From a virus: a stretch of 64,000 nt of DNA. The notes under the pieces were generated by a model, which was given only the letters and a program-made list of their open reading frames with translations, did not search any database and was not told the origin of the DNA. The position numbers were made by a program, and so were the translations under genes. Positions 1-64,000 of this stretch are shown in pieces (position 1 is the stretch's first letter; every line of letters starts with the position of its first letter). Location: positions 62,001 through 126,000 of IMG/VR virus record IMGVR_UViG_3300042197_002147; one strand, given 5' to 3'.

Positions 1-345
1 GCATTAAAATATTTTACTTTACATTCTATTGTTGATATAAAGAAAGATGAAGAAATTGTTTGGTACTATGGTGCTGGATACTCTATGAGATTAAAGATGG
101 AAGCAGCGATGACATTTGAAAGAGGAACGCCTGAGGGATGGCCCGGCGACGGTGCAAATCTACCAGCAAAGGGTTGCACATCTTGCGGGAACAATAACAA
201 GCAACCAGAAACAGAACCAATTGAACTATTAAAAGAAGAAAATAATGAAACTGAAAATAAAAGTAATGCAGATCAACTACTTTTTAGGTCAATGGTTGTC
301 CCGGAGAAAATTTTAAATGATAAAGTTCAAGAAGGTACGGTTTAA
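1..345 (+). CDS. C-terminal part of an unidentified phage protein (possibly SET-domain-like)
   Basis: The reading frame enters from the left edge, so only the last 114 residues are visible. The first part (VDIKKDEEIVWYYGAGY) looks like the C-terminal strand of SET-domain lysine methyltransferases, where a 'D-I-x-x-G-E-E-L-x-x-D-Y-G' segment precedes the C-terminal helix. The usual Gly and Asp are Asp and Trp/Tyr here, so the match is weak. A CTSCG pair follows, then an acidic, Asn-rich, probably disordered tail. The gene overlaps the start of gene 46 by 29 bp, so both lie in one operon. In T4 the gene next to 46 on this side is 47, but nothing here looks like the gp47 C-terminus. The function stays open. 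Confidence 0.6.
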   Translation, partial: ALKYFTLHSIVDIKKDEEIVWYYGAGYSMRLKMEAAMTFERGTPEGWPGDGANLPAKGCTSCGNNNKQPETEPIELLKEENNETENKSNADQLLFRSMVVPEKILNDKVQEGTV

Positions 346-2032
346 AAATTTTGGATCTTTTGGTAACAATTTTACTGAACTAATTCTTGATAAAAATCCA
401 ACAACACTAATATGTGGAAACAATGGAAGCGGAAAATCCTTCGCTTTCCTTGATTCCATTACTTTTGCGTTGTTTGGAAAACCTTTTAGAAAAATAAACA
501 TACCACAACTTGTAAATTCTGTAAATGATAAGAATTGTCTAGTTGAAATAGAGTTTACTAAAGGAAATGATGAGTATTTAGTTCGTCGTGGGTTGAATCC
601 AAAAGTATTTGAAATTCACAGAAATAATGTTTTAGTTAATCAAGATGCAAAAAGTCTTGATTATCAAGAGGTTCTTGAGGATCAAATCCTAAAGATGAAT
701 TATAAAACATTTACTCAAGTTGTAATTCTTGGCAGTTCTTCATTTGTTCCTTTTATGCAATTGGCTGCTGCTGATCGTAGAGCAGTTATTGAGAATATTT
801 TGGATATTAATGTTTTCAGTACCATGAATGTTTTGCTTAAGGGTAAAATGATGCAACTTAAGGAAATAATAAAAGAAATAACTAATAAAATAGAAATTGA
901 AAACCAAAAAATATTATTACAATCTCAGTTTATTAGTACTCTTGAGAACAAAAGTAAAGAGGATAAAAAGGGTTTAAATGAAAAAACCAATTCTTTATCT
1001 CTAGAGATTCAGAATTTACAAATAGAAATTGACTCTCTAGACTTAGAAGTAAAAAATATATTAACTTCAGTTGAAGATGAAACTAAGACAAATAAATCAT
1101 TTTCTGATTTAGAAAAACTTAGAACAAAAATATACATTAATTTTAAGAATTTAGAAAAAGATATAGAATTTTTTGAAACAAATACATCTTGTCCTTCTTG
1201 CAATCAAAAAATAGATGAAACAATAAAAGTAGAGGAAGTAAAAAAGAAGGAAGAAAAAAGAAAAGAATACGAAAAAGCATTGAATGATCTTGATAATAAT
1301 ATTGAAAAAATTTCTGATAAAATAAAAGAAATTAAGGAAACCAATAAAAAAATTCAAGATTTAAATTTACAAATAGTTCAAAAGAAGACATCAATAAAAA
1401 ATGCAGAAAAATATCGTGAATCTCTCGTTAAAGAATTAAACGATATGGGTACATCGACAGAGCAAATAAAAGAAGAAATTAAAAAACTGGAAAATTTAAA
1501 ACAATTTATTGCTGGTCTTGAAAAAGAAAAAAATGAGCATAAAGAAGAATTATTGTATCACGAACATGCTCATATACTTTTGAAAGATTCGGGAGTTAAA
1601 GCAAAAATTATTAAGTATTATCTTCCTTATATGAACAAATATATTAATAAGTTTTTATCTTCTATGGATTTCTTTGCACAGTTTACACTTGACGAAGATT
1701 TCAATGAAAAAATTAAAAGCAGACACCGAGATGAATTTAGTTATATGAATTTCAGTGAAGGTGAAAAAATGCGTATAGATTTGGCCTTGTTATTGGCTTG
1801 GAGAGAAATAGCAAGAACAAAAAATAGTGTAAACTGCAATTTATTAATATTGGATGAGGTTTTTGATTCATCTTTAGATTCTCTTGGCATGGATGAACTT
1901 ATGAAATTACTGAATACAGTAAGTGATAAATCAAATATATTTGTTATAAGTCATAAGTCCGATCAATTAGTTGATAAATTTCAAAACTTAATTGGATTTG
2001 AAAAGAAAAATAACTTTAGCAAAATTATATGA
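317..2032 (+). CDS. 46: gp46-like recombination endonuclease subunit (SbcC/Rad50 family ATPase)
   Basis: This is an SMC/Rad50-type ATPase of 571 residues, close to T4 gp46. With gp47 it forms the SbcCD-like complex that resects DNA ends for recombination-dependent replication. Walker A is GNNGSGKS at about residues 34-41. Two long Lys/Glu-rich coiled-coil arms surround a CPSC zinc hook at about 292-295. The ABC signature NFSEGEKMR lies near 478 and Walker B LLILDEVFD near 510, followed by a D-loop and a switch His in VISHKSD. The start after the overlap with the upstream gene gives MIKFKKVRFKNFGSFG, the expected N-terminus. The stop overlaps the next gene by ATGA. gp47 is not in the window and presumably lies upstream. 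Confidence 0.95.
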   Translation: MIKFKKVRFKNFGSFGNNFTELILDKNPTTLICGNNGSGKSFAFLDSITFALFGKPFRKINIPQLVNSVNDKNCLVEIEFTKGNDEYLVRRGLNPKVFEIHRNNVLVNQDAKSLDYQEVLEDQILKMNYKTFTQVVILGSSSFVPFMQLAAADRRAVIENILDINVFSTMNVLLKGKMMQLKEIIKEITNKIEIENQKILLQSQFISTLENKSKEDKKGLNEKTNSLSLEIQNLQIEIDSLDLEVKNILTSVEDETKTNKSFSDLEKLRTKIYINFKNLEKDIEFFETNTSCPSCNQKIDETIKVEEVKKKEEKRKEYEKALNDLDNNIEKISDKIKEIKETNKKIQDLNLQIVQKKTSIKNAEKYRESLVKELNDMGTSTEQIKEEIKKLENLKQFIAGLEKEKNEHKEELLYHEHAHILLKDSGVKAKIIKYYLPYMNKYINKFLSSMDFFAQFTLDEDFNEKIKSRHRDEFSYMNFSEGEKMRIDLALLLAWREIARTKNSVNCNLLILDEVFDSSLDSLGMDELMKLLNTVSDKSNIFVISHKSDQLVDKFQNLIGFEKKNNFSKII

Positions 2033-2760
2033 GTGATGAAATTAATCCATATCCAGTAATAGAAAAGCATGACGGTTTTTATGTTGTTCGTGATGATTTG
2101 ATTGAAGGCGGATCTAAAACAAGATTTATCCAGACTCTTATCAAAGAATCACAACAAAATGAAATGGTTTATGGATCTTCTCCTGCAACTGGTTATGCAC
2201 AAATTGCACTTGCTAGAGTTTGCGAACACTTCAATAAAAAGTGTATATTGTTTATGGCTAAAAGAAAACCAGAGAATCTTCATCCTTACCAGTTGAAAGC
2301 AATTAAACATGGTGCTATAATTCATGGTGTAGACAACGGTATGCTTACTGTAACACAGAAAAGAGCAAGAGATTATGTTGCTTTGGACAGCACCAATAGA
2401 AAATTATTTCCTATTGGTTTTGATTGTCAAGAAGTAATTTTAGAAATTTGCGAATTAGCAAAGGATCTACCAATAGAACCAAAAGAAGTATGGACAGTTG
2501 GTTCTAGTGGAACTTTAACAAGAGGTCTACAGATGGCTTGGCCAGATGCAGAATTTCATTGTGTTTCAGTTGGTCATAAGATGGGACAGAAGGAACTAGG
2601 AAGAGCAAAAATGTACAAATGTGAAATTCCTTTCTTTGAAGCAGTTGATGCTGCTGATGCGCCTCCTTTTCCTTCTGCTCCCACTTATGACGCAAAAGCA
2701 TGGAAGTTTATAAAAGAATATGCTTCACCCGGTGCATTATTTTGGAATGTGGGCGCATGA
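2029..2760 (+). CDS. PLP-dependent enzyme, fold type II (D-cysteine desulfhydrase / ACC deaminase-like)
   Basis: A 243-residue protein resembling the tryptophan-synthase-beta fold. 'VVRDDLIEGGSKTRF' (residues 19-33) matches the family motif 'RDD...GGNKxRK', and Lys30 is the expected Schiff-base lysine. A Ser/Gly-rich phosphate loop VGSSGTLTRG lies near 158-167. At 243 residues it is shorter than bacterial relatives of about 330, so one subdomain is reduced. It is coupled to gene 46 upstream and to a DNA methyltransferase downstream by ATGA overlaps. The substrate cannot be read from sequence. The position beside a methyltransferase allows a role in base modification, or alternatively in host amino-acid or sulfur metabolism. 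Family call fairly sure, function unknown. Confidence 0.75.
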   Translation: MSDEINPYPVIEKHDGFYVVRDDLIEGGSKTRFIQTLIKESQQNEMVYGSSPATGYAQIALARVCEHFNKKCILFMAKRKPENLHPYQLKAIKHGAIIHGVDNGMLTVTQKRARDYVALDSTNRKLFPIGFDCQEVILEICELAKDLPIEPKEVWTVGSSGTLTRGLQMAWPDAEFHCVSVGHKMGQKELGRAKMYKCEIPFFEAVDAADAPPFPSAPTYDAKAWKFIKEYASPGALFWNVGA

Positions 2761-4334
2761 AACCATTTTATGAAAGAAATGATTATCTTTTAAATCATAA
2801 AATCAATGTTCTTTTTGAGGACATTGTTTCTATGAATGACTCGGAGTTTGAACAATGGGTAAAAGATATGCGTAAAGTTGTTCTTTATGCCTGGAATAAT
2901 CACAATTGCCCACCCAGAACAGGTAAAAACGAAAATGATATTGTAGAAGAGTTTAACAAACTCACTGGATATCCTATTCACACATTTGAATTTATTGATG
3001 AGTTAACAGAAACAAAAGATGTAGTTATTAACAAATCTCGTCTTGGTGCAGAAGTAGATCAATGGTTTCCAAATATGTACAAGACTAGAATTAACTACAG
3101 TGAAAATGACACTGGTTATTCTATTTACGATTTGTTTGCAGATGACAAATATCTTCCAAGAATGATAAAAGGAACTCGTCGTCATATTCGTAGAGATTCG
3201 CTTTACACATTTGCTTGTTCTGCAATAAAGCATGACACTAAGTATGCAATTGTTTCTGTTGGAAGCGGTGAGGAATGGATGGATGCATACTTTAATAATC
3301 CATCAATTTTTAAGGATCACGATTTTATATTAGATCAGCACGATGATGAAGATGGTGTCAATACTGGTTATTATCAAATTGAACAATCAAAAATTCTTTC
3401 TTTAACAAAAGAACAGTTTTTAAAATGGAAACCAAAATTATCTTATCGTCACTATTCTACTTTTGATTCAGAAAATATTGAAGATGATAAGATTTTTAGA
3501 ATAAGAGTATATGAAAAGGGTCATAGAGTCTTTCCTAAATGTTTTCCTAGTTTTAGGATAGGTTATATTCAACCCGCAGTTAATTTTCCGCCACTAACGG
3601 CAAGGTATCTTTATGAAAAATTTACGGAATCTTTTTACACACAGAATCAAATTGTTATTTTCGATCCTTCTTCTGGCTGGGGTGGTCGCATTCTTGGTGC
3701 CATGTCTGTCAATGACAATCGAAATATTCACTATATCGGGACTGATCCTAACTTGGATAACTTCGATTCTAGTCTTGGTGATTCTGGTAAGTACGGTTGT
3801 GTTGCTGATTTCTACAATACTCGAACTTATAGAGGAAATTCGTTTTTCTCGTCCACAAATACTTACGAAATTTTTAAAGTTGGTTCGGAAGTAATTCACA
3901 AAGAAAACAATTTTCAGAAATATAAAGGAAAGATAGATTTAATTTTTACATCTCCTCCATATTTTAATAGAGAAGCTTATTCTGAAAATGAAAACCAATC
4001 TTATAAGAAATTCGATAATTACGATTCGTGGAGAGATGGATTTCTCAAGCAAACACTACAAACATGTGTTGAGTATTTAAAAAATCAACGCTATCTTTTA
4101 TGGAATATTGCCGATATACAAATTTCTGGTAAATATTTGCCTCTAGAAAAGGACTCTAGAGATATACTTGAAAGTCTTGGAATGAAATATGTTCAAACTA
4201 TAAAAATGGCAATGGAAGGGATGCCTGGTCAAAATCGTTTAGACGAAGATGGCAAACCAAAGTGCAAAAATTTTTGCAAAGTAAACGGAAACTATTTGAA
4301 ATTTGAACCAGTGTTTGTATACTATAAACCATGA
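2757..4334 (+). CDS. DNA methyltransferase (TSPPY motif IV; N4-cytosine or N6-adenine class)
   Basis: The protein has 525 residues if translation starts at the ATG at 2757, which overlaps the preceding stop as ATGA. An in-frame ATG further upstream lies inside the PLP-enzyme gene and is unlikely. AdoMet motif I is DPSSGWGGR at about 302-310, followed by an acidic 'YIGTDPN' motif II. Catalytic motif IV is TSPPYF at about 397-402. The order I then IV points to the beta-type amino-methyltransferase layout. The 300-residue N-terminal part is not recognised and may be the target-recognition domain. A second, related methyltransferase lies at 29892-31181. No partner restriction gene is seen, so host modification mimicry or self-protection is the likely role. 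Confidence 0.85.
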   Translation: MKPFYERNDYLLNHKINVLFEDIVSMNDSEFEQWVKDMRKVVLYAWNNHNCPPRTGKNENDIVEEFNKLTGYPIHTFEFIDELTETKDVVINKSRLGAEVDQWFPNMYKTRINYSENDTGYSIYDLFADDKYLPRMIKGTRRHIRRDSLYTFACSAIKHDTKYAIVSVGSGEEWMDAYFNNPSIFKDHDFILDQHDDEDGVNTGYYQIEQSKILSLTKEQFLKWKPKLSYRHYSTFDSENIEDDKIFRIRVYEKGHRVFPKCFPSFRIGYIQPAVNFPPLTARYLYEKFTESFYTQNQIVIFDPSSGWGGRILGAMSVNDNRNIHYIGTDPNLDNFDSSLGDSGKYGCVADFYNTRTYRGNSFFSSTNTYEIFKVGSEVIHKENNFQKYKGKIDLIFTSPPYFNREAYSENENQSYKKFDNYDSWRDGFLKQTLQTCVEYLKNQRYLLWNIADIQISGKYLPLEKDSRDILESLGMKYVQTIKMAMEGMPGQNRLDEDGKPKCKNFCKVNGNYLKFEPVFVYYKP

Positions 4335-5446
4335 AATCTGAAACTGAAGAGATTTTTTACGGCAAGCAACCGAATTGGAAGCATTGGAAGCCGGAAGATT
4401 ATAAAGATGAAGACAAAGTTTATTGGTCTATTGCTTTAGCATTAAATTGGTACAATACAAAATTTACAGACAGGGACTACAAAGCAAGTGTTATCGAATA
4501 CATGGAAAAAAATAAAATTCCAGGCGTCGATATGGTTGCCAAGGTTCCTGTTGATAATTTTACTTTTAGAGTTATTGGAGGAAAGTGTCAGGCAAATCTT
4601 TGTCATTGCATTTTACCAATAAAAATAAAAAATGCTGTAAAAGAAGGAATAGAACAACTAATTATTCTTGGCAAAACTCTAGAAACTACAAATACACCAA
4701 TTGTACCAGTTCGTGAAAGGGTTCGTCAGCAATCTTATGAACTTGGTAGCATTCTTGAACAAAAAATTGATGAATATGAAGAATATATTTTGGGTAAAAA
4801 ACCAAATTATAAACTTTTTAATATTGAAAATTGGATAAACGAAAACGAGCCAAGTGCCATGCATTGCGAGTTTTTACTTGAATGCTTTGAGAGAGGCACA
4901 AATGAATTTAAACTTGTAGTTGATGGAAAGGATGATCAACTAAAAGAAGCATATTCTTTTTTGACAAAAAAGCAAGCACAGAAAATGCACGACTTTTATA
5001 AGTCTATTTGCGATCATTTGAGAGTTCGTATTACTATTGCAAAAAGTAATCGTAAACCAAGAAAGAAAAAGAAAAAGAAACCAGAACAATTAGTCAAAAA
5101 GTTAAAATATTTGGTTAAAGATAACACCACAGGTATAGAATCAATACTTCCAGATTCTATTATTGGTAGTCAGACTGTTATAGTTTTTAACACAAAAACA
5201 AACAAAGCAAGTATGTTTAAGGCCGATTCAAATGGTTCGGGTTTGAGCGTAAAGGGTTCTACTATTATTGGTTTTAGCACCGAGTCAGTAGAAAAGAAAA
5301 TGAGAAAACCAGTTGAATTTATGACAAAGGCAAAAAGTGAAGGAATTCGTAGCATAAATAACTACTGGAAGTCACAAAAAACAAAAGAAAGTCAACCAAA
5401 AGGTAGAATTAACGCTCATACACTTATTCTTAAATCATTCAAATGA
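4331..5446 (+). CDS. Conserved-looking phage protein of unknown function with a basic linker
   Basis: A 371-residue protein I cannot assign. The N-terminal half is rich in Trp and aromatic residues (WKHWKPEDY, ALALNWYN). Four Cys/His residues occur in 'GGKCQANLCHC' and could bind metal. A very basic stretch at about 236-250 (RKPRKKKKKKP) separates a second beta-rich domain of about 100 residues ending 'NAHTLILKSFK'. Lysine runs of this type suggest nucleic-acid contact. It is joined by ATGA overlaps to the methyltransferase before it and to the next gene, so it is made with them. No catalytic motif is visible. Confidence 0.7.
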   Translation: MKSETEEIFYGKQPNWKHWKPEDYKDEDKVYWSIALALNWYNTKFTDRDYKASVIEYMEKNKIPGVDMVAKVPVDNFTFRVIGGKCQANLCHCILPIKIKNAVKEGIEQLIILGKTLETTNTPIVPVRERVRQQSYELGSILEQKIDEYEEYILGKKPNYKLFNIENWINENEPSAMHCEFLLECFERGTNEFKLVVDGKDDQLKEAYSFLTKKQAQKMHDFYKSICDHLRVRITIAKSNRKPRKKKKKKPEQLVKKLKYLVKDNTTGIESILPDSIIGSQTVIVFNTKTNKASMFKADSNGSGLSVKGSTIIGFSTESVEKKMRKPVEFMTKAKSEGIRSINNYWKSQKTKESQPKGRINAHTLILKSFK

Positions 5447-5766
5447 TTAATAAAACAGATAATTTAAGATTTGTTGGACCATATAAAAAATATGACGCGA
5501 ATGGTAAACTTATTGATTATAATATTGGCGATACCGTCGATTTTGATGGTATCTATTATGCCGCAACAAAAGAAATTCTAGGATTAAATCCTTTATCTAA
5601 AAATAGCGGTTGGGAAAAAGTTGGAGACATTGATCCGAATAGATTTTTTTCACAAACAACAGAACCAATTACTAAAAAGGTTGGAGATAGATGGCACAAT
5701 CCATCAACAAGTATAACATATACTTTGATAAAAGATAATAATGGTTATCATTGGGTAGAAATGTAA
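5443..5766 (+). CDS. Small beta-rich protein resembling phage appendage / carbohydrate-binding modules
   Basis: A 107-residue protein. The first half ('FVGPYKKYDANGKLIDYNIGDTV', then 'YYAATKEI..NP....GW') resembles short carbohydrate-binding or tail-fibre modules in which an aromatic triad holds a flat surface. The end (GDRWHNPSTSITYTLIKDNN..WVEM) follows the 'GDRWxxxx..YxxxxxxGxWVE' pattern often repeated in phage tail and neck proteins. It overlaps the upstream gene by ATGA. It sits in a replication region rather than with tail genes, which is unusual. Assignment is by pattern only. Confidence 0.6.
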   Translation: MINKTDNLRFVGPYKKYDANGKLIDYNIGDTVDFDGIYYAATKEILGLNPLSKNSGWEKVGDIDPNRFFSQTTEPITKKVGDRWHNPSTSITYTLIKDNNGYHWVEM

Positions 5767-5795
5767 TTGACATTTGAAAAAAAAATTGATATAAT
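5767..5795 (+). promoter_or_regulatory. Consensus sigma70 promoter giving a leaderless rnh mRNA
   Basis: TTGACA (5767-5772), a 17-bp spacer and TATAAT (5790-5795) match the sigma70 consensus at all 12 positions. The ATG of the RNase H gene follows after 7 nt (5803), exactly where transcription should begin, and there is no Shine-Dalgarno sequence. The TTG of the -35 box is in frame with the gene and could be mistaken for a start codon. Confidence 0.9.
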
Positions 5796-5802
5796 TTTAA
5801 AT

Positions 5803-6648
5803 ATGATTTTGCTAGACAACAACCAAATAATTTTGGCAAACCTATTTCACACCGTGAAAACTAATACAGACATTAGTGAGGATTTGCTTCGCCATATGGT
5901 ATTGAATTCTTATCGTCTTCTTAGAAAACATTTCAAAGATGAGTACGGAGAACTCGTGATTTGTCATGATTCTTCGAATTCTTGGAGAAAGCAATATTTT
6001 CCACATTATAAGGCAAATAGAGCAAAGGCACACGCAAAGTCTGAATTTGATTGGGATGTAATTTATCAGACTTTGACAAAAATCCGCGATGAAATTCGTG
6101 ATGTTTTTCCATACAAAAACATGAAAATTGATCACACAGAGGCAGATGATATTATTGCAGTTTTGACTAAGAAATATCACGATAGAGAAAAAATTCTCAT
6201 TATTTCGAATGATAAAGATTTTCAACAACTTCAAAGATATCCAAATGTCTTTCAATATAGTACATTTAAGAAGCAATTGCTGAAGTGCGATAAACCGGAA
6301 TCATTTCTAATGGAGCACATTCTTCGTGGTGATTCCGGTGATGGGGTTCCTAATATATTGTCAGACGATGATGCTTTTGTTAACGAAGATAAGCGACAAA
6401 ACAGACTTACTCAAAAAGTAATGGAAGACATCGAAAGAAATATTTCTGTAATTTCTTCTACTAAACATGCAAGAAATTGGGATAGAAATAGAACTTTAAT
6501 TGATTTTGAAATGATTCCAATTGAAATTGAAGATAAAATTTGCGAAGAATATCTTAAACCATCGGTTGTAACAGATAGGTCCAAGGTTCTGTCCTATATG
6601 ATTACAAATCGTTTAAAGAACCTAATAGAGAATATAGAGGAGTTTTGA
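5803..6648 (+). CDS. rnh: RNase H-like 5'-3' exonuclease (T4 Rnh / FEN-1 family)
   Basis: A 281-residue flap nuclease that removes RNA primers from Okazaki fragments. The N-terminal MILLDNNQ supplies the first metal-binding Asp. The acidic cluster TEADDIIAVL lies near residue 111, ISNDKDFQQL near 134, and the helix-3-turn segment GDSGDGVPNILSDDD near 176, all as in T4 Rnh (305 residues). I chose the ATG at 5803. The in-frame TTG 36 bp upstream lies in a perfect -35 promoter box and would add residues not typical of the family. The start lies 7 nt after the -10 box, so the message is probably leaderless. The next gene starts just after the stop. Confidence 0.9.
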   Translation: MILLDNNQIILANLFHTVKTNTDISEDLLRHMVLNSYRLLRKHFKDEYGELVICHDSSNSWRKQYFPHYKANRAKAHAKSEFDWDVIYQTLTKIRDEIRDVFPYKNMKIDHTEADDIIAVLTKKYHDREKILIISNDKDFQQLQRYPNVFQYSTFKKQLLKCDKPESFLMEHILRGDSGDGVPNILSDDDAFVNEDKRQNRLTQKVMEDIERNISVISSTKHARNWDRNRTLIDFEMIPIEIEDKICEEYLKPSVVTDRSKVLSYMITNRLKNLIENIEEF

Positions 6649-6649
6649 T

Positions 6650-6838
6650 GTGAAAAGAGACTTTCACGAAAAAGACAATAGAGATCACACACCAAGAAAG
6701 GATCGTGGTTTTGTCCAAAGACAAAAGAAGTCAAAAAAGAATCAAATGAAAAATGATTTAAAGAATATAGTTGACAATATGAATTCTGGCAATTATAATG
6801 ACTACGATCTTGATTATCAAGATGATGAATGGAACTAA
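6650..6838 (+). CDS. Small basic/acidic hypothetical protein
   Basis: A 62-residue protein starting at a GTG that follows GAGGAG at good spacing. The ATG two bases earlier is followed at once by a stop. The first half is strongly basic (RKDRGFVQRQKKSKKNQ) and the end is acidic and Tyr/Asp-rich (NDYDLDYQDDEWN). The gene fills the gap between rnh and the sliding clamp and nearly touches both. No family recognised. It could be a small replication accessory protein. Confidence 0.6.
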   Translation: MKRDFHEKDNRDHTPRKDRGFVQRQKKSKKNQMKNDLKNIVDNMNSGNYNDYDLDYQDDEWN

Positions 6839-6839
6839 T

Positions 6840-7529
6840 ATGACTACTACTACAAACGAAATTACATTAAGCAAAACAACACTTTCGATTCTTAAGAATT
6901 TTTCTACGCTCAATTCTAACATTCTAGTAAAGCCTGGTAATGTTCTTCAAACTATTACGCCTTCCAAGAATGGAATGGCAGAAGCAACTATTGAGGAGAC
7001 ATTTGATGTTGAATTTGGTATTTGGGATCTTAGTAAATTTTTGGGAGTTGTTAGTCTTTTCGCAACCCCGAAATTTGAGTTTGGTGAGAAGTCGGTTGTT
7101 ATTCACGGTGGTAATGGTTCTCGCGTTACTTACTTCTACTCTGAACCAAGACTCCTAACAACGCCTTCAAAGAAGGTAAATATGCCAAATATTTCACTTT
7201 CTGTTGATATTAGCGAAAAGACTTTTGCAGAACTACAAAAGGCTTCAGCAGTTCTTCAACTTCCTGATCTTTCATTTGTAAATGAAGGAGATCGCGTTAT
7301 GGCTGTTGTTTCGGATTTGCAAGATCCAACAACAAACAACTATAAGGTTGATGTTGGTGAAAATAAGTCTAGTTCAGATTTTAGTCTGAATTTTAAGATG
7401 GAAAACATCAAGATTCTTCCCGGAGATTATACAATTGAATTTTCAAAGAATATCGTTGGTCAATTTACCAATGAAACTCTGGATTTGAAGTATTGGTTTG
7501 CAATGGAGACTAATTCAAAGTTTAATTAA
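6840..7529 (+). CDS. 45: DNA polymerase sliding clamp (gp45-like)
   Basis: A 229-residue clamp subunit matching T4 gp45 (228 residues) in length, context and pattern. The N-terminal 'LSKTTLSILKNFSTLNSNILVKPGN' parallels the T4 start 'LSKDTTALLKNFATINSGI'. Later 'DLSKFLGVVSLF' and 'NIKILPGDYTIEFSK' match the corresponding T4 strands. As a trimer it would hold the polymerase on DNA, and in T4 it also activates late promoters through gp33/gp55. That fits the TATAAATA promoters in this window. The ATG at 6840 sits two bases after the upstream stop. Earlier in-frame starts lie inside the upstream gene. Confidence 0.93.
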   Translation: MTTTTNEITLSKTTLSILKNFSTLNSNILVKPGNVLQTITPSKNGMAEATIEETFDVEFGIWDLSKFLGVVSLFATPKFEFGEKSVVIHGGNGSRVTYFYSEPRLLTTPSKKVNMPNISLSVDISEKTFAELQKASAVLQLPDLSFVNEGDRVMAVVSDLQDPTTNNYKVDVGENKSSSDFSLNFKMENIKILPGDYTIEFSKNIVGQFTNETLDLKYWFAMETNSKFN

Positions 7530-7530
7530 T

Positions 7531-8478
7531 ATGCAACACAAACAGAATGAATTTTTGTGGGTTGAAAAGTACCGACCCCAAACAATTAAAGATTGCATTC
7601 TCCCCGTGTCCTTGAAGAAAACTTTCGAGGACATGGTTGCTAAAGGAGAACCACAAAATCTTTTACTATCGGGTTCTGCTGGAACTGGAAAGACTACAGT
7701 TGCCAGAGCATTGTGTAATGATATTGGTGTGGATAATATCATAATCAATTGTTCAGAAAATGGTAATATTGATACACTACGAACTGATATTAGACAGTTT
7801 GCAAGTACAGTTTCTTTGTCTGAATCAAAGAAAACTGTTATTCTAGACGAGTTTGACTACAGCAATGCACAAAGTATCCAACCCGCACTTAGAGGTGCAA
7901 TTGAGGAGTTTTCAAATAACTGTAGATTTATCATTACTTGTAATTACAAGAATAGAATCATTCAACCGATTCATTCTAGATGTACTTGCATAGACTTTTT
8001 AATTAGCTCTGCTGATAAACCAGAGATTGCAAAACAACTTTTGGGTCGCTGTGAGTATATTTTAGACAACGAAAAGGTAAAGTATGATAAAAAGGTACTT
8101 TCCCAGCTAATTATTAAGCATTTTCCTGATTTCCGAAGAATAATCAATGAACTTCAAAGATATTCGGCATCTGGAGTGGTTGATGCTGGAATTTTAGCAA
8201 ATCTTAAAGACATAGAAATAAAGACCCTTATATCTGCAATGAAGATAAGGGACTTTTCTGGCGTTCGTAAATGGGTAGTAAACAATCTAGACAACTCTCA
8301 AACAGAACTGTTTAGAAAGATCTACGACAGTCTATACGAGTCCCTAGCACCATCAAGCGTCCCTGAAGCGGTTCTAGTGCTTGCAGAGTATCAATACAAA
8401 GCAGGGTTCGTAGCAGATCAGGAGATCAATACTGTTGCTTGCCTAACTGAATTGATGATGCGTTGTGAGTTTAAATAA
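7531..8478 (+). CDS. 44: Clamp loader large subunit (gp44-like AAA+ ATPase)
   Basis: A 315-residue AAA+ ATPase like T4 gp44 (319 residues). It begins 'QNEFLWVEKYRPQTIKDCILP', the hallmark N-terminus of clamp loaders. Walker A is GSAGTGKTT at about 48-56, Walker B ILDEFD near 103-108, and the arginine-finger SRC motif is in IHSRC near 150. The ATG at 7531 follows the gp45 stop by one base. An in-frame earlier ATG lies inside gene 45. It would act with gp62 to load gp45. Confidence 0.93.
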   Translation: MQHKQNEFLWVEKYRPQTIKDCILPVSLKKTFEDMVAKGEPQNLLLSGSAGTGKTTVARALCNDIGVDNIIINCSENGNIDTLRTDIRQFASTVSLSESKKTVILDEFDYSNAQSIQPALRGAIEEFSNNCRFIITCNYKNRIIQPIHSRCTCIDFLISSADKPEIAKQLLGRCEYILDNEKVKYDKKVLSQLIIKHFPDFRRIINELQRYSASGVVDAGILANLKDIEIKTLISAMKIRDFSGVRKWVVNNLDNSQTELFRKIYDSLYESLAPSSVPEAVLVLAEYQYKAGFVADQEINTVACLTELMMRCEFK

Positions 8479-8870
8479 TGGAACTTAAAGACTTTCTAAA
8501 TTCTATAAACCAGAATAAAAAGAATCTAATGGAAGAGGATCCTAATTGTGAGAGGGAATATCTTCCATATATTACGAATAGATGTCTTTCGTATTTCAAT
8601 GACACTATTTTTTATGCTAACCAAATGAATATTTTTAGTTATTTGGATAAAAGAATGCAATATGATTATTTACGATCAAAAATTGCAAAAAAGAATAGAT
8701 TTAGCAAGTGGCATAAAGCAGAAGAAAACTCAGATATTGATTTGGTAAAGGAATATTATGGATATTCCACTCAAAAAGCTAAAGATGCTTTGCGAGTTTT
8801 GTCAAAAAAAGATATCGAACAGATCAAAGAATTATGCAATAAAGGCGGCGCAAAAAAGGGAAAATCATAA
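8478..8870 (+). CDS. 62: Clamp loader small subunit (gp62-like)
   Basis: A 130-residue protein in the conserved 45-44-62-regA order. Its 'YLPYITNRCLSYFNDTIFYANQM' and 'YDYLRSKIAKKNRFSKWHK' segments, followed by a C-terminal helix pair, fit the short gp62 of aquatic T4-like phages. T4 gp62 is longer (187 residues). The start shares one base with the gp44 stop (TAATG), indicating translational coupling as in T4. A Lys/Gly-rich tail (KGGAKKGKS) ends it. Confidence 0.85.
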   Translation: MELKDFLNSINQNKKNLMEEDPNCEREYLPYITNRCLSYFNDTIFYANQMNIFSYLDKRMQYDYLRSKIAKKNRFSKWHKAEENSDIDLVKEYYGYSTQKAKDALRVLSKKDIEQIKELCNKGGAKKGKS

Positions 8871-8873
8871 ATA
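8866..8873 (+). promoter_or_regulatory. CATAAATA, late-promoter-like box upstream of regA
   Basis: CATAAATA overlaps the stop codon of gene 62 and lies 22 nt before the regA start. It differs from the T4 late consensus TATAAATA by one base. The same variant precedes two other plus-strand genes. In such AT-rich DNA a chance match is possible, so this is a weak call. Confidence 0.3.
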
Positions 8874-8895
8874 TTATCAAAGATAGGGTAATATT

Positions 8896-9291
8896 ATGAT
8901 TGATGATATTTTTTCTGGGTTGGGAGTAGAAGTCAATTTAAAAAATAAAGAAGACTTCCTAAAAGTAAAAGAAACATTAACAAGATTGGGAGTTTCTTCA
9001 AAGAAAGAGAAGAAACTTTACCAATCTTGTCATATATTGCATAAGCGCGGAAGATATGCTATAATGCATTTCAAGGAAATGTTTATTCTTGATGGCCTTG
9101 AAAGTGATATTACATTAGAAGACATTCAAAGAAGAAATACAATTGTAAATCTTTTGAACGATTGGGGTCTTTTAGAACCAATTGATTCATCAAAATATGA
9201 AGACAGATTAAGTTTGGCTAGAATTAAAATTTTATCACACAAGGAAAAGAAAGACTGGGAACTCGTACCTAAATACCATATAGGTAAGTGA
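8896..9291 (+). CDS. regA: RegA translational repressor
   Basis: A 131-residue RNA-binding repressor of early phage mRNAs. It matches T4 RegA strongly: 'NKEDFLKVKETLTRLGVSSKKEKKLYQSCHILHKRGRYAIMHFKEM' is nearly collinear with T4, and it ends 'WELVPKYHIGK' as in T4 'WKLVPKYTIGN'. It carries about 9 extra N-terminal residues. The start follows GATAGGGTAATATT, a poor Shine-Dalgarno; in T4 regA represses itself. In T4 gene 43 follows directly, but here 22 kb of sugar-transfer and tail genes separate them. Confidence 0.95.
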   Translation: MIDDIFSGLGVEVNLKNKEDFLKVKETLTRLGVSSKKEKKLYQSCHILHKRGRYAIMHFKEMFILDGLESDITLEDIQRRNTIVNLLNDWGLLEPIDSSKYEDRLSLARIKILSHKEKKDWELVPKYHIGK

Positions 9292-9316
9292 AATTTTTAA
9301 AGTGGAGATTTATATT

Positions 9317-10156
9317 ATGGAAAAAATGCAAGCTATTGGTGCCCCGTTTCCGATTGAATACTCATCCTGTTCGGATATAAAACCAAAATTATTCGAATGG
9401 ACGGAAAATAATTGTGATATAAAAGTTTTTATTGATGGTGCAATAGCACAAAATTTAAATTACAAGAAAAAAACAAACGAAAAGAAAATTGCGTGGGTTT
9501 GTGAATCCAGAGCAATATTTCATTCGTGGATGTTTCCAGAAGATCTATGGGAAAAAAATATCCAAAGAATTTCAAATTCTTTTGATACAATATATGTTTC
9601 TGATCGTCGGTGGTGCAAATATGCAGATAATATAAAGTTTGCATTTGCTGGTAGTAATGTTCCGTGGACAAAAGACAAAAAAGTTCATCATAAAACTAAA
9701 TCTACATCAATGATTGCTTCTCCAAAAATTATAACATTTGGACATAAGTTAAGACATGCGATAGCAACAAAACACGCCGATAAAATTGATGTATTTGGTG
9801 GAGCAAATGGTTCTAAAAGATTTGGAGATGGTGTTTGGCCAAACAAAGCAGAAGCAATGAATGATTATATGTTTTCGGTTGCAATCGAAAATGATAGTTA
9901 TACCACATATTTTACAGAAAAAATAACAGATTGTTTTGCTAGCGGAACAGTGCCAATTTATTGGGGAACTCCTGATATTGGTAACTACTTTGACAAAGAT
10001 GGTATCATAGAACTAACTCCAGATTTTGATTTTTCTTCATTGACAGCAGATCTTTATCAAAGTAAAATTTCAGCAATTAAAAATAATTTTGAAAAAGTAA
10101 TGACTATGGAACTTGCAGACGATGTTTTATTTAAATTAATTACCAATGAAAACTGA
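9317..10156 (+). CDS. GT10-like (alpha-1,3-fucosyltransferase C-terminal type) glycosyltransferase
   Basis: A 279-residue enzyme. The donor-binding core 'FSVAIENDSYTTYFTEKITDCFASGTVPIYWG' near residues 190-223 is the signature of GT10 fucosyltransferases (family pattern 'ENS...YxTEKl.da..aGtVPVywG'). I chose the ATG at 9317, preceded by GTGGAG at 9-nt spacing. The GTG inside that Shine-Dalgarno is in frame but unlikely. This is the first gene of a sugar-transfer island and overlaps the next by 11 bp. The acceptor is unknown: virion glycan, host surface glycan or DNA are all possible. Confidence 0.8.
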   Translation: MEKMQAIGAPFPIEYSSCSDIKPKLFEWTENNCDIKVFIDGAIAQNLNYKKKTNEKKIAWVCESRAIFHSWMFPEDLWEKNIQRISNSFDTIYVSDRRWCKYADNIKFAFAGSNVPWTKDKKVHHKTKSTSMIASPKIITFGHKLRHAIATKHADKIDVFGGANGSKRFGDGVWPNKAEAMNDYMFSVAIENDSYTTYFTEKITDCFASGTVPIYWGTPDIGNYFDKDGIIELTPDFDFSSLTADLYQSKISAIKNNFEKVMTMELADDVLFKLITNEN

Positions 10157-10817
10157 AATTATTTCATTTTATTGTGATATAGATGGTTCAACATACTATA
10201 GTGATAATGCATCTCGTATTATCAATGAATGCGTTGACCTCAAGATACCATTTGATTTTAGAAAAATAAATTCACATGGTGATTATAGATTAAATTGCTT
10301 GCGAAAACCAAAATTTATACTAAGTGTTTTAGAGGAAAAAAAGAAACCAATAGTTTGGTTAGATATTGACTCTAAATTACACAAGACACTTGATGTTTTT
10401 GATAAGTTTGCGGAAATGAATGTTGATCTTGGTTTTGCATATTATGAAACTCAAAAAGAAAAAATAAATGTATTGCAACCAAAAGCATCACCCATATTTT
10501 GCAACTATAACGAAAAAGTAATTAACTTTTTAAAAACATGGTTGAATAAATGCGAAGAAACATTAAAATCTGAGGAGAGATTCTTTGATCATGAAATTTT
10601 AATGTTTAGAGTTTTACCTTTTTTTGTTAATCAACTTAAAATTGGATGTTTACCTTTGGCTTATTGTGTTTGGCCTGGTAGATGTCCCGTTGAAATAGAT
10701 CCATATATAACAATGGGTATTGCTGATGGGAAGTCAAAAGAAAAAAATATTCGTGAATTGGCCAAAAAAATTGGCATGAATGAAGATGGAATTTTATTGA
10801 ATTTGAACAGGATTTAA
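10146..10817 (+). CDS. Putative nucleotide-diphospho-sugar transferase (GT-A, DxD)
   Basis: A 223-residue protein. 'KKPIVWLDIDSKLHKTL' near residues 74-90 is the metal-binding DxD of GT-A nucleotide-sugar transferases. Its downstream 'ERFFDHEILMFRVLPF' fits the acceptor-side Asp found in DUF273/GT77-like enzymes. It overlaps the GT10 gene by 11 bp and is followed at 3 bp by a GT10-GT2 fusion, so the three should act on one glycan. Sugar and linkage are unknown. Confidence 0.65.
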   Translation: MKTEIISFYCDIDGSTYYSDNASRIINECVDLKIPFDFRKINSHGDYRLNCLRKPKFILSVLEEKKKPIVWLDIDSKLHKTLDVFDKFAEMNVDLGFAYYETQKEKINVLQPKASPIFCNYNEKVINFLKTWLNKCEETLKSEERFFDHEILMFRVLPFFVNQLKIGCLPLAYCVWPGRCPVEIDPYITMGIADGKSKEKNIRELAKKIGMNEDGILLNLNRI

Positions 10818-10820
10818 AAT

Positions 10821-12380
10821 ATGAAAGCAATTATACAAAATGGAAACTATTTTTCAGATGAAATGAATTTTGATTTTCCATGTGAAGTTCATTTTACCAG
10901 ATTTGGTTTAAATTGGCATAGAGGGAAACCATTAAGAATAGCAAAAAGAGATGAAAGAAGAAACCAAGCACAAATAGATTTTGAGAACAATAATTCTTTT
11001 AAAATTTTTGTTTGTTCAAATGAACCTAGCTCATCTATGGCTAGAGAATTAAATGATGTAATAATTGATAACGCACACCAATATGATTTAATTCTTACAT
11101 GGGAATCAAATATAATTGAAAATACAGATAACTCTGTATTTTTTCCATATGGTGGAACATGGTTAAATAAAAAACAAAATTCACACGAAGACTCTCTTGG
11201 GTCGTTTGATGAATCTATTTTAGAAAAAGTTAAAAATAAAAAATTTGGAACTACTTTTTTAACTACGCATTTAATGTTTAAAGAAGGTTATGAAATTAGA
11301 AAAAAAATATGGAATTCTAGAGATAGCATACAAATTCCAACAAAATTTTATTCAAGTTCTAGAATGCCGACAAATGATGCAACTTCATATGACACAAAAA
11401 ACAAATATCTTTTTTCCAATACAGTACATGATGGTTTTTTGGAAAACGATGACAAAATAAATTTATTTGATCACCAATTTAATATCACCGTAGAGAGCAG
11501 CAAAGAAAATTCTTATTTTACTGAAAAACTAATAGATCCTCTGTTAACTAAAACTGTTCCAATTTATTGGGGTTGTGATAATTTAGATGAATTTTTTGAT
11601 ATAAGGGGAATAATAACTTTCAAAACATATGAAGAATTTTTGGAAAAAATTAATAAAATTGACGAAAATACCTATGAATCAATGAAACCATATATTGAAA
11701 AAAATTATAAATTAGCTCAAGAATATGGTAAATCATATTTTTCAAGAATAGAAAAAGAAATTGAAAGGCAGTATGATTTTTATTTTAATAAGAAAGATAT
11801 TCTATGGACAATAGGAATACTTACTGTCCCGGAAAGAAAAGATAAATTGAAAAACTTGTTAGAAAAAATTAATACAACTATTCCTTATTCTTTTAAACAC
11901 AGAATTGAAATTCTAATAAATGAGGATGAAAAAGAAAAAAGTGTCGGTGCAAAAAGAAATGAAGTATTATTGAAAGCAAATGGAAAATATGTTTCATTTA
12001 TAGATGACGACGATATGATCTCAAGTACTTATATTCCAAAAATTTGTAGAAAATTGGATAAAAATTTATATGATGGTATTGGATTTTGGGGTCTATATTA
12101 TGTAAATGAACAACCAACAATGTTTTTTAATCACGCTCAAAAAAATAATGGTCATTATAAAGATAGAACTGGTAAACAATACAGACCATTAAATCATTTA
12201 AATCCAGTTAAAACCGAAATAGCAAAACAAATAATGTATCCAGAAAAAAATTATGGAGAAGATTCTGATTATTGTGACAAATTACTATATTCTGGTTTAA
12301 TTAAGAGTGAATATAATTTTGAAGAAGTTATGTATCATTATTTGTGGTCCCAAGAATTAACTTTAACGCAAAAAGGATAA
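10821..12380 (+). CDS. Two-domain glycosyltransferase: GT10-like + GT2 (GT-A)
   Basis: A 519-residue fusion. The N-terminal 330 residues end in a GT10 core ('FNITVESSKENSYFTEKLIDPLLTKTVPIYWG'), a paralogue of the gene at 9317. The C-terminal part starts 'DILWTIGILTVPERKDKLKNLL' and has 'VGAKRNEVLLKANGKYVSFIDDDDM', the GT2 pattern with a DDDD metal site. It could add two sugars in sequence. Very AT-rich codon use resembles the rest of the island. The following FkbM methyltransferase starts 5 bp on, preceded by AAAGGA inside this gene's end. Confidence 0.8.
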   Translation: MKAIIQNGNYFSDEMNFDFPCEVHFTRFGLNWHRGKPLRIAKRDERRNQAQIDFENNNSFKIFVCSNEPSSSMARELNDVIIDNAHQYDLILTWESNIIENTDNSVFFPYGGTWLNKKQNSHEDSLGSFDESILEKVKNKKFGTTFLTTHLMFKEGYEIRKKIWNSRDSIQIPTKFYSSSRMPTNDATSYDTKNKYLFSNTVHDGFLENDDKINLFDHQFNITVESSKENSYFTEKLIDPLLTKTVPIYWGCDNLDEFFDIRGIITFKTYEEFLEKINKIDENTYESMKPYIEKNYKLAQEYGKSYFSRIEKEIERQYDFYFNKKDILWTIGILTVPERKDKLKNLLEKINTTIPYSFKHRIEILINEDEKEKSVGAKRNEVLLKANGKYVSFIDDDDMISSTYIPKICRKLDKNLYDGIGFWGLYYVNEQPTMFFNHAQKNNGHYKDRTGKQYRPLNHLNPVKTEIAKQIMYPEKNYGEDSDYCDKLLYSGLIKSEYNFEEVMYHYLWSQELTLTQKG

Positions 12381-12385
12381 AATTT

Positions 12386-13060
12386 ATGACAATAGTATAT
12401 AAAGAAAAAAACGGTTATGATGTTATTTCGAGAGATGTTGAAGAAAATTTTCACAAGTATATAAATAAAAACAAAGATGATATAAAAACTATTGTCATAG
12501 TTGGTGGTTATCATTGTTGGGAAGCGCAAAAGTATTTACAATTGTATAAAAATGCTAAAATTTACATATTTGAACCAGTCAGAGAATTTTTTAACATAGT
12601 AAAACAACAATATGGATTAAATCCAAGATGTGAATTACATAATTTGGCAATAACAAGTATAACCGGAGAAATTGATTTTTATAGAACATCTTCTCCGGGT
12701 TCGGATTCAATATATCCAGTAATAGAAAATAATAATAGTGGTTATTCCTTTAAGAGTGTGCAAAAAATAAAAGTAAAATCAGACAAATTATCAAATATTG
12801 TCAAAGAAAATATAGATCTACTAAGTATTGATGTTCAGGGGGCAGAGTTGGAAGTACTTAAAGGAACAAATTTAGAAAATGTTTCTTGTATTTTTGCAGA
12901 AATACAAATGTCACAAAATAAAAATAATCAAGTTTATGATGGTCAATGTTTTTCTGATGATTTAAAAAATTACTTATCCGAAAAATTTGATTTACATTCT
13001 TTAGGTTTGGACAATGAATTAAATAATGGAACTGGTAATAGTTTTTGGATTAAAAAATAA
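12386..13060 (+). CDS. FkbM-family SAM-dependent methyltransferase
   Basis: A 224-residue methyltransferase of the FkbM type, which O-methylates sugars and other small acceptors. Motif I appears as 'IVIVGGYHCWEAQKYL', the acidic ribose site as 'IYIFEPVREFF', and the family signature 'LLSIDVQGAELEVLKG' is present. I take the ATG at 12386 after AAAGGA. In-frame codons before it lie within the previous gene. It is one of three FkbM-like genes in this island, suggesting a multiply methylated glycan. Confidence 0.85.
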   Translation: MTIVYKEKNGYDVISRDVEENFHKYINKNKDDIKTIVIVGGYHCWEAQKYLQLYKNAKIYIFEPVREFFNIVKQQYGLNPRCELHNLAITSITGEIDFYRTSSPGSDSIYPVIENNNSGYSFKSVQKIKVKSDKLSNIVKENIDLLSIDVQGAELEVLKGTNLENVSCIFAEIQMSQNKNNQVYDGQCFSDDLKNYLSEKFDLHSLGLDNELNNGTGNSFWIKK

Positions 13061-13732
13061 ATGAATAAACTTGCTGTAATAGTTCCCTATAGGAATAGAA
13101 AATCTCATTTAGATCAATTTATTCCATATATGAATGATTATTTATTTAAAAATATTGGCAATAATTTTTATATTGTTGTTGTTGAACAATTAAATAAAAA
13201 TTTATTCAATAGAGGAACTTTAATAAACATTGGTTTTGAATTAGAAAAAAACAATTGCGATTATATTTCTCCCCACGATGTTGATTTATTACCAGAAGAT
13301 GCAGATTATTCCATACCAACAATTCCAATTCATTTAGCTGCTTATAGATCACAAAAAAATTATATATTAGAATATGAAAACTTTTTTGGAGGAGTTAATT
13401 TATTTTTAAATGAACATTTTTTAAAAATAAACGGATTTTCTAATTTTTATGCAGGATATGGTGCAGAAGATGATGATTTGCGTCATAGATGTGTTGTTTC
13501 TGGTTTAAGTCCGCAAAGAAGATTTGCAAGATATACATCTTTACACCATGAACCAGTTTCTTCTGCAACAAAAGAAAATGAAACTCTTTGGTTCGATATT
13601 CAAAGAGGAAGCATGAATACCACAATGAATTTTGATGGTCTTTCTACGATAAAGTACAAAACAGTAAAAAAAGAAACTAAAGATTTTGTGCATTATTATG
13701 TTGATTTTGAAAACGAAAGATATACAAAATGA
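13061..13732 (+). CDS. Beta-1,4-galactosyltransferase-like enzyme (GT7)
   Basis: A 223-residue enzyme with the full GT7 pattern known from animal beta-4-galactosyltransferases: 'VIVPYRNRKSHL', 'NRGTLINIGFELE', the metal site 'HDVDLLPE', 'FFGGVNLF', 'INGFSNFYAGYGAEDDDLRHR' and a C-terminal 'LHHEP'. The animal WGWGGEDDD segment is AGYGAEDDD here. The likely reaction is transfer of Gal or GalNAc from the UDP-sugar. No signal anchor is present, so it is cytosolic. It starts immediately after the FkbM stop and ends with an ATGA overlap. Confidence 0.88.
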   Translation: MNKLAVIVPYRNRKSHLDQFIPYMNDYLFKNIGNNFYIVVVEQLNKNLFNRGTLINIGFELEKNNCDYISPHDVDLLPEDADYSIPTIPIHLAAYRSQKNYILEYENFFGGVNLFLNEHFLKINGFSNFYAGYGAEDDDLRHRCVVSGLSPQRRFARYTSLHHEPVSSATKENETLWFDIQRGSMNTTMNFDGLSTIKYKTVKKETKDFVHYYVDFENERYTK

Positions 13733-14556
13733 GTGATAAAATTTGTGTTTTAGTTGTAAGCCATAATTTTCCAGAACTGACAGATTCTTTGTGTGATTCG
13801 ATAGTTTCAAGAACAAAAAATATAGACTATGATCTACATGTAGTAGAAACTGGTTCAGAGATTACAAATTGTTCAAAATATGCAACTATGTGGGTTAAAG
13901 ATGGTTGTAGAATGACTAGAGGATTTAATCTTTTAAAGCAATACGCAGATGCAGTAAATAAATACAATAATAAAAAAGAATATTCTGCATATATGTTATT
14001 TGTAAATGACGCAAAATTTATAGATGACAAAGATTTAATTTCTATTCTTTACGAGGAAATGAAAAATAAACCAGATTGTGGTCAAATACATCCCTATCAG
14101 AGTAATATTTATTTTCCTCATATGAGACTGGGAAAACTTTCAGAAGATTTAACAAGAAAAGAAAGTTTTTCTGAAATAGTATGTCCCATGATATCAGCAA
14201 AGGCATGGAATGTATGTGGTGAAAATTTTTTAGATAATAGGTTTTATTATGGATGGGGACTAGATTATGATATGCCATATCAGTTACATTTGAATGGTTT
14301 TCGTACTTATATAACAGATAAAGTTGGTATTTTTCATGATCCATTTACATCTTATAAAAATAAAGAAAAAACAAAAGAAAAATTAAATGTAAACGAATTT
14401 GCAAATATAGCAAGAAATAACATGCATCAAGGTTTTTGCGAAAAATATGGGAATAATTGGATGCAAAGTTTAATGGATGGAGTCCCAAATGATGTTTCTA
14501 AAGAAAGTTTGTATTTGTGGTTACACCACAATGATGGATATAATGGTAACAAATAA
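13729..14556 (+). CDS. Putative GT2-type glycosyltransferase
   Basis: A 275-residue protein beginning 'KICVLVVSHNFPELTDSL', the usual first strand and helix of GT2 enzymes. 'AYMLFVNDAKFID' marks the metal-binding acidic loop. 'NRFYYGWGLDYDMPYQLHLNGFRTYI' matches the acceptor-site region in which an ED or D-x-D pair sits before the final helix. It overlaps the GT7 gene by ATGA and shares a base with the next start (TAATG). The substrate is unknown. Confidence 0.7.
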   Translation: MSDKICVLVVSHNFPELTDSLCDSIVSRTKNIDYDLHVVETGSEITNCSKYATMWVKDGCRMTRGFNLLKQYADAVNKYNNKKEYSAYMLFVNDAKFIDDKDLISILYEEMKNKPDCGQIHPYQSNIYFPHMRLGKLSEDLTRKESFSEIVCPMISAKAWNVCGENFLDNRFYYGWGLDYDMPYQLHLNGFRTYITDKVGIFHDPFTSYKNKEKTKEKLNVNEFANIARNNMHQGFCEKYGNNWMQSLMDGVPNDVSKESLYLWLHHNDGYNGNK

Positions 14557-15170
14557 TGAAAAATAATATTATTTTTGATTTAGATGGAGTTTTAGTCGAT
14601 GCATGTGACTGGCACTATGAGTCTTTAAATAGAGCTTTAGTTGAATACAATAAAAAACCAATTTCTAGGGAAGATCATTATAAAACTTTTAATGGTTTAC
14701 CTACAAAAATCAAATTGGAAATGCTAAAAATAGACAAAAAAGAAGCAGAAGAAATAAATCGTCTAAAACAAAAACACACTTTAGATGTAATTGAAAATTT
14801 TGGTAAAGTAATGGAAGAAAAAATAGAACTACATAGGTTTTTAAAGCAAAATAATTTTCAAATATCTTGTGTTACAAATTCAATAAAGGAAACAGCATTA
14901 AAAATGCTTAAAATTACTGGTCAATATGATTATATTGATTTATTGGTTACAAACGAAAATGTAAAAAGAAACAAACCACATCCAGATTGTTACATATATG
15001 CAATGGAGATTATGAAAACTACTCCAAATGATGTTTTTTGTGTAGAGGATTCTGATATTGGAGTAAAATCTGCAATGAATGCAAATATTAAAAATTTATT
15101 AATTGTTAAAAATACAAAAGAAGTTAATTTCGAAAGTATTAAAAAATTTATAAATGGAGTTAAACAATGA
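14556..15170 (+). CDS. HAD-superfamily phosphatase / phosphoglucomutase-like
   Basis: A 204-residue HAD hydrolase. Motif I is 'IIFDLDGVLVDACDWHYES' with nucleophile Asp8 and acid/base Asp10. Motif II is the 'CVTNS' segment, motif III the Lys of 'NKPHPDCYIYAMEIM', and motif IV 'FCVEDSDIGVKSAMNA'. The pattern fits beta-phosphoglucomutase-like HADs, which isomerise or dephosphorylate sugar phosphates. It lies directly before a sugar-nucleotidyltransferase and probably prepares its substrate. Starts and stops overlap on both sides. Confidence 0.88.
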   Translation: MKNNIIFDLDGVLVDACDWHYESLNRALVEYNKKPISREDHYKTFNGLPTKIKLEMLKIDKKEAEEINRLKQKHTLDVIENFGKVMEEKIELHRFLKQNNFQISCVTNSIKETALKMLKITGQYDYIDLLVTNENVKRNKPHPDCYIYAMEIMKTTPNDVFCVEDSDIGVKSAMNANIKNLLIVKNTKEVNFESIKKFINGVKQ

Positions 15171-15883
15171 ATATATTAATACCAATGGCCGGCGAAGGCA
15201 GTAGATTTGCAAAAGAAGGTTATACCTTTCCAAAACCTTTAATTGATGTTTCCGGTAAACCAATGATTCAACAAGTGGTTGAAAACTTAAAATTTGATGC
15301 TAAGTACATTTTTTTGGCAAGAAAAGAGCATTTAGAAAAATATAAAGGTCTTTATTCAACTTTAGATAGAATTACTAATGGAAATTTTGAAATAATTGAA
15401 GTAAATTCTTTAACAGAAGGTGCTGCATGTACCGCTTTGTTGGCTAAACAATTTATTAACAATGAAGAAGATTTATTAATTGCAAATTCAGATCAAATTA
15501 TAGAATATTCTTCCTTAAATTTCAGTTATTTAAAAACTTTTTCTTCAGTAGATGGCATAGTTTTTTGTTTTAATGCGGTTCATCCAAAATGGTCTTTTGT
15601 TGAATTAGATTCTTTTGGGATAGTAACTAAAGTTGCAGAAAAAAATCCAATTTCAAATATAGCAACTTGTGGAATTTATTGGTATCGTAGGGGATCTGAT
15701 TTTGTTTCATGTGCTGAAGAAATGATACAAAAAAATATAAGAGTCAATAATGAATTTTATATTGCACCAGTATACAATGAATTAATAACTAAAAATAAAA
15801 AATTAATTCCATTCTATGTAAACAAAATGTATGGAATAGGAACTCCGGAAGACTTAAACTATTATTTGAAAGTTAAAGAATGA
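15167..15883 (+). CDS. Sugar-phosphate nucleotidyltransferase
   Basis: A 238-residue enzyme of the glucose-1-phosphate thymidylyl/cytidylyltransferase family. The nucleotide loop is 'IPMAGEGSRFAKEGYTFPKPLIDVSGKPMIQ' (GxGxRx..PKPL), and 'LLIANSDQIIEY' supplies the metal-binding Asp. It makes an NDP-sugar donor for the neighbouring transferases. Together with the HAD gene it shows that the phage makes its own activated sugar instead of only borrowing the host pool. ATGA overlaps tie it to both neighbours. Confidence 0.88.
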   Translation: MNILIPMAGEGSRFAKEGYTFPKPLIDVSGKPMIQQVVENLKFDAKYIFLARKEHLEKYKGLYSTLDRITNGNFEIIEVNSLTEGAACTALLAKQFINNEEDLLIANSDQIIEYSSLNFSYLKTFSSVDGIVFCFNAVHPKWSFVELDSFGIVTKVAEKNPISNIATCGIYWYRRGSDFVSCAEEMIQKNIRVNNEFYIAPVYNELITKNKKLIPFYVNKMYGIGTPEDLNYYLKVKE

Positions 15884-16668
15884 AAGATTTAACAATTGCA
15901 ATACCTTTGGGAGTTTCTACGCCAGGAACTCCTGTATTGAGACATCTTAAAAAATGTGTAGATTCTATTAAGAATCAAAAAACAAATTATTCTTATGATA
16001 TTATGTTTGCATGTGATGAGAATGTTTCAGAAGAAATAAAAAATTATTTAGAATCTACTAATTGCTTTATTAAATGGTATGATCCATTTTATTTTTTCAG
16101 AAAAGGTAGTATATGGAAAAAAATATTTGATCAATGGGTTAATAGTGATTCAAAATATATTGCATTTTGTCACTATGATGATATTTGGCATGAAAATAAA
16201 ATACAAACTCAAATTTCTTTCATGGAAAATAATAATTATGATTTGTCTTGGTCTTCAGTTTATGTAATAAACGAAGAGGATTCTGTAGTTTCTAGTGATG
16301 CTGCTTGTTACACAGAATTGAATAAGCACACAATAACACAACCACAATCATACGCTTTTTCTCATTCTTCTATGATGAATAAAGATAAATTCTTAAAAAC
16401 AGGTATAATGGATGTATTGAATGAATCCTCTAGAATTTACGAAGAAGTTCATTTTGTTTTTTGTCACAAATTAGTAGGTAAAAAAAGTAATGATTCTATC
16501 TTCTACCATAGAAATCATTCGAATAGTATTAGTAGTAATTTTAATAAAGATAGTGAAATAATAAATTCACAAAGAAAATTAACAAATTATTCCTTAGAAG
16601 AAGAATATGAAGATGCAAAAAAAATAAACATTAAAAAAATAATTACAGAAATACAAACTACTTTATGA
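15880..16668 (+). CDS. GT2-family glycosyltransferase
   Basis: A 262-residue transferase with an N-terminal 'LTIAIPLGVSTPGTPVLRHLKKCVDSIKNQ' and the metal site 'YIAFCHYDDIWHENKIQTQI', typical of GT2. A later 'RIYEEVHFVFCHKL' supplies the acceptor-side acidic pair. The protein ends in a short Lys-rich helix. It is embedded between the nucleotidyltransferase and a GDPD-like gene with ATGA overlaps. Linkage and substrate are unknown. Confidence 0.75.
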   Translation: MKDLTIAIPLGVSTPGTPVLRHLKKCVDSIKNQKTNYSYDIMFACDENVSEEIKNYLESTNCFIKWYDPFYFFRKGSIWKKIFDQWVNSDSKYIAFCHYDDIWHENKIQTQISFMENNNYDLSWSSVYVINEEDSVVSSDAACYTELNKHTITQPQSYAFSHSSMMNKDKFLKTGIMDVLNESSRIYEEVHFVFCHKLVGKKSNDSIFYHRNHSNSISSNFNKDSEIINSQRKLTNYSLEEEYEDAKKINIKKIITEIQTTL

Positions 16669-17111
16669 AAATTATTTCGCATAGAGGAAATCTTTCTGGT
16701 ATAGATTTAAATAGAGAAAATAAAAAATGGGCAATTAATGAATGTTTACTATTAAATTTTGATGTAGAAGTAGATATTCATTATCATAAAAATCAAATTT
16801 TTCTTGGTCACGATTTACCAGAAGAAAAAATTGATATTGAATATTTAATAAAAAATAAAAACAAACTATGGTTACACTTAAAAAATATAGATTCTGTTTG
16901 CTTTTTCCTAAAAAATAAAATAAAATTTAATTGGTTTTGGCATCAAAAAGATGATTTAACTTTAACTAGTTTTGGTATACCGTGGTGTTATCCAGATAAA
17001 TATATTGAATGTGGAGTAACTGTAGTCAAAAATATTAAAAAAGAAATACCAAAAGTTTATGGTATTTGTACAGATTATCCTTTAGAATGGAGAAAATATA
17101 ATGAGTTCTGA
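16665..17111 (+). CDS. GDPD/PI-PLC-like phosphodiesterase, short form
   Basis: A 148-residue protein resembling part of a glycerophosphodiester phosphodiesterase barrel. 'IISHRGNLSG', 'FDVEVDIHYHKNQIFLGHD' give the catalytic HR, the metal-binding E-x-D and the second His. Typical enzymes are about 240 residues, so the C-terminal barrel strands are reduced. Relatives of this short type occur in surface-polysaccharide clusters. It may edit glycerol-phosphate groups on the glycan, or be a degraded enzyme. It overlaps the next gene by 11 bp. Confidence 0.7.
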   Translation: MKIISHRGNLSGIDLNRENKKWAINECLLLNFDVEVDIHYHKNQIFLGHDLPEEKIDIEYLIKNKNKLWLHLKNIDSVCFFLKNKIKFNWFWHQKDDLTLTSFGIPWCYPDKYIECGVTVVKNIKKEIPKVYGICTDYPLEWRKYNEF

Positions 17112-17724
17112 TGTCACAAAAACCTTTAGAAATAGTCATGGTGGTTATTCACAGCAAACAGAAGATTTAGAATTGCAAAAAATACTACCAAAATCTGGTT
17201 ATTTTCTTGAAATTGGTTCATATTGTCCTTACACCTTTTCAAACACTAGATTTTTAGTAGAAAGGGGGTGGAAGGGGTGTTATGTTGATGGTTGCTCGTA
17301 TGCTATTAGCAGATTCATTGATGTATATAAGGACAATAATGATATTTCAATAGTTCATGCACTTATTGGAGATAAAGATGATTTTGTTGAGTTTTATAAT
17401 AGCATAGCCGACGCTGTTTCTACAACAGATCAAAATTTTATGAATATGTGGAAATCTGGTGGCCACGCATTTAAGAAAATGTATACATCAATGATAACTT
17501 TTAAAACTTTGCAAAAAATTTTACCACAAAATGTAGATTTTATAAACATTGATGTTGAGGGACAGTCAGCATATTTGTCAACAATAATTGATTATGATAT
17601 TTTAAATACAAAATTTGTGTGTGTAGAACATGATAATAAAATACAAGAGCTAAAAAATAATTTTGCTAATAGGGGATTTGAGCATTATTGGAATAATGAT
17701 ACAAATATAATATTTAAAAGGTAA
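17101..17724 (+). CDS. FkbM-like methyltransferase
   Basis: A 207-residue AdoMet enzyme. 'SGYFLEIGSYCPYTFSNTRFL' is motif I in the form FxEIG. 'WKGCYVDGCSYA' is the ribose-binding region, and 'VDFINIDVEGQSAYLS' is the FkbM signature. The opening 'SHGGYSQQTEDLELQKIL' resembles the 'SQxxQDxxL' N-terminus found in this family. It probably O-methylates a sugar of the phage glycan. Confidence 0.8.
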   Translation: MSSDVTKTFRNSHGGYSQQTEDLELQKILPKSGYFLEIGSYCPYTFSNTRFLVERGWKGCYVDGCSYAISRFIDVYKDNNDISIVHALIGDKDDFVEFYNSIADAVSTTDQNFMNMWKSGGHAFKKMYTSMITFKTLQKILPQNVDFINIDVEGQSAYLSTIIDYDILNTKFVCVEHDNKIQELKNNFANRGFEHYWNNDTNIIFKR

Positions 17725-17729
17725 TTTCA

Positions 17730-18380
17730 ATGAAAACTTTAGTTTATGTTGGGGCAAATGCTGGCTACGGTTTATATAATACACTTATGAATTCTTCTAT
17801 AAGGTTTGATAAAATTTATGCATTTGAGCCAGATCCAGAAATCTACAAAATATTAAAAGAAAATTTTAAAAATTTTTTAAATATTAATACTATAAATGCT
17901 GGATGTTCAGATCAATCGGGGACTAAAACTCTGTATGTAACAGAAAATAGAGTTTCTAGTTCTCTTGCAGATGTGAACATGAATAATCAAAATGAAGTCG
18001 GTGGTCATTCTGGGGGTAAACCAGCTTTTAAACAAGTAGATGTCAATATAATTAATCTTTACGATTTCTGTGAACAAAATAATATAAAAGAAATAGATTT
18101 ACTAGTAACAGATTGTCAGGGAAGTGATTATACTATATTAAAAACTATGGAACCTTTATTAAAGGAAAGAAAAATAAAAAATCTATTTTGCGAAACACAT
18201 AGAGATGGGTTTGAAATTTATAATGGATTGGATAATTCTTTTTCTAAATTCAAAGAATTATTAAATGAAAACTATGAAATAGATTTTTTTATGGCAGACA
18301 TTAATTATGTTGATAAAAACAATACAGAAGAATTGTTCAAACATATAGAATGGGACACCATGTGGAAACTTAAGTCATAA
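17730..18380 (+). CDS. FkbM-like methyltransferase
   Basis: A 216-residue AdoMet enzyme, third of its type in the island. Motif I is 'LVYVGANAGYGLYNTL', the ribose-binding acid is in 'IYAFEPDPEIYKIL', 'INAGCSDQSGTKTLYV' is a typical FkbM segment, and 'LLVTDCQGSDYTILKTM' replaces the usual IDxEG signature. The stop codon is part of a CATAAATA box. It lies 5 bp after the preceding gene. Confidence 0.8.
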   Translation: MKTLVYVGANAGYGLYNTLMNSSIRFDKIYAFEPDPEIYKILKENFKNFLNINTINAGCSDQSGTKTLYVTENRVSSSLADVNMNNQNEVGGHSGGKPAFKQVDVNIINLYDFCEQNNIKEIDLLVTDCQGSDYTILKTMEPLLKERKIKNLFCETHRDGFEIYNGLDNSFSKFKELLNENYEIDFFMADINYVDKNNTEELFKHIEWDTMWKLKS

Positions 18381-18383
18381 ATA
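18376..18383 (+). promoter_or_regulatory. CATAAATA, late-promoter-like box
   Basis: CATAAATA overlaps the stop codon of the FkbM gene and lies 31 nt before the next start at 18415, which has AAGGA upstream. It is one base away from the T4 late consensus. The gene downstream is the last sugar-transfer gene before the tail genes, so late expression is plausible. AT-rich context lowers confidence. Confidence 0.3.
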
Positions 18384-18414
18384 AATAGTATAGACTTAAA
18401 GGATAAATAAAAAT

Positions 18415-19608
18415 ATGAAAAAACTAGCATTATGCATGATCGTGAAAAATGAATCTCACATTATTCGTGAGTGTCTGAATTCTGTTGCAAATATCGTAGA
18501 CTATTGGGTTATTTGTGACACTGGTTCTACTGACGGTACTCAAGAAATAATTAAAACCTTTTTTCAAGAAAAAGGAATACCCGGAGAACTACACGAAAGA
18601 GAATGGAAAGGTTTTGGTCATAATAGAACCGAAGCATTTAAATTATGTGAAGGTAAAGCAGAATATGCTTTTGTCATAGATGCTGATGATTATGTTGATG
18701 GAAATTTGGTTATTCCAAAAAACATGACTTCTGATGCGTATGCAGTTCGCATGGGTAGACCAGAATTTTCTTGGTGGAGAAATCAAATATTTCGTTTAGA
18801 TGCTAAGTGGAGTTATGTTGGTGTTCTTCACGAATATGCTGCATGTGAAAAGCAAAATCCAATAGTACAAAAATTAGAGGGAAACTATAGAGTGGTTGCT
18901 CGTACTCTTGGAGCAAGAAACAAAGATATAACACCAATAGAGAAATACAAGAAAGATGCTGAAGTTCTGGAAAAAGCATTAGTTGATGAACCAACAAATT
19001 CAAGATATCAATTCTATCTTGCACAAAGTTATTTTGACTCTCAACAATATGACAAAGCAGAAACAGCGTATATTAAAAGAGCAGAAATGGGTGGATGGGC
19101 CGAAGAAGTCTATTATTCAATTTATAGAGTTGCAATAGCAAAAGCACTTCAGAATAAACCATGGCCGGAAGTTCAACAGACATTTTTAGATGCGTACAAT
19201 TATCGTCCAACAAGAGCAGAACCACTTTATCATATTGCTCAGGTTTATAGACAAAAATTTAATATGCCAGTTTTAGCTTATATGTTTGCTAAAGCGGCAA
19301 TGGATATACCTTTCCCGGAACAAGACATATTGTTTGTTCCTGACATAGTATACAATTTTGGTATTTTGGATGAAATTTCTGCTACGGCATTTTATGCTGG
19401 ACATCCTATGGTCGGTTACATAGCAACGGAAAAATTGTTAAAGAGTGGAAAAATACCCCCAGACGAGTTACCAAGAATTCAAAAGAACTTTGAACAGTAT
19501 CAAAAAGTAATAGATCAAATGGTAGAACAGGGATTGTTGGAAAACCCACAGAAAAATCAACCATCTCCTATCAAAAAGAAAACATTTAAGAAGAGAATAA
19601 AAGCATAA
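18415..19608 (+). CDS. GT2 glycosyltransferase with C-terminal TPR-like helices
   Basis: A 397-residue protein. The N-terminal GT2 domain has 'LALCMIVKNESHIIRECLNSV', 'CDTGSTDGTQEII', 'KGFGHNRTEAF' and the metal site 'AFVIDADDYVDG'. From about residue 175, paired helices appear ('NSRYQFYLAQSYFDSQQYDKAETAYIKRAEMGGW'), a TPR pattern as in tail-modifying phage transferases and SPINDLY-like enzymes. The last 20 residues are very basic. It sits between the sugar island and the tail-fibre genes, so it may glycosylate a tail or virion protein. Confidence 0.85.
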   Translation: MKKLALCMIVKNESHIIRECLNSVANIVDYWVICDTGSTDGTQEIIKTFFQEKGIPGELHEREWKGFGHNRTEAFKLCEGKAEYAFVIDADDYVDGNLVIPKNMTSDAYAVRMGRPEFSWWRNQIFRLDAKWSYVGVLHEYAACEKQNPIVQKLEGNYRVVARTLGARNKDITPIEKYKKDAEVLEKALVDEPTNSRYQFYLAQSYFDSQQYDKAETAYIKRAEMGGWAEEVYYSIYRVAIAKALQNKPWPEVQQTFLDAYNYRPTRAEPLYHIAQVYRQKFNMPVLAYMFAKAAMDIPFPEQDILFVPDIVYNFGILDEISATAFYAGHPMVGYIATEKLLKSGKIPPDELPRIQKNFEQYQKVIDQMVEQGLLENPQKNQPSPIKKKTFKKRIKA

Positions 19609-19611
19609 ATA
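19604..19611 (+). promoter_or_regulatory. CATAAATA, candidate late promoter for the tail-fibre module
   Basis: CATAAATA overlaps the end of the GT2-TPR gene and lies 19 nt before the first tail-module gene, which has a GGGAG Shine-Dalgarno. It is the third plus-strand copy of this variant placed over a stop codon. Tail genes are expected to be late, which makes this copy the most credible of the three. Confidence 0.45.
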
Positions 19612-19630
19612 TGTCTATAGGGAGATACAA

Positions 19631-20062
19631 ATGCCAGCATCAAAATATGACATTTATGCAGAACAGGGTTCAACTTTTAAGTTACATCTAGATTACAAAT
19701 ATAAAGGTGGCACTGGTATAGATTTGAGCACCTTTACTGGAGAAATGCAAGTCAGAAGATCAGAAAAAGATTCTCAGGCTGTTTTGTTTCTTACACATTT
19801 AGGTGTCACTGGCGGAGGTTCTACTGGAGAATTTACTATTGGAGTTGATGGTGTTGCTGGAATTGGTGGTATTAGTTTCAATACATCAACAAATGGAACA
19901 GTTGGTTATACTGGTGGAATAATGTTCAGAGTCGATAAAACTACAATGAAAAATATTCCAGCTGGTAAACATTTTTATGATTTTGAAATTACAAATAGCG
20001 TAGGTGAAACATATAGATTGGTGGAAGGATCATTTGAGGTATCAAGAGAAATCACAAGATAA
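19631..20062 (+). CDS. Putative baseplate/tail structural protein
   Basis: A 143-residue Gly/Thr-rich, beta-strand protein. It begins 'SKYDIYAEQGSTFKLHLDYKYKG', a start seen in small baseplate or fibre-adapter proteins of T4-like aquatic phages, and ends 'GETYRLVEGSFEVSREITR'. It is preceded by GGGAG and opens the tail-fibre module, with the collagen-like fibre starting 3 bp later. It probably connects the fibre to the baseplate. Role inferred from position. Confidence 0.65.
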   Translation: MPASKYDIYAEQGSTFKLHLDYKYKGGTGIDLSTFTGEMQVRRSEKDSQAVLFLTHLGVTGGGSTGEFTIGVDGVAGIGGISFNTSTNGTVGYTGGIMFRVDKTTMKNIPAGKHFYDFEITNSVGETYRLVEGSFEVSREITR

Positions 20063-20065
20063 AAG

Positions 20066-21811
20066 ATGTCAAACTCAAATGATAATGTTTTATTAATTAT
20101 TACAACATTTAGAAATCAGAGCGAAGTAAGTGCTTCTGGTACTAATGTTAATAATTTAATTCCATCTTCATTACAATCAACTAAAATAGAATACGCAGGA
20201 AATAGCGTAAATAATATTATAGTAAATCCTGCTCAATCCGCAGAGATAACTGTAACTCCCTTCGTTAATTCAACGAATATAATTGCAACAACAGAGAAAA
20301 CTACTGTTTTGGTTGCAACTCCCCTTGGTCCTTCTATTCCTGGCGCAGCAGGTCCGGCCGGAATTGCCGGAGCAACTGGTAATACTGGTGCAACTGGACC
20401 AACTGGTCCTGTTGGTGATTATGTCATATCATTGAATGGATTAACTGGAATTATTGGTATAAGTGCCGGAACAAATGTAATAATTACAAGTTCTGGAAAT
20501 GACATCATAATAGGTTCTTCTGGTGGATCTGGTGTTCCCGGTGGAAATAACACACAAATACAATTTAACAACAATGGTGCTTTCGGTGGTTCTAGTAATT
20601 TAACATGGCAAGAATCTGCGCCTGCTGGATCTGGTAAAACTGCTTCTTATGTTGAATTTAAAAATAGGTCTGGAATAAAGTTATATGAAAAATCAACATA
20701 TGGTAATAATTTTATCAGTTTTGTTGCTCCAGAGATCATTGATGATACAAGTGGATCGGTATATGTATTTCCTTCCGGTCTTTGCGGTCCAGTAAACAGT
20801 TATTTGTCATTGACTAATAAAAATAACGGAATATATCAACTAAGTTGGGTAAAAAACATTTATTTGGAGCTTTTGGATACTTCTGCTGTCAACACCGATA
20901 CACTAACTGTTGGTTCTTTGATAACTTTTGCAGATGGAACTACTCTTTCTTCAGCAGATACAATTGTTGGTGCTACAGGCGCAACTGGTGCAACTGGTGC
21001 TACTGGTTCTCAAGGTGTTCAAGGAATTCAAGGACCAACTGGTTCTACGGGCGCAACTGGTGCTACTGGTTCTCAAGGTATACAGGGAAATACAGGACCA
21101 ACAGGTGCTACTGGATCACAGGGTATTCAGGGACCTCAAGGAACTACTGGTGCTACTGGTTCTCGCGGAACAACTGGTTCGTCTGTTTTAAATTTTTCAA
21201 TACTTGATGGTTATTTGGAATATCAAATACAAAATTTTAGTCCAGATGTTATTTTAAATGGAAATGCTGGTTATGTAGTTGGTTCTATTGGACCAACTGG
21301 TCCTACTGGTGCTACTGGTTCTCAAGGCATACAGGGAAATACAGGACCAACAGGTGCTACTGGTTCTCAAGGCATACAGGGAAATACAGGATCAACAGGT
21401 GCTACTGGATCACAGGGTATTCAGGGACCTCAAGGAACCACTGGTGCAACTGGTCCGACAGAAGATAATATAACACTTTTTATTGATGGAACACCGGATG
21501 AAATATCTACAGGTAATAAGGGTTATAAGCAAATACCATATGATTGCTCTATATTGGAATGGTACATTTTGGCAGGACAAACTGGATCAATACAATTCGA
21601 TATTAAAAAATCTTCGTTTAATAATTATCCATCAACTTCTTCTATAGTCGGAGGAGATTATCCAAATTTGTCATCTCAATTAAAAAATTCAAACACCGGA
21701 GTAACACTTTGGTCTGGTATATCTGGTGGAGATATGATTGATTTTGTGATAAATAGTAACACAGGCATAGAAAAAGTAGGTTTATTCATTAAAATACGGA
21801 GAACTTTATGA
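20066..21811 (+). CDS. Tail fibre protein with collagen-like GXY repeats
   Basis: A 581-residue fibre protein. Three collagen-like blocks of Gly-X-Y (mostly [22 protein letters not shown]) lie near residues 96-113, 302-371 and 413-468, separated by globular beta-rich segments. Such blocks form trimeric triple helices in phage fibres. The C-terminal 110 residues ('[24 protein letters not shown]') look like a compact tip domain. The ATG follows the preceding stop by 3 bp and the gene ends with an ATGA overlap. The repeated DNA allows slippage and domain exchange. Confidence 0.85.
20968..21460 (+). repeat. Direct repeats encoding collagen-like Gly-X-Y units
   Basis: Units such as GGTGCTACTGGTTCTCAAGG and ATACAGGGAAATACAGGACC recur at about 21061, 21310 and 21355, and a longer unit at about 21110-21165 recurs at 21398-21450 with few changes. 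The near identity at DNA level points to recent duplication or conversion within the fibre gene. Confidence 0.85.
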
Positions 21812-24258
21812 GATCAGCGGTAGAACATCATTTTACAGGTTTGACAGCAGGATTTACTGGTGGGCTTCCAGCTGTAGGCGTTACTGCTGGATATGATTCA
21901 ACAAAAACATTAATTTCTTCTTTGTTGCGTCAAGCCACGGGATCAAACTACGAAGACAAGTACATCTCCGCAAAACCATCTACTATTGTCAACATCCCCG
22001 AAGTGTTTACTTCAGGTACACAAGCATACCCGTTTGTGTATAAATGGTCTGACAACATTTATTGGGTATTCACGGCATCAAATGCTACTGCCGCCGCTAC
22101 GAGAACTATTGCCCTTACCGAATTCAACTCAACAAATTCAACCCTGACATACAAGGGGTTCATCACGCTACTCGGAACTACAGTTTCGGGTAGCAAGACT
22201 GTTCGTTCTTTACGAGCAATGGTCTACAAGCACACAACAGGAACAGTTTCAACAAGCGGTTCATCCACCACAATTTCAGGATCTGGAACGGGGTTTACGG
22301 ATGAACGAATTGCTGTGGGAGCAAGAATCGGTTTTGGAACCACCGATCCAACCGCAGTTACTACATGGTATGAAATCACGGCAATCACGGATAACACCAC
22401 TCTAACGATAAATGCACCCGTAACACTTTCAGCAGGAACTTCGTATGCCATAGAGGAGATTCGCATTGCTCTTGCCTGCACTCAATCAGGTACGGGTACT
22501 GTAGTTCTCAACAGCGGTTTGCATTACATCAAGGGATTAAACTATAGCACATTTACAAACGGTGGAACTAACATCCCAGAGGCAACAACCGTAGACAACA
22601 TTCGTGCCTCGTATCTCCTGACCGATGCAAGAATCAACGGAGATGATATACAGACATTTACGGTTACGATTGCTTCACCCGCAGTAGTGACTTGCAACAG
22701 CCACGGATTGAGAAATGGCGATGTCGTAATTCTCACGACAACTGGTGCATTGCCAACAAACTTGACTGCATCACCTACTACTGCTGCAACTCCATATTTC
22801 GTTATCAACGCATCCACAAACACATTTAATCTCTCAACGACACTCAACGGCACGGCAATCAATACAAGCGGTTCTCAGAGCGGAACTCATACTCTGCACT
22901 CCCATGCAAAAAATGTAAGCGCAACTTTGGCAATAGATGATGAGGTCAGCAAAACAGACCACAGCATCTACATGGTTTCTACATATGGCACGGCTTGTTC
23001 TATAACAGAGTATAATCTACGAGCAGCACTTACTGTTGGTGCAATGGGATCGTTTATAACCGCAGGAACTTCAACAAGTGCATATGTGCTATCTACCACA
23101 ACACAAGCGGTTACGGGAACACCTTCACAGGTAAATTCTGGAAGAATATTTACAGTAAACCACGGCTCTGCGTCAGGAGTAAAGTCTTTGTGGTTTGTGA
23201 CAACAACGAGAGTATATCGTGTTCCTGACGCAAACATAACCGATGGTTCTGTAAACTGGCTTGTGGATGCAATGCTTGAAGTTCCACCTGGAGGTAGCGT
23301 TACATACACTGCTCTTAGTAATATGTCTCAGGTGGATTATTCCTCCACAATTGATCGTTTGTTTGTCACAAACGCGAGTGGTCGTTTTGGTGTTTATATT
23401 ACGCCATATACAACTGATGGAAGTCAGTTTGAAAAATATATTGGTGCAAACCTTAACAGATTAAAACTTACCACAACACCAAGTGGTGCAAGTGATGGGT
23501 TGTTTCCGCAGACTACGCTTACACTTTGGACAGAAGACGGATGGATGTTTGTTATTCCAAACTCAACTACCTCGGGACAAAACTGGTTATATGTGTTCCC
23601 CTTTGGTACGGATGCTTACTACAACAGCACAACAAACCAACACATCATCACACCCAAACTTGCAACCACGGGTGCGACCAAACTGTATCACGCCTATGTT
23701 GACCACATGGAATACGCAGGAGATTACGGGCTTGGATTCCCCGTTGAGTCCTACAAGTTGTGGTATCGCACAAGCGGCATAGACGACAATAGCGGTGCGT
23801 GGACGGAAGTTCCCGTTGGAGCGGACTTGGACGCTGCTGCGGTGGGCGACTACATTCAATTCAAGATTGCATTTGACATTTTGGGCGAGATTTGCGCTCC
23901 AACACGCATCTACTCCATAGCAGCAACATACGAGGACAACTCGCAGGATTCGCACTATCAGCCTTCCTTGGCGAAGTCATCCACGGCAAGCAAGATATTC
24001 GCATGGAGACAGGTCGCAGCATGGGGATCGAACATCCCGAACCTTCGCATTCGGCTCTATGATGCAACGACAAACAACGAGTTGCTGAACGATACCGTGA
24101 CGAACTCTTCCTACGGAACATGGCAGTATTCCACGGATGGAACCAACTGGTTGTCGTGGAGTTCTTCTGCGGATGCAATCGGAAATTACATTCGCTATAC
24201 CGCAACCAACTTCGGCTACAGCGGAGTCACCGTCAGGGCATTGCTGACACAGGCATAA
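21808..24258 (+). CDS. Large tail-associated / adhesin protein with atypical base composition
   Basis: An 816-residue Thr/Ser-rich beta protein. The opening '[16 protein letters not shown]' and several '[22 protein letters not shown]' stretches look like a receptor-binding or baseplate-spike protein. A short '[29 protein letters not shown]' module resembles repeats in other phage tail proteins. The C-terminal '[26 protein letters not shown]...[14 protein letters not shown]' is beta-rich. The gene is clearly richer in G+C than its neighbours, above all after about 23.6 kb, with different codon choice, which suggests transfer from another genome. Role inferred from context. Confidence 0.7.
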
Positions 24259-24259
24259 A

Positions 24260-24400
24260 ATGGACGATATCATATTTTACAGCGCATATTTCTACTTTGA
24301 GATGCCGGTATTAGATCCGGGTACTATTAATTTAATTGAAGCACAAAGCACATACTACACTCTGAGACTTGCTTTACCAGAAAGAATAAGTATTTCATAA
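24260..24400 (+). CDS. Small hypothetical protein in the tail module
   Basis: A 46-residue reading frame starting two bases after the preceding stop and ending one base before the next gene. The product (MDDIIFYSAYFYFEMPVLDP...RISIS) is rich in Tyr and Phe. The tight fit between two long genes is the main reason to accept it. Base composition returns to the AT-rich norm here. No function can be suggested. Confidence 0.5.
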   Translation: MDDIIFYSAYFYFEMPVLDPGTINLIEAQSTYYTLRLALPERISIS

Positions 24401-24401
24401 T

Positions 24402-27185
24402 ATGTCCAATTTTCCTTCCAATCCATCAACTGGAGCAACCTTTAATGTGTTGGGTAAAGGTTGGATATATGATGGATACGGTTGGGCGGCATTAGACGAT
24501 ATTATCGGAATTTCTGCTGGAAATCAGATTGCAATAACAATAACTGGTCAGGCTCCAGCAGGACCAACATATACAATAGATGTAATTGATGGTGCAACCA
24601 GTGATTTACATGCTGGTGTGGTTTATGGTGTTTCTGGAAGCATTTATGCATCTAGTCTTGCAACTGGTCTTTTGCACGGTGGCATTATTACAATAAATGC
24701 AGGAAATAGTGCTGCTTTTGATATTACATCTGGTAGTGGTCAAATTCATAGTTCTGGATCTACATACACAGCAGATCCACAACCAACATATCAATATGTT
24801 ACATGGCCAGCACAAACTGGAATTACTTTACAATACCTTTCTTCTTCGGATACAACTTGGATTTACATAGACTCGTCTGGTACTGTGCAACAAAGATCAT
24901 CGTACTATACTGATAATCAATTAGAAGAAAATATAATCATAGGACAGCTGGTTCACCCGTCAAGAACTTTTATTAATCTTGCAAGAACAAATCCAAATGT
25001 TGCATATGCAACAGACAAACAGTATGAACAATTTATTCGTATTTTTGGACCAGTAAAGGGATCTGGTCATACCATACAACCAAACGGAGCAAATCTGAAA
25101 TTAAACAGGACTTCAGGTACGGCTTTCAGTCTTGGAAGAAACTGGATCAATGACACAAATAATCCGAGTGTGGTTTCGGATGGTGCATATACTGATTGTA
25201 TTTTCTATCGTTACTATCGTGGTGCTACTGCTGGAACATTTATCACCGTACCAAATCAAACTGCAATTGATCCTACAAATTATGATGATGGAAGCGGAAC
25301 ACTTCAATCGCTGCCTGGTGGTAAATATAGTATTCAAAGAATATTTTATTACCCAAATACACCAAGTCTTTTGGGTGTATATTACGGAAGAGCACAATAT
25401 ACAAGTTTGGCCGAAGCAGCAGCAAATATTAATTTTGAAGATTTTACAGAAATTGAAAATACAAGAACAAATGCAATTTTCGTTGCAACATTAATAGTCA
25501 AATCCGGTGCTACCGATTTGACAAACACGAATGATGCTTTAATACTACAAGCCGGTGCTTTTAGAAGCACAATTAGTGGCGGTGGTTCTGTTGCAACTAA
25601 ATTCGATGATTTAACTGATGTCGTAATTACGGGCGTACAGGATGATCAAATAATAATATACAACAGTGCAACATCACAATGGGAAAATACAAATTCCTCT
25701 CATGTTTCTGTTACATCCTACAATGGTCGTACTGGTGCTGTTCAGGGTGTTTCGGCGGCCGCGGCCGGATCTGGTATTAGTGTTTCTGGTGCAACAGGTG
25801 CTGTGACTATAACAAATACTGGTGTTCAAAGTTTTAATGGATCTACCGGAACAATCACGGGTGTTTCCAGTATCCGTGGATTAACTGGTGCCGTAGGAAT
25901 CACCAACGGCAGTGGAATAGGTCTGAGTGTTTCTGGTCAAACAATGACCTTTAGCAACACCGGAGTTTTGAGTATTGACGGTGGCACTGGTGCGATTACA
26001 TATGTTGCCCGTACAAATGTTGCAAATACTTTTACTGCTAGTCAGACTATAGAAGGTTTAGGAAGAGTATTATCAATAAACGACGCAAACGCAAATATAT
26101 TTACAGCATATTCAAGTCAATTAGAATGGTATAATGATCTTTCGAGCACAAGTCAATACTGGGTTCCTTCTCCAGGACCAAATCCGAGCACAATTACTTT
26201 TCCAAACGAAAATGGTACAATAGCACTTACAAAAAATGTGGTTAGTTCTTTTAATGGTCTGACGGGTGCAATTGTCGGTGTTAATAGTGTCCGTGGTTTA
26301 ACTGGTGCAGTAGGAATCACCAACGGCAGTGGAATCGGTCTGAGTGTTTCTGGTCAGACAATGACCTTCAGCAATACTGGTGTTTTGAGCATTAATGGTA
26401 GCACTGGTGCCATTACGAATGTTGCTAGAACTAATGTAGACAATTTTTTTAATGCAAGTCAAACAATAAGCGCAGCAAATGCTGTTCTGGCAATTGTGGA
26501 TTCCTCTTCCTTCAACGAAGTATCATTTCAGGGAGAATTTAACAGGTTATACTTTTATAATGATCTGTCTGGTGGAGAGGTATTTTTTCAACCAACTATT
26601 GCACCAGCAAGCACAATAACCGTATCTCTTCCAGATTACAGCACAACCCTAGCAGGACTTGCAGGCACACAAATTTTTACAGGAACAAATACTTTTAGTG
26701 CTCTTACAAACTTTCCCAGTGGTATTAGTGCTGCTGGTGCAACCTTCAGTTCACTTGTAAGATTTAATGCAGGAATCTCTGCATCTGGTGGCATTACATT
26801 TAATAGTGATGTTACTATAAATTTATCAAACAATCTTAATGTTGGTGGCATACAATCTAACAAATCTGCATTGGAAATAGATACAGCCAGAGTAGATTCC
26901 AGAGTTGCAATGGGTGATTACACTGCACTTGGAAATTCAACTTTTATTTATCTTAGAAATGCTACAAGTGAATTACAATTAAGCAATCCTTTTGGTGTCA
27001 TAACTATAGGTGATCCGGATGGTTATAATAGCGGTTATTTTATTGGTTATGATGCAAGCAATGGTAATTTATATGGTAATGCTTCAGTAATAAGTGATTT
27101 TAGTACAATAAGTTCTAATAATGGATTTTATGAAACTGCAAATTCAATCAGAGTGACAAACAATGCTAGGAGTTGGTTTTTATGA
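24402..27185 (+). CDS. Long tail fibre protein with internal repeats
   Basis: A 927-residue fibre protein. The N-terminus 'MSNFPSNPSTGATFNVLGKGWIYDGYGW' matches the 'NFPxxPxxGxxF...W.ydG..W' adapter motif common to phage fibres. Between about residues 440 and 680 a module with 'SVRGLTGAVGITNGSGIGLSVSG' and 'TFSNTGVLSI(D/N)G(S/G)TGAI' occurs twice, typical of beta-helical shaft repeats. The end 'GFYETANSIRVTNNARSWFL' may be the tip or a chaperone-dependent end. It overlaps the next gene by ATGA. Confidence 0.85.
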   Translation: MSNFPSNPSTGATFNVLGKGWIYDGYGWAALDDIIGISAGNQIAITITGQAPAGPTYTIDVIDGATSDLHAGVVYGVSGSIYASSLATGLLHGGIITINAGNSAAFDITSGSGQIHSSGSTYTADPQPTYQYVTWPAQTGITLQYLSSSDTTWIYIDSSGTVQQRSSYYTDNQLEENIIIGQLVHPSRTFINLARTNPNVAYATDKQYEQFIRIFGPVKGSGHTIQPNGANLKLNRTSGTAFSLGRNWINDTNNPSVVSDGAYTDCIFYRYYRGATAGTFITVPNQTAIDPTNYDDGSGTLQSLPGGKYSIQRIFYYPNTPSLLGVYYGRAQYTSLAEAAANINFEDFTEIENTRTNAIFVATLIVKSGATDLTNTNDALILQAGAFRSTISGGGSVATKFDDLTDVVITGVQDDQIIIYNSATSQWENTNSSHVSVTSYNGRTGAVQGVSAAAAGSGISVSGATGAVTITNTGVQSFNGSTGTITGVSSIRGLTGAVGITNGSGIGLSVSGQTMTFSNTGVLSIDGGTGAITYVARTNVANTFTASQTIEGLGRVLSINDANANIFTAYSSQLEWYNDLSSTSQYWVPSPGPNPSTITFPNENGTIALTKNVVSSFNGLTGAIVGVNSVRGLTGAVGITNGSGIGLSVSGQTMTFSNTGVLSINGSTGAITNVARTNVDNFFNASQTISAANAVLAIVDSSSFNEVSFQGEFNRLYFYNDLSGGEVFFQPTIAPASTITVSLPDYSTTLAGLAGTQIFTGTNTFSALTNFPSGISAAGATFSSLVRFNAGISASGGITFNSDVTINLSNNLNVGGIQSNKSALEIDTARVDSRVAMGDYTALGNSTFIYLRNATSELQLSNPFGVITIGDPDGYNSGYFIGYDASNGNLYGNASVISDFSTISSNNGFYETANSIRVTNNARSWFL
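25830..26440 (+). repeat. Imperfect direct repeat of about 130 bp within the fibre gene
   Basis: The segment at about 25875-26005 (GTTTAACTGGTGC-like start through GCACTGGTGCGATTAC) recurs at about 26292-26420 with scattered, mostly silent changes. Both copies encode the shaft module of the fibre. The repeats could drive changes in fibre length by recombination. Confidence 0.8.
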
Positions 27186-28894
27186 GAACAAGGTCAAATC
27201 GCTTAAATAATGGTTATATTGGAGATTATACTGCTCACGATGATGTAACAGGTGTAGTTAGTTTAAATAAAAAGTATCTTGTAAACGATTATAGTGCCGA
27301 AACTACTTGGGTTAGACCGTCACAGTGGAGACAAGGACCAAGTGTTTCTGAGGGTGAACAAAAAATTGTAATCACAAATGCAGTGTATAACACGGATAAT
27401 AATTTTACTGCATTTACAATGAGTGGAAATTTTGCAGTAGATTGGGGTGACGGTACTACAGGAGCTTTTACTTCACTTAATACTGCATCAAAAAATTATG
27501 ATAAAACTACCTATGCTGGTCTTACCAGTGATGTTTTTAGAGGATATAAGACTTTAAACATCGTTATTACACCACAGGCTGGAGCTACATTCAACGGTCA
27601 ATTAAATTTGGCAGTAAAACATCCACAGTCAGGATTACAAAGTTATTATTCTAATGGATATCTTGAAATAATAATGTCCGCACCATTTATGACCGGACCA
27701 ATTACAATTTCAGATACAACATTTAACAACAGATCAGCTTCTAGATTATTGGAACATTTTAGATGGATCGGAAATTCAAGTTTAACTTCAATAGGTGCAT
27801 CTTTTATTGGTTGCAATAATCTTAAAATTATAAGTGCATTTCCTTCAACTAGAAATTGTACAGATTTTCAGAGTTTGTTTCACAGTTGTCACAGCTTAGA
27901 ATGGATACCACCAACTATATGTGAAACTGGAAATGCTACAGTTTTAGCATTTATGTTCTATTTGTGTACAGCTTTAAAAAGAGTTCCCGGAACATTTAAC
28001 ACAAGCAAGGCAACTTCAATGACACAGTTGTTTCAAGATTGTACAATGTTAAAAAGAATACCAGCAATCGACACATCAAAAGTTACAGGTTCAAATATGG
28101 CTGGATTGTTTGCTGGTTGTTTTTCTATAGAAACAATACCGGGAGAAATTAATGCTCAAAATGCAACAGCTTTAAATGCTTTGTTTCAAAATTGCAATAA
28201 TTTAAGAAAATTACCTAAAATAATAAACACCTCCAATGTAACTAATTTTTCAGCAATGTTTAATGGAACTAGAGCAATAGATGTTATACCTTACTTCGAT
28301 ACAAGTAAAGGAACAGATTTTTCTAGTATGTTTTCTGTTACTGGTGCTCGAAAATTTGATGATGCATGGGGCCTTACATTTAACATGCCCCAAGCAACAA
28401 GAACTGATAACATGTTTAGATTTACTAGAACTTTAGAAAGAGTACCCAATACATTTGTTACTGGTGCAACTCTTACAAACTGTTCAGAAATGTTCTATGA
28501 GTGCTATTCATTAACAAATTGTCCCACTATTACAAATATTTCAAATTGCACAAACTTAACAGGAATGTTTTATAATTGTCGTGCAATTAAGGAAATTCCA
28601 ACAATGACTATTTCAAATAATGCAAACAATTATGGTGGAACGGCTACTACTACTAGAATGTTTTATCAAAATTGGAACTTAAGTTCATGTGGATTAACAG
28701 GATTTACCGGAGCAAATGTTTCATTTGAAGCTTGTTCTCTTGGTGCTACAGCCTTAAATGATATTTATAGAAGTTTAGCTGTTGTTGGTGCTTCTGGTGC
28801 TGGTGTGCGTACTATTACTGTAACTGGAAATTGGGGAACCGCAGCAGATGATACTATGATTGCAATAGCAAAAGGATGGGCAGTATCGGGGTAA
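27182..28894 (+). CDS. Tail-module protein with DUF285-type (BspA-like) repeats
   Basis: A 570-residue protein. Starting near residue 65, 'FTMSGNFAVDWGDGTTGAF' resembles a PKD-like or DUF285 lead-in. Then many units of about 25 residues follow, such as 'FDTSKGTDFSSMFS', 'INTSNVTNFSAMFNGT' and 'IDTSKVTGSNMAGLFAGC'. This is the DUF285/bacterial-surface repeat ('D.S.vtnms.mF.gc..l') known from Mycoplasma, lactobacilli and marine bacteria. It would form a solenoid suited to binding. The start is the ATG overlapping the previous stop. The likely role is receptor-binding tip or accessory adhesin. Confidence 0.8.
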   Translation: MRTRSNRLNNGYIGDYTAHDDVTGVVSLNKKYLVNDYSAETTWVRPSQWRQGPSVSEGEQKIVITNAVYNTDNNFTAFTMSGNFAVDWGDGTTGAFTSLNTASKNYDKTTYAGLTSDVFRGYKTLNIVITPQAGATFNGQLNLAVKHPQSGLQSYYSNGYLEIIMSAPFMTGPITISDTTFNNRSASRLLEHFRWIGNSSLTSIGASFIGCNNLKIISAFPSTRNCTDFQSLFHSCHSLEWIPPTICETGNATVLAFMFYLCTALKRVPGTFNTSKATSMTQLFQDCTMLKRIPAIDTSKVTGSNMAGLFAGCFSIETIPGEINAQNATALNALFQNCNNLRKLPKIINTSNVTNFSAMFNGTRAIDVIPYFDTSKGTDFSSMFSVTGARKFDDAWGLTFNMPQATRTDNMFRFTRTLERVPNTFVTGATLTNCSEMFYECYSLTNCPTITNISNCTNLTGMFYNCRAIKEIPTMTISNNANNYGGTATTTRMFYQNWNLSSCGLTGFTGANVSFEACSLGATALNDIYRSLAVVGASGAGVRTITVTGNWGTAADDTMIAIAKGWAVSG

Positions 28895-28897
28895 AAT

Positions 28898-29119
28898 ATG
28901 GATAGAGGACCAGGATTTTATAAAAACGATAACGGAGACTTATTACACGGACCAAATTATGTTTTGGCCGGAAGTTATAGTTTATTTAAAGAAGAAAAGG
29001 ATAACTACATCTATCCAATAGGTGGATGGTATTGGTTTGACACAGAATCTTCAGCCAGAGTATTTTTTAACCTTCCAGAATTACAAATAAATATAGAAGA
29101 AGGATATCCTTATGCCTGA
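28898..29119 (+). CDS. Small tail-module protein
   Basis: A 73-residue protein, 'MDRGPGFYKNDNGDLLHGPNYVLAGSYSLFKEEKDN' followed by a Trp/Tyr-rich 'GGWYWFDTESSARVFF'. The 'GPGFYK....GDLLHGPNYVL' start is seen in small proteins near phage fibre genes. It overlaps the next gene by 8 bp. It may cap or decorate the fibre. Function unproven. Confidence 0.6.
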   Translation: MDRGPGFYKNDNGDLLHGPNYVLAGSYSLFKEEKDNYIYPIGGWYWFDTESSARVFFNLPELQINIEEGYPYA

Positions 29120-29432
29120 AACATATAAAAGTGTTGGTACTATAGTTGGTGTTACCGCCGCAACCACAGTTTACAATGGAGTCGTTGGAACTGCACTTGT
29201 TAATTCTATTAATATAAGTAATACTGATGTGAACAATACAAATTATGTTACATTGGAACTTATAAAAGGAGCAACTGCTTATTCATTAATAACTGGAGCT
29301 CAACTTCCATCAAGAACAAGTTTTCAAGCACTAGATGCACCATTAGCACTTGAATCTGGAAATACATTAAGATATACTTCTGGATACACCTTTGGAACAC
29401 ATGTTGTCGTTTCTGTGATGGAAATTACTTGA
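29112..29432 (+). CDS. Small beta-rich tail-module protein
   Basis: A 106-residue Thr/Val-rich protein ('MPETYKSVGTIVGVTAATTVYNGVVGTALVNSINISNTD..'). This strand pattern is common in small virion decoration or tail-terminator-like proteins in which a cell-surface or fibre subunit is built from one beta sandwich. It is the last gene of the tail module. Its stop codon lies in the -35 box of the dUTPase promoter. No family assigned. Confidence 0.6.
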   Translation: MPETYKSVGTIVGVTAATTVYNGVVGTALVNSINISNTDVNNTNYVTLELIKGATAYSLITGAQLPSRTSFQALDAPLALESGNTLRYTSGYTFGTHVVVSVMEIT

Positions 29433-29456
29433 CATTTTTTAATTTCGTGTTATACT
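29429..29456 (+). promoter_or_regulatory. Sigma70-type promoter giving a leaderless dUTPase mRNA
   Basis: TTGACA (29429-29434), 16-bp spacer, TATACT (29451-29456), then 7 nt to the ATG at 29464. No Shine-Dalgarno is present. The -35 box contains the stop codon of the upstream gene (TTGA). Confidence 0.88.
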
Positions 29457-29463
29457 TTTTGTC

Positions 29464-29895
29464 ATGTTAAAAATATATCGAATTCAAGAAAATGCAGTTT
29501 TTCCAAGATTTGCAACAGAGCAATCTGCTTGCTTTGACATTTCTGCACACGGAAATCATTTTATACCAGCACACCATTCTATGGCGATTCCAACTGGACT
29601 AATTTTAGATATTCCAGTTGGTCACTCGGTTAGAGTTCACCCAAGATCTGGTTTGGCATATAAAAAGGGAATTACACTTTTAAATGCTGAAGGAATTATT
29701 GATTCAGATTACACAGATGAATTAAAAATTATATTATTCAATACTTCAAATTTGGATTTTGTCATAAATCACGGAGATCGTATTGCTCAAGGAGAATTAG
29801 TGAAAAGTCTTGACTATACGATTGAAGAATGCTATACTGCGCCAACCCAAAAAACCGACAGAGTTGGTGGTTTTGGTAGCACAGGCGTTCAATGA
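29464..29895 (+). CDS. dut: dUTPase (trimeric)
   Basis: A 143-residue deoxyuridine triphosphatase that keeps dUTP low and supplies dUMP to thymidylate synthase. All five motifs are present: 'ACFDISA', 'HPRSGLAYKKG', 'LNAEGIIDSDYTDELKI', 'GDRIAQGEL' and the C-terminal 'DRVGGFGSTG' lid. Length fits trimeric bacterial enzymes. The ATG lies 7 nt after a -10 box, so the mRNA should be leaderless. Its end overlaps the second methyltransferase by ATGA. Confidence 0.96.
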   Translation: MLKIYRIQENAVFPRFATEQSACFDISAHGNHFIPAHHSMAIPTGLILDIPVGHSVRVHPRSGLAYKKGITLLNAEGIIDSDYTDELKIILFNTSNLDFVINHGDRIAQGELVKSLDYTIEECYTAPTQKTDRVGGFGSTGVQ

Positions 29896-31181
29896 ATAAT
29901 ATAGAAAAAATAGTAAAAGAGTTTTCTGATTCCGCAAATGTAGATGGAGTTCCTGATCTATCTACGGATAAATGGAAAGCTTTAAATACAGACTATACCA
30001 AGCAAGAAATTAAAGAGAGTCTTGCTTGGTATATTATTAATCATAAACCAAAATTTCCATTTAGAAAAATTGAATTATCCACGGTAAAAAATAAATTTAA
30101 ATCTCTATCCAAAGAAGATTTATCTCACTACATCATAACGCCGGACAAAGATAAAGTAGTAGAGAAATATAATGATTACAAATATCCTTACTCAAAACAT
30201 GGTTTGTTTTTGATTGAAGGTGGTCATTATTATAATGACATTAGTAATTATTTTCAACAAGAAAACAGATTGTCTTGCCCATCTTATGGATTTGCTTCAC
30301 CAATTGATATATGGAATGATTATGATCTTTTGATGAAAATGAACTGGATTTTTTGGAGAATGGGTACAACCACAATTAATGAAACAAACATTCGTGGGTC
30401 TTTTCGTTTAGGCGCATATGTTGCAACACAATTCAAACCACATGTTGCAACAGTCGTTTATGATTTGAGAGATTCAAAACATGTTTTGGATTTAAGCATG
30501 GGGTGGGGAGATCGTTTGGCTGGGTTTTATGCGTCAAATGCTACACATTATTACGGATGTGATCCGAATCCCCAGTCATTTGAATTGTATAAGCAACAGA
30601 TAATTGCATATGAAAGTTTTTTAGGAAACTCTAAATCTTTCTTTCAACAAATTGACGAAAACACATGGTTATATGAAGGAATAAAAACTGTCTATATGCA
30701 AAATCTTCCTGCCGAAGATAGCAATGTATTTGATCAAGCAGAAATGGATTGCGTTTTTACATCTCCTCCATACTACTCCACTGAACTTTACAATAAGGGA
30801 GGGGAGAAAGAAGAAAATCAATCATGGCATCGTTACCCTGATTATAGCGATTGGTTAAACAAATTTTATCTACCAGTGATGAAACGAGCATATGATTGTC
30901 TTTCTTGGCGTGGCATGATGATGATTAATATCATGGATCCAACAATAAAAGGAAAGCGTTATAGAACTTGTGATGAAATGGTAGATTATATCACATCAAT
31001 TGGTGGTAATTTTATTGGTCAGATTGGGATGAAGATAAAGCAAAGACCAAAGAAGATGGAAAAGGAAGAATTGTTGGAACATTTGGCAGCAGATTTTATT
31101 GAAAATATTTGGTGTTTTTCAAAAACACAATATAAGTGGATACAAAAGAAGAGAGCAACGCTCGAAGATTTAATGGAGTAA
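29892..31181 (+). CDS. DNA methyltransferase, TSPPY type (second copy of the family)
   Basis: A 429-residue enzyme. Motif I is 'VLDLSMGWGDRLAGFYAS' near residue 200, the acidic motif II is 'YYGCDPNPQSF', and motif IV 'VFTSPPYYSTELY' lies near 290. The order and spacing match the methyltransferase at 2757-4334, and both share 'ENQS' plus a Trp-rich helix after the catalytic motif. They are probable paralogues. It is co-transcribed with dut and followed by a DUF1599-like gene. Target specificity is unknown. Confidence 0.85.
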   Translation: MNNIEKIVKEFSDSANVDGVPDLSTDKWKALNTDYTKQEIKESLAWYIINHKPKFPFRKIELSTVKNKFKSLSKEDLSHYIITPDKDKVVEKYNDYKYPYSKHGLFLIEGGHYYNDISNYFQQENRLSCPSYGFASPIDIWNDYDLLMKMNWIFWRMGTTTINETNIRGSFRLGAYVATQFKPHVATVVYDLRDSKHVLDLSMGWGDRLAGFYASNATHYYGCDPNPQSFELYKQQIIAYESFLGNSKSFFQQIDENTWLYEGIKTVYMQNLPAEDSNVFDQAEMDCVFTSPPYYSTELYNKGGEKEENQSWHRYPDYSDWLNKFYLPVMKRAYDCLSWRGMMMINIMDPTIKGKRYRTCDEMVDYITSIGGNFIGQIGMKIKQRPKKMEKEELLEHLAADFIENIWCFSKTQYKWIQKKRATLEDLME

Positions 31182-31185
31182 TATT

Positions 31186-31539
31186 ATGACAAGAGATGAA
31201 TTATTGGCTTATCATTCGGAATTGTGTGCAGATGCAAAGGCATTAATGAGTTTAAAAAATAAAGATTATGCTGGAAACGAAGGCATAGAACCATTTGCAA
31301 ATTTTACAAGAGTAGAGGCAATGGGCATTTGCAAAACAGAACAAGGATTTATGGTCAGACTCACCGATAAGATGAGTCGTCTTTCTTCCTTTATTCGTGC
31401 AGGAAAAATGCACATAAAGGACGAATCGTTCAAAGACACTTGCATTGATGTAATCAACTATATGGTTCTTCTTGCCGCATATTTAAAAGATAAAGAGCAA
31501 TCTGACAAGAATAATATTGGTACAACAAATAAATCTTGA
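31186..31539 (+). CDS. DUF1599-like (nucleotide modification associated) protein
   Basis: A 117-residue protein. 'LKNKDYAGNEGIEPFANFTRVEAMGI', 'MVRLTDKMSRLSSFI' and 'ESFKDTCIDVINYMVLLAAYLKD' follow the helical DUF1599 pattern ('KN.DY....F.n.......v...DK..R........E...D...D..NY'). This family is linked to nucleotide modification or MazG-like NTP pyrophosphohydrolysis. Glu/Asp residues for metal binding are in place. It sits between a DNA methyltransferase and DNA polymerase, so a nucleotide-pool role fits. Confidence 0.75.
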   Translation: MTRDELLAYHSELCADAKALMSLKNKDYAGNEGIEPFANFTRVEAMGICKTEQGFMVRLTDKMSRLSSFIRAGKMHIKDESFKDTCIDVINYMVLLAAYLKDKEQSDKNNIGTTNKS

Positions 31540-31545
31540 TATAAT
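31517..31545 (+). promoter_or_regulatory. Sigma70-type promoter giving a leaderless mRNA for the polymerase N-half
   Basis: TTGGTA (31517-31522), 17-bp spacer, TATAAT (31540-31545), then 7 nt to the ATG at 31553. The -35 is weaker than its sisters (4 of 6) but the -10 is perfect and the spacing is the same. The promoter lies inside the end of the DUF1599-like gene. Confidence 0.75.
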
Positions 31546-31552
31546 AACTTTC

Positions 31553-33031
31553 ATGTCTTTTTATACTAGTGTATTTTCTTATGGTAACAAAATTCTTTAC
31601 AGAGAACGAAACGAAAAGGGTTCTGTAAAGGATGAAATTTATTTCAAACCATGTCTTTATGTAAATACTGACAAAGAAACAAAGTATAAAAGCATTTATG
31701 GTAAAAGTCTTGAGCGAGTAGAATTTGAAAGCAAAGACGATTACATGAAATTTATAGAAAGATACTCCGATGTGTCTGGCTTTGAAATACATGGTGAGAT
31801 GCAGGCGGAGTATCAATTTATCAGAAACAAGTATGGAGACATAAAACCAAATTTTGATCTTCTTGATATTGCTTATATTGATATCGAAACTACTTGTGAT
31901 GTTGGTTTTCCAAAGATAAACCAACCTGAAGAAAAAATACTTGCAATTACCATCAGTAGAAAGAATGAAGAACCTGTTGTTTTTTGTCTTGGTGATTATA
32001 TTGCAAAAAATAACGAAACAGTATTTACATTTGATAATGAAGATAATCTTCTGTATAAGTTTTTAGAGCACTATTCAACAAGATGCCCAGATATCATCAG
32101 TGGATGGAATGTTAGATTTTTTGATATTCCTTATCTTTATAACAGAATGAGAATGCTTTTGGGGGAAAAAATTGCGAAGAAACTTTCGCCTTGGAACATT
32201 ATCAAGGAAAAGAAGGTTCTTCGGAAGAAAACAGGTCAGGAAGAAACTGTGTTTGAAATTGTTGGTGTTGCTACTTTGGACTATATGGAACTTTATCAAA
32301 CATTTACATATGTCAATAGAGAATCATATAGTTTAAATTACATTTCATACATAGAATTGGGGGAGAAAAAACTTGATTATACTGAATACGAGAGCATTCA
32401 AGAATTTTATCAAAAGAACTTCCAAAAGTTTATTGAATATAACATCAAAGATGTCAAATTGGTTGAACAGCTTGACGATAAGCTCCAACTGATGAAGTTG
32501 GCAGTTTCTCTTGCCTATTCTGCCGGAGTGAATTTTAATGATGTATTTTCTCAAGTAAAAACTTGGGATGTTATTATTTACAATTATCTGGCAAAAAGAA
32601 ACATTATCATTCCTTCCAAAAAGAAATCAAGAAAAGACGAACAATACATTGGTGCATATGTAAAGGAACCAATAGTTGGTATGCATAAGTGGGTTGTTTC
32701 TTTCGATCTTAATAGTCTTTATCCACATCTGATTATGCAATATAACATTTCTCCAGAAACACTTACGGCAGATGGTATGCGTGGGACAGTTTCGCCAGAT
32801 GGAGTTTTGAAAAATGGTTTAGTATCAAATGGTTATTTGAAGGAAAACAAAGAAAAAGATTTATCAACTGCCGCAAATGGTACGACATATGTAAAGAATC
32901 GCCGCGGATTTTTGCCAGATTTGATGAATGAAATGTACAAAGATCGTAAAATGTACAAATCAAAAATGATTGAGGCAGAAAAACAACTTGAGGCAGTTAA
33001 TAATGAGTTAAAGCAAAGAGGTATTGGTTGA
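31553..33031 (+). CDS. 43A: DNA polymerase family B, N-terminal half (gp43A)
   Basis: This 492-residue piece holds the N-terminal and 3'-5' exonuclease domains and the first part of the palm. The start 'MSFYTSVFSYGNKILYRE' matches the T4 gp43 N-terminus. An in-frame TTG upstream lies in the -35 box and is rejected. Exonuclease motifs: 'IAYIDIETTC' (Exo I) near 115, 'ISGWNVRFFDIPYLYNR' (Exo II) near 183 and 'FIEYNIKDVKLVEQL' (Exo III) near 296. Polymerase motif A 'SFDLNSLYPHLIMQ' lies near 384. The protein ends in a coiled helix 'KMIEAEKQLEAVNNELKQRGIG' before motif B. The missing part is encoded at 37509-38624, so the two must assemble. Confidence 0.93.
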   Translation: MSFYTSVFSYGNKILYRERNEKGSVKDEIYFKPCLYVNTDKETKYKSIYGKSLERVEFESKDDYMKFIERYSDVSGFEIHGEMQAEYQFIRNKYGDIKPNFDLLDIAYIDIETTCDVGFPKINQPEEKILAITISRKNEEPVVFCLGDYIAKNNETVFTFDNEDNLLYKFLEHYSTRCPDIISGWNVRFFDIPYLYNRMRMLLGEKIAKKLSPWNIIKEKKVLRKKTGQEETVFEIVGVATLDYMELYQTFTYVNRESYSLNYISYIELGEKKLDYTEYESIQEFYQKNFQKFIEYNIKDVKLVEQLDDKLQLMKLAVSLAYSAGVNFNDVFSQVKTWDVIIYNYLAKRNIIIPSKKKSRKDEQYIGAYVKEPIVGMHKWVVSFDLNSLYPHLIMQYNISPETLTADGMRGTVSPDGVLKNGLVSNGYLKENKEKDLSTAANGTTYVKNRRGFLPDLMNEMYKDRKMYKSKMIEAEKQLEAVNNELKQRGIG

Positions 33032-33056
33032 CATAAATAAAATGTCGTGATATACT
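33028..33056 (+). promoter_or_regulatory. Consensus sigma70 promoter giving a leaderless SPOUT methyltransferase mRNA
   Basis: TTGACA (33028-33033), 17-bp spacer, TATACT (33051-33056), then 7 nt to the ATG at 33064. The -35 box includes the stop codon of the polymerase N-half. Confidence 0.9.
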
Positions 33057-33063
33057 TCTCTTT

Positions 33064-33615
33064 ATGGAAACGAGAAACATCATTGACCATTACCATTATT
33101 GGAACCATGATGCAATACTTGCCGATCTGGATACGAAAAGAAATAATTTTACTGTCTGCTGTTGTAATGTTGGAAACGACTTTAATATTGCAACAATTAT
33201 TCGGAACGCAAATGCCTTTCTTTCTAAAGAAGTTTGGATTTATGGCCGAAAGCAATATGACAGGCGCGGAACAGTAGGAACACACCTTTACACTAAGTTT
33301 AGGCATGTAAAGGAAATTGAAAGTCTCACTAATCAAATTGAAAATCTAAAGCAGACTTATAACTGCGTTAAAGTAATAGGAGTAGATAATGTTACTGATG
33401 GAACAAGAATTTGCTTGCCAATTGACTACTACACTTGGGATTCTGAGTGTCACCATCTCATAATTTTTGGTCAAGAACAAATTGGAATTCCAAAAGAAGT
33501 TCTTGACATTTGCGATGATGTTGTCTATATTAGACAACTCGGTTCGGTAAGAAGTTTGAATGTTGGTACTGCAAGTGGAATTGTGATGTACGATTATTGT
33601 AGTAAAGTTCTTTGA
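33064..33615 (+). CDS. SPOUT-class RNA 2'-O-methyltransferase (SpoU/TrmH family)
   Basis: A 183-residue TrmH/SpoU-like enzyme. The three family motifs are clear: motif 1 'NDFNIATIIRNANAF', motif 2 'LIIFGQEQIGIPKEVLDICDD', motif 3 'IRQLGSVRSLNVGTASGIVMYDY', forming the trefoil-knot AdoMet site. It lies directly upstream of the tRNA cluster, so methylation of the phage tRNAs (for example at the D-loop Gm18 or the wobble ribose) is a reasonable guess. The ATG is 7 nt after the -10 box. Confidence 0.9.
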   Translation: METRNIIDHYHYWNHDAILADLDTKRNNFTVCCCNVGNDFNIATIIRNANAFLSKEVWIYGRKQYDRRGTVGTHLYTKFRHVKEIESLTNQIENLKQTYNCVKVIGVDNVTDGTRICLPIDYYTWDSECHHLIIFGQEQIGIPKEVLDICDDVVYIRQLGSVRSLNVGTASGIVMYDYCSKVL

Positions 33616-33622
33616 TATTTTG

Positions 33623-33705
33623 GCCTCGGTGGCGGAACAGGCAGACGCAATAGATTCAAAATCTGTCGTCCTATGGACATGAGGGTTCGATTCCCTCCTG
33701 AGGCA
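33623..33705 (+). tRNA. tRNA-Leu (CAA)
   Basis: An 83-nt class II tRNA. The acceptor stem GCCTCGG pairs with CTGAGGC (one G-U), the anticodon loop is TTCAAAA with CAA, and a long variable arm (GTCC/GGAC) and the T-loop TTCGATT are present. CCA is not encoded. Confidence 0.95.
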
Positions 33706-33706
33706 C

Positions 33707-33777
33707 TGCCTTGTGGTGAAATGGTATCACAGGAGACTTTGAATCTCTTTTTCTTGGTTCGAGTCCAAGCGAGGCAA
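33707..33777 (+). tRNA. tRNA-Gln (TTG)
   Basis: A 71-nt tRNA one base after tRNA-Leu. The acceptor TGCCTTG pairs with CGAGGCA, the anticodon loop CTTTGAA carries TTG, and the T-loop is TTCGAGT. CCA is not encoded. Confidence 0.93.
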
Positions 33778-33781
33778 TTTT

Positions 33782-33855
33782 GGCGCGGTAGACCAATCGG
33801 CAGAGTCGATAGACTTAAAATCTGTGTAGTGTGGGTTCGAGTCCCACCCGCGCTA
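33782..33855 (+). tRNA. tRNA with TAA anticodon (Leu) but a short variable loop
   Basis: A 74-nt tRNA. The acceptor GGCGCGG pairs with CCGCGCT (terminal G-U), the anticodon stem ATAGA/TCTGT encloses the loop CTTAAAA, and the T-arm is GTGGG-TTCGAGT-CCCAC. Only five nucleotides lie between anticodon stem and T-stem, so it is class I. Normal tRNA-Leu is class II with a long arm, so charging identity is uncertain. Confidence 0.85.
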
Positions 33856-33862
33856 TTTAAAT

Positions 33863-34006
33863 GTACGGTGTCTGTTAAGCAGACTAGGACAATCGGCTGG
33901 CCAGCGGTTTGTCTGAAAAAACAGAGTTTGAGGTCCAATAAACGGGTAAGCGAGGGTCGTAGACCTCACCTCATACGGTTGAATGGATGCAAGTTCCTCG
34001 CCGTAC
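33863..34006 (+). ncRNA. Structured RNA of about 144 nt in the tRNA cluster
   Basis: No protein or tRNA fits this stretch. The ends pair over 8 bp (GTACGGTG at 33863-33870 with CGCCGTAC at 33999-34006, one G-U). Inside are the hairpin GTCTG-ttaag-CAGAC (33870-33884), the palindrome GCTGGCCAGC (33896-33905), TCTG-aaaaaa-CAGA (33912-33925), and GAGGTC/GACCTC pairing at 33930-33935 with 33962-33967. Size and place recall the stable RNAs C and D encoded among the T4 tRNAs. No sequence link to them can be claimed. An intron-bearing or degraded tRNA is an alternative. Confidence 0.6.
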
Positions 34007-34014
34007 TAAATATT

Positions 34015-34086
34015 GCGGATGTAACTCAATGGTAGAGTGCTAGCCTTCCAAGCTTGCTGTTGAGGGTTCGAGTCCCTTCATCCGCT
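34015..34086 (+). tRNA. tRNA-Gly (TCC)
   Basis: A 72-nt tRNA. The acceptor GCGGATG pairs with CATCCGC, the anticodon loop CTTCCAA carries TCC, and the T-arm is GAGGG-TTCGAGT-CCCTT. CCA is not encoded. The anticodon stem has one mismatch. Confidence 0.93.
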
Positions 34087-34108
34087 TTGAAGTAATAGGA
34101 TAATTGAT

Positions 34109-34906
34109 ATGAATAAAGATAAAACTATAATTAGATGGATGTTAGAAGAAAATCCCGAAGGAAAATGTCCTTATATTGTATCTTTACCGGGAAAAAAAAG
34201 AGAATGGATGGATGTCAACAATGGTCATGCATATCGTTGCTTGCCTTTAAGTGTTGCAAATAGTTTTGGTTGGGAAATTTTAAATCCAATATCTTTTAGC
34301 GCAACATGGAATGGAAATATTGGAAATCAAAATGCCATTAAATTTGATTTCTGTGTAGAAAGTGAAGAAGATAATACCTTCATCAAAAAAAATAATATAA
34401 GTTCACACTTCGGAAATGGTATAATAACATTTTCGTATCTTGGATTTATTTTTAGAACATCCGAGGGGCACAACCTATTTGTAAAAGGTCCAACAAATCA
34501 TTTTAAGCATGGCGCGCAAGCACTTGAGGCAATAGTTGAAACTGATTGGCTTCCTTATACATTTACATTGAATTGGAAACTGACAAAACCCAACGAAACT
34601 GTCCAGTTTTTTAAGGGAGAACCACTGGCTACAATTTTTCCAATTCCAAGATATTATCTTGAATCATTCGATGCAGTAGATCAAAGAGAAGATCCAAACT
34701 CTGATTTTGCAAAAGAACATAGAAGTTGGGCAAAAAAGAGAGAAGAAATTAAGTATAGTGAAAACTCTAATCATTCCCTATATACTAAGGGTATTCAGAG
34801 TATGGATTCAAAGAAAAAATTTGAAAACCATCAAAGATCAATAAATGCGTGTCCCTTCCATAGAAAGGAAATAGATAATGGAACAATTTCAAGCGAAAAC
34901 AATTAA
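34109..34906 (+). CDS. DUF6065-like protein
   Basis: A 265-residue protein. 'ANSFGWEILNPISFSATWNG', 'SHFGNGIITFSYLGFIFRTSEGHNLFVKGPTNHFKHGAQAL', 'WKLTKPNETVQFFKGEPLATIFPIPR' and 'HRSWAKKREEI' follow the DUF6065 pattern, a family of unknown function found in phages and in bacteria near oxygenases. The Trp/Phe/Gly-rich core looks like a jelly-roll. It overlaps the next gene, a 2-oxoglutarate oxygenase, by 29 bp, and the pair may act together. An AGGA precedes the ATG. Confidence 0.75.
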   Translation: MNKDKTIIRWMLEENPEGKCPYIVSLPGKKREWMDVNNGHAYRCLPLSVANSFGWEILNPISFSATWNGNIGNQNAIKFDFCVESEEDNTFIKKNNISSHFGNGIITFSYLGFIFRTSEGHNLFVKGPTNHFKHGAQALEAIVETDWLPYTFTLNWKLTKPNETVQFFKGEPLATIFPIPRYYLESFDAVDQREDPNSDFAKEHRSWAKKREEIKYSENSNHSLYTKGIQSMDSKKKFENHQRSINACPFHRKEIDNGTISSENN

Positions 34907-35447
34907 TGGATTTTTAAGTAAGAGTGAATGTGAAACACTATTAAATTATGCAAAAACCACAGATATGTGGAAACCGATTCCAAATGATTTTTGGGACAAA
35001 AGAACTATAAATTATAGAGATTTGCCAAAAAACATTAAAGAGTTGTGTGAAAAAATTATTTTAAGACTACAAACAACACTTCACAGTGAATATAATTTGG
35101 AAGAAAAAATATATCCAGATACTATAGATGTTGTTCGTTGGTTTGATGGAATGAAACAAACTCCACACTGTGATGATATGTCTGATAATGAAGAACAGCA
35201 TAAGAGATTTGGTGAAAGATATTTTGGTTGTGTAATTTATTTAAACGACGATTATCAGGGTGGTAAAACATACTACCCGGAACACAATTTCGAAATAACA
35301 CCAAAAGCAGGAACAGTTGCAATGCATTTAGGCGATTGCAATCACAGACACGGTGTTACCGAACTAAAAGGAAATACTAGATATACTATTGCCAGTTTTT
35401 GGGGTTTCAACAAAAACAAAGCTTTACCGGATATTGAATATGTCTAG
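34878..35447 (+). CDS. 2-oxoglutarate/Fe(II)-dependent oxygenase (prolyl 4-hydroxylase type)
   Basis: A 189-residue dioxygenase. The Fe ligands are the HCD of 'QTPHCDDMSDN' and the His in 'LGDCNHRHGVTELKG'; the 2-oxoglutarate Arg is in 'GNTRYTIASFWGF'. 'YFGCVIYLNDDYQGGKTYYPEHNFEITPKAGTVAMH' is the conserved jelly-roll core. Enzymes of this group in T4-like phages are presumed to hydroxylate proteins, but the substrate is unknown. It overlaps the DUF6065 gene and the following short gene. Confidence 0.9.
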   Translation: MEQFQAKTINGFLSKSECETLLNYAKTTDMWKPIPNDFWDKRTINYRDLPKNIKELCEKIILRLQTTLHSEYNLEEKIYPDTIDVVRWFDGMKQTPHCDDMSDNEEQHKRFGERYFGCVIYLNDDYQGGKTYYPEHNFEITPKAGTVAMHLGDCNHRHGVTELKGNTRYTIASFWGFNKNKALPDIEYV

Positions 35448-35568
35448 AGAACATTCTGCTGGAAAAGGTGATTCTTATCGTAAAGTAGATAAAAAACAAT
35501 ACGATAAAAATTACGAAGCAATATTTGCCAAAACAAAAATAAAAACTTCAAAAAGGAAGAATAAGTAA
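35440..35568 (+). CDS. Small basic phage protein (42 aa)
   Basis: A 42-residue frame overlapping the end of the oxygenase gene by 8 bp and stopping just before tRNA-Asn. The product opens 'MSREHSAGKGDSYRKVDKKQYDKNYEAIF', a pattern I recall from tiny conserved proteins of T4-like aquatic phages ('GKGDxYRxVDxxxYDxNYExIF'), and ends in a Lys-rich tail. The function is unknown. The conserved pattern supports a real gene. Confidence 0.65.
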   Translation: MSREHSAGKGDSYRKVDKKQYDKNYEAIFAKTKIKTSKRKNK

Positions 35569-35576
35569 TTAATTGT

Positions 35577-35649
35577 TCCTCTGTAGCTCAGTTGGTAGAG
35601 CAGAGAGCTGTTAACTCTCGGGTCACTGGTTCGAATCCAGTCGGAGGAG
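35577..35649 (+). tRNA. tRNA-Asn (GTT)
   Basis: A 73-nt tRNA. The acceptor TCCTCTG pairs with CGGAGGA, the D-arm GCTC-AGTTGGTA-GAGC and anticodon loop CTGTTAA with GTT are clear, and the T-loop is TTCGAAT. CCA is not encoded. Confidence 0.95.
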
Positions 35650-35654
35650 TTTGT

Positions 35655-35988
<334 letters not shown>

Positions 35989-35991
35989 TTT

Positions 35992-36684
35992 ATGAAAAAC
36001 AATTTGTTTGTGGATAAAGAATGGGAATTTTTGTTAATTGATAATATTTGTAAAACAATTAGACAAAAATTTACAACAAAAAATGTTGGCATTTTGCAAC
36101 TAAGTTATGAGTACTCTGGATTAATGGCTCAATTGGTTGCACACAAGTTGTCAACAAAAAATGAACCACTAGATATAGAACCAATTAATATTCCATACAC
36201 AAATGAGTTTGATGTAGTGATACATCCAAATCATTTAGATCCTTATGAAAATTTAATAGTATTGGATTCGGGGTGTCTTTCTGGTAATAATTTTAAAAAA
36301 GTAGAAAAAATATTATTAGATTATGGTTTTAGTAGAAATAATTTATTTTTTACTTGCGTTGCGAGTGATTTAAATTCAATATTTGTTCCAGATTATTGTC
36401 CTTTGTGGTTTAATGGAACAAAAGACATGATTCATTTTTGGTGGGAAACAAAAACAAATAAATTTGAAAGGAATAAAATGCAAAACTACACGCCTGGTCA
36501 GGGATATAAAGATGGTTACAGAGATCGTGAAGAAGGAAAAGCAAATATGGCTGCCGTCGGTCGTGTGACAGAAAACCATGTTTATTGGGATGAATATAAT
36601 CTCGGATGGTCTGAGGCGGATAGAAGAATTATTGACGAAGCAAGAAATAACACTAGCACCGGCAAGAAATTTTTGGTAGACTAA
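35992..36684 (+). CDS. Unknown protein, possible phosphoribosyltransferase-like N-domain
   Basis: A 230-residue protein I cannot name. The N-terminal part has alternating strands and helices, and 'YENLIVLDSGCLSGNNFKKVEKIL' is reminiscent of a PRPP loop in phosphoribosyltransferases ('VxVxDDVxxTGxTxxxxxxxL') without the acidic pair. The last 70 residues form a separate Gly/Tyr-rich module ('YTPGQGYKDGYRDREEGKAN', 'WDEYNLGWSEADRR') like 'GYxDG' repeats. The ATG lies 3 bp after tRNA-Pro with no clear Shine-Dalgarno. Confidence 0.6.
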   Translation: MKNNLFVDKEWEFLLIDNICKTIRQKFTTKNVGILQLSYEYSGLMAQLVAHKLSTKNEPLDIEPINIPYTNEFDVVIHPNHLDPYENLIVLDSGCLSGNNFKKVEKILLDYGFSRNNLFFTCVASDLNSIFVPDYCPLWFNGTKDMIHFWWETKTNKFERNKMQNYTPGQGYKDGYRDREEGKANMAAVGRVTENHVYWDEYNLGWSEADRRIIDEARNNTSTGKKFLVD

Positions 36685-36688
36685 GTAC

Positions 36689-37285
36689 ATGATTTGGTTT
36701 ACAAGCGACACACACTTCAGTCACAACAATATTCTTCACTATACAAACAGAGAACAATATTTTAAAAATGTGAACGAGATGAATAAGGCGCTTATTCACA
36801 ATATAAATGATTGTGTTTCCAAAAAAGACACACTATATCATTTGGGTGATATTTCTTTAGGTAAGGGAAAACACTGGACATCCAGTATTAATAATATTTT
36901 TTCTAACATAAAGTGTGAAAATGTTCACATTGTGCTTGGAAATCATGATCCTTCGATTCGTTCAGATCATGTTAATAATAAGAATTTTAAGTCAATACAA
37001 CACTATCTTGAAATAAATATTGGTGGTTATGTGGCAAAGGCACTTAAAAAATTCAATGTATGCATGTATCACTACCCGATGACTACATGGAACAAAAAAT
37101 GTCCGATACATCTTCATGGACATTGCCATGGAAAATTGGGTTTTGTTACTTCCCCGTATAAAGAGGGTTATATTCGTTATGATGTTGGTGTTGATTCTGA
37201 GGGCCTAAATTATAGACCAATTTCAATAGTTCAACTGATGAGTCACTATACAAGTCAAATACCAAAGGATAACGAAAATGTTTGA
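36689..37285 (+). CDS. Calcineurin-like metallophosphoesterase
   Basis: A 198-residue phosphoesterase with the full motif set: 'FTSDTHFSHNNIL' (D-x-H), 'YHLGDISLG' (GD), 'VLGNHD' (GNHD), 'CMYHYPMTTW' (H) and 'HLHGHCHGKLG' (GHxH). These place two metals for phosphodiester or phosphomonoester hydrolysis. Compact phage members are thought to act on nucleotides or 2',3'-cyclic phosphates; the substrate is not deducible here. It overlaps the next gene by 8 bp. Confidence 0.92.
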   Translation: MIWFTSDTHFSHNNILHYTNREQYFKNVNEMNKALIHNINDCVSKKDTLYHLGDISLGKGKHWTSSINNIFSNIKCENVHIVLGNHDPSIRSDHVNNKNFKSIQHYLEINIGGYVAKALKKFNVCMYHYPMTTWNKKCPIHLHGHCHGKLGFVTSPYKEGYIRYDVGVDSEGLNYRPISIVQLMSHYTSQIPKDNENV

Positions 37286-37481
37286 AACTGCACAAATTAT
37301 TCTAACATCTGCTGTTTGTTATGGAATTTATAAAATAGCTTATGAAAGAGGTTATGATGCAGGACATCATATTGGTTTTACTGCCGGATTATGGAAAAGT
37401 TCTGAGAGAAAAAATATTCAAAAACAAATAGTAAGACCATCAATAAGAAAAGTAGAAAAACAATATAGTTTGGTTGACTAA
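37278..37481 (+). CDS. Small membrane-anchored hypothetical protein
   Basis: A 67-residue protein with an N-terminal hydrophobic segment 'FETAQIILTSAVCYGIYKIAYERG' that could span or insert into the inner membrane. Next come a Gly/His segment ('GYDAGHHIGFTAGLW') and a basic tail. Its end lies in the -35 region of the promoter for the polymerase C-half. Function unknown. Confidence 0.6.
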   Translation: MFETAQIILTSAVCYGIYKIAYERGYDAGHHIGFTAGLWKSSERKNIQKQIVRPSIRKVEKQYSLVD

Positions 37482-37502
37482 TATATTTGTTTGTGTTAAA
37501 AT
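37474..37502 (+). promoter_or_regulatory. Sigma70-type promoter giving a leaderless mRNA for the polymerase C-half
   Basis: TTGACT (37474-37479), 17-bp spacer, TAAAAT (37497-37502), then 6 nt to the ATG at 37509. The stop codon of the upstream gene lies in the -35 box (TTGACTAA). The C-half therefore has its own promoter of the same class as the N-half. Confidence 0.8.
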
Positions 37503-37508
37503 ACATTT

Positions 37509-38624
37509 ATGAACTTGCGTGAACTAACAGACAAACAACTGTTGGATCTTAAGCGTAAACTGGAATATGATATCTCGGAATATCACAACTTTCAGTTGGT
37601 TAAAAAGATTCAATTAAATTCTGCATATGGTGCAATTGGTAATGAATTTTTTCGTTACTATAGCACAGAGATTGCAGAGGCAATTACCCTGTCGGGACAG
37701 CTTTCGATTCAGTTTATTATGAACGAATTGAATGCTTTTGTTAACAAAACTCTAGAAACAAAGGACATTGATTATGTCATTGCATCAGATACTGATTCTG
37801 TTTATCTCAATTTATCTGGGTTCGTTGATAAGTTCATCTCTAAGCAAAAGTCAACACAAGATGTTGTTGCCTTACTCGACTACCTCTGCGAGAATGTCAT
37901 TTCTCCTTTCATTAAGAAAAGGTATGATGAACTTGCTCAAAAGATGAATGCATATGAAAATAAAATGGCAATGGGTCGTGAAGTTATTGCCGACAAGGGA
38001 ATCTGGACTGCCAAGAAGCGTTATATGTTAAATGTGTGGGACAGCGAAGGTGTTCGTTATACTAAACCAAAACTCAAAATTAAGGGTATTGAAACCACAC
38101 GAAGTTCTACGCCAGAAATAATTCGAGAACATCTCAAAACCGCAATTGATATTATTCTAAACAAAGATGAGGATGCTCTAATAGAATTTACTGATAAGGT
38201 TAAATTGGAGTTTTTCTCTCAACCAGTAGAAAAAATTGCATTCCCACGAAGCGTAAATGGATTGGATAAGTATAAAGACAATTATTATATCTACAAGAAG
38301 TCAACTCCAATTCATGTGAAAGCGGCATTAATTTATAACTTTCACATAAAAAAGAATGGATTGGAAAAGAAATACAAACTAATCAATGAAGGTGATAAAA
38401 TCAAATACTTTCATTTGAAGAAACCAAATCCATTTGGTGGTGTTAAGGGCGAAGATCATGTTGTTGCATTTTCTACTTCTATGCCAAAGGAGTTTAATTT
38501 AGAAGCATATGTAGATTACGCAACACAATTTGAAAAATCATTTCTTGATCCACTTTCAAATATACTAAATGTAATTGGTTGGAATTACGAAAAGAAAAAT
38601 ACACTTGAGAGCTTATTTTCATAA
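37509..38624 (+). CDS. 43B: DNA polymerase family B, C-terminal half (gp43B)
   Basis: A 371-residue piece that completes the polymerase begun at 31553. It starts with a helical segment, then motif B 'KKIQLNSAYGAIGNEFFRYY' near residues 36-55 and motif C 'YVIASDTDSVYLNL' near 93-106. 'RYMLNVWDSEG' and 'KIKGIETTRSSTPE' follow as in the T4 palm and thumb. The C-terminal 'LEAYVDYATQFEKSFLDPLSNILNVIGWNYEKK..LESLFS' matches the gp43 tail that binds the sliding clamp. Together the two pieces give 863 residues, near T4 gp43 (898), so little is missing. It cannot act alone since motif A is in the other half. Confidence 0.93.
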   Translation: MNLRELTDKQLLDLKRKLEYDISEYHNFQLVKKIQLNSAYGAIGNEFFRYYSTEIAEAITLSGQLSIQFIMNELNAFVNKTLETKDIDYVIASDTDSVYLNLSGFVDKFISKQKSTQDVVALLDYLCENVISPFIKKRYDELAQKMNAYENKMAMGREVIADKGIWTAKKRYMLNVWDSEGVRYTKPKLKIKGIETTRSSTPEIIREHLKTAIDIILNKDEDALIEFTDKVKLEFFSQPVEKIAFPRSVNGLDKYKDNYYIYKKSTPIHVKAALIYNFHIKKNGLEKKYKLINEGDKIKYFHLKKPNPFGGVKGEDHVVAFSTSMPKEFNLEAYVDYATQFEKSFLDPLSNILNVIGWNYEKKNTLESLFS

Positions 38625-38633
38625 GGAGAAATT

Positions 38634-39686
38634 ATGAGCGATTTTCTAAAAACATTTATTAAAGAGTCTGGTAATCAATTTGCATCTTTGGTCGATGACG
38701 GACTAGAGGGAAGTGATGTTAAGTCTTATGTTGACACAGGGTGCTATATTCTAAATGGTCTTGTTTCTGGCGATATCTTTAAAGGATTTCCAGACAACAA
38801 AATCATTGCACTTGCAGGAGAACAGGCAACTGGTAAGACATATATCACAATGGGAATGATTTCTAAGTTTTTGAATGACAATCCAGAAGCAGTAGTTCTG
38901 TATTTTGATTCTGAACAAGCAGTTACCTCCGATATGTTCCGGTCGCGTGGAATTGATCCTAAGCGAGTTGCTGTCTTTCCAGTATCGACTGTTGAGGAAT
39001 TCCGTCGTCAAGCAATTACAATTGTTGACAAGTATCTTGAGATGCCAGTAGAGAAGAGAAAAAAGACAATGATGGTTCTTGATTCTCTTGGAATGTTGTC
39101 TACCTCGAAAGAAATGAATGACACTGCCGAAGGTAAAGAAGTTCGTGATATGACCCGAGCACAAGTTATCAAGTCAACTTTCCGTGTTCTCACTGTAAAG
39201 CTTGGAGTTGCACACATTCCGATGATTTTCACAAATCATACCTATGATGTTGTTGGTGCTTATGTTCCTACTAAGGAGATGGGTGGTGGTGCTGGTCTGA
39301 AGTATGCTGCATCAATTATCGTTTATCTTTCAAAGAAAAAGGATAAGAATGCAGATGGTGAGGTAGTTGGTAATATCATTCATTGCCGTCTAAACAAAGG
39401 AAGATTTACCAAAGAGAATAAGATGGTTGATGTTCGCTTGAACTATGAAACAGGTCTTGATCCTTACTATGGACTTATTGACTTGGCAGTTGAGCATGGT
39501 ATACTTAGCAAAACCGCAGGAAGAGTTGAACTTCCAAATGGTAGCAAAATTTTTGAGAAGCAGATGTATGAAACACCTGAAAAATATTTTACAGAGGAAC
39601 TTCTTAACAAGATTAATGAGGCAGCAGTTAAAGAATTCTGTTACGGTACATCCGAGACTGAAGAAGATAATAAGGATAATGAATGA
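38634..39686 (+). CDS. uvsX: UvsX RecA-like recombinase
   Basis: A 350-residue strand-exchange ATPase. Walker A is 'GEQATGKTY' near 61-69; 'VVLYFDSEQAVTSDMFRSRGID' and 'MMVLDSLGML' carry the catalytic acid and Walker B; 'FTNHTYDVVGAY...KEMGGGAGLKYAASI' is loop 2 as in T4 UvsX. The acidic C-terminus (TSETEEDNKDNE) is also typical. A good Shine-Dalgarno (AAGGAG) precedes the ATG. It overlaps gene 41 by ATGA and would drive recombination-dependent replication with gp46. Confidence 0.95.
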   Translation: MSDFLKTFIKESGNQFASLVDDGLEGSDVKSYVDTGCYILNGLVSGDIFKGFPDNKIIALAGEQATGKTYITMGMISKFLNDNPEAVVLYFDSEQAVTSDMFRSRGIDPKRVAVFPVSTVEEFRRQAITIVDKYLEMPVEKRKKTMMVLDSLGMLSTSKEMNDTAEGKEVRDMTRAQVIKSTFRVLTVKLGVAHIPMIFTNHTYDVVGAYVPTKEMGGGAGLKYAASIIVYLSKKKDKNADGEVVGNIIHCRLNKGRFTKENKMVDVRLNYETGLDPYYGLIDLAVEHGILSKTAGRVELPNGSKIFEKQMYETPEKYFTEELLNKINEAAVKEFCYGTSETEEDNKDNE

Positions 39687-41080
39687 ACAGCATAGAACAG
39701 ATTATACTTCACAATCTGATTAAAAATGAATCTTTCTCTCGTAGAGTGATTCCATTTTTAATTAAGGATTATTTTCATGATCGGTCTGAAAGATTTGTTT
39801 TTGAAACAATTCAAGACTATATTGTGAAGTATAATAGTCTCCCCACCAAGGAGGCACTGTTCATTATCATTGACAAGAATCGTTCTGTAAGTGAAGAAGA
39901 AGTCAAAAAGATATCTGAAATCATTGAAGACATTTCAAAGGATTCTGATCCAGTTGATGTAGATTGGTTAACCAAAGAAACAGAAACTTTTTGCAAAGAT
40001 AAAGCAGTTTACAATGCCATAATGGAGTCTGTAAATATCATTGATGGAAAGTCTCAGCAGAGCGCAGGAGCAATACCAGACATTCTGAGTAAAGCTCTTG
40101 CTGTTTCTTTTGATCCAAACATTGGTCACGATTATATTGAAGATTATTCAAAGCGTTATGACTTTTATCACATTGTGGAAAAGAAGATTCCATTTGACCT
40201 TGAATACTTCAACGCAATTACAAAGGATGGTATTGCTCCAAAAACGCTAAACATTGTAATGGCCGGAACTGGTGTTGGTAAATCTTTGTTTCTTTGTCAT
40301 CATGCTGCTTGTTGTTTGCGTCAAAACATGAGTGTTCTTTACATTACTTGTGAAATGGCAGAAGAAAGAATTGCAGAAAGAATTGATGCAAATTTCTTGG
40401 ACACAAATCTAGATGATCTCAAGGATCTTAGCAAAACTGTTTATGAGAAAAAGGTTGAATCTGCCGCAGCAGGAATTACTGGTAAATTGATTATCAAGGA
40501 ATATCCAACAGGTGTTGCAAATGCCAACCACTTTAGATTTCTTCTAGATGAATTGAAGTTGAAGAAAAAGTTCAAACCAGATATTATTTTTATTGATTAT
40601 TTAAACATCTGCTCATCTTCACGCTTCAAGGGAGCAAAAAATGTCAATTCTTATGAGTATGTAAAGTCCATTGCAGAAGAACTGCGGGGTCTTGCTATTG
40701 AATATAATGTTCCTATTTTTAGTGCAACACAAACAAATCGTGCAGGATATTCAAATACTGATGTAGATCTTGAGAACACATCTGAATCTTTTGGTCTTCC
40801 CGCAACTTGTGATTTTATGTTTGCTCTAATCTCAACCGAGGAGTTGGATGAGTTAAATCAAATAATGGTAAAGCAGTTGAAGAATCGTTACAATGACAAG
40901 GCTAAAAACAGAAAATTCATTGTTGGAATCAATAGAGCAAAAATGAAATTATTTGATGTTCAGAAAGAAGATCAAGGTTACATTGCAGAAAGCGGTCAAA
41001 AGAAAGAAGAAGACTTTTTTGCAAAGGAAAAGAAACAAAACTTTAGAGAACAAAAGAAGTTTGATTCTTGGAAGATATAA
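39683..41080 (+). CDS. 41: Replicative DNA helicase (gp41-like, DnaB family)
   Basis: A 465-residue hexameric 5'-3' helicase. The N-terminal helical domain runs to about residue 160. The RecA-like core has Walker A 'MAGTGVGKSLFL' near 193-204, 'VLYITCEMAEERIAERI' (catalytic Glu), Walker B 'DIIFIDYLNI', 'VPIFSATQTNRAGYS' and an arginine finger in 'KNRYNDKAKNRKF'. Length is close to T4 gp41 (475). The stop shares a base with the primase start (TAATG), so helicase and primase are coupled, as their products are in the primosome. Confidence 0.95.
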   Translation: MNSIEQIILHNLIKNESFSRRVIPFLIKDYFHDRSERFVFETIQDYIVKYNSLPTKEALFIIIDKNRSVSEEEVKKISEIIEDISKDSDPVDVDWLTKETETFCKDKAVYNAIMESVNIIDGKSQQSAGAIPDILSKALAVSFDPNIGHDYIEDYSKRYDFYHIVEKKIPFDLEYFNAITKDGIAPKTLNIVMAGTGVGKSLFLCHHAACCLRQNMSVLYITCEMAEERIAERIDANFLDTNLDDLKDLSKTVYEKKVESAAAGITGKLIIKEYPTGVANANHFRFLLDELKLKKKFKPDIIFIDYLNICSSSRFKGAKNVNSYEYVKSIAEELRGLAIEYNVPIFSATQTNRAGYSNTDVDLENTSESFGLPATCDFMFALISTEELDELNQIMVKQLKNRYNDKAKNRKFIVGINRAKMKLFDVQKEDQGYIAESGQKKEEDFFAKEKKQNFREQKKFDSWKI

Positions 41081-42090
41081 TGTCTAGTTATATTGATAAA
41101 AAATACATAAACATGGTTTCTCCACTTCTTGAAAAGTTTAAGTGGAAAAAAGATAATCTTGCAAATTGTCGTTGTCCATTGTGTGGTGATTCCGACAGAA
41201 GCAAAATAAAAGCAAGAGGATATTTCTACAAAAAGGGAAATGATTTTTTTTACAAGTGTCATAACTGTGGAATAGGTCACAATCTTCATAATTTTTTGGA
41301 AAAAGTTTCTTTATCATTGTGCAAAGAATATGCACTGGAAAGGTATCGTTCTGGTGAAAATGGCAACTCCAATTACAAGAAACCAGAAGAAAGACAGTTG
41401 TATCCTTTCAAAGAACAAATTAAATTCGACACTCTATCAAATTTTCAGTCTTCAAATGAAATAATTTCTAATTTTGTAAATGAAAGACAAATTCCACAAA
41501 ATCGTTTTGTTGATATCGGATATACTGATGACTTTGGTGCTTTTGCAAAGCAATTTCAAACTGATTACGATTTAGCAAAAGAAGAAAGAATAGTTATTCT
41601 TATTCGTGATGAAAATGGAGATGTAATTGGAGCACAAGGAAGAACTATTTCCAAAATACCAAAAAAGAATGTTCCAAAGTATATCACACTAAGAAAAACA
41701 GAAGACACTAAACTAATTTATGGTATAGATAAATTGAATAAGAAGAAAACCTTTTATGTTGTTGAAGGCCCAATTGACAGCATGTTTATAGATAATTCAA
41801 TTGCTTGTTTGGGTAGTAGTGGTTTTATTGATATGGCTAAAGAATATTCAAAAGGTGTCTTTATTTTAGACAATGAACCAAGAAACAAACAAACTGTTGA
41901 AATTCTTTCAGAACTTGTTAAAATGGGTGTAAAGGTTGTAATTTGGCCTGCATCTTGTAAAGAAAAAGATATCAATGAAGTGATTAAAAAACATGGAAGG
42001 CAATATATGGAAGCAATACTAGAAAATTGTGTTTACAGTGGACTTAAAGCAGTATTGGAATTCCATAGTTGGAAAAAATGCAATGTCTGA
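41080..42090 (+). CDS. 61: DNA primase (gp61-like)
   Basis: A 336-residue primase. The N-terminal zinc finger uses 'CRCPLCGDSDRS' and 'YKCHNCGIGHNLHNFL' near residues 31-68. The TOPRIM core follows with 'TFYVVEGPIDSMFI' (catalytic Glu) near 225 and 'GVFILDNEPRNKQTV' (D-x-E pair) near 262. Length is near T4 gp61 (342). The start is the ATG overlapping the helicase stop. An in-frame TTG 12 bp earlier is inside gene 41 and unlikely. Confidence 0.94.
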   Translation: MSSYIDKKYINMVSPLLEKFKWKKDNLANCRCPLCGDSDRSKIKARGYFYKKGNDFFYKCHNCGIGHNLHNFLEKVSLSLCKEYALERYRSGENGNSNYKKPEERQLYPFKEQIKFDTLSNFQSSNEIISNFVNERQIPQNRFVDIGYTDDFGAFAKQFQTDYDLAKEERIVILIRDENGDVIGAQGRTISKIPKKNVPKYITLRKTEDTKLIYGIDKLNKKKTFYVVEGPIDSMFIDNSIACLGSSGFIDMAKEYSKGVFILDNEPRNKQTVEILSELVKMGVKVVIWPASCKEKDINEVIKKHGRQYMEAILENCVYSGLKAVLEFHSWKKCNV

Positions 42091-42265
42091 AGGAAGAGAT
42101 GATTATCTAGTCACGAGAGCAGTTGCAGAATTTGGATTAAAGTTTGCAGAATATGTAAATGAAATGGATCCAGAACTATGGAGAAGAGCTCTTGATTATG
42201 CAAAGCATTATACAAAAGTTGATGGTATAGAATTCAGAAGTGTGGATAAAAAAGATGAACAGTGA
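42083..42265 (+). CDS. Small hypothetical protein downstream of primase
   Basis: A 60-residue helical acidic protein (MSEGRDDYLVTRAVAEFGLKFAEYVNEMDPELWRRALDYAKHYT..). I use the ATG at 42083, which overlaps the primase end by 8 bp. Longer in-frame starts lie deeper inside primase. It overlaps the next gene by 11 bp. The pattern reminds me of short proteins after gene 61 in other T4-like phages. No function. Confidence 0.6.
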   Translation: MSEGRDDYLVTRAVAEFGLKFAEYVNEMDPELWRRALDYAKHYTKVDGIEFRSVDKKDEQ

Positions 42266-42500
42266 ATATAAGTTAAACCCAATTAATGAATTTTGTAATG
42301 TTGAAAATTCAAAATTGCTAAAAAATAGAATATCTGAGATGTCTGTTTTAGAAAGAATAGAATCGGGATCAATGTCTCAAATGTTTTCTTTTTGGCGAGA
42401 AATTCAAGAAATATTGTTTTCGGCAGCAGAGGAAATAAAAAGATTAAATAAAAAAATAGAAGAATTGGAGAATTCTAAAAATGGATCAAACAGTAAATGA
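42255..42500 (+). CDS. Small coiled-coil hypothetical protein
   Basis: An 81-residue protein, mostly helical, ending in a heptad-like segment 'SAAEEIKRLNKKIEELENSKN' that could form a coiled coil. I prefer the ATG at 42255. A GTG 15 bp upstream is also in frame. It overlaps thyX by 20 bp, and the Shine-Dalgarno of thyX (GGAGAA) lies inside its end. Confidence 0.55.
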   Translation: MNSEYKLNPINEFCNVENSKLLKNRISEMSVLERIESGSMSQMFSFWREIQEILFSAAEEIKRLNKKIEELENSKNGSNSK

Positions 42501-43206
42501 AAATAAAATATCTGTTATTGATGGAATTGGTTTTGTTCAACTTGTCGATAACATGGGTAGTGATTTGAGTGTGGTAAATGCTGCAAGAGTTTCTTTTAAT
42601 AAAGAAAGCGAGTGGGAAGAGATTGACCATGAAGGTAATGGTGTTCTTGGTGAAAAAGATACAAAACTTATTAATTATCTCGCAAAACACAAACACTGGA
42701 CTCCATTCGCCCATCCACAAATTACATTGAGAATTAAAGCACCAATTTTCGTTAGAACTCAGCTATTTAAGCATAAAGTTGGGTTTGTTGAAAATGAAGT
42801 TTCTCGTCGCTATGTTACATATGAACCAGAAATTTATGTTCCTCGTTGGAGATCCGCTCCAACTAATGGAGCAAAACAAGGTTCAAATGATTTTATGAAT
42901 ATTGATATCGAATATAACGATTGCAATAGAATTTATAATTTTATAGCAAAGGAATCTTTGGATGTGTATAACACACTTTTGAAAAAAGGAGTGGCACCAG
43001 AACAAGCAAGATCTGTTCTTCCACAAGGAACATATACAGAATGGTGGTGGACTGGTTCTCTTTCTGCGTATGCACGAGTTTATCACCAAAGAATTGATTC
43101 ACACGCACAATGGGAAATACAGCAGTATGCAAAGGCAATTGGAGAGTTAATTGCCCCACTTTATCCAGAATCTTGGAAAGTTCTTACTGCCGTTTCTTCG
43201 ACTTGA
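42481..43206 (+). CDS. thyX: Flavin-dependent thymidylate synthase ThyX
   Basis: A 241-residue enzyme converting dUMP to dTMP with FAD and methylene-tetrahydrofolate. The family motif RHRxxSxNExSxRY appears as 'FKHKVGFVENEVSRRY', with Lys and Val at usually different positions. 'PFAHPQITLRIKAPIFV' gives the FAD-binding His region. 'PEQARSVLPQGTYTEWWWTGSL' and 'RIDSHAQWEIQQYA' are the dUMP and catalytic regions. T4 itself uses a ThyA-type synthase. It works with the nearby dUTPase and RNR genes on dNTP supply. Confidence 0.95.
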   Translation: MDQTVNENKISVIDGIGFVQLVDNMGSDLSVVNAARVSFNKESEWEEIDHEGNGVLGEKDTKLINYLAKHKHWTPFAHPQITLRIKAPIFVRTQLFKHKVGFVENEVSRRYVTYEPEIYVPRWRSAPTNGAKQGSNDFMNIDIEYNDCNRIYNFIAKESLDVYNTLLKKGVAPEQARSVLPQGTYTEWWWTGSLSAYARVYHQRIDSHAQWEIQQYAKAIGELIAPLYPESWKVLTAVSST

Positions 43207-43244
43207 TTATAGATATACTTACCAACTTCACAGGAGTTTAAAAA

Positions 43245-45176
43245 ATGAATGATATTAAATTGCCAACTCTTTATCAAGAGTTTATACACCTTTCTCGTTA
43301 CTCACGCTGGCTTGAAACAGAAAAGAGGAGAGAAACATGGCAGGAAACTGTAAGTCGATATTTTAATTTCTTTGAAAGTCACCTCAAAGAAAAGCAAAAT
43401 TTTATATTGACTTCAGAATTAAGAAGTGAATTAGAAACAGCAGTTTTGAATTTAGAAATAATGCCTAGCATGAGAGCATTGATGACTGCTGGAGAGGCAC
43501 TTGACCGCGATAATACCGCAGGGTATAATTGCTCATATGTTGCAGTCAATCGTGTACGAGCATTTGATGAAATATTATACATACTCATGTGTGGCACCGG
43601 CGTCGGTTTCTCCGTCGAAAGACAATATGTTGAAAAACTTCCAACGATTGCGGAGGAATTTACAAACAGTGAAACCACTATTGTTGTCCAAGATAGTAAG
43701 GCTGGTTGGGCTAAGGCGTACAGGGAACTTGTTTCCTTACTTATTGGAGGCCAAATTCCAAAATGGGACATGTCAAAGGTTCGTCCTTCTGGCGCAAGAC
43801 TTAAGACATTTGGTGGCCGTGCGTCCGGTCCGGGGCCATTGGAAGATCTCTTTAGATTCACAACTGACACTTTTAAAAAGGCTTCAGGAAGAAAACTCAC
43901 TTCCATCGAATGCCATGATATCGTCTGTAAGATTGCAGAAGTTGTCGTGGTCGGAGGTGTGCGACGATCTGCACTTATATCACTTAGTAATCTCACTGAT
44001 GAACGGATGCGGGATGCAAAGTCAGGGGCTTGGTGGAACGACAATCCGCAACGCGCATTGGCCAACAACTCAGTTGCTTACAAAGAAAAACCAGACATGG
44101 GCATTTTCATGGAGGAATGGGTTTCTCTCTATAAGAGCAAGAGTGGTGAGCGTGGTATCTTCAATCGTGACGCTTGCAAAAAGACTGTTGCTAAACTAGG
44201 TGATCGTCGTGATGCTGGTTATGAGTTTGGAACAAATCCTTGCTCAGAAATTATTCTTCGTGACCGTGAGTTTTGCAATTTAACAGAAGTTGTTGTTCGT
44301 TCCACAGATACTGCCGAAGATCTTGCTCGAAAAGTTCGTTTAGCAACAATTCTTGGAACATTTCAAGCATCACTCACAAACTTTCCATATCTTTCTAGCG
44401 AATGGAAAAAGAATTGTGAAGAGGAATGTCTCTTGGGTGTGTCTTTAACCGGAATATTAGACAATGAAGACATGACTACGGATGTCATTAATCTAGAAAA
44501 GGGATTGGTAAAACTGAAACAAATAGCAATAGATGTCAACAAGGAATTTGCAAAAAAGATTGGAATCAACCAAGCAGCAGCAATTACTTGTGTAAAACCA
44601 TCAGGAACAGTATCACAACTTGTTGATGCTGCATCGGGAATTCATCCAAGACACAGCCAATACTATGTTAGAACAGTTCGTGCAGATAGAAAAGATCCAC
44701 TATGTCAAATGATGATTGACCTTGGATTTCCACACGAACCATGTGTAATGAAACCCGATTCTGTCATGGTTTTCTCTTTCCCGATGAAATCACCGGATGG
44801 TTGTCTGACAAGAAATGATTTAACCGCAATAGAACATTTACAACTTTGGTTAACTTATCAAAGGTTCTGGTGTGAGCATAAACCAAGCATAACAATCACT
44901 GTTCGTGAGAATGAATGGATGGAGGTTGGTGCATGGGTCTACAAGCACTTTGATGAAATTAGCGGTATTTCATTCCTACCACACAGTGATCATAATTATC
45001 GCCAAGCACCCTATCAAGAGTGCGGAAAAGAAGAACATGATTTACTTTTGGCAAAAATGCCAAACGGTGTGAATTGGTTGGATTTGATTAAATACGAAAA
45101 AGAAGACAAAACATCAGGAACACAAACTTTTGCCTGTAGTGGCGATAAGTGTGAATTAGTAGATATTACTTCTTAG
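43245..45176 (+). CDS. nrdJ: Ribonucleotide reductase, class II (adenosylcobalamin-dependent, monomeric type)
   Basis: A 643-residue reductase. 'MPSMRALMTAGEALDRDNTAGYNCSYVAVN' carries the first active-site Cys (near 93). 'GTGVGFSVE' and 'GTNPCSEIILRDREFCNLTEVV' (near 330) hold the radical-site Cys and catalytic Asn/Glu pair. 'KPSGTVSQLVDAASGIHPRHSQYY' follows. The C-terminal 'FACSGDKCEL' is the Cys pair that re-reduces the site. Length and motifs fit monomeric RTPR-type class II enzymes, which need no small subunit and no oxygen. AGGAG precedes the ATG. The 3' end overlaps the convergent gene by 11 bp. Confidence 0.93.
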   Translation: MNDIKLPTLYQEFIHLSRYSRWLETEKRRETWQETVSRYFNFFESHLKEKQNFILTSELRSELETAVLNLEIMPSMRALMTAGEALDRDNTAGYNCSYVAVNRVRAFDEILYILMCGTGVGFSVERQYVEKLPTIAEEFTNSETTIVVQDSKAGWAKAYRELVSLLIGGQIPKWDMSKVRPSGARLKTFGGRASGPGPLEDLFRFTTDTFKKASGRKLTSIECHDIVCKIAEVVVVGGVRRSALISLSNLTDERMRDAKSGAWWNDNPQRALANNSVAYKEKPDMGIFMEEWVSLYKSKSGERGIFNRDACKKTVAKLGDRRDAGYEFGTNPCSEIILRDREFCNLTEVVVRSTDTAEDLARKVRLATILGTFQASLTNFPYLSSEWKKNCEEECLLGVSLTGILDNEDMTTDVINLEKGLVKLKQIAIDVNKEFAKKIGINQAAAITCVKPSGTVSQLVDAASGIHPRHSQYYVRTVRADRKDPLCQMMIDLGFPHEPCVMKPDSVMVFSFPMKSPDGCLTRNDLTAIEHLQLWLTYQRFWCEHKPSITITVRENEWMEVGAWVYKHFDEISGISFLPHSDHNYRQAPYQECGKEEHDLLLAKMPNGVNWLDLIKYEKEDKTSGTQTFACSGDKCELVDITS

Positions 45177-45423
45177 TACCTTTTGTTCTACTTCTAATAA
45201 TCTCGCGGATGTCCATCTCTTCATCTTGATGGGCATCCGCTTGTTTATGTAATTTTTCTGCCTTTTCTTGGTTTCCTGCCTCTTTTGCCTTGACAGCATT
45301 ATCACGAACAACACTTACTTTTTTGGAATAAGTGTTTCCGAGTTTTCTTAACTCGCTTGTTGGCAGTTTCATTAATTCTGACTTTGGGTGACTTTCTTTT
45401 AAAAATGATGCGAATGATTTCAT
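45166..45423 (-). CDS. Small basic protein with a capsid-targeting-like N-terminus
   Basis: An 85-residue protein starting 'MKSFASFLKESHPKSELMK'. The first ten residues match the layout of the T4 capsid-targeting sequence (MK-aromatic, amphipathic, ending LxE before a small residue). Cleavage after Glu10 by a gp21-like protease is predicted. The remainder is helical and charged ('KKVSVVRDNAVKAKEAGNQEKAEKLHKQADAHQDEE'), as in T4 internal proteins. It has a GAGG Shine-Dalgarno and a CATAAATA box upstream. I infer an internal head protein. Confidence 0.7.
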   Translation of the reverse strand: MKSFASFLKESHPKSELMKLPTSELRKLGNTYSKKVSVVRDNAVKAKEAGNQEKAEKLHKQADAHQDEEMDIREIIRSRTKGTKK

Positions 45424-45439
45424 AGTTTATCCTCAACTA

Positions 45440-45447
45440 TATTTATG
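45440..45447 (-). promoter_or_regulatory. CATAAATA, candidate late promoter (minus strand)
   Basis: Read on the minus strand, CATAAATA lies 16 nt upstream of the ATG at 45423, with TTGAGGATAAACT in between. One base differs from the late consensus. A second CATAAATA on this strand occurs at 45471-45478. Confidence 0.5.
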
Positions 45448-45464
45448 TTTTTATTAAATAGGCG

Positions 45465-45472
45465 TATAAATA
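45465..45472 (+). promoter_or_regulatory. TATAAATA, T4-type late promoter (plus strand)
   Basis: A perfect TATAAATA in the divergent region. Initiation 5-7 nt downstream would start the transcript at or just before the structured RNA at 45479, leading into the RuvC-like gene. This is the only exact plus-strand copy I noticed. Confidence 0.7.
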
Positions 45473-45478
45473 TTTATG

Positions 45479-45553
45479 ACCCACGCAACTGTGAGATTAA
45501 CCACCCGAAGTTGATGGGGGAGCTAAGACTCCAATCTCCGCAGTTGCGTGGGT
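45479..45553 (+). ncRNA. 75-nt structured RNA: long stem closing a three-way junction
   Basis: ACCCACGCAACTG (45479-45491) pairs perfectly with CAGTTGCGTGGGT (45541-45553), 13 bp. The helix continues with GAGATT (45493-45498) and AATCTC (45533-45538) across a small asymmetric bulge. Inside are CCC/GGG (45504-45506 with 45516-45518) and GGAG-ctaaga-CTCC (45519-45532), giving a junction. It is richer in G+C than its surroundings and lies just behind a perfect late promoter, 24 nt before the RuvC-like ATG. No U-run follows closely, so it is not a simple terminator. It may be a 5'-UTR element or a stable small RNA. Confidence 0.7.
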
Positions 45554-45577
45554 AAAGTTTTATGCATAAATATTAGT

Positions 45578-46138
45578 ATGATTATTGCAGGAATTGATTA
45601 TAGTTTAAATGGACCGGCAATTTGTGTAGCCAATACGGATAAATCTTTTTGTTTTGATAATTGTTCTTTTTATTTTCTAACAGATGTAAAAAGAAATGCA
45701 AAAACATTTTTAACAAACATCCATGGCGAAGCATTTGAAGACTACAATGAAGATTGTGAGAGATACGACACATTATCCGATTGGGTGATGCGCGTTTGTT
45801 CTGGTTGCGAACAGATAGCACTTGAGGGTTACGCTTATGGAGCACAGGGTAGGGTGTTTCATATAGCAGAAAATACTGGTTTATTGAAGTATAAAATTTA
45901 TCAAACAAGAACACCATTGACAATTATCCCACCAACAGAAGTCAAAAAATATGCAACCGGCAAAGGAAATTCCGATAAGCAAAAAATGTATAGTTCTTTT
46001 GTTTTGGATACAAATATTTTTCTAAACACAATAATGACACCGGACAAGAAAGAAATTTCAAGTCCGGTGTCAGATATTGTAGATTCTTTTTATATTTGTA
46101 AGATACTTTATAACAAAATTTTAGACTCTTCTTCTTGA
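45578..46138 (+). CDS. RuvC-like Holliday-junction resolvase
   Basis: A 186-residue RNase-H-fold nuclease. 'IIAGIDYSLNGPAICV' holds the first catalytic Asp (Asp7), 'EQIALEGYAYGAQGRVFHIAENTGLLKY' the Glu and the characteristic Gly-rich helix, 'PPTEVKKYATGKGNSDKQKM' the basic segment, and 'SPVSDIVDSFYICK' the final Asp pair. T4 resolves junctions with endonuclease VII instead. I chose the ATG at 45578; a GTG 30 bp earlier falls inside the structured RNA. The 3' end overlaps the convergent gene by 18 bp. Confidence 0.88.
   Translation: MIIAGIDYSLNGPAICVANTDKSFCFDNCSFYFLTDVKRNAKTFLTNIHGEAFEDYNEDCERYDTLSDWVMRVCSGCEQIALEGYAYGAQGRVFHIAENTGLLKYKIYQTRTPLTIIPPTEVKKYATGKGNSDKQKMYSSFVLDTNIFLNTIMTPDKKEISSPVSDIVDSFYICKILYNKILDSSS
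46035..46072. repeat. 11-bp perfect inverted repeat within the RuvC-like gene
   Basis: TGACACCGGAC (46035-46045) and GTCCGGTGTCA (46062-46072) with a 16-nt loop form a strong hairpin in an AT-rich region. It lies 49 nt beyond the end of the convergent minus-strand late operon, so it could end or protect that transcript, though only short T-runs follow. It could also be a protein-binding site. Confidence 0.65.
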
Positions 46139-46747
46139 ACTCACTAAAGAAGCAATCGCAAGTAAACCTATAGCACCGGGTGAGGGTATTGCATTGACAC
46201 CAAATCCACAAAAATCAATGAGATTACCCTGTGTGGTTCCACCAGTTGCACTTACTGCTTCGAATGCAAATCTTGTCATATTTCCAATCGAAACTATTGA
46301 ACCAGTATGAAACTGCCATGCAGTCTCGTCTGCACTGAATGTATTTTGATATAGGATTGTGTCATCCCCTCCACCATAGGTCTGATCTGTTCCCAAATCT
46401 ATGATTGAAAGTTGCATAACATCAACACCATATCTTCCTCTGTGTGCAAAATGCCAATTTATTGTATTATTGTCACCCAACCCATTTACATGTTGGTAAA
46501 GTGTAGATGCATAATTTGCATTTAGTTCTGCAAAAGAATTGCCTTCATATGCGGGTGTTCCTAAAAATCCATCAGACCATATTTCTAATGTATTGTCTGG
46601 TGCAGTTGTTGCCCAATTTAGTGTTGGATCTGAACCAGAATAGAAACCATAACCCCAAACAGTAAAATCCTCAAAACCACCATTAACTAGATCTGCCGAG
46701 CATGTTGTAGATAGACTGATAGCCAGCAAAAGTGGTAACTTGTTCAT
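46121..46747 (-). CDS. Exported protein with signal peptide and PEP-CTERM-like sorting tail
   Basis: A 208-residue protein. The N-terminal 'MNKLPLLLAISLSTTCSADLVNGGFEDF' is a signal peptide followed by the 'NGGFE' start common to DUF642/CBM-like exported proteins. The middle is a beta sandwich with Asp/Gly loops ('LGTDQTYGGGDDTIL'). The C-terminus has a Pro-Ser-Pro-Gly motif, a hydrophobic helix (AIGLLAIASLV) and SSRRRV, the three-part PEP-CTERM layout recognised by exosortases. I use the ATG at 46747, overlapping the previous stop as TGATG. Such a protein in a phage is unusual. It should be placed on the host surface or released at lysis. Confidence 0.8.
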   Translation of the reverse strand: MNKLPLLLAISLSTTCSADLVNGGFEDFTVWGYGFYSGSDPTLNWATTAPDNTLEIWSDGFLGTPAYEGNSFAELNANYASTLYQHVNGLGDNNTINWHFAHRGRYGVDVMQLSIIDLGTDQTYGGGDDTILYQNTFSADETAWQFHTGSIVSIGNMTRFAFEAVSATGGTTQGNLIDFCGFGVNAIPSPGAIGLLAIASLVSSRRRV

Positions 46748-47466
46748 CAAACTCTCTTTCTTGTTGAAAATAGTTGCGGAATCGCAAACAATGTCAATGT
46801 ACCAACCGATGGTACATTGTTTTGTGGTAAGTAGAATCCAGTTTCTATGCCGTAATATTCCCCGAACCCATAGTTTGTTCCTAGAGCAATGGTCGTAGAG
46901 TATTCGTCAAATGGCAATGCACTTGGCGTAAAGAAAAATGTATGCATGTCTGGGTTGACTGCTTGAATAGCGGGTACAAAATCTTGAGGCACTATATTTT
47001 TTGTAATCAATTGTGCAGGATTTATTTTAACTTGTTGTGTTTCTTCTACAAGTGTTGGTTCTTGCGGTTTTATTTCATCTTTAAATCTTGCAACTTCGTC
47101 CTCAAGACGATATGGCCTTGTTTCCTCTTTTTGATCAATTTTCTTTTTTGGAATATAAGCAAATTGTAATTTTTGAAAAGGAGCAAGTGCTTGTTTATTT
47201 TTTTCTTCTGCTTTTTCTTCTTCTTTTGTTTCTTCTAATTGTGTTTTTTGTAACTCTTTTGCAGAAGAAACTACAGAACCAAATGAAGAAATGTAAGAAG
47301 CAGCATTCTTTATTATTTGTTCGCCGGCCAATGTTAAAGAAACACTCATTACTATTGTCATAGTATGCAGTGATTTCTCTAATTGTTTTACTTTTTGTTT
47401 TGCGTCGTCACATGCCTTTGCACATGTTGTACAACCGCTGTGTTTTTGTTCCGATACTTTAGCCAT
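46747..47466 (-). CDS. Late protein with coiled coil and PEP-CTERM-like C-terminus
   Basis: A 239-residue protein. The N-terminal 'HSGCTTCAKACDDAKQKVKQLEKSL' has three Cys that may bind metal, then a hydrophobic segment 'TMTIVMSVSLTLAGEQII', and a long Glu/Lys coiled coil around residues 75-105. The C-terminal domain is beta-rich ('TTIALGTNYGFGEYYGIETGFYLP'). It ends 'NNVPSVGTLTLFAIPQLF' plus STRKRV, again Pro-x-x-Gly-Thr, hydrophobic helix and basic end as in PEP-CTERM. It has GGGGAGG before the ATG and is translationally coupled to the next exported protein. I infer that the two act together at the envelope. Confidence 0.7.
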   Translation of the reverse strand: MAKVSEQKHSGCTTCAKACDDAKQKVKQLEKSLHTMTIVMSVSLTLAGEQIIKNAASYISSFGSVVSSAKELQKTQLEETKEEEKAEEKNKQALAPFQKLQFAYIPKKKIDQKEETRPYRLEDEVARFKDEIKPQEPTLVEETQQVKINPAQLITKNIVPQDFVPAIQAVNPDMHTFFFTPSALPFDEYSTTIALGTNYGFGEYYGIETGFYLPQNNVPSVGTLTLFAIPQLFSTRKRV

Positions 47467-47508
47467 GTCATCCTCCCCTTAAAGATGAACATAACGAAGA
47501 TTACTATA

Positions 47509-47835
47509 TTATGTATTTAATTGTTCTGGTTTGTTTGGTTTATTTTGAGTTGAATCGTCAATTCCATCACCATCTCTGTCTTTTTCATCTTTGATTAGAC
47601 CATCTTCACAAATCATTGGTTTTCGGATGAATTCTCTCCAAGCCCAAAGCAATGATATTAAAACAACAGGAGCATACCAAAGAGTCCATCCATAGGATGG
47701 TTTGGAAGCACCTTCTTGTGCAATTTCATCTTTAATTGCCATGAGAACAACATTGTCACTGGTATTATCTGGTACTATAAATGGAGTTGTGCATCCTGCT
47801 AGTAATAAAAGTGGTATATATTTTAAGTATTTCAT
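47509..47835 (-). CDS. Lipoprotein with a transmembrane helix (spanin-like candidate)
   Basis: A 108-residue protein. 'MKYLKYIPLLLLAGC' is a lipoprotein signal with lipobox LAGC (Cys15). A strong membrane helix 'WTLWYAPVVLISLLWAWREF' occurs near residues 50-69, followed by a basic turn and an acidic Asp-rich tail with 'DRDGDGIDD', a calcium-loop pattern. A lipid anchor plus a membrane helix in one chain is the plan of unimolecular spanins, but the segment between them is only about 35 residues. It follows the holin-like gene, so a lysis role is likely. AAGGAG precedes the ATG. Confidence 0.65.
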   Translation of the reverse strand: MKYLKYIPLLLLAGCTTPFIVPDNTSDNVVLMAIKDEIAQEGASKPSYGWTLWYAPVVLISLLWAWREFIRKPMICEDGLIKDEKDRDGDGIDDSTQNKPNKPEQLNT

Positions 47836-47844
47836 TGGTACTCC

Positions 47845-48285
47845 TTATGATTTGCTTGGCGTTGCTGCTGCTGTACCGAAATAGAATCCTACTATGCTTA
47901 ACAATATTTCTCTATTTTCGGATGACCAGAAAAATCCATTTATTTCAACGAAACTTTTTCTAGCAGTTTCTGGTATCAAACCAAATAATCCTTCTGGATT
48001 TTTTACATCAACCTCAACGAAGGTAGGAACACCAAAGAAAGGAAGGATAAATGGAGCAGCAAATGCACCAAATAAGACTGTAAGAACTATAATTTGTCTT
48101 ACAAATTTACCGGCATCAATACTTACTCTCTGGACTGCTTTATCTTGGTTTTCTGTTGTTTGTTGGTTTGCTTTGATCAATTGCTCGAACATTTGCTTTT
48201 GATCTGCACTTTTTTGTGCCATGAATTTGAACAAAAATCCAGTGACACCTCCTCCAACCATGCTAATTAATTCTGGTGAAAACAT
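47845..48285 (-). CDS. Holin-like membrane protein
   Basis: A 146-residue protein with three hydrophobic segments: 'ELISMVGGGVTGFLFKFM' at the N-terminus, 'IIVLTVLFGAFAAPFILPFFGV' near the middle and 'EILLSIVGFYFGTAAA' at the end. The first is followed by a charged Gln/Lys helix. This plan resembles three-segment phage holins and similar proteins in aquatic myophages. The ATG at 48285 is placed 7 nt after AGGAGG; an in-frame TTG is too close to it. Adjacent to a lipoprotein, it likely forms the lysis cassette. The endolysin candidate is 14 kb away at 62021. Confidence 0.7.
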   Translation of the reverse strand: MFSPELISMVGGGVTGFLFKFMAQKSADQKQMFEQLIKANQQTTENQDKAVQRVSIDAGKFVRQIIVLTVLFGAFAAPFILPFFGVPTFVEVDVKNPEGLFGLIPETARKSFVEINGFFWSSENREILLSIVGFYFGTAAATPSKS

Positions 48286-48287
48286 AT

Positions 48288-50219
48288 TCAATCCTCCTTT
48301 TTATATGCGTTCTTTTTCAAAAACTTTTTCAACATTTTAACGAATTCTTTTGGTTGTTTTGCTTCCTGCCTGTCCTCTGCGCCACCAAGAGCAGCTAAAA
48401 ATTTTCCCATGTTTAGTCTGTTTGCTGGCAATTCATCATCATCTTCTTCTGATGTTTCTCCACCGTCATCTTCGTATAGAGTTCCAGATACATTTTCTCT
48501 CTTTTTTACTATATTAGACAACAGATTATTCAATATATCTAAATGCTTTTCTGAATAATTTTTTGGTTCGTATTTTATTATTTCTGGTTTTTGTTCTTCT
48601 TCCTCATCACCTTGTCTCTTAGTTTCTGGTTCAACATCCAAATAGCGCATATAGTTTGAAATATCTGGTTTTTTTGCGTATGGTGTATAATTTTTTGCTT
48701 CTTTTAATTTTTTTGGTTTCATTGTGCTTCCTCTTTTAAATTTGTCTTTTTGACCTTTATTTGCTATGGTAAATTCTGGTGGAACAAATTTTACCTGTCC
48801 CATTCCCGGCAATTCAGAAACAATTCCTTCGTGACTGCTTCCTTCATGTGGGGTTAATGGCATTTGTTCTGATGTCACGGTATCAAATATTATTTTTCTT
48901 GCTCTATCAATATGTTCATGTGCCCTGAGTGTTTTTGACAATGCTTTTTTATTTTTTAGTCCATATTCTAAATGACTTTGCAATCTTGCTTGTTGCTTTT
49001 TATTTTTTTCTTTTGCTATTTCAGCCTGTGAAAAAGCAACAAACCCTTTAATGTTTCTCGGGTGTCTTTTTTCTTGAACTGCTTGTCCAAATCTTTTAAA
49101 ATGCAATCTTCTTGCACCAGATTTACTAGTTGGATCTTCGTGTTTTGCAATTTCATCTAAAAAAGTTGTCAAACTTTTATCAGAAAGTATTGATCTTGCT
49201 TTTTTGATATGGGATCCTAATTTAGCACTTTTAACTGGATTTATTGAAAATTTTCTTTTGTTTAAGGACAATGGAGCAAAATGGTTTTCTTCTGTGCTCA
49301 ATCCAGACAAATCTGGATTTGATCCTATTTTTTTACCAGTGTCTGTATCTATTTCTGAATGAACTGCAAATGTACTTTGTGCCTTTGGACTTGGTAATTT
49401 ATAGCGAAGCAAATTACCTTTCATTGTTCCTTCTGTGTCTCTAAGAATTGCATCTGCTTGGTATGATCTATTTGGTGCGATACCAGTATGACTTGCTGCT
49501 CTTAAAGCTGAAGTAAATGGCGTTACCAAATGTGGCTTGTTTGATTGAGAAGCATAGTCTGTTATTTCTTTTTCACTAAAGAAAGCAGGAGCATTTGCTC
49601 CTTTGTATTGAACAAAGGGTCTTCCTTGATGTTTTCCAAAAACAAGAGACACACTTCCGTCTGCTTTATAGGACAAATTATGACCTTGTACTGGCTTACC
49701 CTTCAAAAGACTATGTGTTGCGTCTAAGTGTTCCAAAGCATGACTTCCCATTCCTCTGTAGAGTAATTCACCAACATGTTCTAGATGACCTGTTGTTTCT
49801 GCTTTTGGTTTTTCTTTTTTTGTTTGCTCTTCGATGTAGGAATCTAAATCTATTCCTTGTTCATTAAAATATTCAACAATAGAGTCAAAAACTTCATATG
49901 GATCTGCTCCATATTTTTCAGATTCTTCTGCTAATAGTCCTATTCCTGTTGTTAAGTATCTTAATTGTGATTTTATTCTTGGATCTGGTATTTTATCCAA
50001 CAAAACCTTTAAGTTAACAATTAATCTGTCAAATGGTGTTATGATTCCAATTGGGTTTTTTAAATAGTTTCCTTTGGCATCTATAACACCTAAGCGAAAT
50101 GCATCCATATCAGTATATTGTGTGGTAATTGCTTTTACAAATTTATAAATGGTAAAAGAGCTGACAACTCTATTTAATTCTTTTGAAGTAATTGTTCTTC
50201 TAAATGGTTTTGGTTTCAT
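48288..50219 (-). CDS. Large late protein with KxDG nucleotidyltransferase (ligase-like) domain
   Basis: A 643-residue protein, DUF6267-like in pattern. After a helical N-terminal region, 'LEHVGELLYRGMGSHALEHLDATHSLLKG' leads to 'HNLSYKADGSVSLVFGKHQGRPFVQYKG' near residue 183. KADG fits motif I (KxDG) of DNA/RNA ligases and capping enzymes. Further on, 'SSHEGIVSEL' (motif IV EGxV) and 'GQVKFVPPEFTIANKG' (motif V K-x-V) lie near 465-485. The C-terminal third is low-complexity and acidic. It overlaps both neighbours by ATGA-type joins in the virion-protein operon. Ligase activity is an inference; covalent transfer of AMP onto another target is possible. Confidence 0.7.
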   Translation of the reverse strand: MKPKPFRRTITSKELNRVVSSFTIYKFVKAITTQYTDMDAFRLGVIDAKGNYLKNPIGIITPFDRLIVNLKVLLDKIPDPRIKSQLRYLTTGIGLLAEESEKYGADPYEVFDSIVEYFNEQGIDLDSYIEEQTKKEKPKAETTGHLEHVGELLYRGMGSHALEHLDATHSLLKGKPVQGHNLSYKADGSVSLVFGKHQGRPFVQYKGANAPAFFSEKEITDYASQSNKPHLVTPFTSALRAASHTGIAPNRSYQADAILRDTEGTMKGNLLRYKLPSPKAQSTFAVHSEIDTDTGKKIGSNPDLSGLSTEENHFAPLSLNKRKFSINPVKSAKLGSHIKKARSILSDKSLTTFLDEIAKHEDPTSKSGARRLHFKRFGQAVQEKRHPRNIKGFVAFSQAEIAKEKNKKQQARLQSHLEYGLKNKKALSKTLRAHEHIDRARKIIFDTVTSEQMPLTPHEGSSHEGIVSELPGMGQVKFVPPEFTIANKGQKDKFKRGSTMKPKKLKEAKNYTPYAKKPDISNYMRYLDVEPETKRQGDEEEEQKPEIIKYEPKNYSEKHLDILNNLLSNIVKKRENVSGTLYEDDGGETSEEDDDELPANRLNMGKFLAALGGAEDRQEAKQPKEFVKMLKKFLKKNAYKKED

Positions 50220-50593
50220 CTGATTTCACTCAATATTTTGTCTATCCTGTGGTCTGTCTGAATTAAACTGATGTTTACTTCTGGTATTGATTTTGGTAAA
50301 TAGTTTAAATAGTTCAAGAATGATTTTAGTTGTGGATGTAGGTCTTTTCCTAACTTAAAAAACAAAATCCTACAACAAGCTTCTGCTCCAAAAACATTTT
50401 GTAAGATTATTATGTGATTTAAGATTAATCTTTCTTTTAATTCTCCACCTTTTCTGAATCGCAGTAGTAATCTTTTCACATATTTAATTTTACTTAAATC
50501 TTCATAAAATTCATCTATACCACCTGAACTCGGATTGGAATACATTTTAGTAGCAAATAATAAAAAATTATCAGAGTTCAATGCATTTTTCAT
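50216..50593 (-). CDS. Conserved-looking small late protein
   Basis: A 125-residue helical protein: 'NSDNFLLFATKMYSNPSSGGIDEFYEDLSKIKYVKRLLLRF', 'ELKERLILNHIIILQNVFGAEACCRILFFKL' and 'LKSFLNYLNYLPKSIPEV'. I recognise this pattern from T4-like aquatic phages, where it occurs in the virion-protein region as a protein of unknown function. It has no clear Shine-Dalgarno and is coupled by overlap to the next gene downstream. A structural or assembly role is inferred from place only. Confidence 0.7.
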   Translation of the reverse strand: MKNALNSDNFLLFATKMYSNPSSGGIDEFYEDLSKIKYVKRLLLRFRKGGELKERLILNHIIILQNVFGAEACCRILFFKLGKDLHPQLKSFLNYLNYLPKSIPEVNISLIQTDHRIDKILSEIR

Positions 50594-50619
50594 AATTTAA
50601 ATAACACTTTTATTTTTAT

Positions 50620-51474
50620 TCAATCAATGTGACTTTTAAAATTTCTAACCAAATCGGTGACTACCCTTGACTTTTCTTTTTGTGTCAGAGATATTTTTTT
50701 ATCTCCAGAGTTCATTTTTCGCATTGCTGTGTTTACGACAAAATATAATTCTTTTCTTGCATCGTCTAAACTCAATTTACCTTTTTTCTTTTTTTGCTTC
50801 AAATGATTATAAACTGGCATAAGAACTTTATTTTTTACTTCATTATTACGCATGATAAAATGCATGACTGATCTTGCTGGATCTTTTTCCTCTTGGAGAT
50901 GATCTACACTTTCATCTAATTTAGCAATTTTTTTTGCTTTTTCTTTTGTCGAAAGTGATCTTTTCTTTTCTGGTTCTTTAACCATGGCTTCTTGAACTGG
51001 TGCTGGTGCCATTTTTGACAACTTACCAGACATTGAGTACAAGCAAGTTCCTTCGTTGTATTCTACATTGACAACCAAAGCGAGTTTTGGTAAGTCTTCT
51101 CCTCTATTGAATCCCTTTGAGAGATCAGTTGTTGGAGTTGTTCCGAATGCACCTCCATGTAGTTCAACTGGAAATACATTTTGCCCCGGATTTAGTGGAG
51201 TTTTCATGTTAAACTTAAAATCTAAACCAGCGTGATTTAGTCTAGTTCTTAGTTCTACGAGAGCGGCGGCCGCTTCTTCCTGCATATACTCACCGGCCAG
51301 GAATTTATGAATAAACGCATTTATTCTGGAAATTGAACCACCTTCTCCTATACGGTGAATACCAAAATCGTTAAAAGCGGTTCTGTTTGGATACTCAGAG
51401 AAACCATTAAATACAGAACCACCTACTGCGTAACTTTCTGCTAGTTTAGATAATATTTGTTTGAACTTTTTCAT
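50620..51474 (-). CDS. Virion/internal protein with capsid-targeting-like N-terminus
   Basis: A 284-residue protein starting 'MKKFKQILSKLAESYAVGG'. The peptide MKKF...KLAE is followed by Ser, matching the LxE-small-residue site of T4 prohead protease. The folded part 'VFNGFSEYPNRTAFNDFGIHRIGEGGSISRINAFIHKFL' through 'YNEGTCLYSMSGKLSK' resembles a conserved protein of aquatic T4-like phages. A basic linker follows, with further LxE sites (LDE-S, LQE-E), then a helical C-domain. It has a perfect late promoter and CAGGAG upstream. Inferred to be carried in the head. Confidence 0.75.
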   Translation of the reverse strand: MKKFKQILSKLAESYAVGGSVFNGFSEYPNRTAFNDFGIHRIGEGGSISRINAFIHKFLAGEYMQEEAAAALVELRTRLNHAGLDFKFNMKTPLNPGQNVFPVELHGGAFGTTPTTDLSKGFNRGEDLPKLALVVNVEYNEGTCLYSMSGKLSKMAPAPVQEAMVKEPEKKRSLSTKEKAKKIAKLDESVDHLQEEKDPARSVMHFIMRNNEVKNKVLMPVYNHLKQKKKKGKLSLDDARKELYFVVNTAMRKMNSGDKKISLTQKEKSRVVTDLVRNFKSHID

Positions 51475-51491
51475 TTTTTCTCCTGCTATTC

Positions 51492-51499
51492 TATTTATA
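51492..51499 (-). promoter_or_regulatory. TATAAATA, T4-type late promoter (minus strand)
   Basis: A perfect TATAAATA read on the minus strand, lying between the stop of the 669-aa gene and the ATG at 51474. A CAGGAG Shine-Dalgarno follows about 8 nt downstream. Confidence 0.85.
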
Positions 51500-51500
51500 A

Positions 51501-53510
51501 TTACTTTTTCTTCTTCCCGCCTCTAGCGCGAAGGGTTAAAAATGTGGCAATTCTGTGTTTTGATTCTTCTTCTGTGTCACCTTTTATTGGTTTTGCCTTT
51601 ACTTTTTTTGCAGTTCTATCTCTTTTTCTTATTTCTCCCTTTGTCATCGTGCCAGCATTTGATGAATTTACTATTTCTTCTTGTACAAATTCTTCATTTG
51701 CCATTTTTTTGGCATCTCTGGTTGCGATTGCATAAATTATATTTTTTGCTCTTGGACCATATCTTAATTTGAATTTACCTATGTGTTTTTTAAGTTCCTT
51801 CACTCTTTGCTCTTTTGCTGCTGTTTCTTCTGGAGACAAAACTTTTTCTGCTAGTCTTCTTCTTTTAAACATTTTTATAGCGTCTTTTACAGATTTAGAT
51901 GATTTTGGTGTTGGTGTTATAACATCAGGTAATGCCATCATTTTTGTATTAAAGTGCATTATTGGGTCATATCCTGCTAAGTTTGGATTTACCTCATCTC
52001 CAACCTGTCCTGTTGCAAAATTTCCACCCATAGACATTACTTCACCCAACATTGCTTTGTTGCAATCTTGACATGCCTCTTCGCATCTGCATCCCCAAAC
52101 GCGAAGTGCTGCGTTTATTTTACTCTTTGGATCTCTTGCAGTTTTTGCGCTTGTTCTCTTTCTTTTCATTCCACACATTCTTCCACAAAAAGACTTTCTT
52201 CTTTTTTGTGTTTTTCCTGAAAGTTTGCTAAAACCGCCCTTCTTCTTTGCTTCATCTTTTGTTTCGATTCCGGCATGAATTCCTTGGCGTCTTGCTTCTG
52301 CTCTGGAAAGACCACCCTCTGGATGGTTTTTACCTTTTTTAAATCCTTTATATGGTTTTGCAGATTTTTTTGCTTCCATTATCACTGATATCATGTCTTT
52401 TATAATTGATTCTTTCATGTGTTTTCCTCTAAAAGTTACTAATCTTCTTAATGTTTCTGTATGTTCTGGTTTTAAATCGGAATATCTCCCTACATGAAGT
52501 CCAGTTATTGAACTTATTGGATTTTGCACTGGACTTCCATGTTTTGCTGGTGATCCACCCGCACCAACAGGGTGACCAGTTAGCATCTTTCCTTTTCTAT
52601 CTATTCCTGTTATTCTCATACCTTGGGCGTGTTGCTCACTGCCTTTTAGCATAACTCTCGCTACAACTGGAATATTTCTTCCATATTCCTTTGATAATTT
52701 TTCAGCATATGCGAGTGCTCCATGAATACGGTCGTGTGTATCCATGTCTGCTATATCTCCTCTGTGAATTTTGTCTAATAGTCTTTTTCTGTAATTTTCT
52801 TGAGATTCTTCTCTTCTTTGGGCCATTTCACGAATGAATCTCTTGGTTTTTATATTTTCAACTGCCTCTTTTACCGATTTCCAACCACCGCCCTTACTCT
52901 TATACCACTTAGCAGCCCATCCATTTGCATATGCAGATGGATAAACATCAAATTTTGATTTTGCTGCCGCTTTTGCTCTTGCCCACAATTCTGGATTTGT
53001 TGGTTTATTTTTCTCGAATAGTTGTTGAACAGATTCGGATATTTTTCCTTTTCCAAAATTGGAAACATTTACAGGTTTTCCACCTTTTCCCTTGCGATTT
53101 GCTACGGGATCATGCTTTCTTTTTGCCGCCACAGCCGCAGCCCGTTCCTTTTTTGTCAGTTGGCTTCTTTTCTTGTTTGACATACATTTTGGTTTGGGTT
53201 CCCCCGGTTTTCTCGCGCATGGTCCTACCGCCTCTCCCTTTGAGTTGATTCTTTTCCATCCACCATCCGGGTGTTTTGGATTGAACCAATTTCTTAAATC
53301 TTCTTTCATTTCTACTTTTTTCAGTCTAGAGTAATAATCTGGTAATTCACCAAGATGATGTAATGCAATCATTTTGGCGATATTTGCTTTGGTGGTGTGT
53401 TCCTTTTCTATTTTTTTACCCATTGCAAGTTGTTTCATTATTGTTTCTAATGACACATCGTGTTTCTTTGCAATGTTTTTTGGCGATTCTGGTTTTTTAA
53501 AGTTTTTCAT
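51501..53510 (-). CDS. Large basic multidomain virion protein, possible polyprotein
   Basis: A 669-residue, strongly basic protein built of small modules. (1) 'DLRNWFNPKHPDGGWKRINSKGEAVGPCARKPGEPKPKC' with 'KKRKHDPVANRKGKGGKPVNVS'. (2) 'LWARAKAAAKSKFDVYPSAYANGWAAKWYKSKGGGWK'. Both look like phage DUF5872/DUF6321-type DNA-binding repeats. (3) A domain near 225-340 resembling an internal-head module. (4) 'GKNHPEGGLSRAEARRQG...FCGRMCGMKRKRTSAKT...WGCRCEEACQDC', Cys-rich. Between modules lie LxE/IxE followed by S, A or similar (KISE-S, VIME-A, RLAE-K), possible prohead-protease sites. GAGGG precedes the ATG. Confidence 0.7.
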   Translation of the reverse strand: MKNFKKPESPKNIAKKHDVSLETIMKQLAMGKKIEKEHTTKANIAKMIALHHLGELPDYYSRLKKVEMKEDLRNWFNPKHPDGGWKRINSKGEAVGPCARKPGEPKPKCMSNKKRSQLTKKERAAAVAAKRKHDPVANRKGKGGKPVNVSNFGKGKISESVQQLFEKNKPTNPELWARAKAAAKSKFDVYPSAYANGWAAKWYKSKGGGWKSVKEAVENIKTKRFIREMAQRREESQENYRKRLLDKIHRGDIADMDTHDRIHGALAYAEKLSKEYGRNIPVVARVMLKGSEQHAQGMRITGIDRKGKMLTGHPVGAGGSPAKHGSPVQNPISSITGLHVGRYSDLKPEHTETLRRLVTFRGKHMKESIIKDMISVIMEAKKSAKPYKGFKKGKNHPEGGLSRAEARRQGIHAGIETKDEAKKKGGFSKLSGKTQKRRKSFCGRMCGMKRKRTSAKTARDPKSKINAALRVWGCRCEEACQDCNKAMLGEVMSMGGNFATGQVGDEVNPNLAGYDPIMHFNTKMMALPDVITPTPKSSKSVKDAIKMFKRRRLAEKVLSPEETAAKEQRVKELKKHIGKFKLRYGPRAKNIIYAIATRDAKKMANEEFVQEEIVNSSNAGTMTKGEIRKRDRTAKKVKAKPIKGDTEEESKHRIATFLTLRARGGKKKK

Positions 53511-54136
53511 TTTTCCCTCGACTGTTCATCAAGATAAACTTCTATTTGATTTCTTGCGTTTGTTATTTCTTTAGCATATTTTTCTGGATCAGACATGACA
53601 TTTTTTGCTTTTTGAGGACTGCACCACTGAGACATAATATAACCACAAATCATGTTTTTGTGGTGTATTGGAAGAACGCAGTAGCAATGAATGTTTGCAG
53701 ATTCAAACGAGTGTTTTCCAAAACTATCTTTTTGATTTTTTACCAAACATGGCAGTGGGGAATTTTTTGTTACATCTTCAATAAGTGGAGTAAATAGAGA
53801 TATCAAGAGATTGTTTATTTTGTCTCCTTGTGCAGACACACCCTTTGACACGGATTCATGTGTGCAAGACATTTTTCTCATTGAAACTCCATCCATAAAA
53901 TACTCTCCATTGTGGAACTGAACCAGTTGAACTCTTGCAGCATCCGTCAAAACTCTTAATTCTGTCAGACATTCATGAATGTTTCCATGAACACTCCAAA
54001 TGTCTGTTATGAATTTTTTGTTTTTTATTTTGATGTTTGTTAAAAATTTATAAACAAATGCTCCAAAAACAGCAAACAAGGCAATTCCCAATTCAATCCA
54101 GTAATTAAAACTTACTTCTGGTAACGGATCTGACAT
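53507..54136 (-). CDS. Membrane-anchored GAF-like domain protein
   Basis: A 209-residue protein. After 'SFNYWIELGIALFAVFGAFVYKFL', a membrane helix, comes a domain starting 'IHECLTELRVLTDAARVQLVQFHNGEYFMDGVSMRKMSCTHESVSKGVS', which has the GAF-like 'RVxLxxFHNGxxxxxGxxxxxxSxxxE' pattern. The end 'NIHCYCVLPIHHKNMICGYIMSQW' matches GAF strands. Several Cys and His residues could bind a ligand or metal. I recall related proteins in T4-like aquatic phages. I start at the ATG at 54136; the TTG before it is in frame. It overlaps the next gene by ATGA. Confidence 0.65.
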   Translation of the reverse strand: MSDPLPEVSFNYWIELGIALFAVFGAFVYKFLTNIKIKNKKFITDIWSVHGNIHECLTELRVLTDAARVQLVQFHNGEYFMDGVSMRKMSCTHESVSKGVSAQGDKINNLLISLFTPLIEDVTKNSPLPCLVKNQKDSFGKHSFESANIHCYCVLPIHHKNMICGYIMSQWCSPQKAKNVMSDPEKYAKEITNARNQIEVYLDEQSREK

Positions 54137-54143
54137 CAAATTC

Positions 54144-57062
54144 TCACTTCTTAGACCTGTTATGACTCTTGCTTACAACTCTAAGATTTTTCATTGAGTT
54201 GTTGTTTGGATTGCCGTCTTTGTGGTCAACATCTCGGCCATCTCCCTTACGAATACGCCCCAAGCGTTTCATAAGACGGTTTACTTTGTTTCTTTTTGCT
54301 CTATTCTTTTTTTGTTTTTCTGTTCCTTGATAATTATCATATTCTTTTCTGTAATTTCTTTTCTCTGCTACAAAGTTTTTTGCAAAGGAAATATAGAACT
54401 CTTGTAAATTCTTTTCTACTGGAATTTCGTGTTCTGTATTTCCAATTTTTACTGTGTTGTAGAAACCAGATTCTACTTTACCAAATTGAGTAAAGTCTAT
54501 GTCTTGTGTGGAAATCATTTCTGGTTCAAGTTCTAAAAATTGCATCAAAGAGTAAATGTCTCCACCTATTTCATTTTGAATTCCGTCCAGTAATTGTGAT
54601 GTTTCTATGGAACTTATTACATTTTCTGTTATTAAACCAGACAACACTGGATTATGAGAAAATGATTCCTTTGCTATTTTCTTGGGATTCAGAACCATTG
54701 ATATTACACTCCAGTATGAGTAAACTTTTCTTCCGGTTTTTCTTCTTATTGCTTCTGCTTCAGATGATTTAACAGAACTGCTCTTAAATCTTATGACAAA
54801 ATTTAAAGCATCTGCAACTTTATCTGCATACTCTGGTGTTATTTGTGATAATGATGTTTCTGTTCCATCCTTGTTCAATGAAAGAACATACTGAGCAACA
54901 GCGGGACTAATTTTTTTCGGATTTCCTGTATCGAATTTTGCCATTCCGGTAAGTGCTTCAAATACAAATGCTTTTCGGAAATCTTTACTTTGAACGAGTA
55001 GATCTTGTAATTCTTTTCTTGCTTCTTTGTGTAGTTTGTCATATTTAATAATTTCTTTGTCTTGTCCTTCCAATTCACCACCAGTAAGGAAATCCGTTAT
55101 GTCTCCTCCTGCGGTTCTTCTTGGAGAATTGATCAAATTCTTTAATGATTTAATTAGCGATTCTGCTCTTTTCTTTATTTTTGGTTCTAATTTTTTCTTA
55201 TCCATTCCTTCAAGAGCAGCATAAATTGTTGCGGTTGCCTCGCCTCCTGCTTTACCGGACATCAACTGAGATGGTCCGCATTTTACGGAGACACCGACAA
55301 CTTGACCAGAGTTCATGTCTCTGAACAATATGTCAGACTTTGGAGTATTATCAACTCCTCCATAGTTGGTCCAGAACTTACTTAATTTTTCTGATTTATT
55401 TGCACCATAATGAATTGCAGCAAAATTTGCTCCGGGATAACTTGTAGAGAGTTGTTCTGAAATTGCTTGTAAAGTTCTTTGGGAAGATTCACCCAAAGTT
55501 GTGCTATTTGCCAAATATTCTGCTGCTTCCGGGGAAATAAGTCCCTCTTTGACTTGTTTTTCTAGAGGAATGCCCATTGCCTCGTTGAATGCGGCAACAA
55601 CACCGAATTCCATGTCAACCGCGGCGTGATCTGAGTCTGGGTAAGTAGATTTACCAGTAGATCTTGTTGGTGGTGGTTTTTGTGGAACCATTGCTGCCTG
55701 AACGGCTTGATCTTTTTGCGTTTCTTGTGCTTCTGCTTTTTTATTTCTTTTTTCTTTTCCAGAATCAGCACCTTCTACTTTACCGAACAACTCAATAGAT
55801 GTTGGTGTGTTTACAAAGTCTTCATCCTGTAAAATTTGCTCTGCTGCACTTTGTGTCATCTTGTCTGGTGGGACCAATATTCTATGGTTTGCTTGCAGAG
55901 ATGTTTTTCTTATTATCATTTTGTTTTCATCATCATCCTGAACAATCAAAACTTGACCAGAGAAAGGATTTGATTGTCTAACTGCATCATCTTTTGCTCT
56001 TTGTTTTCTTTTTCTTGCATTTTGATCTCTTCTTTTTTCTTGTTGAGATTTTTGTTCAATTAACATTTTAAAAGCATGAAAAAGTGGACTTTCTCTAAGT
56101 GGTGTTTTTCTGTTCATTTGTGCAAGTCTTTTTGATTCACCAGAAACGACTTTCGGTAAAATTTGTTTTACCATTCTTGTTAGGATTGGTCTTCTTTTGT
56201 TTATTGCTGTGTCGATTCTTGCTCTTTGAGCATATGATAACTTTTTCCAATTTCCCTTAAACAGTCTTTTTCTGAGAGTTGTTTTTATTTGACTTGTTGC
56301 TCTTTTCTTGAGTTGTTTGATATTTCTTCTTCTCTTTTTTCTTAACTTTCTCAGAAATGCTCTTCTTTTTGCTGTTCTTCTTGCAGACCTTGCAAGTTTC
56401 ATTCTTCCCTGTGCCGAAACAGTTTCAGTCAAAACTTCTTGATTGTTTGCAAATTCTTGAATTTCTTCAAATGTAAATGAAGGAAGAGAAACATAATCTT
56501 CCTTAAGTTTCATTCCTTTTCTTACATCTTTGAATAATTTTGTTGCTTGTGTTTTTGTGACATGACCGGGTAATCCCATCCTAAATGCCTCAAAATTTCC
56601 CTCAGCAGCAGCTTTTCTTTGCTTTGTTGCAGACATTCCAGCAAGACCTTTTGCTTGCTCTCCTCTTTCTCCTCCAGCAGTTACTACCTTAAAATTTTTG
56701 AATTTGAAATCACCTTTTTTCTGGTAGTGCGGAACTTTATCGAATATAGATTCTCTGTCAGAACCAGTGACTACTGTAACATCTTCATATCCTTGATCAC
56801 TAACATGTTTTAAAGCATGAAATGGTGATATGATATCATCCGAAACATGAACATTCGGTGTCCCAAGAACAGATGCCATGTGCTTTGCTTTTGTTTTTGG
56901 ATCTAATGGATTTTTCTTTGGATCTTGACTTCTGCTACCATAAATTCTGTGTTCAGAACCAGTTTGTGAAGCTAATTCCATAACTTTCTGAGCAAGCAGA
57001 TGATGACCAGATGTTGGTGGGTTGAATCTTCCAAATGTTATTACAATTGATTTTTTTGCCAT
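54144..57062 (-). CDS. Giant late protein: nucleotidyltransferase + basic region + nuclease-like core + HNH
   Basis: A 972-residue protein. The N-domain 'SIVITFGRFNPPTSGHHLLAQKVME' (1-190) is a cytidylyl/NMN-adenylyltransferase fold with the GxFNPxxxGH loop; 'VVTGSDRESIFDKV' and 'SATKQRKAA' continue it. A very basic stretch (about 225-320) and low-complexity linkers with LxE sites follow. A central domain has 'TPKSDILFRDMNSGQVVGVSVKCG', the D...SxK layout of PD-(D/E)XK nucleases. The C-terminus 'KGDGRDVDHKDGNPNNNSMKNLRVVSKSHNRSKK' is an HNH nuclease. I use the ATG at 57062 after AGGA; GTG at 57068 is closer to it. A perfect late promoter lies upstream. Probably a virion polyprotein. Confidence 0.78.
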   Translation of the reverse strand: MAKKSIVITFGRFNPPTSGHHLLAQKVMELASQTGSEHRIYGSRSQDPKKNPLDPKTKAKHMASVLGTPNVHVSDDIISPFHALKHVSDQGYEDVTVVTGSDRESIFDKVPHYQKKGDFKFKNFKVVTAGGERGEQAKGLAGMSATKQRKAAAEGNFEAFRMGLPGHVTKTQATKLFKDVRKGMKLKEDYVSLPSFTFEEIQEFANNQEVLTETVSAQGRMKLARSARRTAKRRAFLRKLRKKRRRNIKQLKKRATSQIKTTLRKRLFKGNWKKLSYAQRARIDTAINKRRPILTRMVKQILPKVVSGESKRLAQMNRKTPLRESPLFHAFKMLIEQKSQQEKRRDQNARKRKQRAKDDAVRQSNPFSGQVLIVQDDDENKMIIRKTSLQANHRILVPPDKMTQSAAEQILQDEDFVNTPTSIELFGKVEGADSGKEKRNKKAEAQETQKDQAVQAAMVPQKPPPTRSTGKSTYPDSDHAAVDMEFGVVAAFNEAMGIPLEKQVKEGLISPEAAEYLANSTTLGESSQRTLQAISEQLSTSYPGANFAAIHYGANKSEKLSKFWTNYGGVDNTPKSDILFRDMNSGQVVGVSVKCGPSQLMSGKAGGEATATIYAALEGMDKKKLEPKIKKRAESLIKSLKNLINSPRRTAGGDITDFLTGGELEGQDKEIIKYDKLHKEARKELQDLLVQSKDFRKAFVFEALTGMAKFDTGNPKKISPAVAQYVLSLNKDGTETSLSQITPEYADKVADALNFVIRFKSSSVKSSEAEAIRRKTGRKVYSYWSVISMVLNPKKIAKESFSHNPVLSGLITENVISSIETSQLLDGIQNEIGGDIYSLMQFLELEPEMISTQDIDFTQFGKVESGFYNTVKIGNTEHEIPVEKNLQEFYISFAKNFVAEKRNYRKEYDNYQGTEKQKKNRAKRNKVNRLMKRLGRIRKGDGRDVDHKDGNPNNNSMKNLRVVSKSHNRSKK

Positions 57063-57080
57063 ATTCACATTCCTGTATCA

Positions 57081-57088
57081 TATTTATA
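57081..57088 (-). promoter_or_regulatory. TATAAATA, T4-type late promoter (minus strand)
   Basis: A perfect TATAAATA 18 nt upstream of the ATG at 57062, with an AGGA Shine-Dalgarno between. It lies directly behind the terminator at 57092-57117. Confidence 0.88.
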
Positions 57089-57091
57089 AAT

Positions 57092-57117
57092 GAAAAAAAC
57101 CGGAAAACATCCGGTTC
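57092..57117 (-). terminator. Rho-independent terminator (minus strand)
   Basis: AACCGGA (57098-57104) and TCCGGTT (57110-57116) form a 7-bp stem with a 5-nt loop. On the minus strand the stem is followed by a run of T. It ends the two-gene nuclease unit 57143-58185 and separates it from the late promoter just downstream. Confidence 0.85.
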
Positions 57118-57142
57118 TTTTGGTAAATGTGCCTTTTATCTT

Positions 57143-57523
57143 TTATTCTTCTATTATTAGGTCTTCGAACACTTCACCGACATAAGTATGTCCTTTATAT
57201 GATTTTCTTTTTCCATTGATAACTTCATACATTGCTGCTCTGGAATAATCATTTTTTCTGCAAAAATCAGTCATATTGTGAACTTTGACCGTTGCATTTT
57301 CTTTCAAAAAGACAAAGAATTTGGTATTTGGAACTACTGTTTTTTTCTTTTCTATTGGTTTTTGCACTTCTTGCCAAGTCCAATGTCTTTGCTTAACAAA
57401 TTCTCCACCAAAATCATTTATAAATTGCTGTCTCCATATTGAGGATCTTGCATCATCATTACAAGCGACCCATGTTGGTGTGTTTACTCTATTTACATGC
57501 TCTTTGATAAGATTTTTTCTCAT
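57143..57523 (-). CDS. Putative DNA-binding protein (NUMOD/HTH-like C-domain)
   Basis: A 126-residue protein. Near the C-terminus, 'VHNMTDFCRKNDYSRAAMYEVINGKRKSYKGHTYV' resembles the NUMOD-type helix-turn-helix of homing endonucleases ('v.s..e.ar...is...i...l.gk...hkGy.f'). The N-terminal half ('TWVACNDDARSSIWRQQFINDF') is Trp-rich and unassigned. It has AAAGGG upstream and overlaps the RecB-like nuclease gene by ATGA. It is followed by a strong terminator. No nuclease motif is present in it. Confidence 0.6.
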   Translation of the reverse strand: MRKNLIKEHVNRVNTPTWVACNDDARSSIWRQQFINDFGGEFVKQRHWTWQEVQKPIEKKKTVVPNTKFFVFLKENATVKVHNMTDFCRKNDYSRAAMYEVINGKRKSYKGHTYVGEVFEDLIIEE

Positions 57524-58185
57524 TTTGTTTCCCTTTCATATAAATCAATTGCATCTTTTAAATTAGAAACATAATTTATTACAGGTTCTTCAAATATCTG
57601 AAGTATTCCATCCTCCGATGCTATTAATATTTTCAATTTTTTAATTTTTTCACCAGTCATTTCTTGCCACATTAAAGAATATGCAGTTGCTTGTAAAAAA
57701 TAATTGTCAATATCTTCTTTTCTTTTTGGTCGTGTGCTTCCCTTAAAATCAATAATAGATAATTCTCTATCGTGTTCCGCAATGCAGTCAACTCTTCCGG
57801 CTAATCCTAAAGTTTTGCTCCAGAGAGGTGTCTCTATGCATCTTATGTTGTTTATTTTATCTACTTCTGGTTTTATTGTAAGAAATAGATCTTTTAAATT
57901 ATCATCAAAACCAGATCCATTTAAATCTATTTTTACATTTAAGAGATAGGTTTCAACAAGAGAATGTAATTTTGTTCCGCGAGAGCAAACTCTTGCAGAC
58001 TCTTCTGGATTATTTTTTCTCCACTCAGCAAAGAATTTTCTTTTTGACCACCCTGTTACTGTTGTAACTGAGGGAAAATTTCCATCGGGAGTGTTATAGT
58101 ATCTTTTACCGGATACTTCTTTGCTTTCGATATCTAGAGATGGAATTATTGGTTCTAAATGTTTAAAATTACCACAAACAATCAT
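57520..58185 (-). CDS. PD-(D/E)XK exonuclease (RecB/Cas4-like)
   Basis: A 221-residue nuclease. 'RGTKLHSLVETYLL' supplies the first catalytic region, 'GLAGRVDCIAEHDRELSIIDFKGSTRPK' holds the D...D-x-K metal site, and 'IDNYFLQATAYSLMWQE' is the QxxxY motif of the RecB subfamily. No Cas4-type Cys cluster is seen. 'FPSVTTVTGWSKRKFFAEW' is the conserved start. It probably degrades or processes host or phage DNA ends. The ATG is 6 nt downstream of a -10 box, so it should be an early leaderless transcript inside the late region. Confidence 0.88.
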   Translation of the reverse strand: MIVCGNFKHLEPIIPSLDIESKEVSGKRYYNTPDGNFPSVTTVTGWSKRKFFAEWRKNNPEESARVCSRGTKLHSLVETYLLNVKIDLNGSGFDDNLKDLFLTIKPEVDKINNIRCIETPLWSKTLGLAGRVDCIAEHDRELSIIDFKGSTRPKRKEDIDNYFLQATAYSLMWQEMTGEKIKKLKILIASEDGILQIFEEPVINYVSNLKDAIDLYERETK

Positions 58186-58191
58186 TGTTAA

Positions 58192-58220
58192 ATTGTATCA
58201 CTTTCTTTATTATCAATCAA
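58192..58220 (-). promoter_or_regulatory. Sigma70-type promoter giving a leaderless nuclease mRNA (minus strand)
   Basis: Read on the minus strand: TTGATT (58220-58215), 17-bp spacer, TACAAT (58197-58192), then 6 nt to the ATG at 58185. The -35 box overlaps the last codons of the upstream gene (GTT GAT TGA). Confidence 0.78.
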
Positions 58221-59262
58221 CTTTTTTTACAATAGAATTTACTTCGGATTTTAACTTTGCACCTTTTCTAGATTTTAGAAATTTGTTGACATGTCTGTTG
58301 ACCATTGAATTTAGATTATTTTCTGCTAAACCATATCCAATTGGTCTAAACATTTGTTGTGCTCCATAATAACCAAAGGCCGGATCTATTGGTTCTCTTC
58401 TTCTTTGTGACATGGTTGGTTGTGTGCTTTGACCCACCAAGTTTGATCTAGTTTCTGCGCCAACTGCACCCAAATATTCTGGTTCTCTTATTCTTATTGG
58501 TCTACCGGAACCATCATCATCAGAACCAAGTAACTTACTGGCTCCGTAACCCAACAAAGCAAGTCTTCCGTATTTTCCTAGTTTTCCTAGTCTTCCTGTT
58601 TTTGCCATTTTGTCTGTTACCCTTACTCTCTGTATTGCTTTTTGTATAGCAGTTTTTTGTGGTCTTGCTATTTTTGTTTGTGGATACTTTGGAGGCAATT
58701 GCATATTACCTTCTCTATAACTAGATGCCATTCTTTCATTTCTTGATCGTGCAATGTTTGCTCTTACTGTTTTTTGTATTTCTGCTTTTGCTTTTGCGGC
58801 AGCAGAAACTGCTTGGGCTCCTTGAGTTCCTGCTTTTGCCGCATCAACTGCATTTGATGTTGTTTTTGCTGCTGTGGCAGCAGCGTCAGTTGCTTTTGCG
58901 GCAGTTGAAAGTCCTTTTGCTGCTTTTCCTAATTTTGCCGCACCTCCAGCAAATGGAATTACACTTGCGGCAGCCATTCCACCTCTCATCGCAGCATCAC
59001 CATATTGTCCTTGTACGACATCAACCGCTCCACTGGCAAGATCCATCACAGCACCAACTCCCTGACCAACTACTGGAATAAAACTTGCACCCGCAGATAC
59101 AACATCTGCATAATTTTGAATTGTGTCAACTATACCTCCATCTTCTTCATCGTCTTCTGCGGAAGCTATGAATTTATATTCTTCAAGGTTTTTGCTCTCA
59201 CTCAAGTAATTTTTTTGAGTGTTTGCTTGTAACCAGTAAAGATATGTTTCTTTGTTATTCAT
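58213..59262 (-). CDS. Late protein with polymorphic-toxin-like hydrophobic Gly/Ala region
   Basis: A 349-residue protein. After an acidic N-terminus with a possible protease site (LSE-S), residues 48-125 read 'VVSAGASFIPVVGQGVGAVMDLASGAVDVVQGQYGDAAMRGGMAAASVIPFAGGAAKLGKAAK'-type sequence. That is the hydrophobic 'PVVG...D......G....A......iPfaG' pretoxin region seen before toxin domains of Rhs/T6SS polymorphic toxins. An Ala-rich helix and a strongly basic region follow, then Gly/Pro-rich segments. No catalytic toxin motif is visible. It may insert in a membrane on delivery, or form a head-internal body. GAGAGG precedes the ATG. Confidence 0.65.
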   Translation of the reverse strand: MNNKETYLYWLQANTQKNYLSESKNLEEYKFIASAEDDEEDGGIVDTIQNYADVVSAGASFIPVVGQGVGAVMDLASGAVDVVQGQYGDAAMRGGMAAASVIPFAGGAAKLGKAAKGLSTAAKATDAAATAAKTTSNAVDAAKAGTQGAQAVSAAAKAKAEIQKTVRANIARSRNERMASSYREGNMQLPPKYPQTKIARPQKTAIQKAIQRVRVTDKMAKTGRLGKLGKYGRLALLGYGASKLLGSDDDGSGRPIRIREPEYLGAVGAETRSNLVGQSTQPTMSQRRREPIDPAFGYYGAQQMFRPIGYGLAENNLNSMVNRHVNKFLKSRKGAKLKSEVNSIVKKVD

Positions 59263-59562
59263 TCAACCTCTCCAGAGTCTGCCAGTGTTTGTTTTTGTTT
59301 TTTCTAGTTTACCGTGATACTTTTTGGACAAACCAGATTTCATTTTGTTCATTAGTTCTGACCATCTTCCTCCAGTTGCTTTGTCTGGAGACATTGTTGC
59401 ATCGCTTCCAAGACCCGGTAACAATGTTGAAAAATCTTTGTTTATTTTCTTTTTGTTACATTTTGGGCATTTATCTTTTGTGGGCAAATCTCTTTCACTT
59501 ATTTTTAAAACTTTTTCAAATTTATAATCACACGCTTCACAAACATAACCATAATTTGGCAT
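59263..59562 (-). CDS. FmdB-type zinc-ribbon protein
   Basis: A 99-residue protein. 'MPNYGYVCEACDYKFEKVLKI' with 'DKCPKCNKKK' makes a four-Cys zinc ribbon of the FmdB/regulatory type. The tail ('MSPDKATGGRWSELMNKMKSGLSKKYHGKL') is basic. Small zinc ribbons of this kind occur in late operons of aquatic phages. It might act in virion assembly or transcription. It starts 2 bp after the preceding stop and ends where the next gene begins. Confidence 0.8.
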   Translation of the reverse strand: MPNYGYVCEACDYKFEKVLKISERDLPTKDKCPKCNKKKINKDFSTLLPGLGSDATMSPDKATGGRWSELMNKMKSGLSKKYHGKLEKTKTNTGRLWRG

Positions 59563-59564
59563 TT

Positions 59565-59831
59565 TTAACCCTCTTGTGCTTTCTGCTGAGCTCTTTGTAC
59601 TCTTCTTTCCAAATCTCTATCAATTGTGTTCATTTCCGGTGGAACTTGTTGTCTACCGAAACCATTCATTCTTCTGTCAAATGTAGATTGACGAGCTTTT
59701 CCTATTGCATTATTTCCTTCTGGAACATTTACTGCAAATGGACCGCCTTGTCTCCTTGCAAGAAGTCTTTCCTTTTCGTTTTGCACTGCGTTTCTTCCAA
59801 CATTTGTTGGTGTGAATCTTTGATTGGCCAT
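59565..59831 (-). CDS. Small basic late protein
   Basis: An 88-residue, Arg/Gln-rich protein ('MANQRFTPTNVGRNAVQNEKERLLARRQGG', 'ERRVQRAQQKAQEG'). It looks partly disordered with a C-terminal helix. GAGGT precedes the ATG. It is the second gene of the short late unit 60203-58213. No family recognised. Its charge suggests DNA contact in the head. Confidence 0.6.
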   Translation of the reverse strand: MANQRFTPTNVGRNAVQNEKERLLARRQGGPFAVNVPEGNNAIGKARQSTFDRRMNGFGRQQVPPEMNTIDRDLERRVQRAQQKAQEG

Positions 59832-59834
59832 TTG

Positions 59835-60203
59835 TTACCTCTTTTTCTTTAATCTTTTTCCGATTATGTCTCTTACTCTATTTCCCAAGATTCTCATGTT
59901 TGTGCTTTTTTGTGCGCCATATATTTTGCCTGCTTCTTCGGATGGACTCACACGGCGACCAGTTTTGCTGCTTTGACCCCGAACTGTAGATGTGAACATA
60001 TCTTTCATTGCATTTAGGGCGCGAGCGGAATGTTGTGGGGATTTTGCATTTACCACTCTTTCCATTGAGTTGTGTAACAAACCTATGTGCCTTTCGGCAT
60101 CCATCATATTTTCTTTATGTTTTGTTCTCAATGCACGAATTTTTTGGTTTGCTATATCAACAACTTTTTGTGCATGTCCTCTACAAATATCTGGTATTGC
60201 CAT
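59835..60203 (-). CDS. Small basic helical late protein
   Basis: A 122-residue protein with a long helix ('KVVDIANQKIRALRTKHKENMMDAERHIGLLHNSMERVV') and a basic C-terminus ending 'RDIIGKRLKKKR'. It has a GAGGA Shine-Dalgarno and a perfect TATAAATA promoter upstream. It is the first gene of a late unit with two further small proteins and the pretoxin-like protein. No family recognised. Confidence 0.65.
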   Translation of the reverse strand: MAIPDICRGHAQKVVDIANQKIRALRTKHKENMMDAERHIGLLHNSMERVVNAKSPQHSARALNAMKDMFTSTVRGQSSKTGRRVSPSEEAGKIYGAQKSTNMRILGNRVRDIIGKRLKKKR

Positions 60204-60221
60204 GATCTTATCCTCTTGGTA

Positions 60222-60229
60222 TATTTATA
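60222..60229 (-). promoter_or_regulatory. TATAAATA, T4-type late promoter (minus strand)
   Basis: A perfect TATAAATA, 18 nt before the ATG at 60203. It begins at the end of the T-run of the terminator at 60231-60264, so terminator and promoter abut. Confidence 0.88.
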
Positions 60230-60230
60230 A

Positions 60231-60264
60231 AAGAAAATGCGCCGATTTACCATCGGCGCATTTC
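60231..60264 (-). terminator. Strong hairpin terminator after the HNH gene
   Basis: AAATGCGCCGAT (60235-60246) and ATCGGCGCATTT (60252-60263) make a 12-bp perfect stem with a 5-nt loop. On the minus strand it is followed by TCTTTTA. It lies 48 nt after the HNH gene and just before a late promoter, so it insulates the two units. Confidence 0.85.
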
Positions 60265-60310
60265 CCACCCACATATATTCTATTGTCCATTGCCGTTTAT
60301 ATCTATGTTT

Positions 60311-60820
60311 TTAAACATTTACCCAACGATTCCATAAAACTAACTCATTTTCGTGTAAATGCTCTATTTGATAACCAATTGCATAAACTGGTTTTGGTTG
60401 TACCAAAAGTTTCATTTTTGCTTCGTGAGGTGTTCTGCTTCCTTTTTTCCTGTTGCAGTGCAAACAACAACAGACCATATTTTCCCATGTGTTGCCACCT
60501 CCCCTTGACCTCGGAATCACATGGTCTATCGTAGCAGATTTTTCCGATAAAGTAGAGGAACAGTATTGGCATTTTGATCTATCCCTTATTATTAAATTCT
60601 TTTTAGAAGGTCTTATTTCTGCTCTTGGTATGCGAACATACTTATTAAGCATCAATGCACTTGGTAAATAAAATATACCATTAGATGTCATAATCTGGTA
60701 GTCATTTTCATAATTGTATGGTTTTGATGCCTTACCAGACATATAGAGTTGGACTGCGCGAATCCAATCTATTACTTTTATTACTTCTTCTGATGCGTTT
60801 AACAATAACACTTTTCGCAT
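60311..60820 (-). CDS. HNH endonuclease
   Basis: A 169-residue HNH nuclease. The zinc and active-site region is 'RSKCQYCSSTLSEKSATIDHVIPRSRGGGNTWENMVCCCLHCNRKKG', with CxxC pairs, the catalytic His in DHV and the Asn/His pair. The N-terminal 'MRKVLLLNASEEVIKVIDWIRAVQLYMSGKA' is the common start of free-standing phage HNH proteins. It has its own consensus promoter and its own terminator inside a late operon, so it is an independent unit that may be mobile. The ATG is 6 nt after the -10 box, with no Shine-Dalgarno. Confidence 0.93.
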   Translation of the reverse strand: MRKVLLLNASEEVIKVIDWIRAVQLYMSGKASKPYNYENDYQIMTSNGIFYLPSALMLNKYVRIPRAEIRPSKKNLIIRDRSKCQYCSSTLSEKSATIDHVIPRSRGGGNTWENMVCCCLHCNRKKGSRTPHEAKMKLLVQPKPVYAIGYQIEHLHENELVLWNRWVNV

Positions 60821-60826
60821 AGTGGA

Positions 60827-60855
60827 ATTATAGTAATCAGTTAATTATATGTCAA
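60827..60855 (-). promoter_or_regulatory. Consensus sigma70 promoter giving a leaderless HNH mRNA (minus strand)
   Basis: On the minus strand: TTGACA (60855-60850), 17-bp spacer, TATAAT (60832-60827), then 6 nt to the ATG at 60820. It matches the consensus at all 12 positions. The -35 box contains the stop codon of the upstream gene. Confidence 0.9.
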
Positions 60856-62024
60856 ATAGAATTGTTTTTTCTTTTTAAGGAAATCTCGGCTGCCTTCTTT
60901 GCTCTCATGCGAAGAATTTCTCTTGGAGTCATCTGACTTTCTGGTTTTTGAGGCATTGGTCTTTGACCCAATTTTGCAACTATTTGATCGTGGGACATTC
61001 CACCACGATCAGAAAGGCGATCATATTCTGCATCCCATCTTTCCTCTTCTTCTTTGCCTTCATTTATTTTTTTCTTGCGAATCTGCCGTCTTTGGCGATC
61101 CAACATTTTAATTGCATGAAGAAGCGATCCTTCATTTTTCTTTTTACGATCTAAAAAGTAACTTGTGTTTACATGATATGGTCTACTGGCAGAAAAATCA
61201 CCTCTTTCTGGTTTCCAATCTTCATCCTCTACTTTTTGATGTTCGGTGTTAATTGTGTGCGTCTTTGATAATTTTTTGGATAAAAAGTCATATAAACTTT
61301 TTCTAGTATCTCTCAGATCTCCACTTTTAGTTTTTTGCATCTCTTCACTTGGTGTTGAACTGGTAAATATTATTCGATCTGGATTATGTGATTTTAAATG
61401 ATGACGAATTGCAGGCAAAACTGTTCGGAAAATTCCTAAAGACTTGTGACCTTCTTCGTCGGTTTTGCGCGACTCGCCATCAATATCAAAACTGATTTCG
61501 CTTGTGGTTCTTATTCCTTTTCTTTGCAAGGAAGGATGGGATTCTCTGTGATGAATGTAAACATTACCTTCTTTTCCTTCTGGTGTTCTGAAGGAATAAG
61601 TGTGTGATCCTTGTTCTCTGTATTTGGGGCCAAGCATTTCTGCATTTTTTCCGAAAGTGAAATCGGGTCTAAATGTATATGATAAATTATTTGATCCTTT
61701 TATTTTTCCTCGGTATACACGACTATGAGAACTCATTGGATCTAGTACTTTAGTAAAATATGGGTGTTTGCGAATTTTTTCGACAAATTTATCTCTCTCA
61801 TTAACATCATCATCTGTTAATGGTTTTTCTTTTGCTAGTTTAGGAAGTCTTTTGTTTTCCTTGTCTGCTTGTCTTGTTAACTTCACATAATCTTTTAACA
61901 TTTCTCTGCTGACACCTTTAATTGGATAATCTGCATCTCCAACACGAGAATGTTTTGTTGCAAAGAGATTTTGTCTCTTCTTTACTGCTTCATTAAGTTG
62001 ATTGACAAGTTTTTCTATTTTCAT
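60852..62024 (-). CDS. Probable internal virion protein with capsid-targeting-like N-terminus
   Basis: A 390-residue basic protein starting 'MKIEKLVNQLNEAVKKRQ', an amphipathic peptide ending LNE before Ala as in prohead-protease sites. The middle contains 'EISFDIDGESRKTDEEGHKSLGIFRTVLPAIRHHLKSHNPDRIIFTSST' and 'DTRKSLYDFLSKKL', a pattern I associate with acetyltransferase-like domains of T4-like phage virion proteins ('IF.tV...i..y.....P..i.Fs......R..LY..l'). Near 305 'NEGSLLHAIKMLDRQ' resembles a segment of the 972-aa protein. It overlaps the lysozyme gene by ATGA. Confidence 0.7.
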   Translation of the reverse strand: MKIEKLVNQLNEAVKKRQNLFATKHSRVGDADYPIKGVSREMLKDYVKLTRQADKENKRLPKLAKEKPLTDDDVNERDKFVEKIRKHPYFTKVLDPMSSHSRVYRGKIKGSNNLSYTFRPDFTFGKNAEMLGPKYREQGSHTYSFRTPEGKEGNVYIHHRESHPSLQRKGIRTTSEISFDIDGESRKTDEEGHKSLGIFRTVLPAIRHHLKSHNPDRIIFTSSTPSEEMQKTKSGDLRDTRKSLYDFLSKKLSKTHTINTEHQKVEDEDWKPERGDFSASRPYHVNTSYFLDRKKKNEGSLLHAIKMLDRQRRQIRKKKINEGKEEEERWDAEYDRLSDRGGMSHDQIVAKLGQRPMPQKPESQMTPREILRMRAKKAAEISLKRKNNSI

Positions 62025-62815
62025 TTTGAATATGTAGGTTCACCTTTCTGATTAAATCCAGACACCTTGCCTTGCCACATGGCGCCTTCCACTGATCTTC
62101 TTCTGACCAAACCAGAACGAACTTGACCACCAGACTTGTTATAAAGGGACATAGCATTTGGTACTTCATGCCACTTTGATGGATCACTTAATTTTCCAGA
62201 TATTGTCTCAAAACCTTTTTTGCCATAAAATCCTGTGCCAAAATTATGAGCAAACGATGTTACTGCTGCTTGCTGGTGTGGTTTCATTTTGTCCCAGTGT
62301 GGTACTGTCTTTGATAATTTGTTTTTCATATCTTCAACATGAGACTCAAGATGTTTGTCTGCTTCTTCTCTTGTGACACTATCACCAAGTTTTACTGGTC
62401 GTCCATCAGCGTGTCTTGTCATCCCCCATCCAATTGTCGGAACACCACTTTTTGTTAATTTATCAGCATAAGCATTTGATCTAAAACCTTCAAAATGTTT
62501 TATCACACCATGCGAGAGATCAGTAAATCCAAGACCATTTGGTTTTGTTGGTTCTTGCTTTTGAACCTCTTTTTGTTTAGGTGCCGGGGATACTTGTGAA
62601 ACAACCCTATTACCAAGAGCATTGGGTTTTTCCTTTTGAGTATGCCCGGCTAGTGATAATGCAATTGGTACGGCTGCAAGACCAGCACCAATTCCTAAAT
62701 TACGAATGAAACTCTTTCCTTTTTTTGAAAAGATTGCTTCGTTTATTTTTTTTGTTTTTTTGGTCTTATACCTACAACCACAAGACTCTTCGTAAAACAT
62801 TGAAAACGATTTCAT
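62021..62815 (-). CDS. Lysozyme (GH24-like) with capsid-targeting-like N-terminus
   Basis: A 264-residue protein. The first residues 'MKSFSMFYEESCGCRYKTKK' resemble a targeting peptide, with a second site INE-A near residue 28. A hydrophobic segment 'NLGIGAGLAAVPIALSLAG' near 42-60 follows. From about residue 98, 'DLSHGVIKHFEGFRSNAYADK...GVPTIGWGMT' gives the GH24 catalytic Glu (in HFEGF), Asp/Thr region, and later 'AAVTSFAHNFGTGFYGKKGF' and 'LVRRRSVEGAMW', as in T4-lysozyme relatives. It may be a virion-carried muralytic enzyme used during entry, or the endolysin. Confidence 0.85.
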   Translation of the reverse strand: MKSFSMFYEESCGCRYKTKKTKKINEAIFSKKGKSFIRNLGIGAGLAAVPIALSLAGHTQKEKPNALGNRVVSQVSPAPKQKEVQKQEPTKPNGLGFTDLSHGVIKHFEGFRSNAYADKLTKSGVPTIGWGMTRHADGRPVKLGDSVTREEADKHLESHVEDMKNKLSKTVPHWDKMKPHQQAAVTSFAHNFGTGFYGKKGFETISGKLSDPSKWHEVPNAMSLYNKSGGQVRSGLVRRRSVEGAMWQGKVSGFNQKGEPTYSK

Positions 62816-63192
62816 TCATAAAACTCCGGGTATTCTTTACCATACATTCTTATTAATCTGCCTGCAAGTGCATTTGCTTCATCTTCGTGTGGAGAACCAG
62901 TTGAACCATCTAACATACTAGGGTCATCAATTTCTTCATGTTGTTTTTGATGAACCATTTCATGTGCAATACTTCTGCAAATATCACAAAGAGCGCGGTT
63001 CTTTACATAAATTTTCATTTCACCATTGCCAAGATTATAATTTGCAGTTGTCATTTCTGGTTCACGAACCACCAACAATTTTATTATTGGTTTTCTTTTA
63101 ATACCAAGAACATTTGTTGCAAAGTCAACAAAATGCCCAACTTTAGAATTGAGTTCTGTTGCTTCACGAAGATGTTGTTTGAATTTTTTCAT
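62812..63192 (-). CDS. HExxH zinc peptidase-like protein with capsid-targeting-like N-terminus
   Basis: A 126-residue protein. It opens 'MKKFKQHLREATELNS', with LRE before Ala as a candidate protease site. 'CRSIAHEMVHQKQHEE' is an HExxH zinc motif near residue 78, and 'HEDEANALAGRLIRMYGK' gives the third ligand Glu as in gluzincin/SprT-like small peptidases. It is coupled by ATGA overlap to the lysozyme gene and to the proline-rich gene. The substrate is unknown: virion maturation, cell wall peptide or host protein are possible. Confidence 0.8.
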   Translation of the reverse strand: MKKFKQHLREATELNSKVGHFVDFATNVLGIKRKPIIKLLVVREPEMTTANYNLGNGEMKIYVKNRALCDICRSIAHEMVHQKQHEEIDDPSMLDGSTGSPHEDEANALAGRLIRMYGKEYPEFYE

Positions 63193-63827
63193 TATGGTTT
63201 TGGTGGTGGTGGTGGAGGTGGTGGCGGTGGAGGTGGTGGGGGAATCACTGGGATAGGGAAAGGAACCGGGAATATATCTTTCGTAGGAGTTCCCCCCTTG
63301 AATGGATATTCATACATTGGTGGTTCGTAAGGTTCACCCGGAAGTTTTGGCCAATGATATGGCCAATCTTTATTCCATTTCCACTTTCCTACGGGACTTT
63401 CATCTCTTATTGCCGGTTTGTAAAATCGGTTTCCCGGAACTGCTGGACCGTTCCACCATTGATCCCATTTTTTTGCCCCCTTGTCAAGAAGACCCCATGG
63501 AATCACTTTTAAAGCTAGCTTCGCCAACCATTGGGACAATGATTCAGTTATATAATTTGCAACTTCATTTTTTTGTTGTTCTGTTATCTGTTGATTTAAT
63601 AAAAATTTATAGTTATTTTTTATAAAATCTTCATCTTGTAACAGACATTCAAATAGAGTAAGAAGTGCAGCATCTTCTGTTGGTCTTTTTCTATTTTTAT
63701 CCTCTAATAAAATTTTATACATTTCTGGTGAATGATAAAGTTCTGTAATTATTTTTGATTTGTTTTCTAAAATAATTATTTTAAGATTTTCTTGAAGAGT
63801 GTATTGTTGTTGTTCAGTTAAATTCAT
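63192..63827 (-). CDS. Late protein with C-terminal polyproline run
   Basis: A 211-residue protein. The N-terminal half is helical and rich in Gln/Glu ('LTEQQQYTLQENLKIIILENKSKIITELYHSPEMYKIL'). A Trp/Pro-rich segment ('WDQWWNGPAVPGNRF', 'WKWNKDWPYHWPKLPGEPYEPP') leads to 'PVPFPIPVIP' and a run of 14 prolines ending KP. Polyproline forms a stiff helix, useful as a spacer in virions or as a binding site. It overlaps both neighbours by 1-4 bp. No family recognised. Confidence 0.65.
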   Translation of the reverse strand: MNLTEQQQYTLQENLKIIILENKSKIITELYHSPEMYKILLEDKNRKRPTEDAALLTLFECLLQDEDFIKNNYKFLLNQQITEQQKNEVANYITESLSQWLAKLALKVIPWGLLDKGAKKWDQWWNGPAVPGNRFYKPAIRDESPVGKWKWNKDWPYHWPKLPGEPYEPPMYEYPFKGGTPTKDIFPVPFPIPVIPPPPPPPPPPPPPPKP

Positions 63828-64000
63828 TTTTTTATATCTCTGATAAATTGTTTCAATGGAACATATTTTTTTATAGAGAAGCCCAATCTGTAAATTTTAT
63901 TTTGAATTTTTTCAATTCCTGTTGGTTCTGGATAACCAGTTGGTGTGTTTAGTGGACCTATTTGTTTTTTTTGACCAGATGCTTTCTGATTTGCTTTAAA
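63824..64000 (-). CDS. C-terminal end of a late protein cut by the window edge
   Basis: Only the last 58 residues are visible (ending 'NKIYRLGFSIKKYVPLKQFIRDIKK'), with the start beyond the right edge. 'GPLNTPTGYPEPTGIEKIQ' is Pro/Gly-rich. It overlaps the next gene by ATGA, so it belongs to the same late operon. Too short to name. Confidence 0.6.
   Translation of the reverse strand, partial: FKANQKASGQKKQIGPLNTPTGYPEPTGIEKIQNKIYRLGFSIKKYVPLKQFIRDIKK

Follow-up and report, generated by a model that had tools for sequence, protein, structure and literature searches.

What do the products of a 10-kb sugar-transfer island glycosylate when the island lies between regA and the collagen-type fibre genes of an uncultured phage? 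The window, which here means the whole 64,000-nucleotide stretch that was analysed, corresponds to bases 62,001 to 126,000 of the 156,711-base IMG/VR record IMGVR_UViG_3300042197_002147. It encodes the T4-like myovirus markers gp46, clamp, gp44, gp62, regA, a split gp43, UvsX, gp41, gp61, and ribonucleotide reductase, and the T4 portal gene was found in the record outside the window. None of 50,697 cultured-phage records reached 50% identity with the portal, gp46, or the N-terminal half of gp43; the closest cultured relatives were mostly Synechococcus or Prochlorococcus phages, and these markers place the source phage in a T4-like, uncultured lineage. A cyanophage host was considered by seeking a Photo_RC or other photosystem gene across the record, and none was found. 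The T4 late promoter TATAAATA did not occur above the frequency expected by chance. The two genes of the split DNA polymerase gp43 (window 31517–33031 and 37509–38624) are separated by 4.5 kb, and six tRNA genes lie in the gap or next to the two halves; gp43 is also split in Synechococcus phage ACG-2014f, where the gap is much shorter.

The original prediction described a sugar-transfer island at 9317–19608 with its own NDP-sugar supply. All thirteen genes, designated A to M and all on the plus strand, were recovered at these positions with profile or structure matches, B being the one without a family match (Table 1). As anticipated, the genes overlap or are separated by gaps of 0–34 bases and end beside the fibre genes, with M stopping 22 bases ahead of N, the first gene of the fibre block. 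The GC content of genes C to L is 23–29%, compared with 26–40% for core genes, and their third-position GC is 11–20%.

Table 1. Genes of the sugar-transfer island and its immediate neighbours (positions in the window).
Gene	Position	Strand	Assignment	Match or occurrence
regA	8896..9291	+	core T4 gene, left border	PF01818 4.9e-41
A	9317..10156	+	GT10-type (fucosyltransferase-like) glycosyltransferase, constant	Pfam GT10 3.5e-9
B	10146..10817	+	constant left-hand gene, no family match	
C	10821..12380	+	two-domain GT10 + GT2, exchangeable	Pfam GT10 3.7e-6, GT2 2.9e-7; 7/20 loci
D	12386..13060	+	FkbM-type methyltransferase, exchangeable	PF05050 5.4e-13; 3/20 loci
E	13061..13732	+	GT7 (beta-4-galactosyltransferase family), soluble, 223 aa, exchangeable	2/20 loci
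F	13729..14556	+	DUF707-like, exchangeable	PF05212 2e-5, marginally above cut-off
G	14556..15170	+	HAD phosphatase, member of G-H-J set	PF13419 (HAD_2) 1.6e-31
H	15167..15883	+	sugar-phosphate nucleotidyltransferase	phrog_3980 3e-67; PDB 4evw 1e-20
I	15880..16668	+	GT2 glycosyltransferase, exchangeable	PF00535 3.4e-9
J	16665..17111	+	compact GDPD-like protein, 148 aa	AlphaFold + Foldseek
K	17101..17724	+	FkbM-like methyltransferase, exchangeable	phrog_8156 1.8e-7; Pfam FkbM 0.004, under cut-off
L	17730..18380	+	FkbM-type methyltransferase, exchangeable	PF05050 1.4e-16
M	18415..19608	+	GT2 + probable TPR, GmaR/SunS-like, constant right-hand gene	GT2 1.8e-15
N	19631..20062	+	small protein preceding fibre, right neighbour	phrog_1084 4e-20
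O	20066..21811	+	collagen-like fibre protein	Collagen 8e-21, tail-fibre PHROGs

The two GT10-like domains (in A and C), the several GT2 enzymes (C, I, and M), the HAD phosphatase (G), and the nucleotidyltransferase (H) that had been predicted were all borne out, and A additionally matched the Helicobacter FucT structures 2nzw/5zoi at ~3e-9. F is probably a GT2-like transferase, and its paralogue in locus L008 has a weak GT2 match. Three FkbM methyltransferases had been proposed; D and L are firm, while K is a weak member, with a Pfam score below the cut-off and a match to phrog_8156 only. The idea of an own NDP-sugar supply was overstated, as the window cassette encodes one nucleotidyltransferase and one phosphatase but no sugar-modifying enzyme. 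Many contigs have G together with H and J, and this G-H-J set recurs in contigs that carry a GT7 gene, with H being 55–79% identical in the linked sets. Two cultured Synechococcus phages, S-CAM9 and S-PRM1, have homologues of all three with the HAD phosphatase and nucleotidyltransferase fused, and S-SM2 has H-like and J genes. Equivalents of G and H are fused at L014:11420–12772 and L129:11341–12726. The fusion into a single protein in other phages supports G and H acting in sequence. For J, which had been called GDPD-like, the AlphaFold model (pLDDT 93.8) and its top Foldseek match, GDPD 1zcc (E 5.6e-3, probability 1.0), support a resemblance to glycerophosphodiester phosphodiesterases in a protein of only 148 residues; J had no Pfam match, and a PDB sequence search returned nothing. 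The J family occurs very widely among viral contigs, with at least 575 relatives in IMG/VR, has no Pfam model, and keeps the motifs HRGN, EN, GHD, and FWH.

Twenty loci, chosen because they contain both B and M, were read from B to M, and constancy was checked separately on 39 contigs with B. The B-to-M distance in the twenty loci ranged from 5.0 to 13.5 kb, and their 301 cassette proteins clustered into 121 families. Three of these, A, B, and M, were constant (20 of 20 loci), and each of the 118 interior families occurred in at most nine loci under the main settings. With the loosest clustering (25% identity) one interior family reached half of the loci, compared with none under the main settings, and the pattern of three fixed genes enclosing a variable middle was robust to these settings. 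The window and one locus (L133) share 99.97% identity across 9.7 kb. A close relative (L134), with regA and gp44 that are 98% and 95% identical to those of the window, matches the window DNA at ~81% identity up to position 13,068 and resumes matching at 18,339; between these points only a 524-base match in K was found, and E to J and L are absent. Based on these DNA breakpoints, the locus is best described as a cassette exchanged between conserved flanks. The commonest Pfam families among 107 cassette proteins, each representing a family absent from the window, were epimerases, GDP-mannose dehydratase types, and several methyltransferase families, with DegT aminotransferases, GT11, GT25, GT47, and other transferases also being frequent. 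By hydropathy, none of the 301 proteins has three or more hydrophobic segments. Gene content, the constancy of A, B, and M, the exchange of the middle, and the adjacency to fibre genes can thus be read from the sequences, and this constant-flank, variable-middle anatomy is the main finding, in which the GT7 is just one of roughly 118 interior families open to exchange (its family was found in the window and one other locus).

The constant genes themselves were examined further. An IMG/VR scan with B yielded 79 contigs with relatives, and none was found in the cultured phages searched. In nearly all of the 79, A and B come directly after gp44-gp62-regA, with the order reversed to B-A in a sister group. 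At L178:54–11815, A-B-E-F-G-H instead follow dUTPase and gp43A rather than regA, and either the locus has moved or the genome has been rearranged. B had no match in Pfam, PHROGs, or NCBIfam, and its AlphaFold model from one homologue reached a pLDDT of 47; the motif WLDIDS, read by eye as DxD-like, makes B a possible glycosyltransferase. M was located downstream of B in 26 of the 39 contigs searched (one weak match was left out), and each of the 13 contigs without M stops no more than 11.5 kb from B, a distance that falls within the B-to-M spacing of the twenty loci. When compared with the PDB, M gave GmaR as its nearest solved relative (2.5e-10) and also matched SunS, a peptide glycosyltransferase (4e-6). 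M fell below the NCBIfam equivalog cut-off for SunS (44 vs 350 bits) and is therefore not SunS itself. GmaR is a flagellin glycosyltransferase that adds N-acetylglucosamine, and a role of its TPR in flagellin recognition has been proposed (PMC9638930). The C-terminus of M resembles TPRs (TPR_17 at 2.7e-4 and several others, all under the Pfam cut-offs), and from these similarities M is a candidate priming protein glycosyltransferase of the GmaR/SunS kind.

To the right of M, N was found in 20 of the 39 contigs. Among the 15 read loci in which N is present, it is no more than 302 bases from M in 11, and the separation is 3.5–6 kb in the other four. In the Gly-X-Y triplets of the collagen-like protein O, 30 of 53 Y positions are Thr. 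Threonine-rich collagen-like ORFs are located downstream of M in many loci; 11 of the 20 have long collagen-like ORFs there, and several of the others are incomplete in this part. The collagen fibre gene of the window is followed by an 816-aa gene (21808–24258) with a GC content of 46%, compared with ~33% for the core, that matched no Pfam or PHROGs family and is possibly a recently acquired fibre. The last gene of the fibre block (27173–28894) encodes DUF285 ('Mycoplasma protein') repeats (7e-25).

Much of the original interest centred on E as an animal-like enzyme of a family thought to be rare outside animals. E is assigned to GT7 based on matches to both Pfam halves, PF02709 and PF13733 (6.6e-18 and 5e-17), that pass the curated cut-offs (64.6 bits, cut-off 23; 62.2 bits, cut-off 27), and it matched the PDB entry of Drosophila B4GALT7 (2e-29). 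Residues were compared in an alignment with those of human B4GALT1 and of 49 further stand-alone relatives. Of the nearly full vertebrate motif set that had been noted, the metal (Mn)-binding DVD, the EDDD base motif, His347 of the metal loop, and the FNR motif are present, but catalytic-loop Trp314 is replaced by Tyr; this change and Trp312 to Ala occur in E and its L008 relative alone, and Trp314 is kept in the other 48 stand-alone relatives. Trp314 is not a CAZy family criterion, and its replacement is a departure inside GT7. Because DVD, EDDD, and His347 are retained, E is probably an active transferase, with an assignment that extends to the family but not to a donor or acceptor. The animal enzymes B4GALT1 and B4GALT7 share with E both Pfam halves and the four retained motifs, whereas E is a soluble catalytic core without stem or anchor.

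An IMG/VR scan for GT7 with a single protein as query retrieved nothing, and the query had to be an alignment that included two PDB enzymes. A scan based on one conserved motif gave relatives at 496 IMG/VR loci and 34 in 84,980 species genomes, with no match to E in the cultured-phage records searched. Among 50 viral GT7 carriers tested, 28 encode a tailed-phage terminase and none an NCLDV capsid (a search without a positive control), which argues against giant-virus contigs mistaken for phage. Given these counts, tailed phages from the environment commonly encode GT7 enzymes, and the presumed rarity outside animals is wrong for them. The nearest relative of E is another phage protein (63% identity), and in the GT7 tree E pairs with the L008 protein at 100/100 support, while the deep branches, including the link to the animal enzymes, have no settled order. 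The AU test rejected neither a clade of the window, L008, and animals (p 0.19) nor a clade of animals alone (p 0.25). Recent capture of an animal GT7 is not supported by these trees, and the animal-like emphasis was misplaced. Many phage contigs encode two or three tandem GT7 proteins of 430–530 aa each, in which a ~250-aa Laminin_G_3-type insert divides the GT7 domain right ahead of the metal loop; separate N and C GT7 parts were recognized in 91 of 107 long proteins. An example with adjoining radical SAM genes is L012:6589–9434, and further tandem long GT7s are present in L010, L011, L013, L036, L037, L043, L048, L049, L055–L057, L060–L063, and L066–L089.

With respect to function, a complex methylated glycan on either tail fibres or the host surface had been predicted, and an explanation of this class still fits best, although supported in part; the fibre option is strengthened since M adjoins the fibre block and resembles GmaR and SunS. 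We give about an even chance to the reading in which the exchangeable locus builds a glycan for fibres of the phage itself, as a counterpart of a flagellin glycosylation island, and rank this above modification of the host surface. Somewhat more tentatively, the region may be a true serotype locus, in which fixed A-B and M surround a swapped cassette that writes a strain-specific glycan on the fibres, such that virions vary as capsules or flagella do. In the scheme that we infer, including its acceptor, sugars, order of transfer, and benefit, M would attach the first sugar to a Ser or Thr residue in a virion protein encoded alongside it, with the collagen-like fibre O as the leading candidate. 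A and B would then contribute conserved steps, and the exchangeable transferases (C, E, F, and I in the window) would lengthen the chain. G and H, with J, would provide or recycle one activated building block, and D, K, and L would methylate the glycan. Recombination in the conserved flanks would replace the middle and thereby change the glycan type of the particle.

Fibre glycosylation is favoured by the conservation of A, B, and M on either side of an exchanged interior, the sharp breakpoints in L134, the proximity of N to M in most loci, the threonine-rich collagen-like ORFs after M, and the similar content and variability of bacterial flagellin glycosylation islands. It is weakened by the sub-threshold TPR match of M, by the four loci in which M and N are well separated, by the possibility that threonine-rich collagen repeats are unrelated to glycans, and by related marine phage clusters of glycosyltransferase and sugar-nucleotide genes, which are usually read as host O-chain modifiers (PMC7029224).

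These clusters, which lie in host-recognition regions of marine myophages (PMC7029224 and PMC7824862), are also the starting point for the alternative that the cassette remodels a host surface polysaccharide (O-antigen or capsule) during infection, blocking superinfection or altering receptors. The position beside the fibres would then reflect joint exchange of fibre and receptor modification. Sister cassettes do carry the epimerases, dehydratases, aminotransferases, and varied glycosyltransferases typical of O-antigen or capsule loci, and cultured Synechococcus phages have such islands distant from their fibres. However, the constant M resembles protein glycosyltransferases, the locus abuts fibre genes in the source lineage, and hydropathy revealed no multi-span membrane protein such as a flippase or polymerase, the last being a weak argument since phages in general have few membrane proteins. 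On balance we consider a host-surface target less likely than the fibres, but a serious competitor. Less probable still is that both targets are modified, or another one such as a different virion protein (capsid decoration or baseplate) or a host protein. Virions of the jumbo phage XacN1 are reported to contain two glycoproteins (PMC5852040), GmaR/SunS-type enzymes use various proteins, and nothing in the sequence fixes the acceptor, but adjacency to and joint turnover with the fibre block point to fibres. Glycosylation of phage DNA, as by the T4 glucosyltransferases, might be suspected in a T4-like phage with many glycosyltransferases. The T4 dCMP hydroxymethylase belongs to the thymidylate-synthase family, and the lack of any gene of this family in the 157-kb record (which is possibly incomplete), together with a cassette content that fits glycan assembly, makes this explanation very improbable.

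Phage glycosyltransferase clusters near fibres and flagellin glycosylation islands are both already known; in the open-access literature searched we found no description of a phage glycan locus whose ends are fixed, with a protein-glycosyltransferase-like enzyme at one end, and whose middle is freely exchanged. The sugar genes long noted in aquatic myophages thereby gain an exact, testable anatomy of three constant genes and an exchanged middle, which names candidates for the chain-starting enzyme and for the acceptor protein. If the fibres are glycosylated, host recognition would rest on a sugar coat replaceable in one recombination event, and host range would not be predictable from fibre sequence alone. 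The GT7 enzymes, usually discussed as animal proteins, offer a natural source of small soluble variants.

Capsule and O-antigen (cps, rfb) loci have conserved flanking genes around an exchanged interior of sugar-nucleotide and glycosyltransferase genes. The phage locus shares this arrangement but lacks Wzx, Wzy, and other multi-span membrane proteins and is located beside fibre genes. Seroconversion clusters of the GtrABC type combine a GtrA and a Gtr(type) that are both multi-span membrane proteins with a membrane GtrB, and no cassette protein has the three or more hydrophobic segments (by hydropathy) expected of such a system. The islands of the Synechococcus phages S-CAM9, S-PRM1, S-SM2, and S-T4 have G-H-J homologues or an A-like GT10, as does the locus, but follow ribonucleotide reductase genes, mostly precede psbA or pstS, and had no detectable B or GT7. 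Hypervariable glycosyltransferases near tail fibres of T4-like aquatic phages are also a feature of the host recognition cluster of pelagimyophages and cyanomyophages and of cyanophage polysaccharide clusters, both being read as modifying the host O-chain or capsule (PMC7029224, PMC7824862). Located between VrlC and gp14, the host recognition cluster has GT8 as its most represented family (PMC7029224), whereas the present locus follows regA, and the accessible parts of both reports do not describe constant A-B and M borders (PMC7029224, PMC7824862). The closest parallel is with flagellin glycosylation islands, in which sugar enzymes, glycosyltransferases, and FkbM methyltransferases are encoded beside the filament gene and vary highly among strains (PMC5109656, PMC4875605). 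With these islands (Geobacillus and Enterobacteriaceae, and GmaR of Listeria) the locus shares soluble sugar enzymes, GT2 and FkbM proteins next to a filament-protein gene, strain variation, a GC shift (PMC4875605, PMC5109656), and, in M, a putative counterpart of the GT2-TPR protein glycosyltransferase. It differs in being phage-borne, in its fixed genes at both ends, and in a putative acceptor encoded by neighbouring fibre-type genes rather than a flagellin gene. By analogy, the locus would work like a flagellin glycosylation island but is not one.
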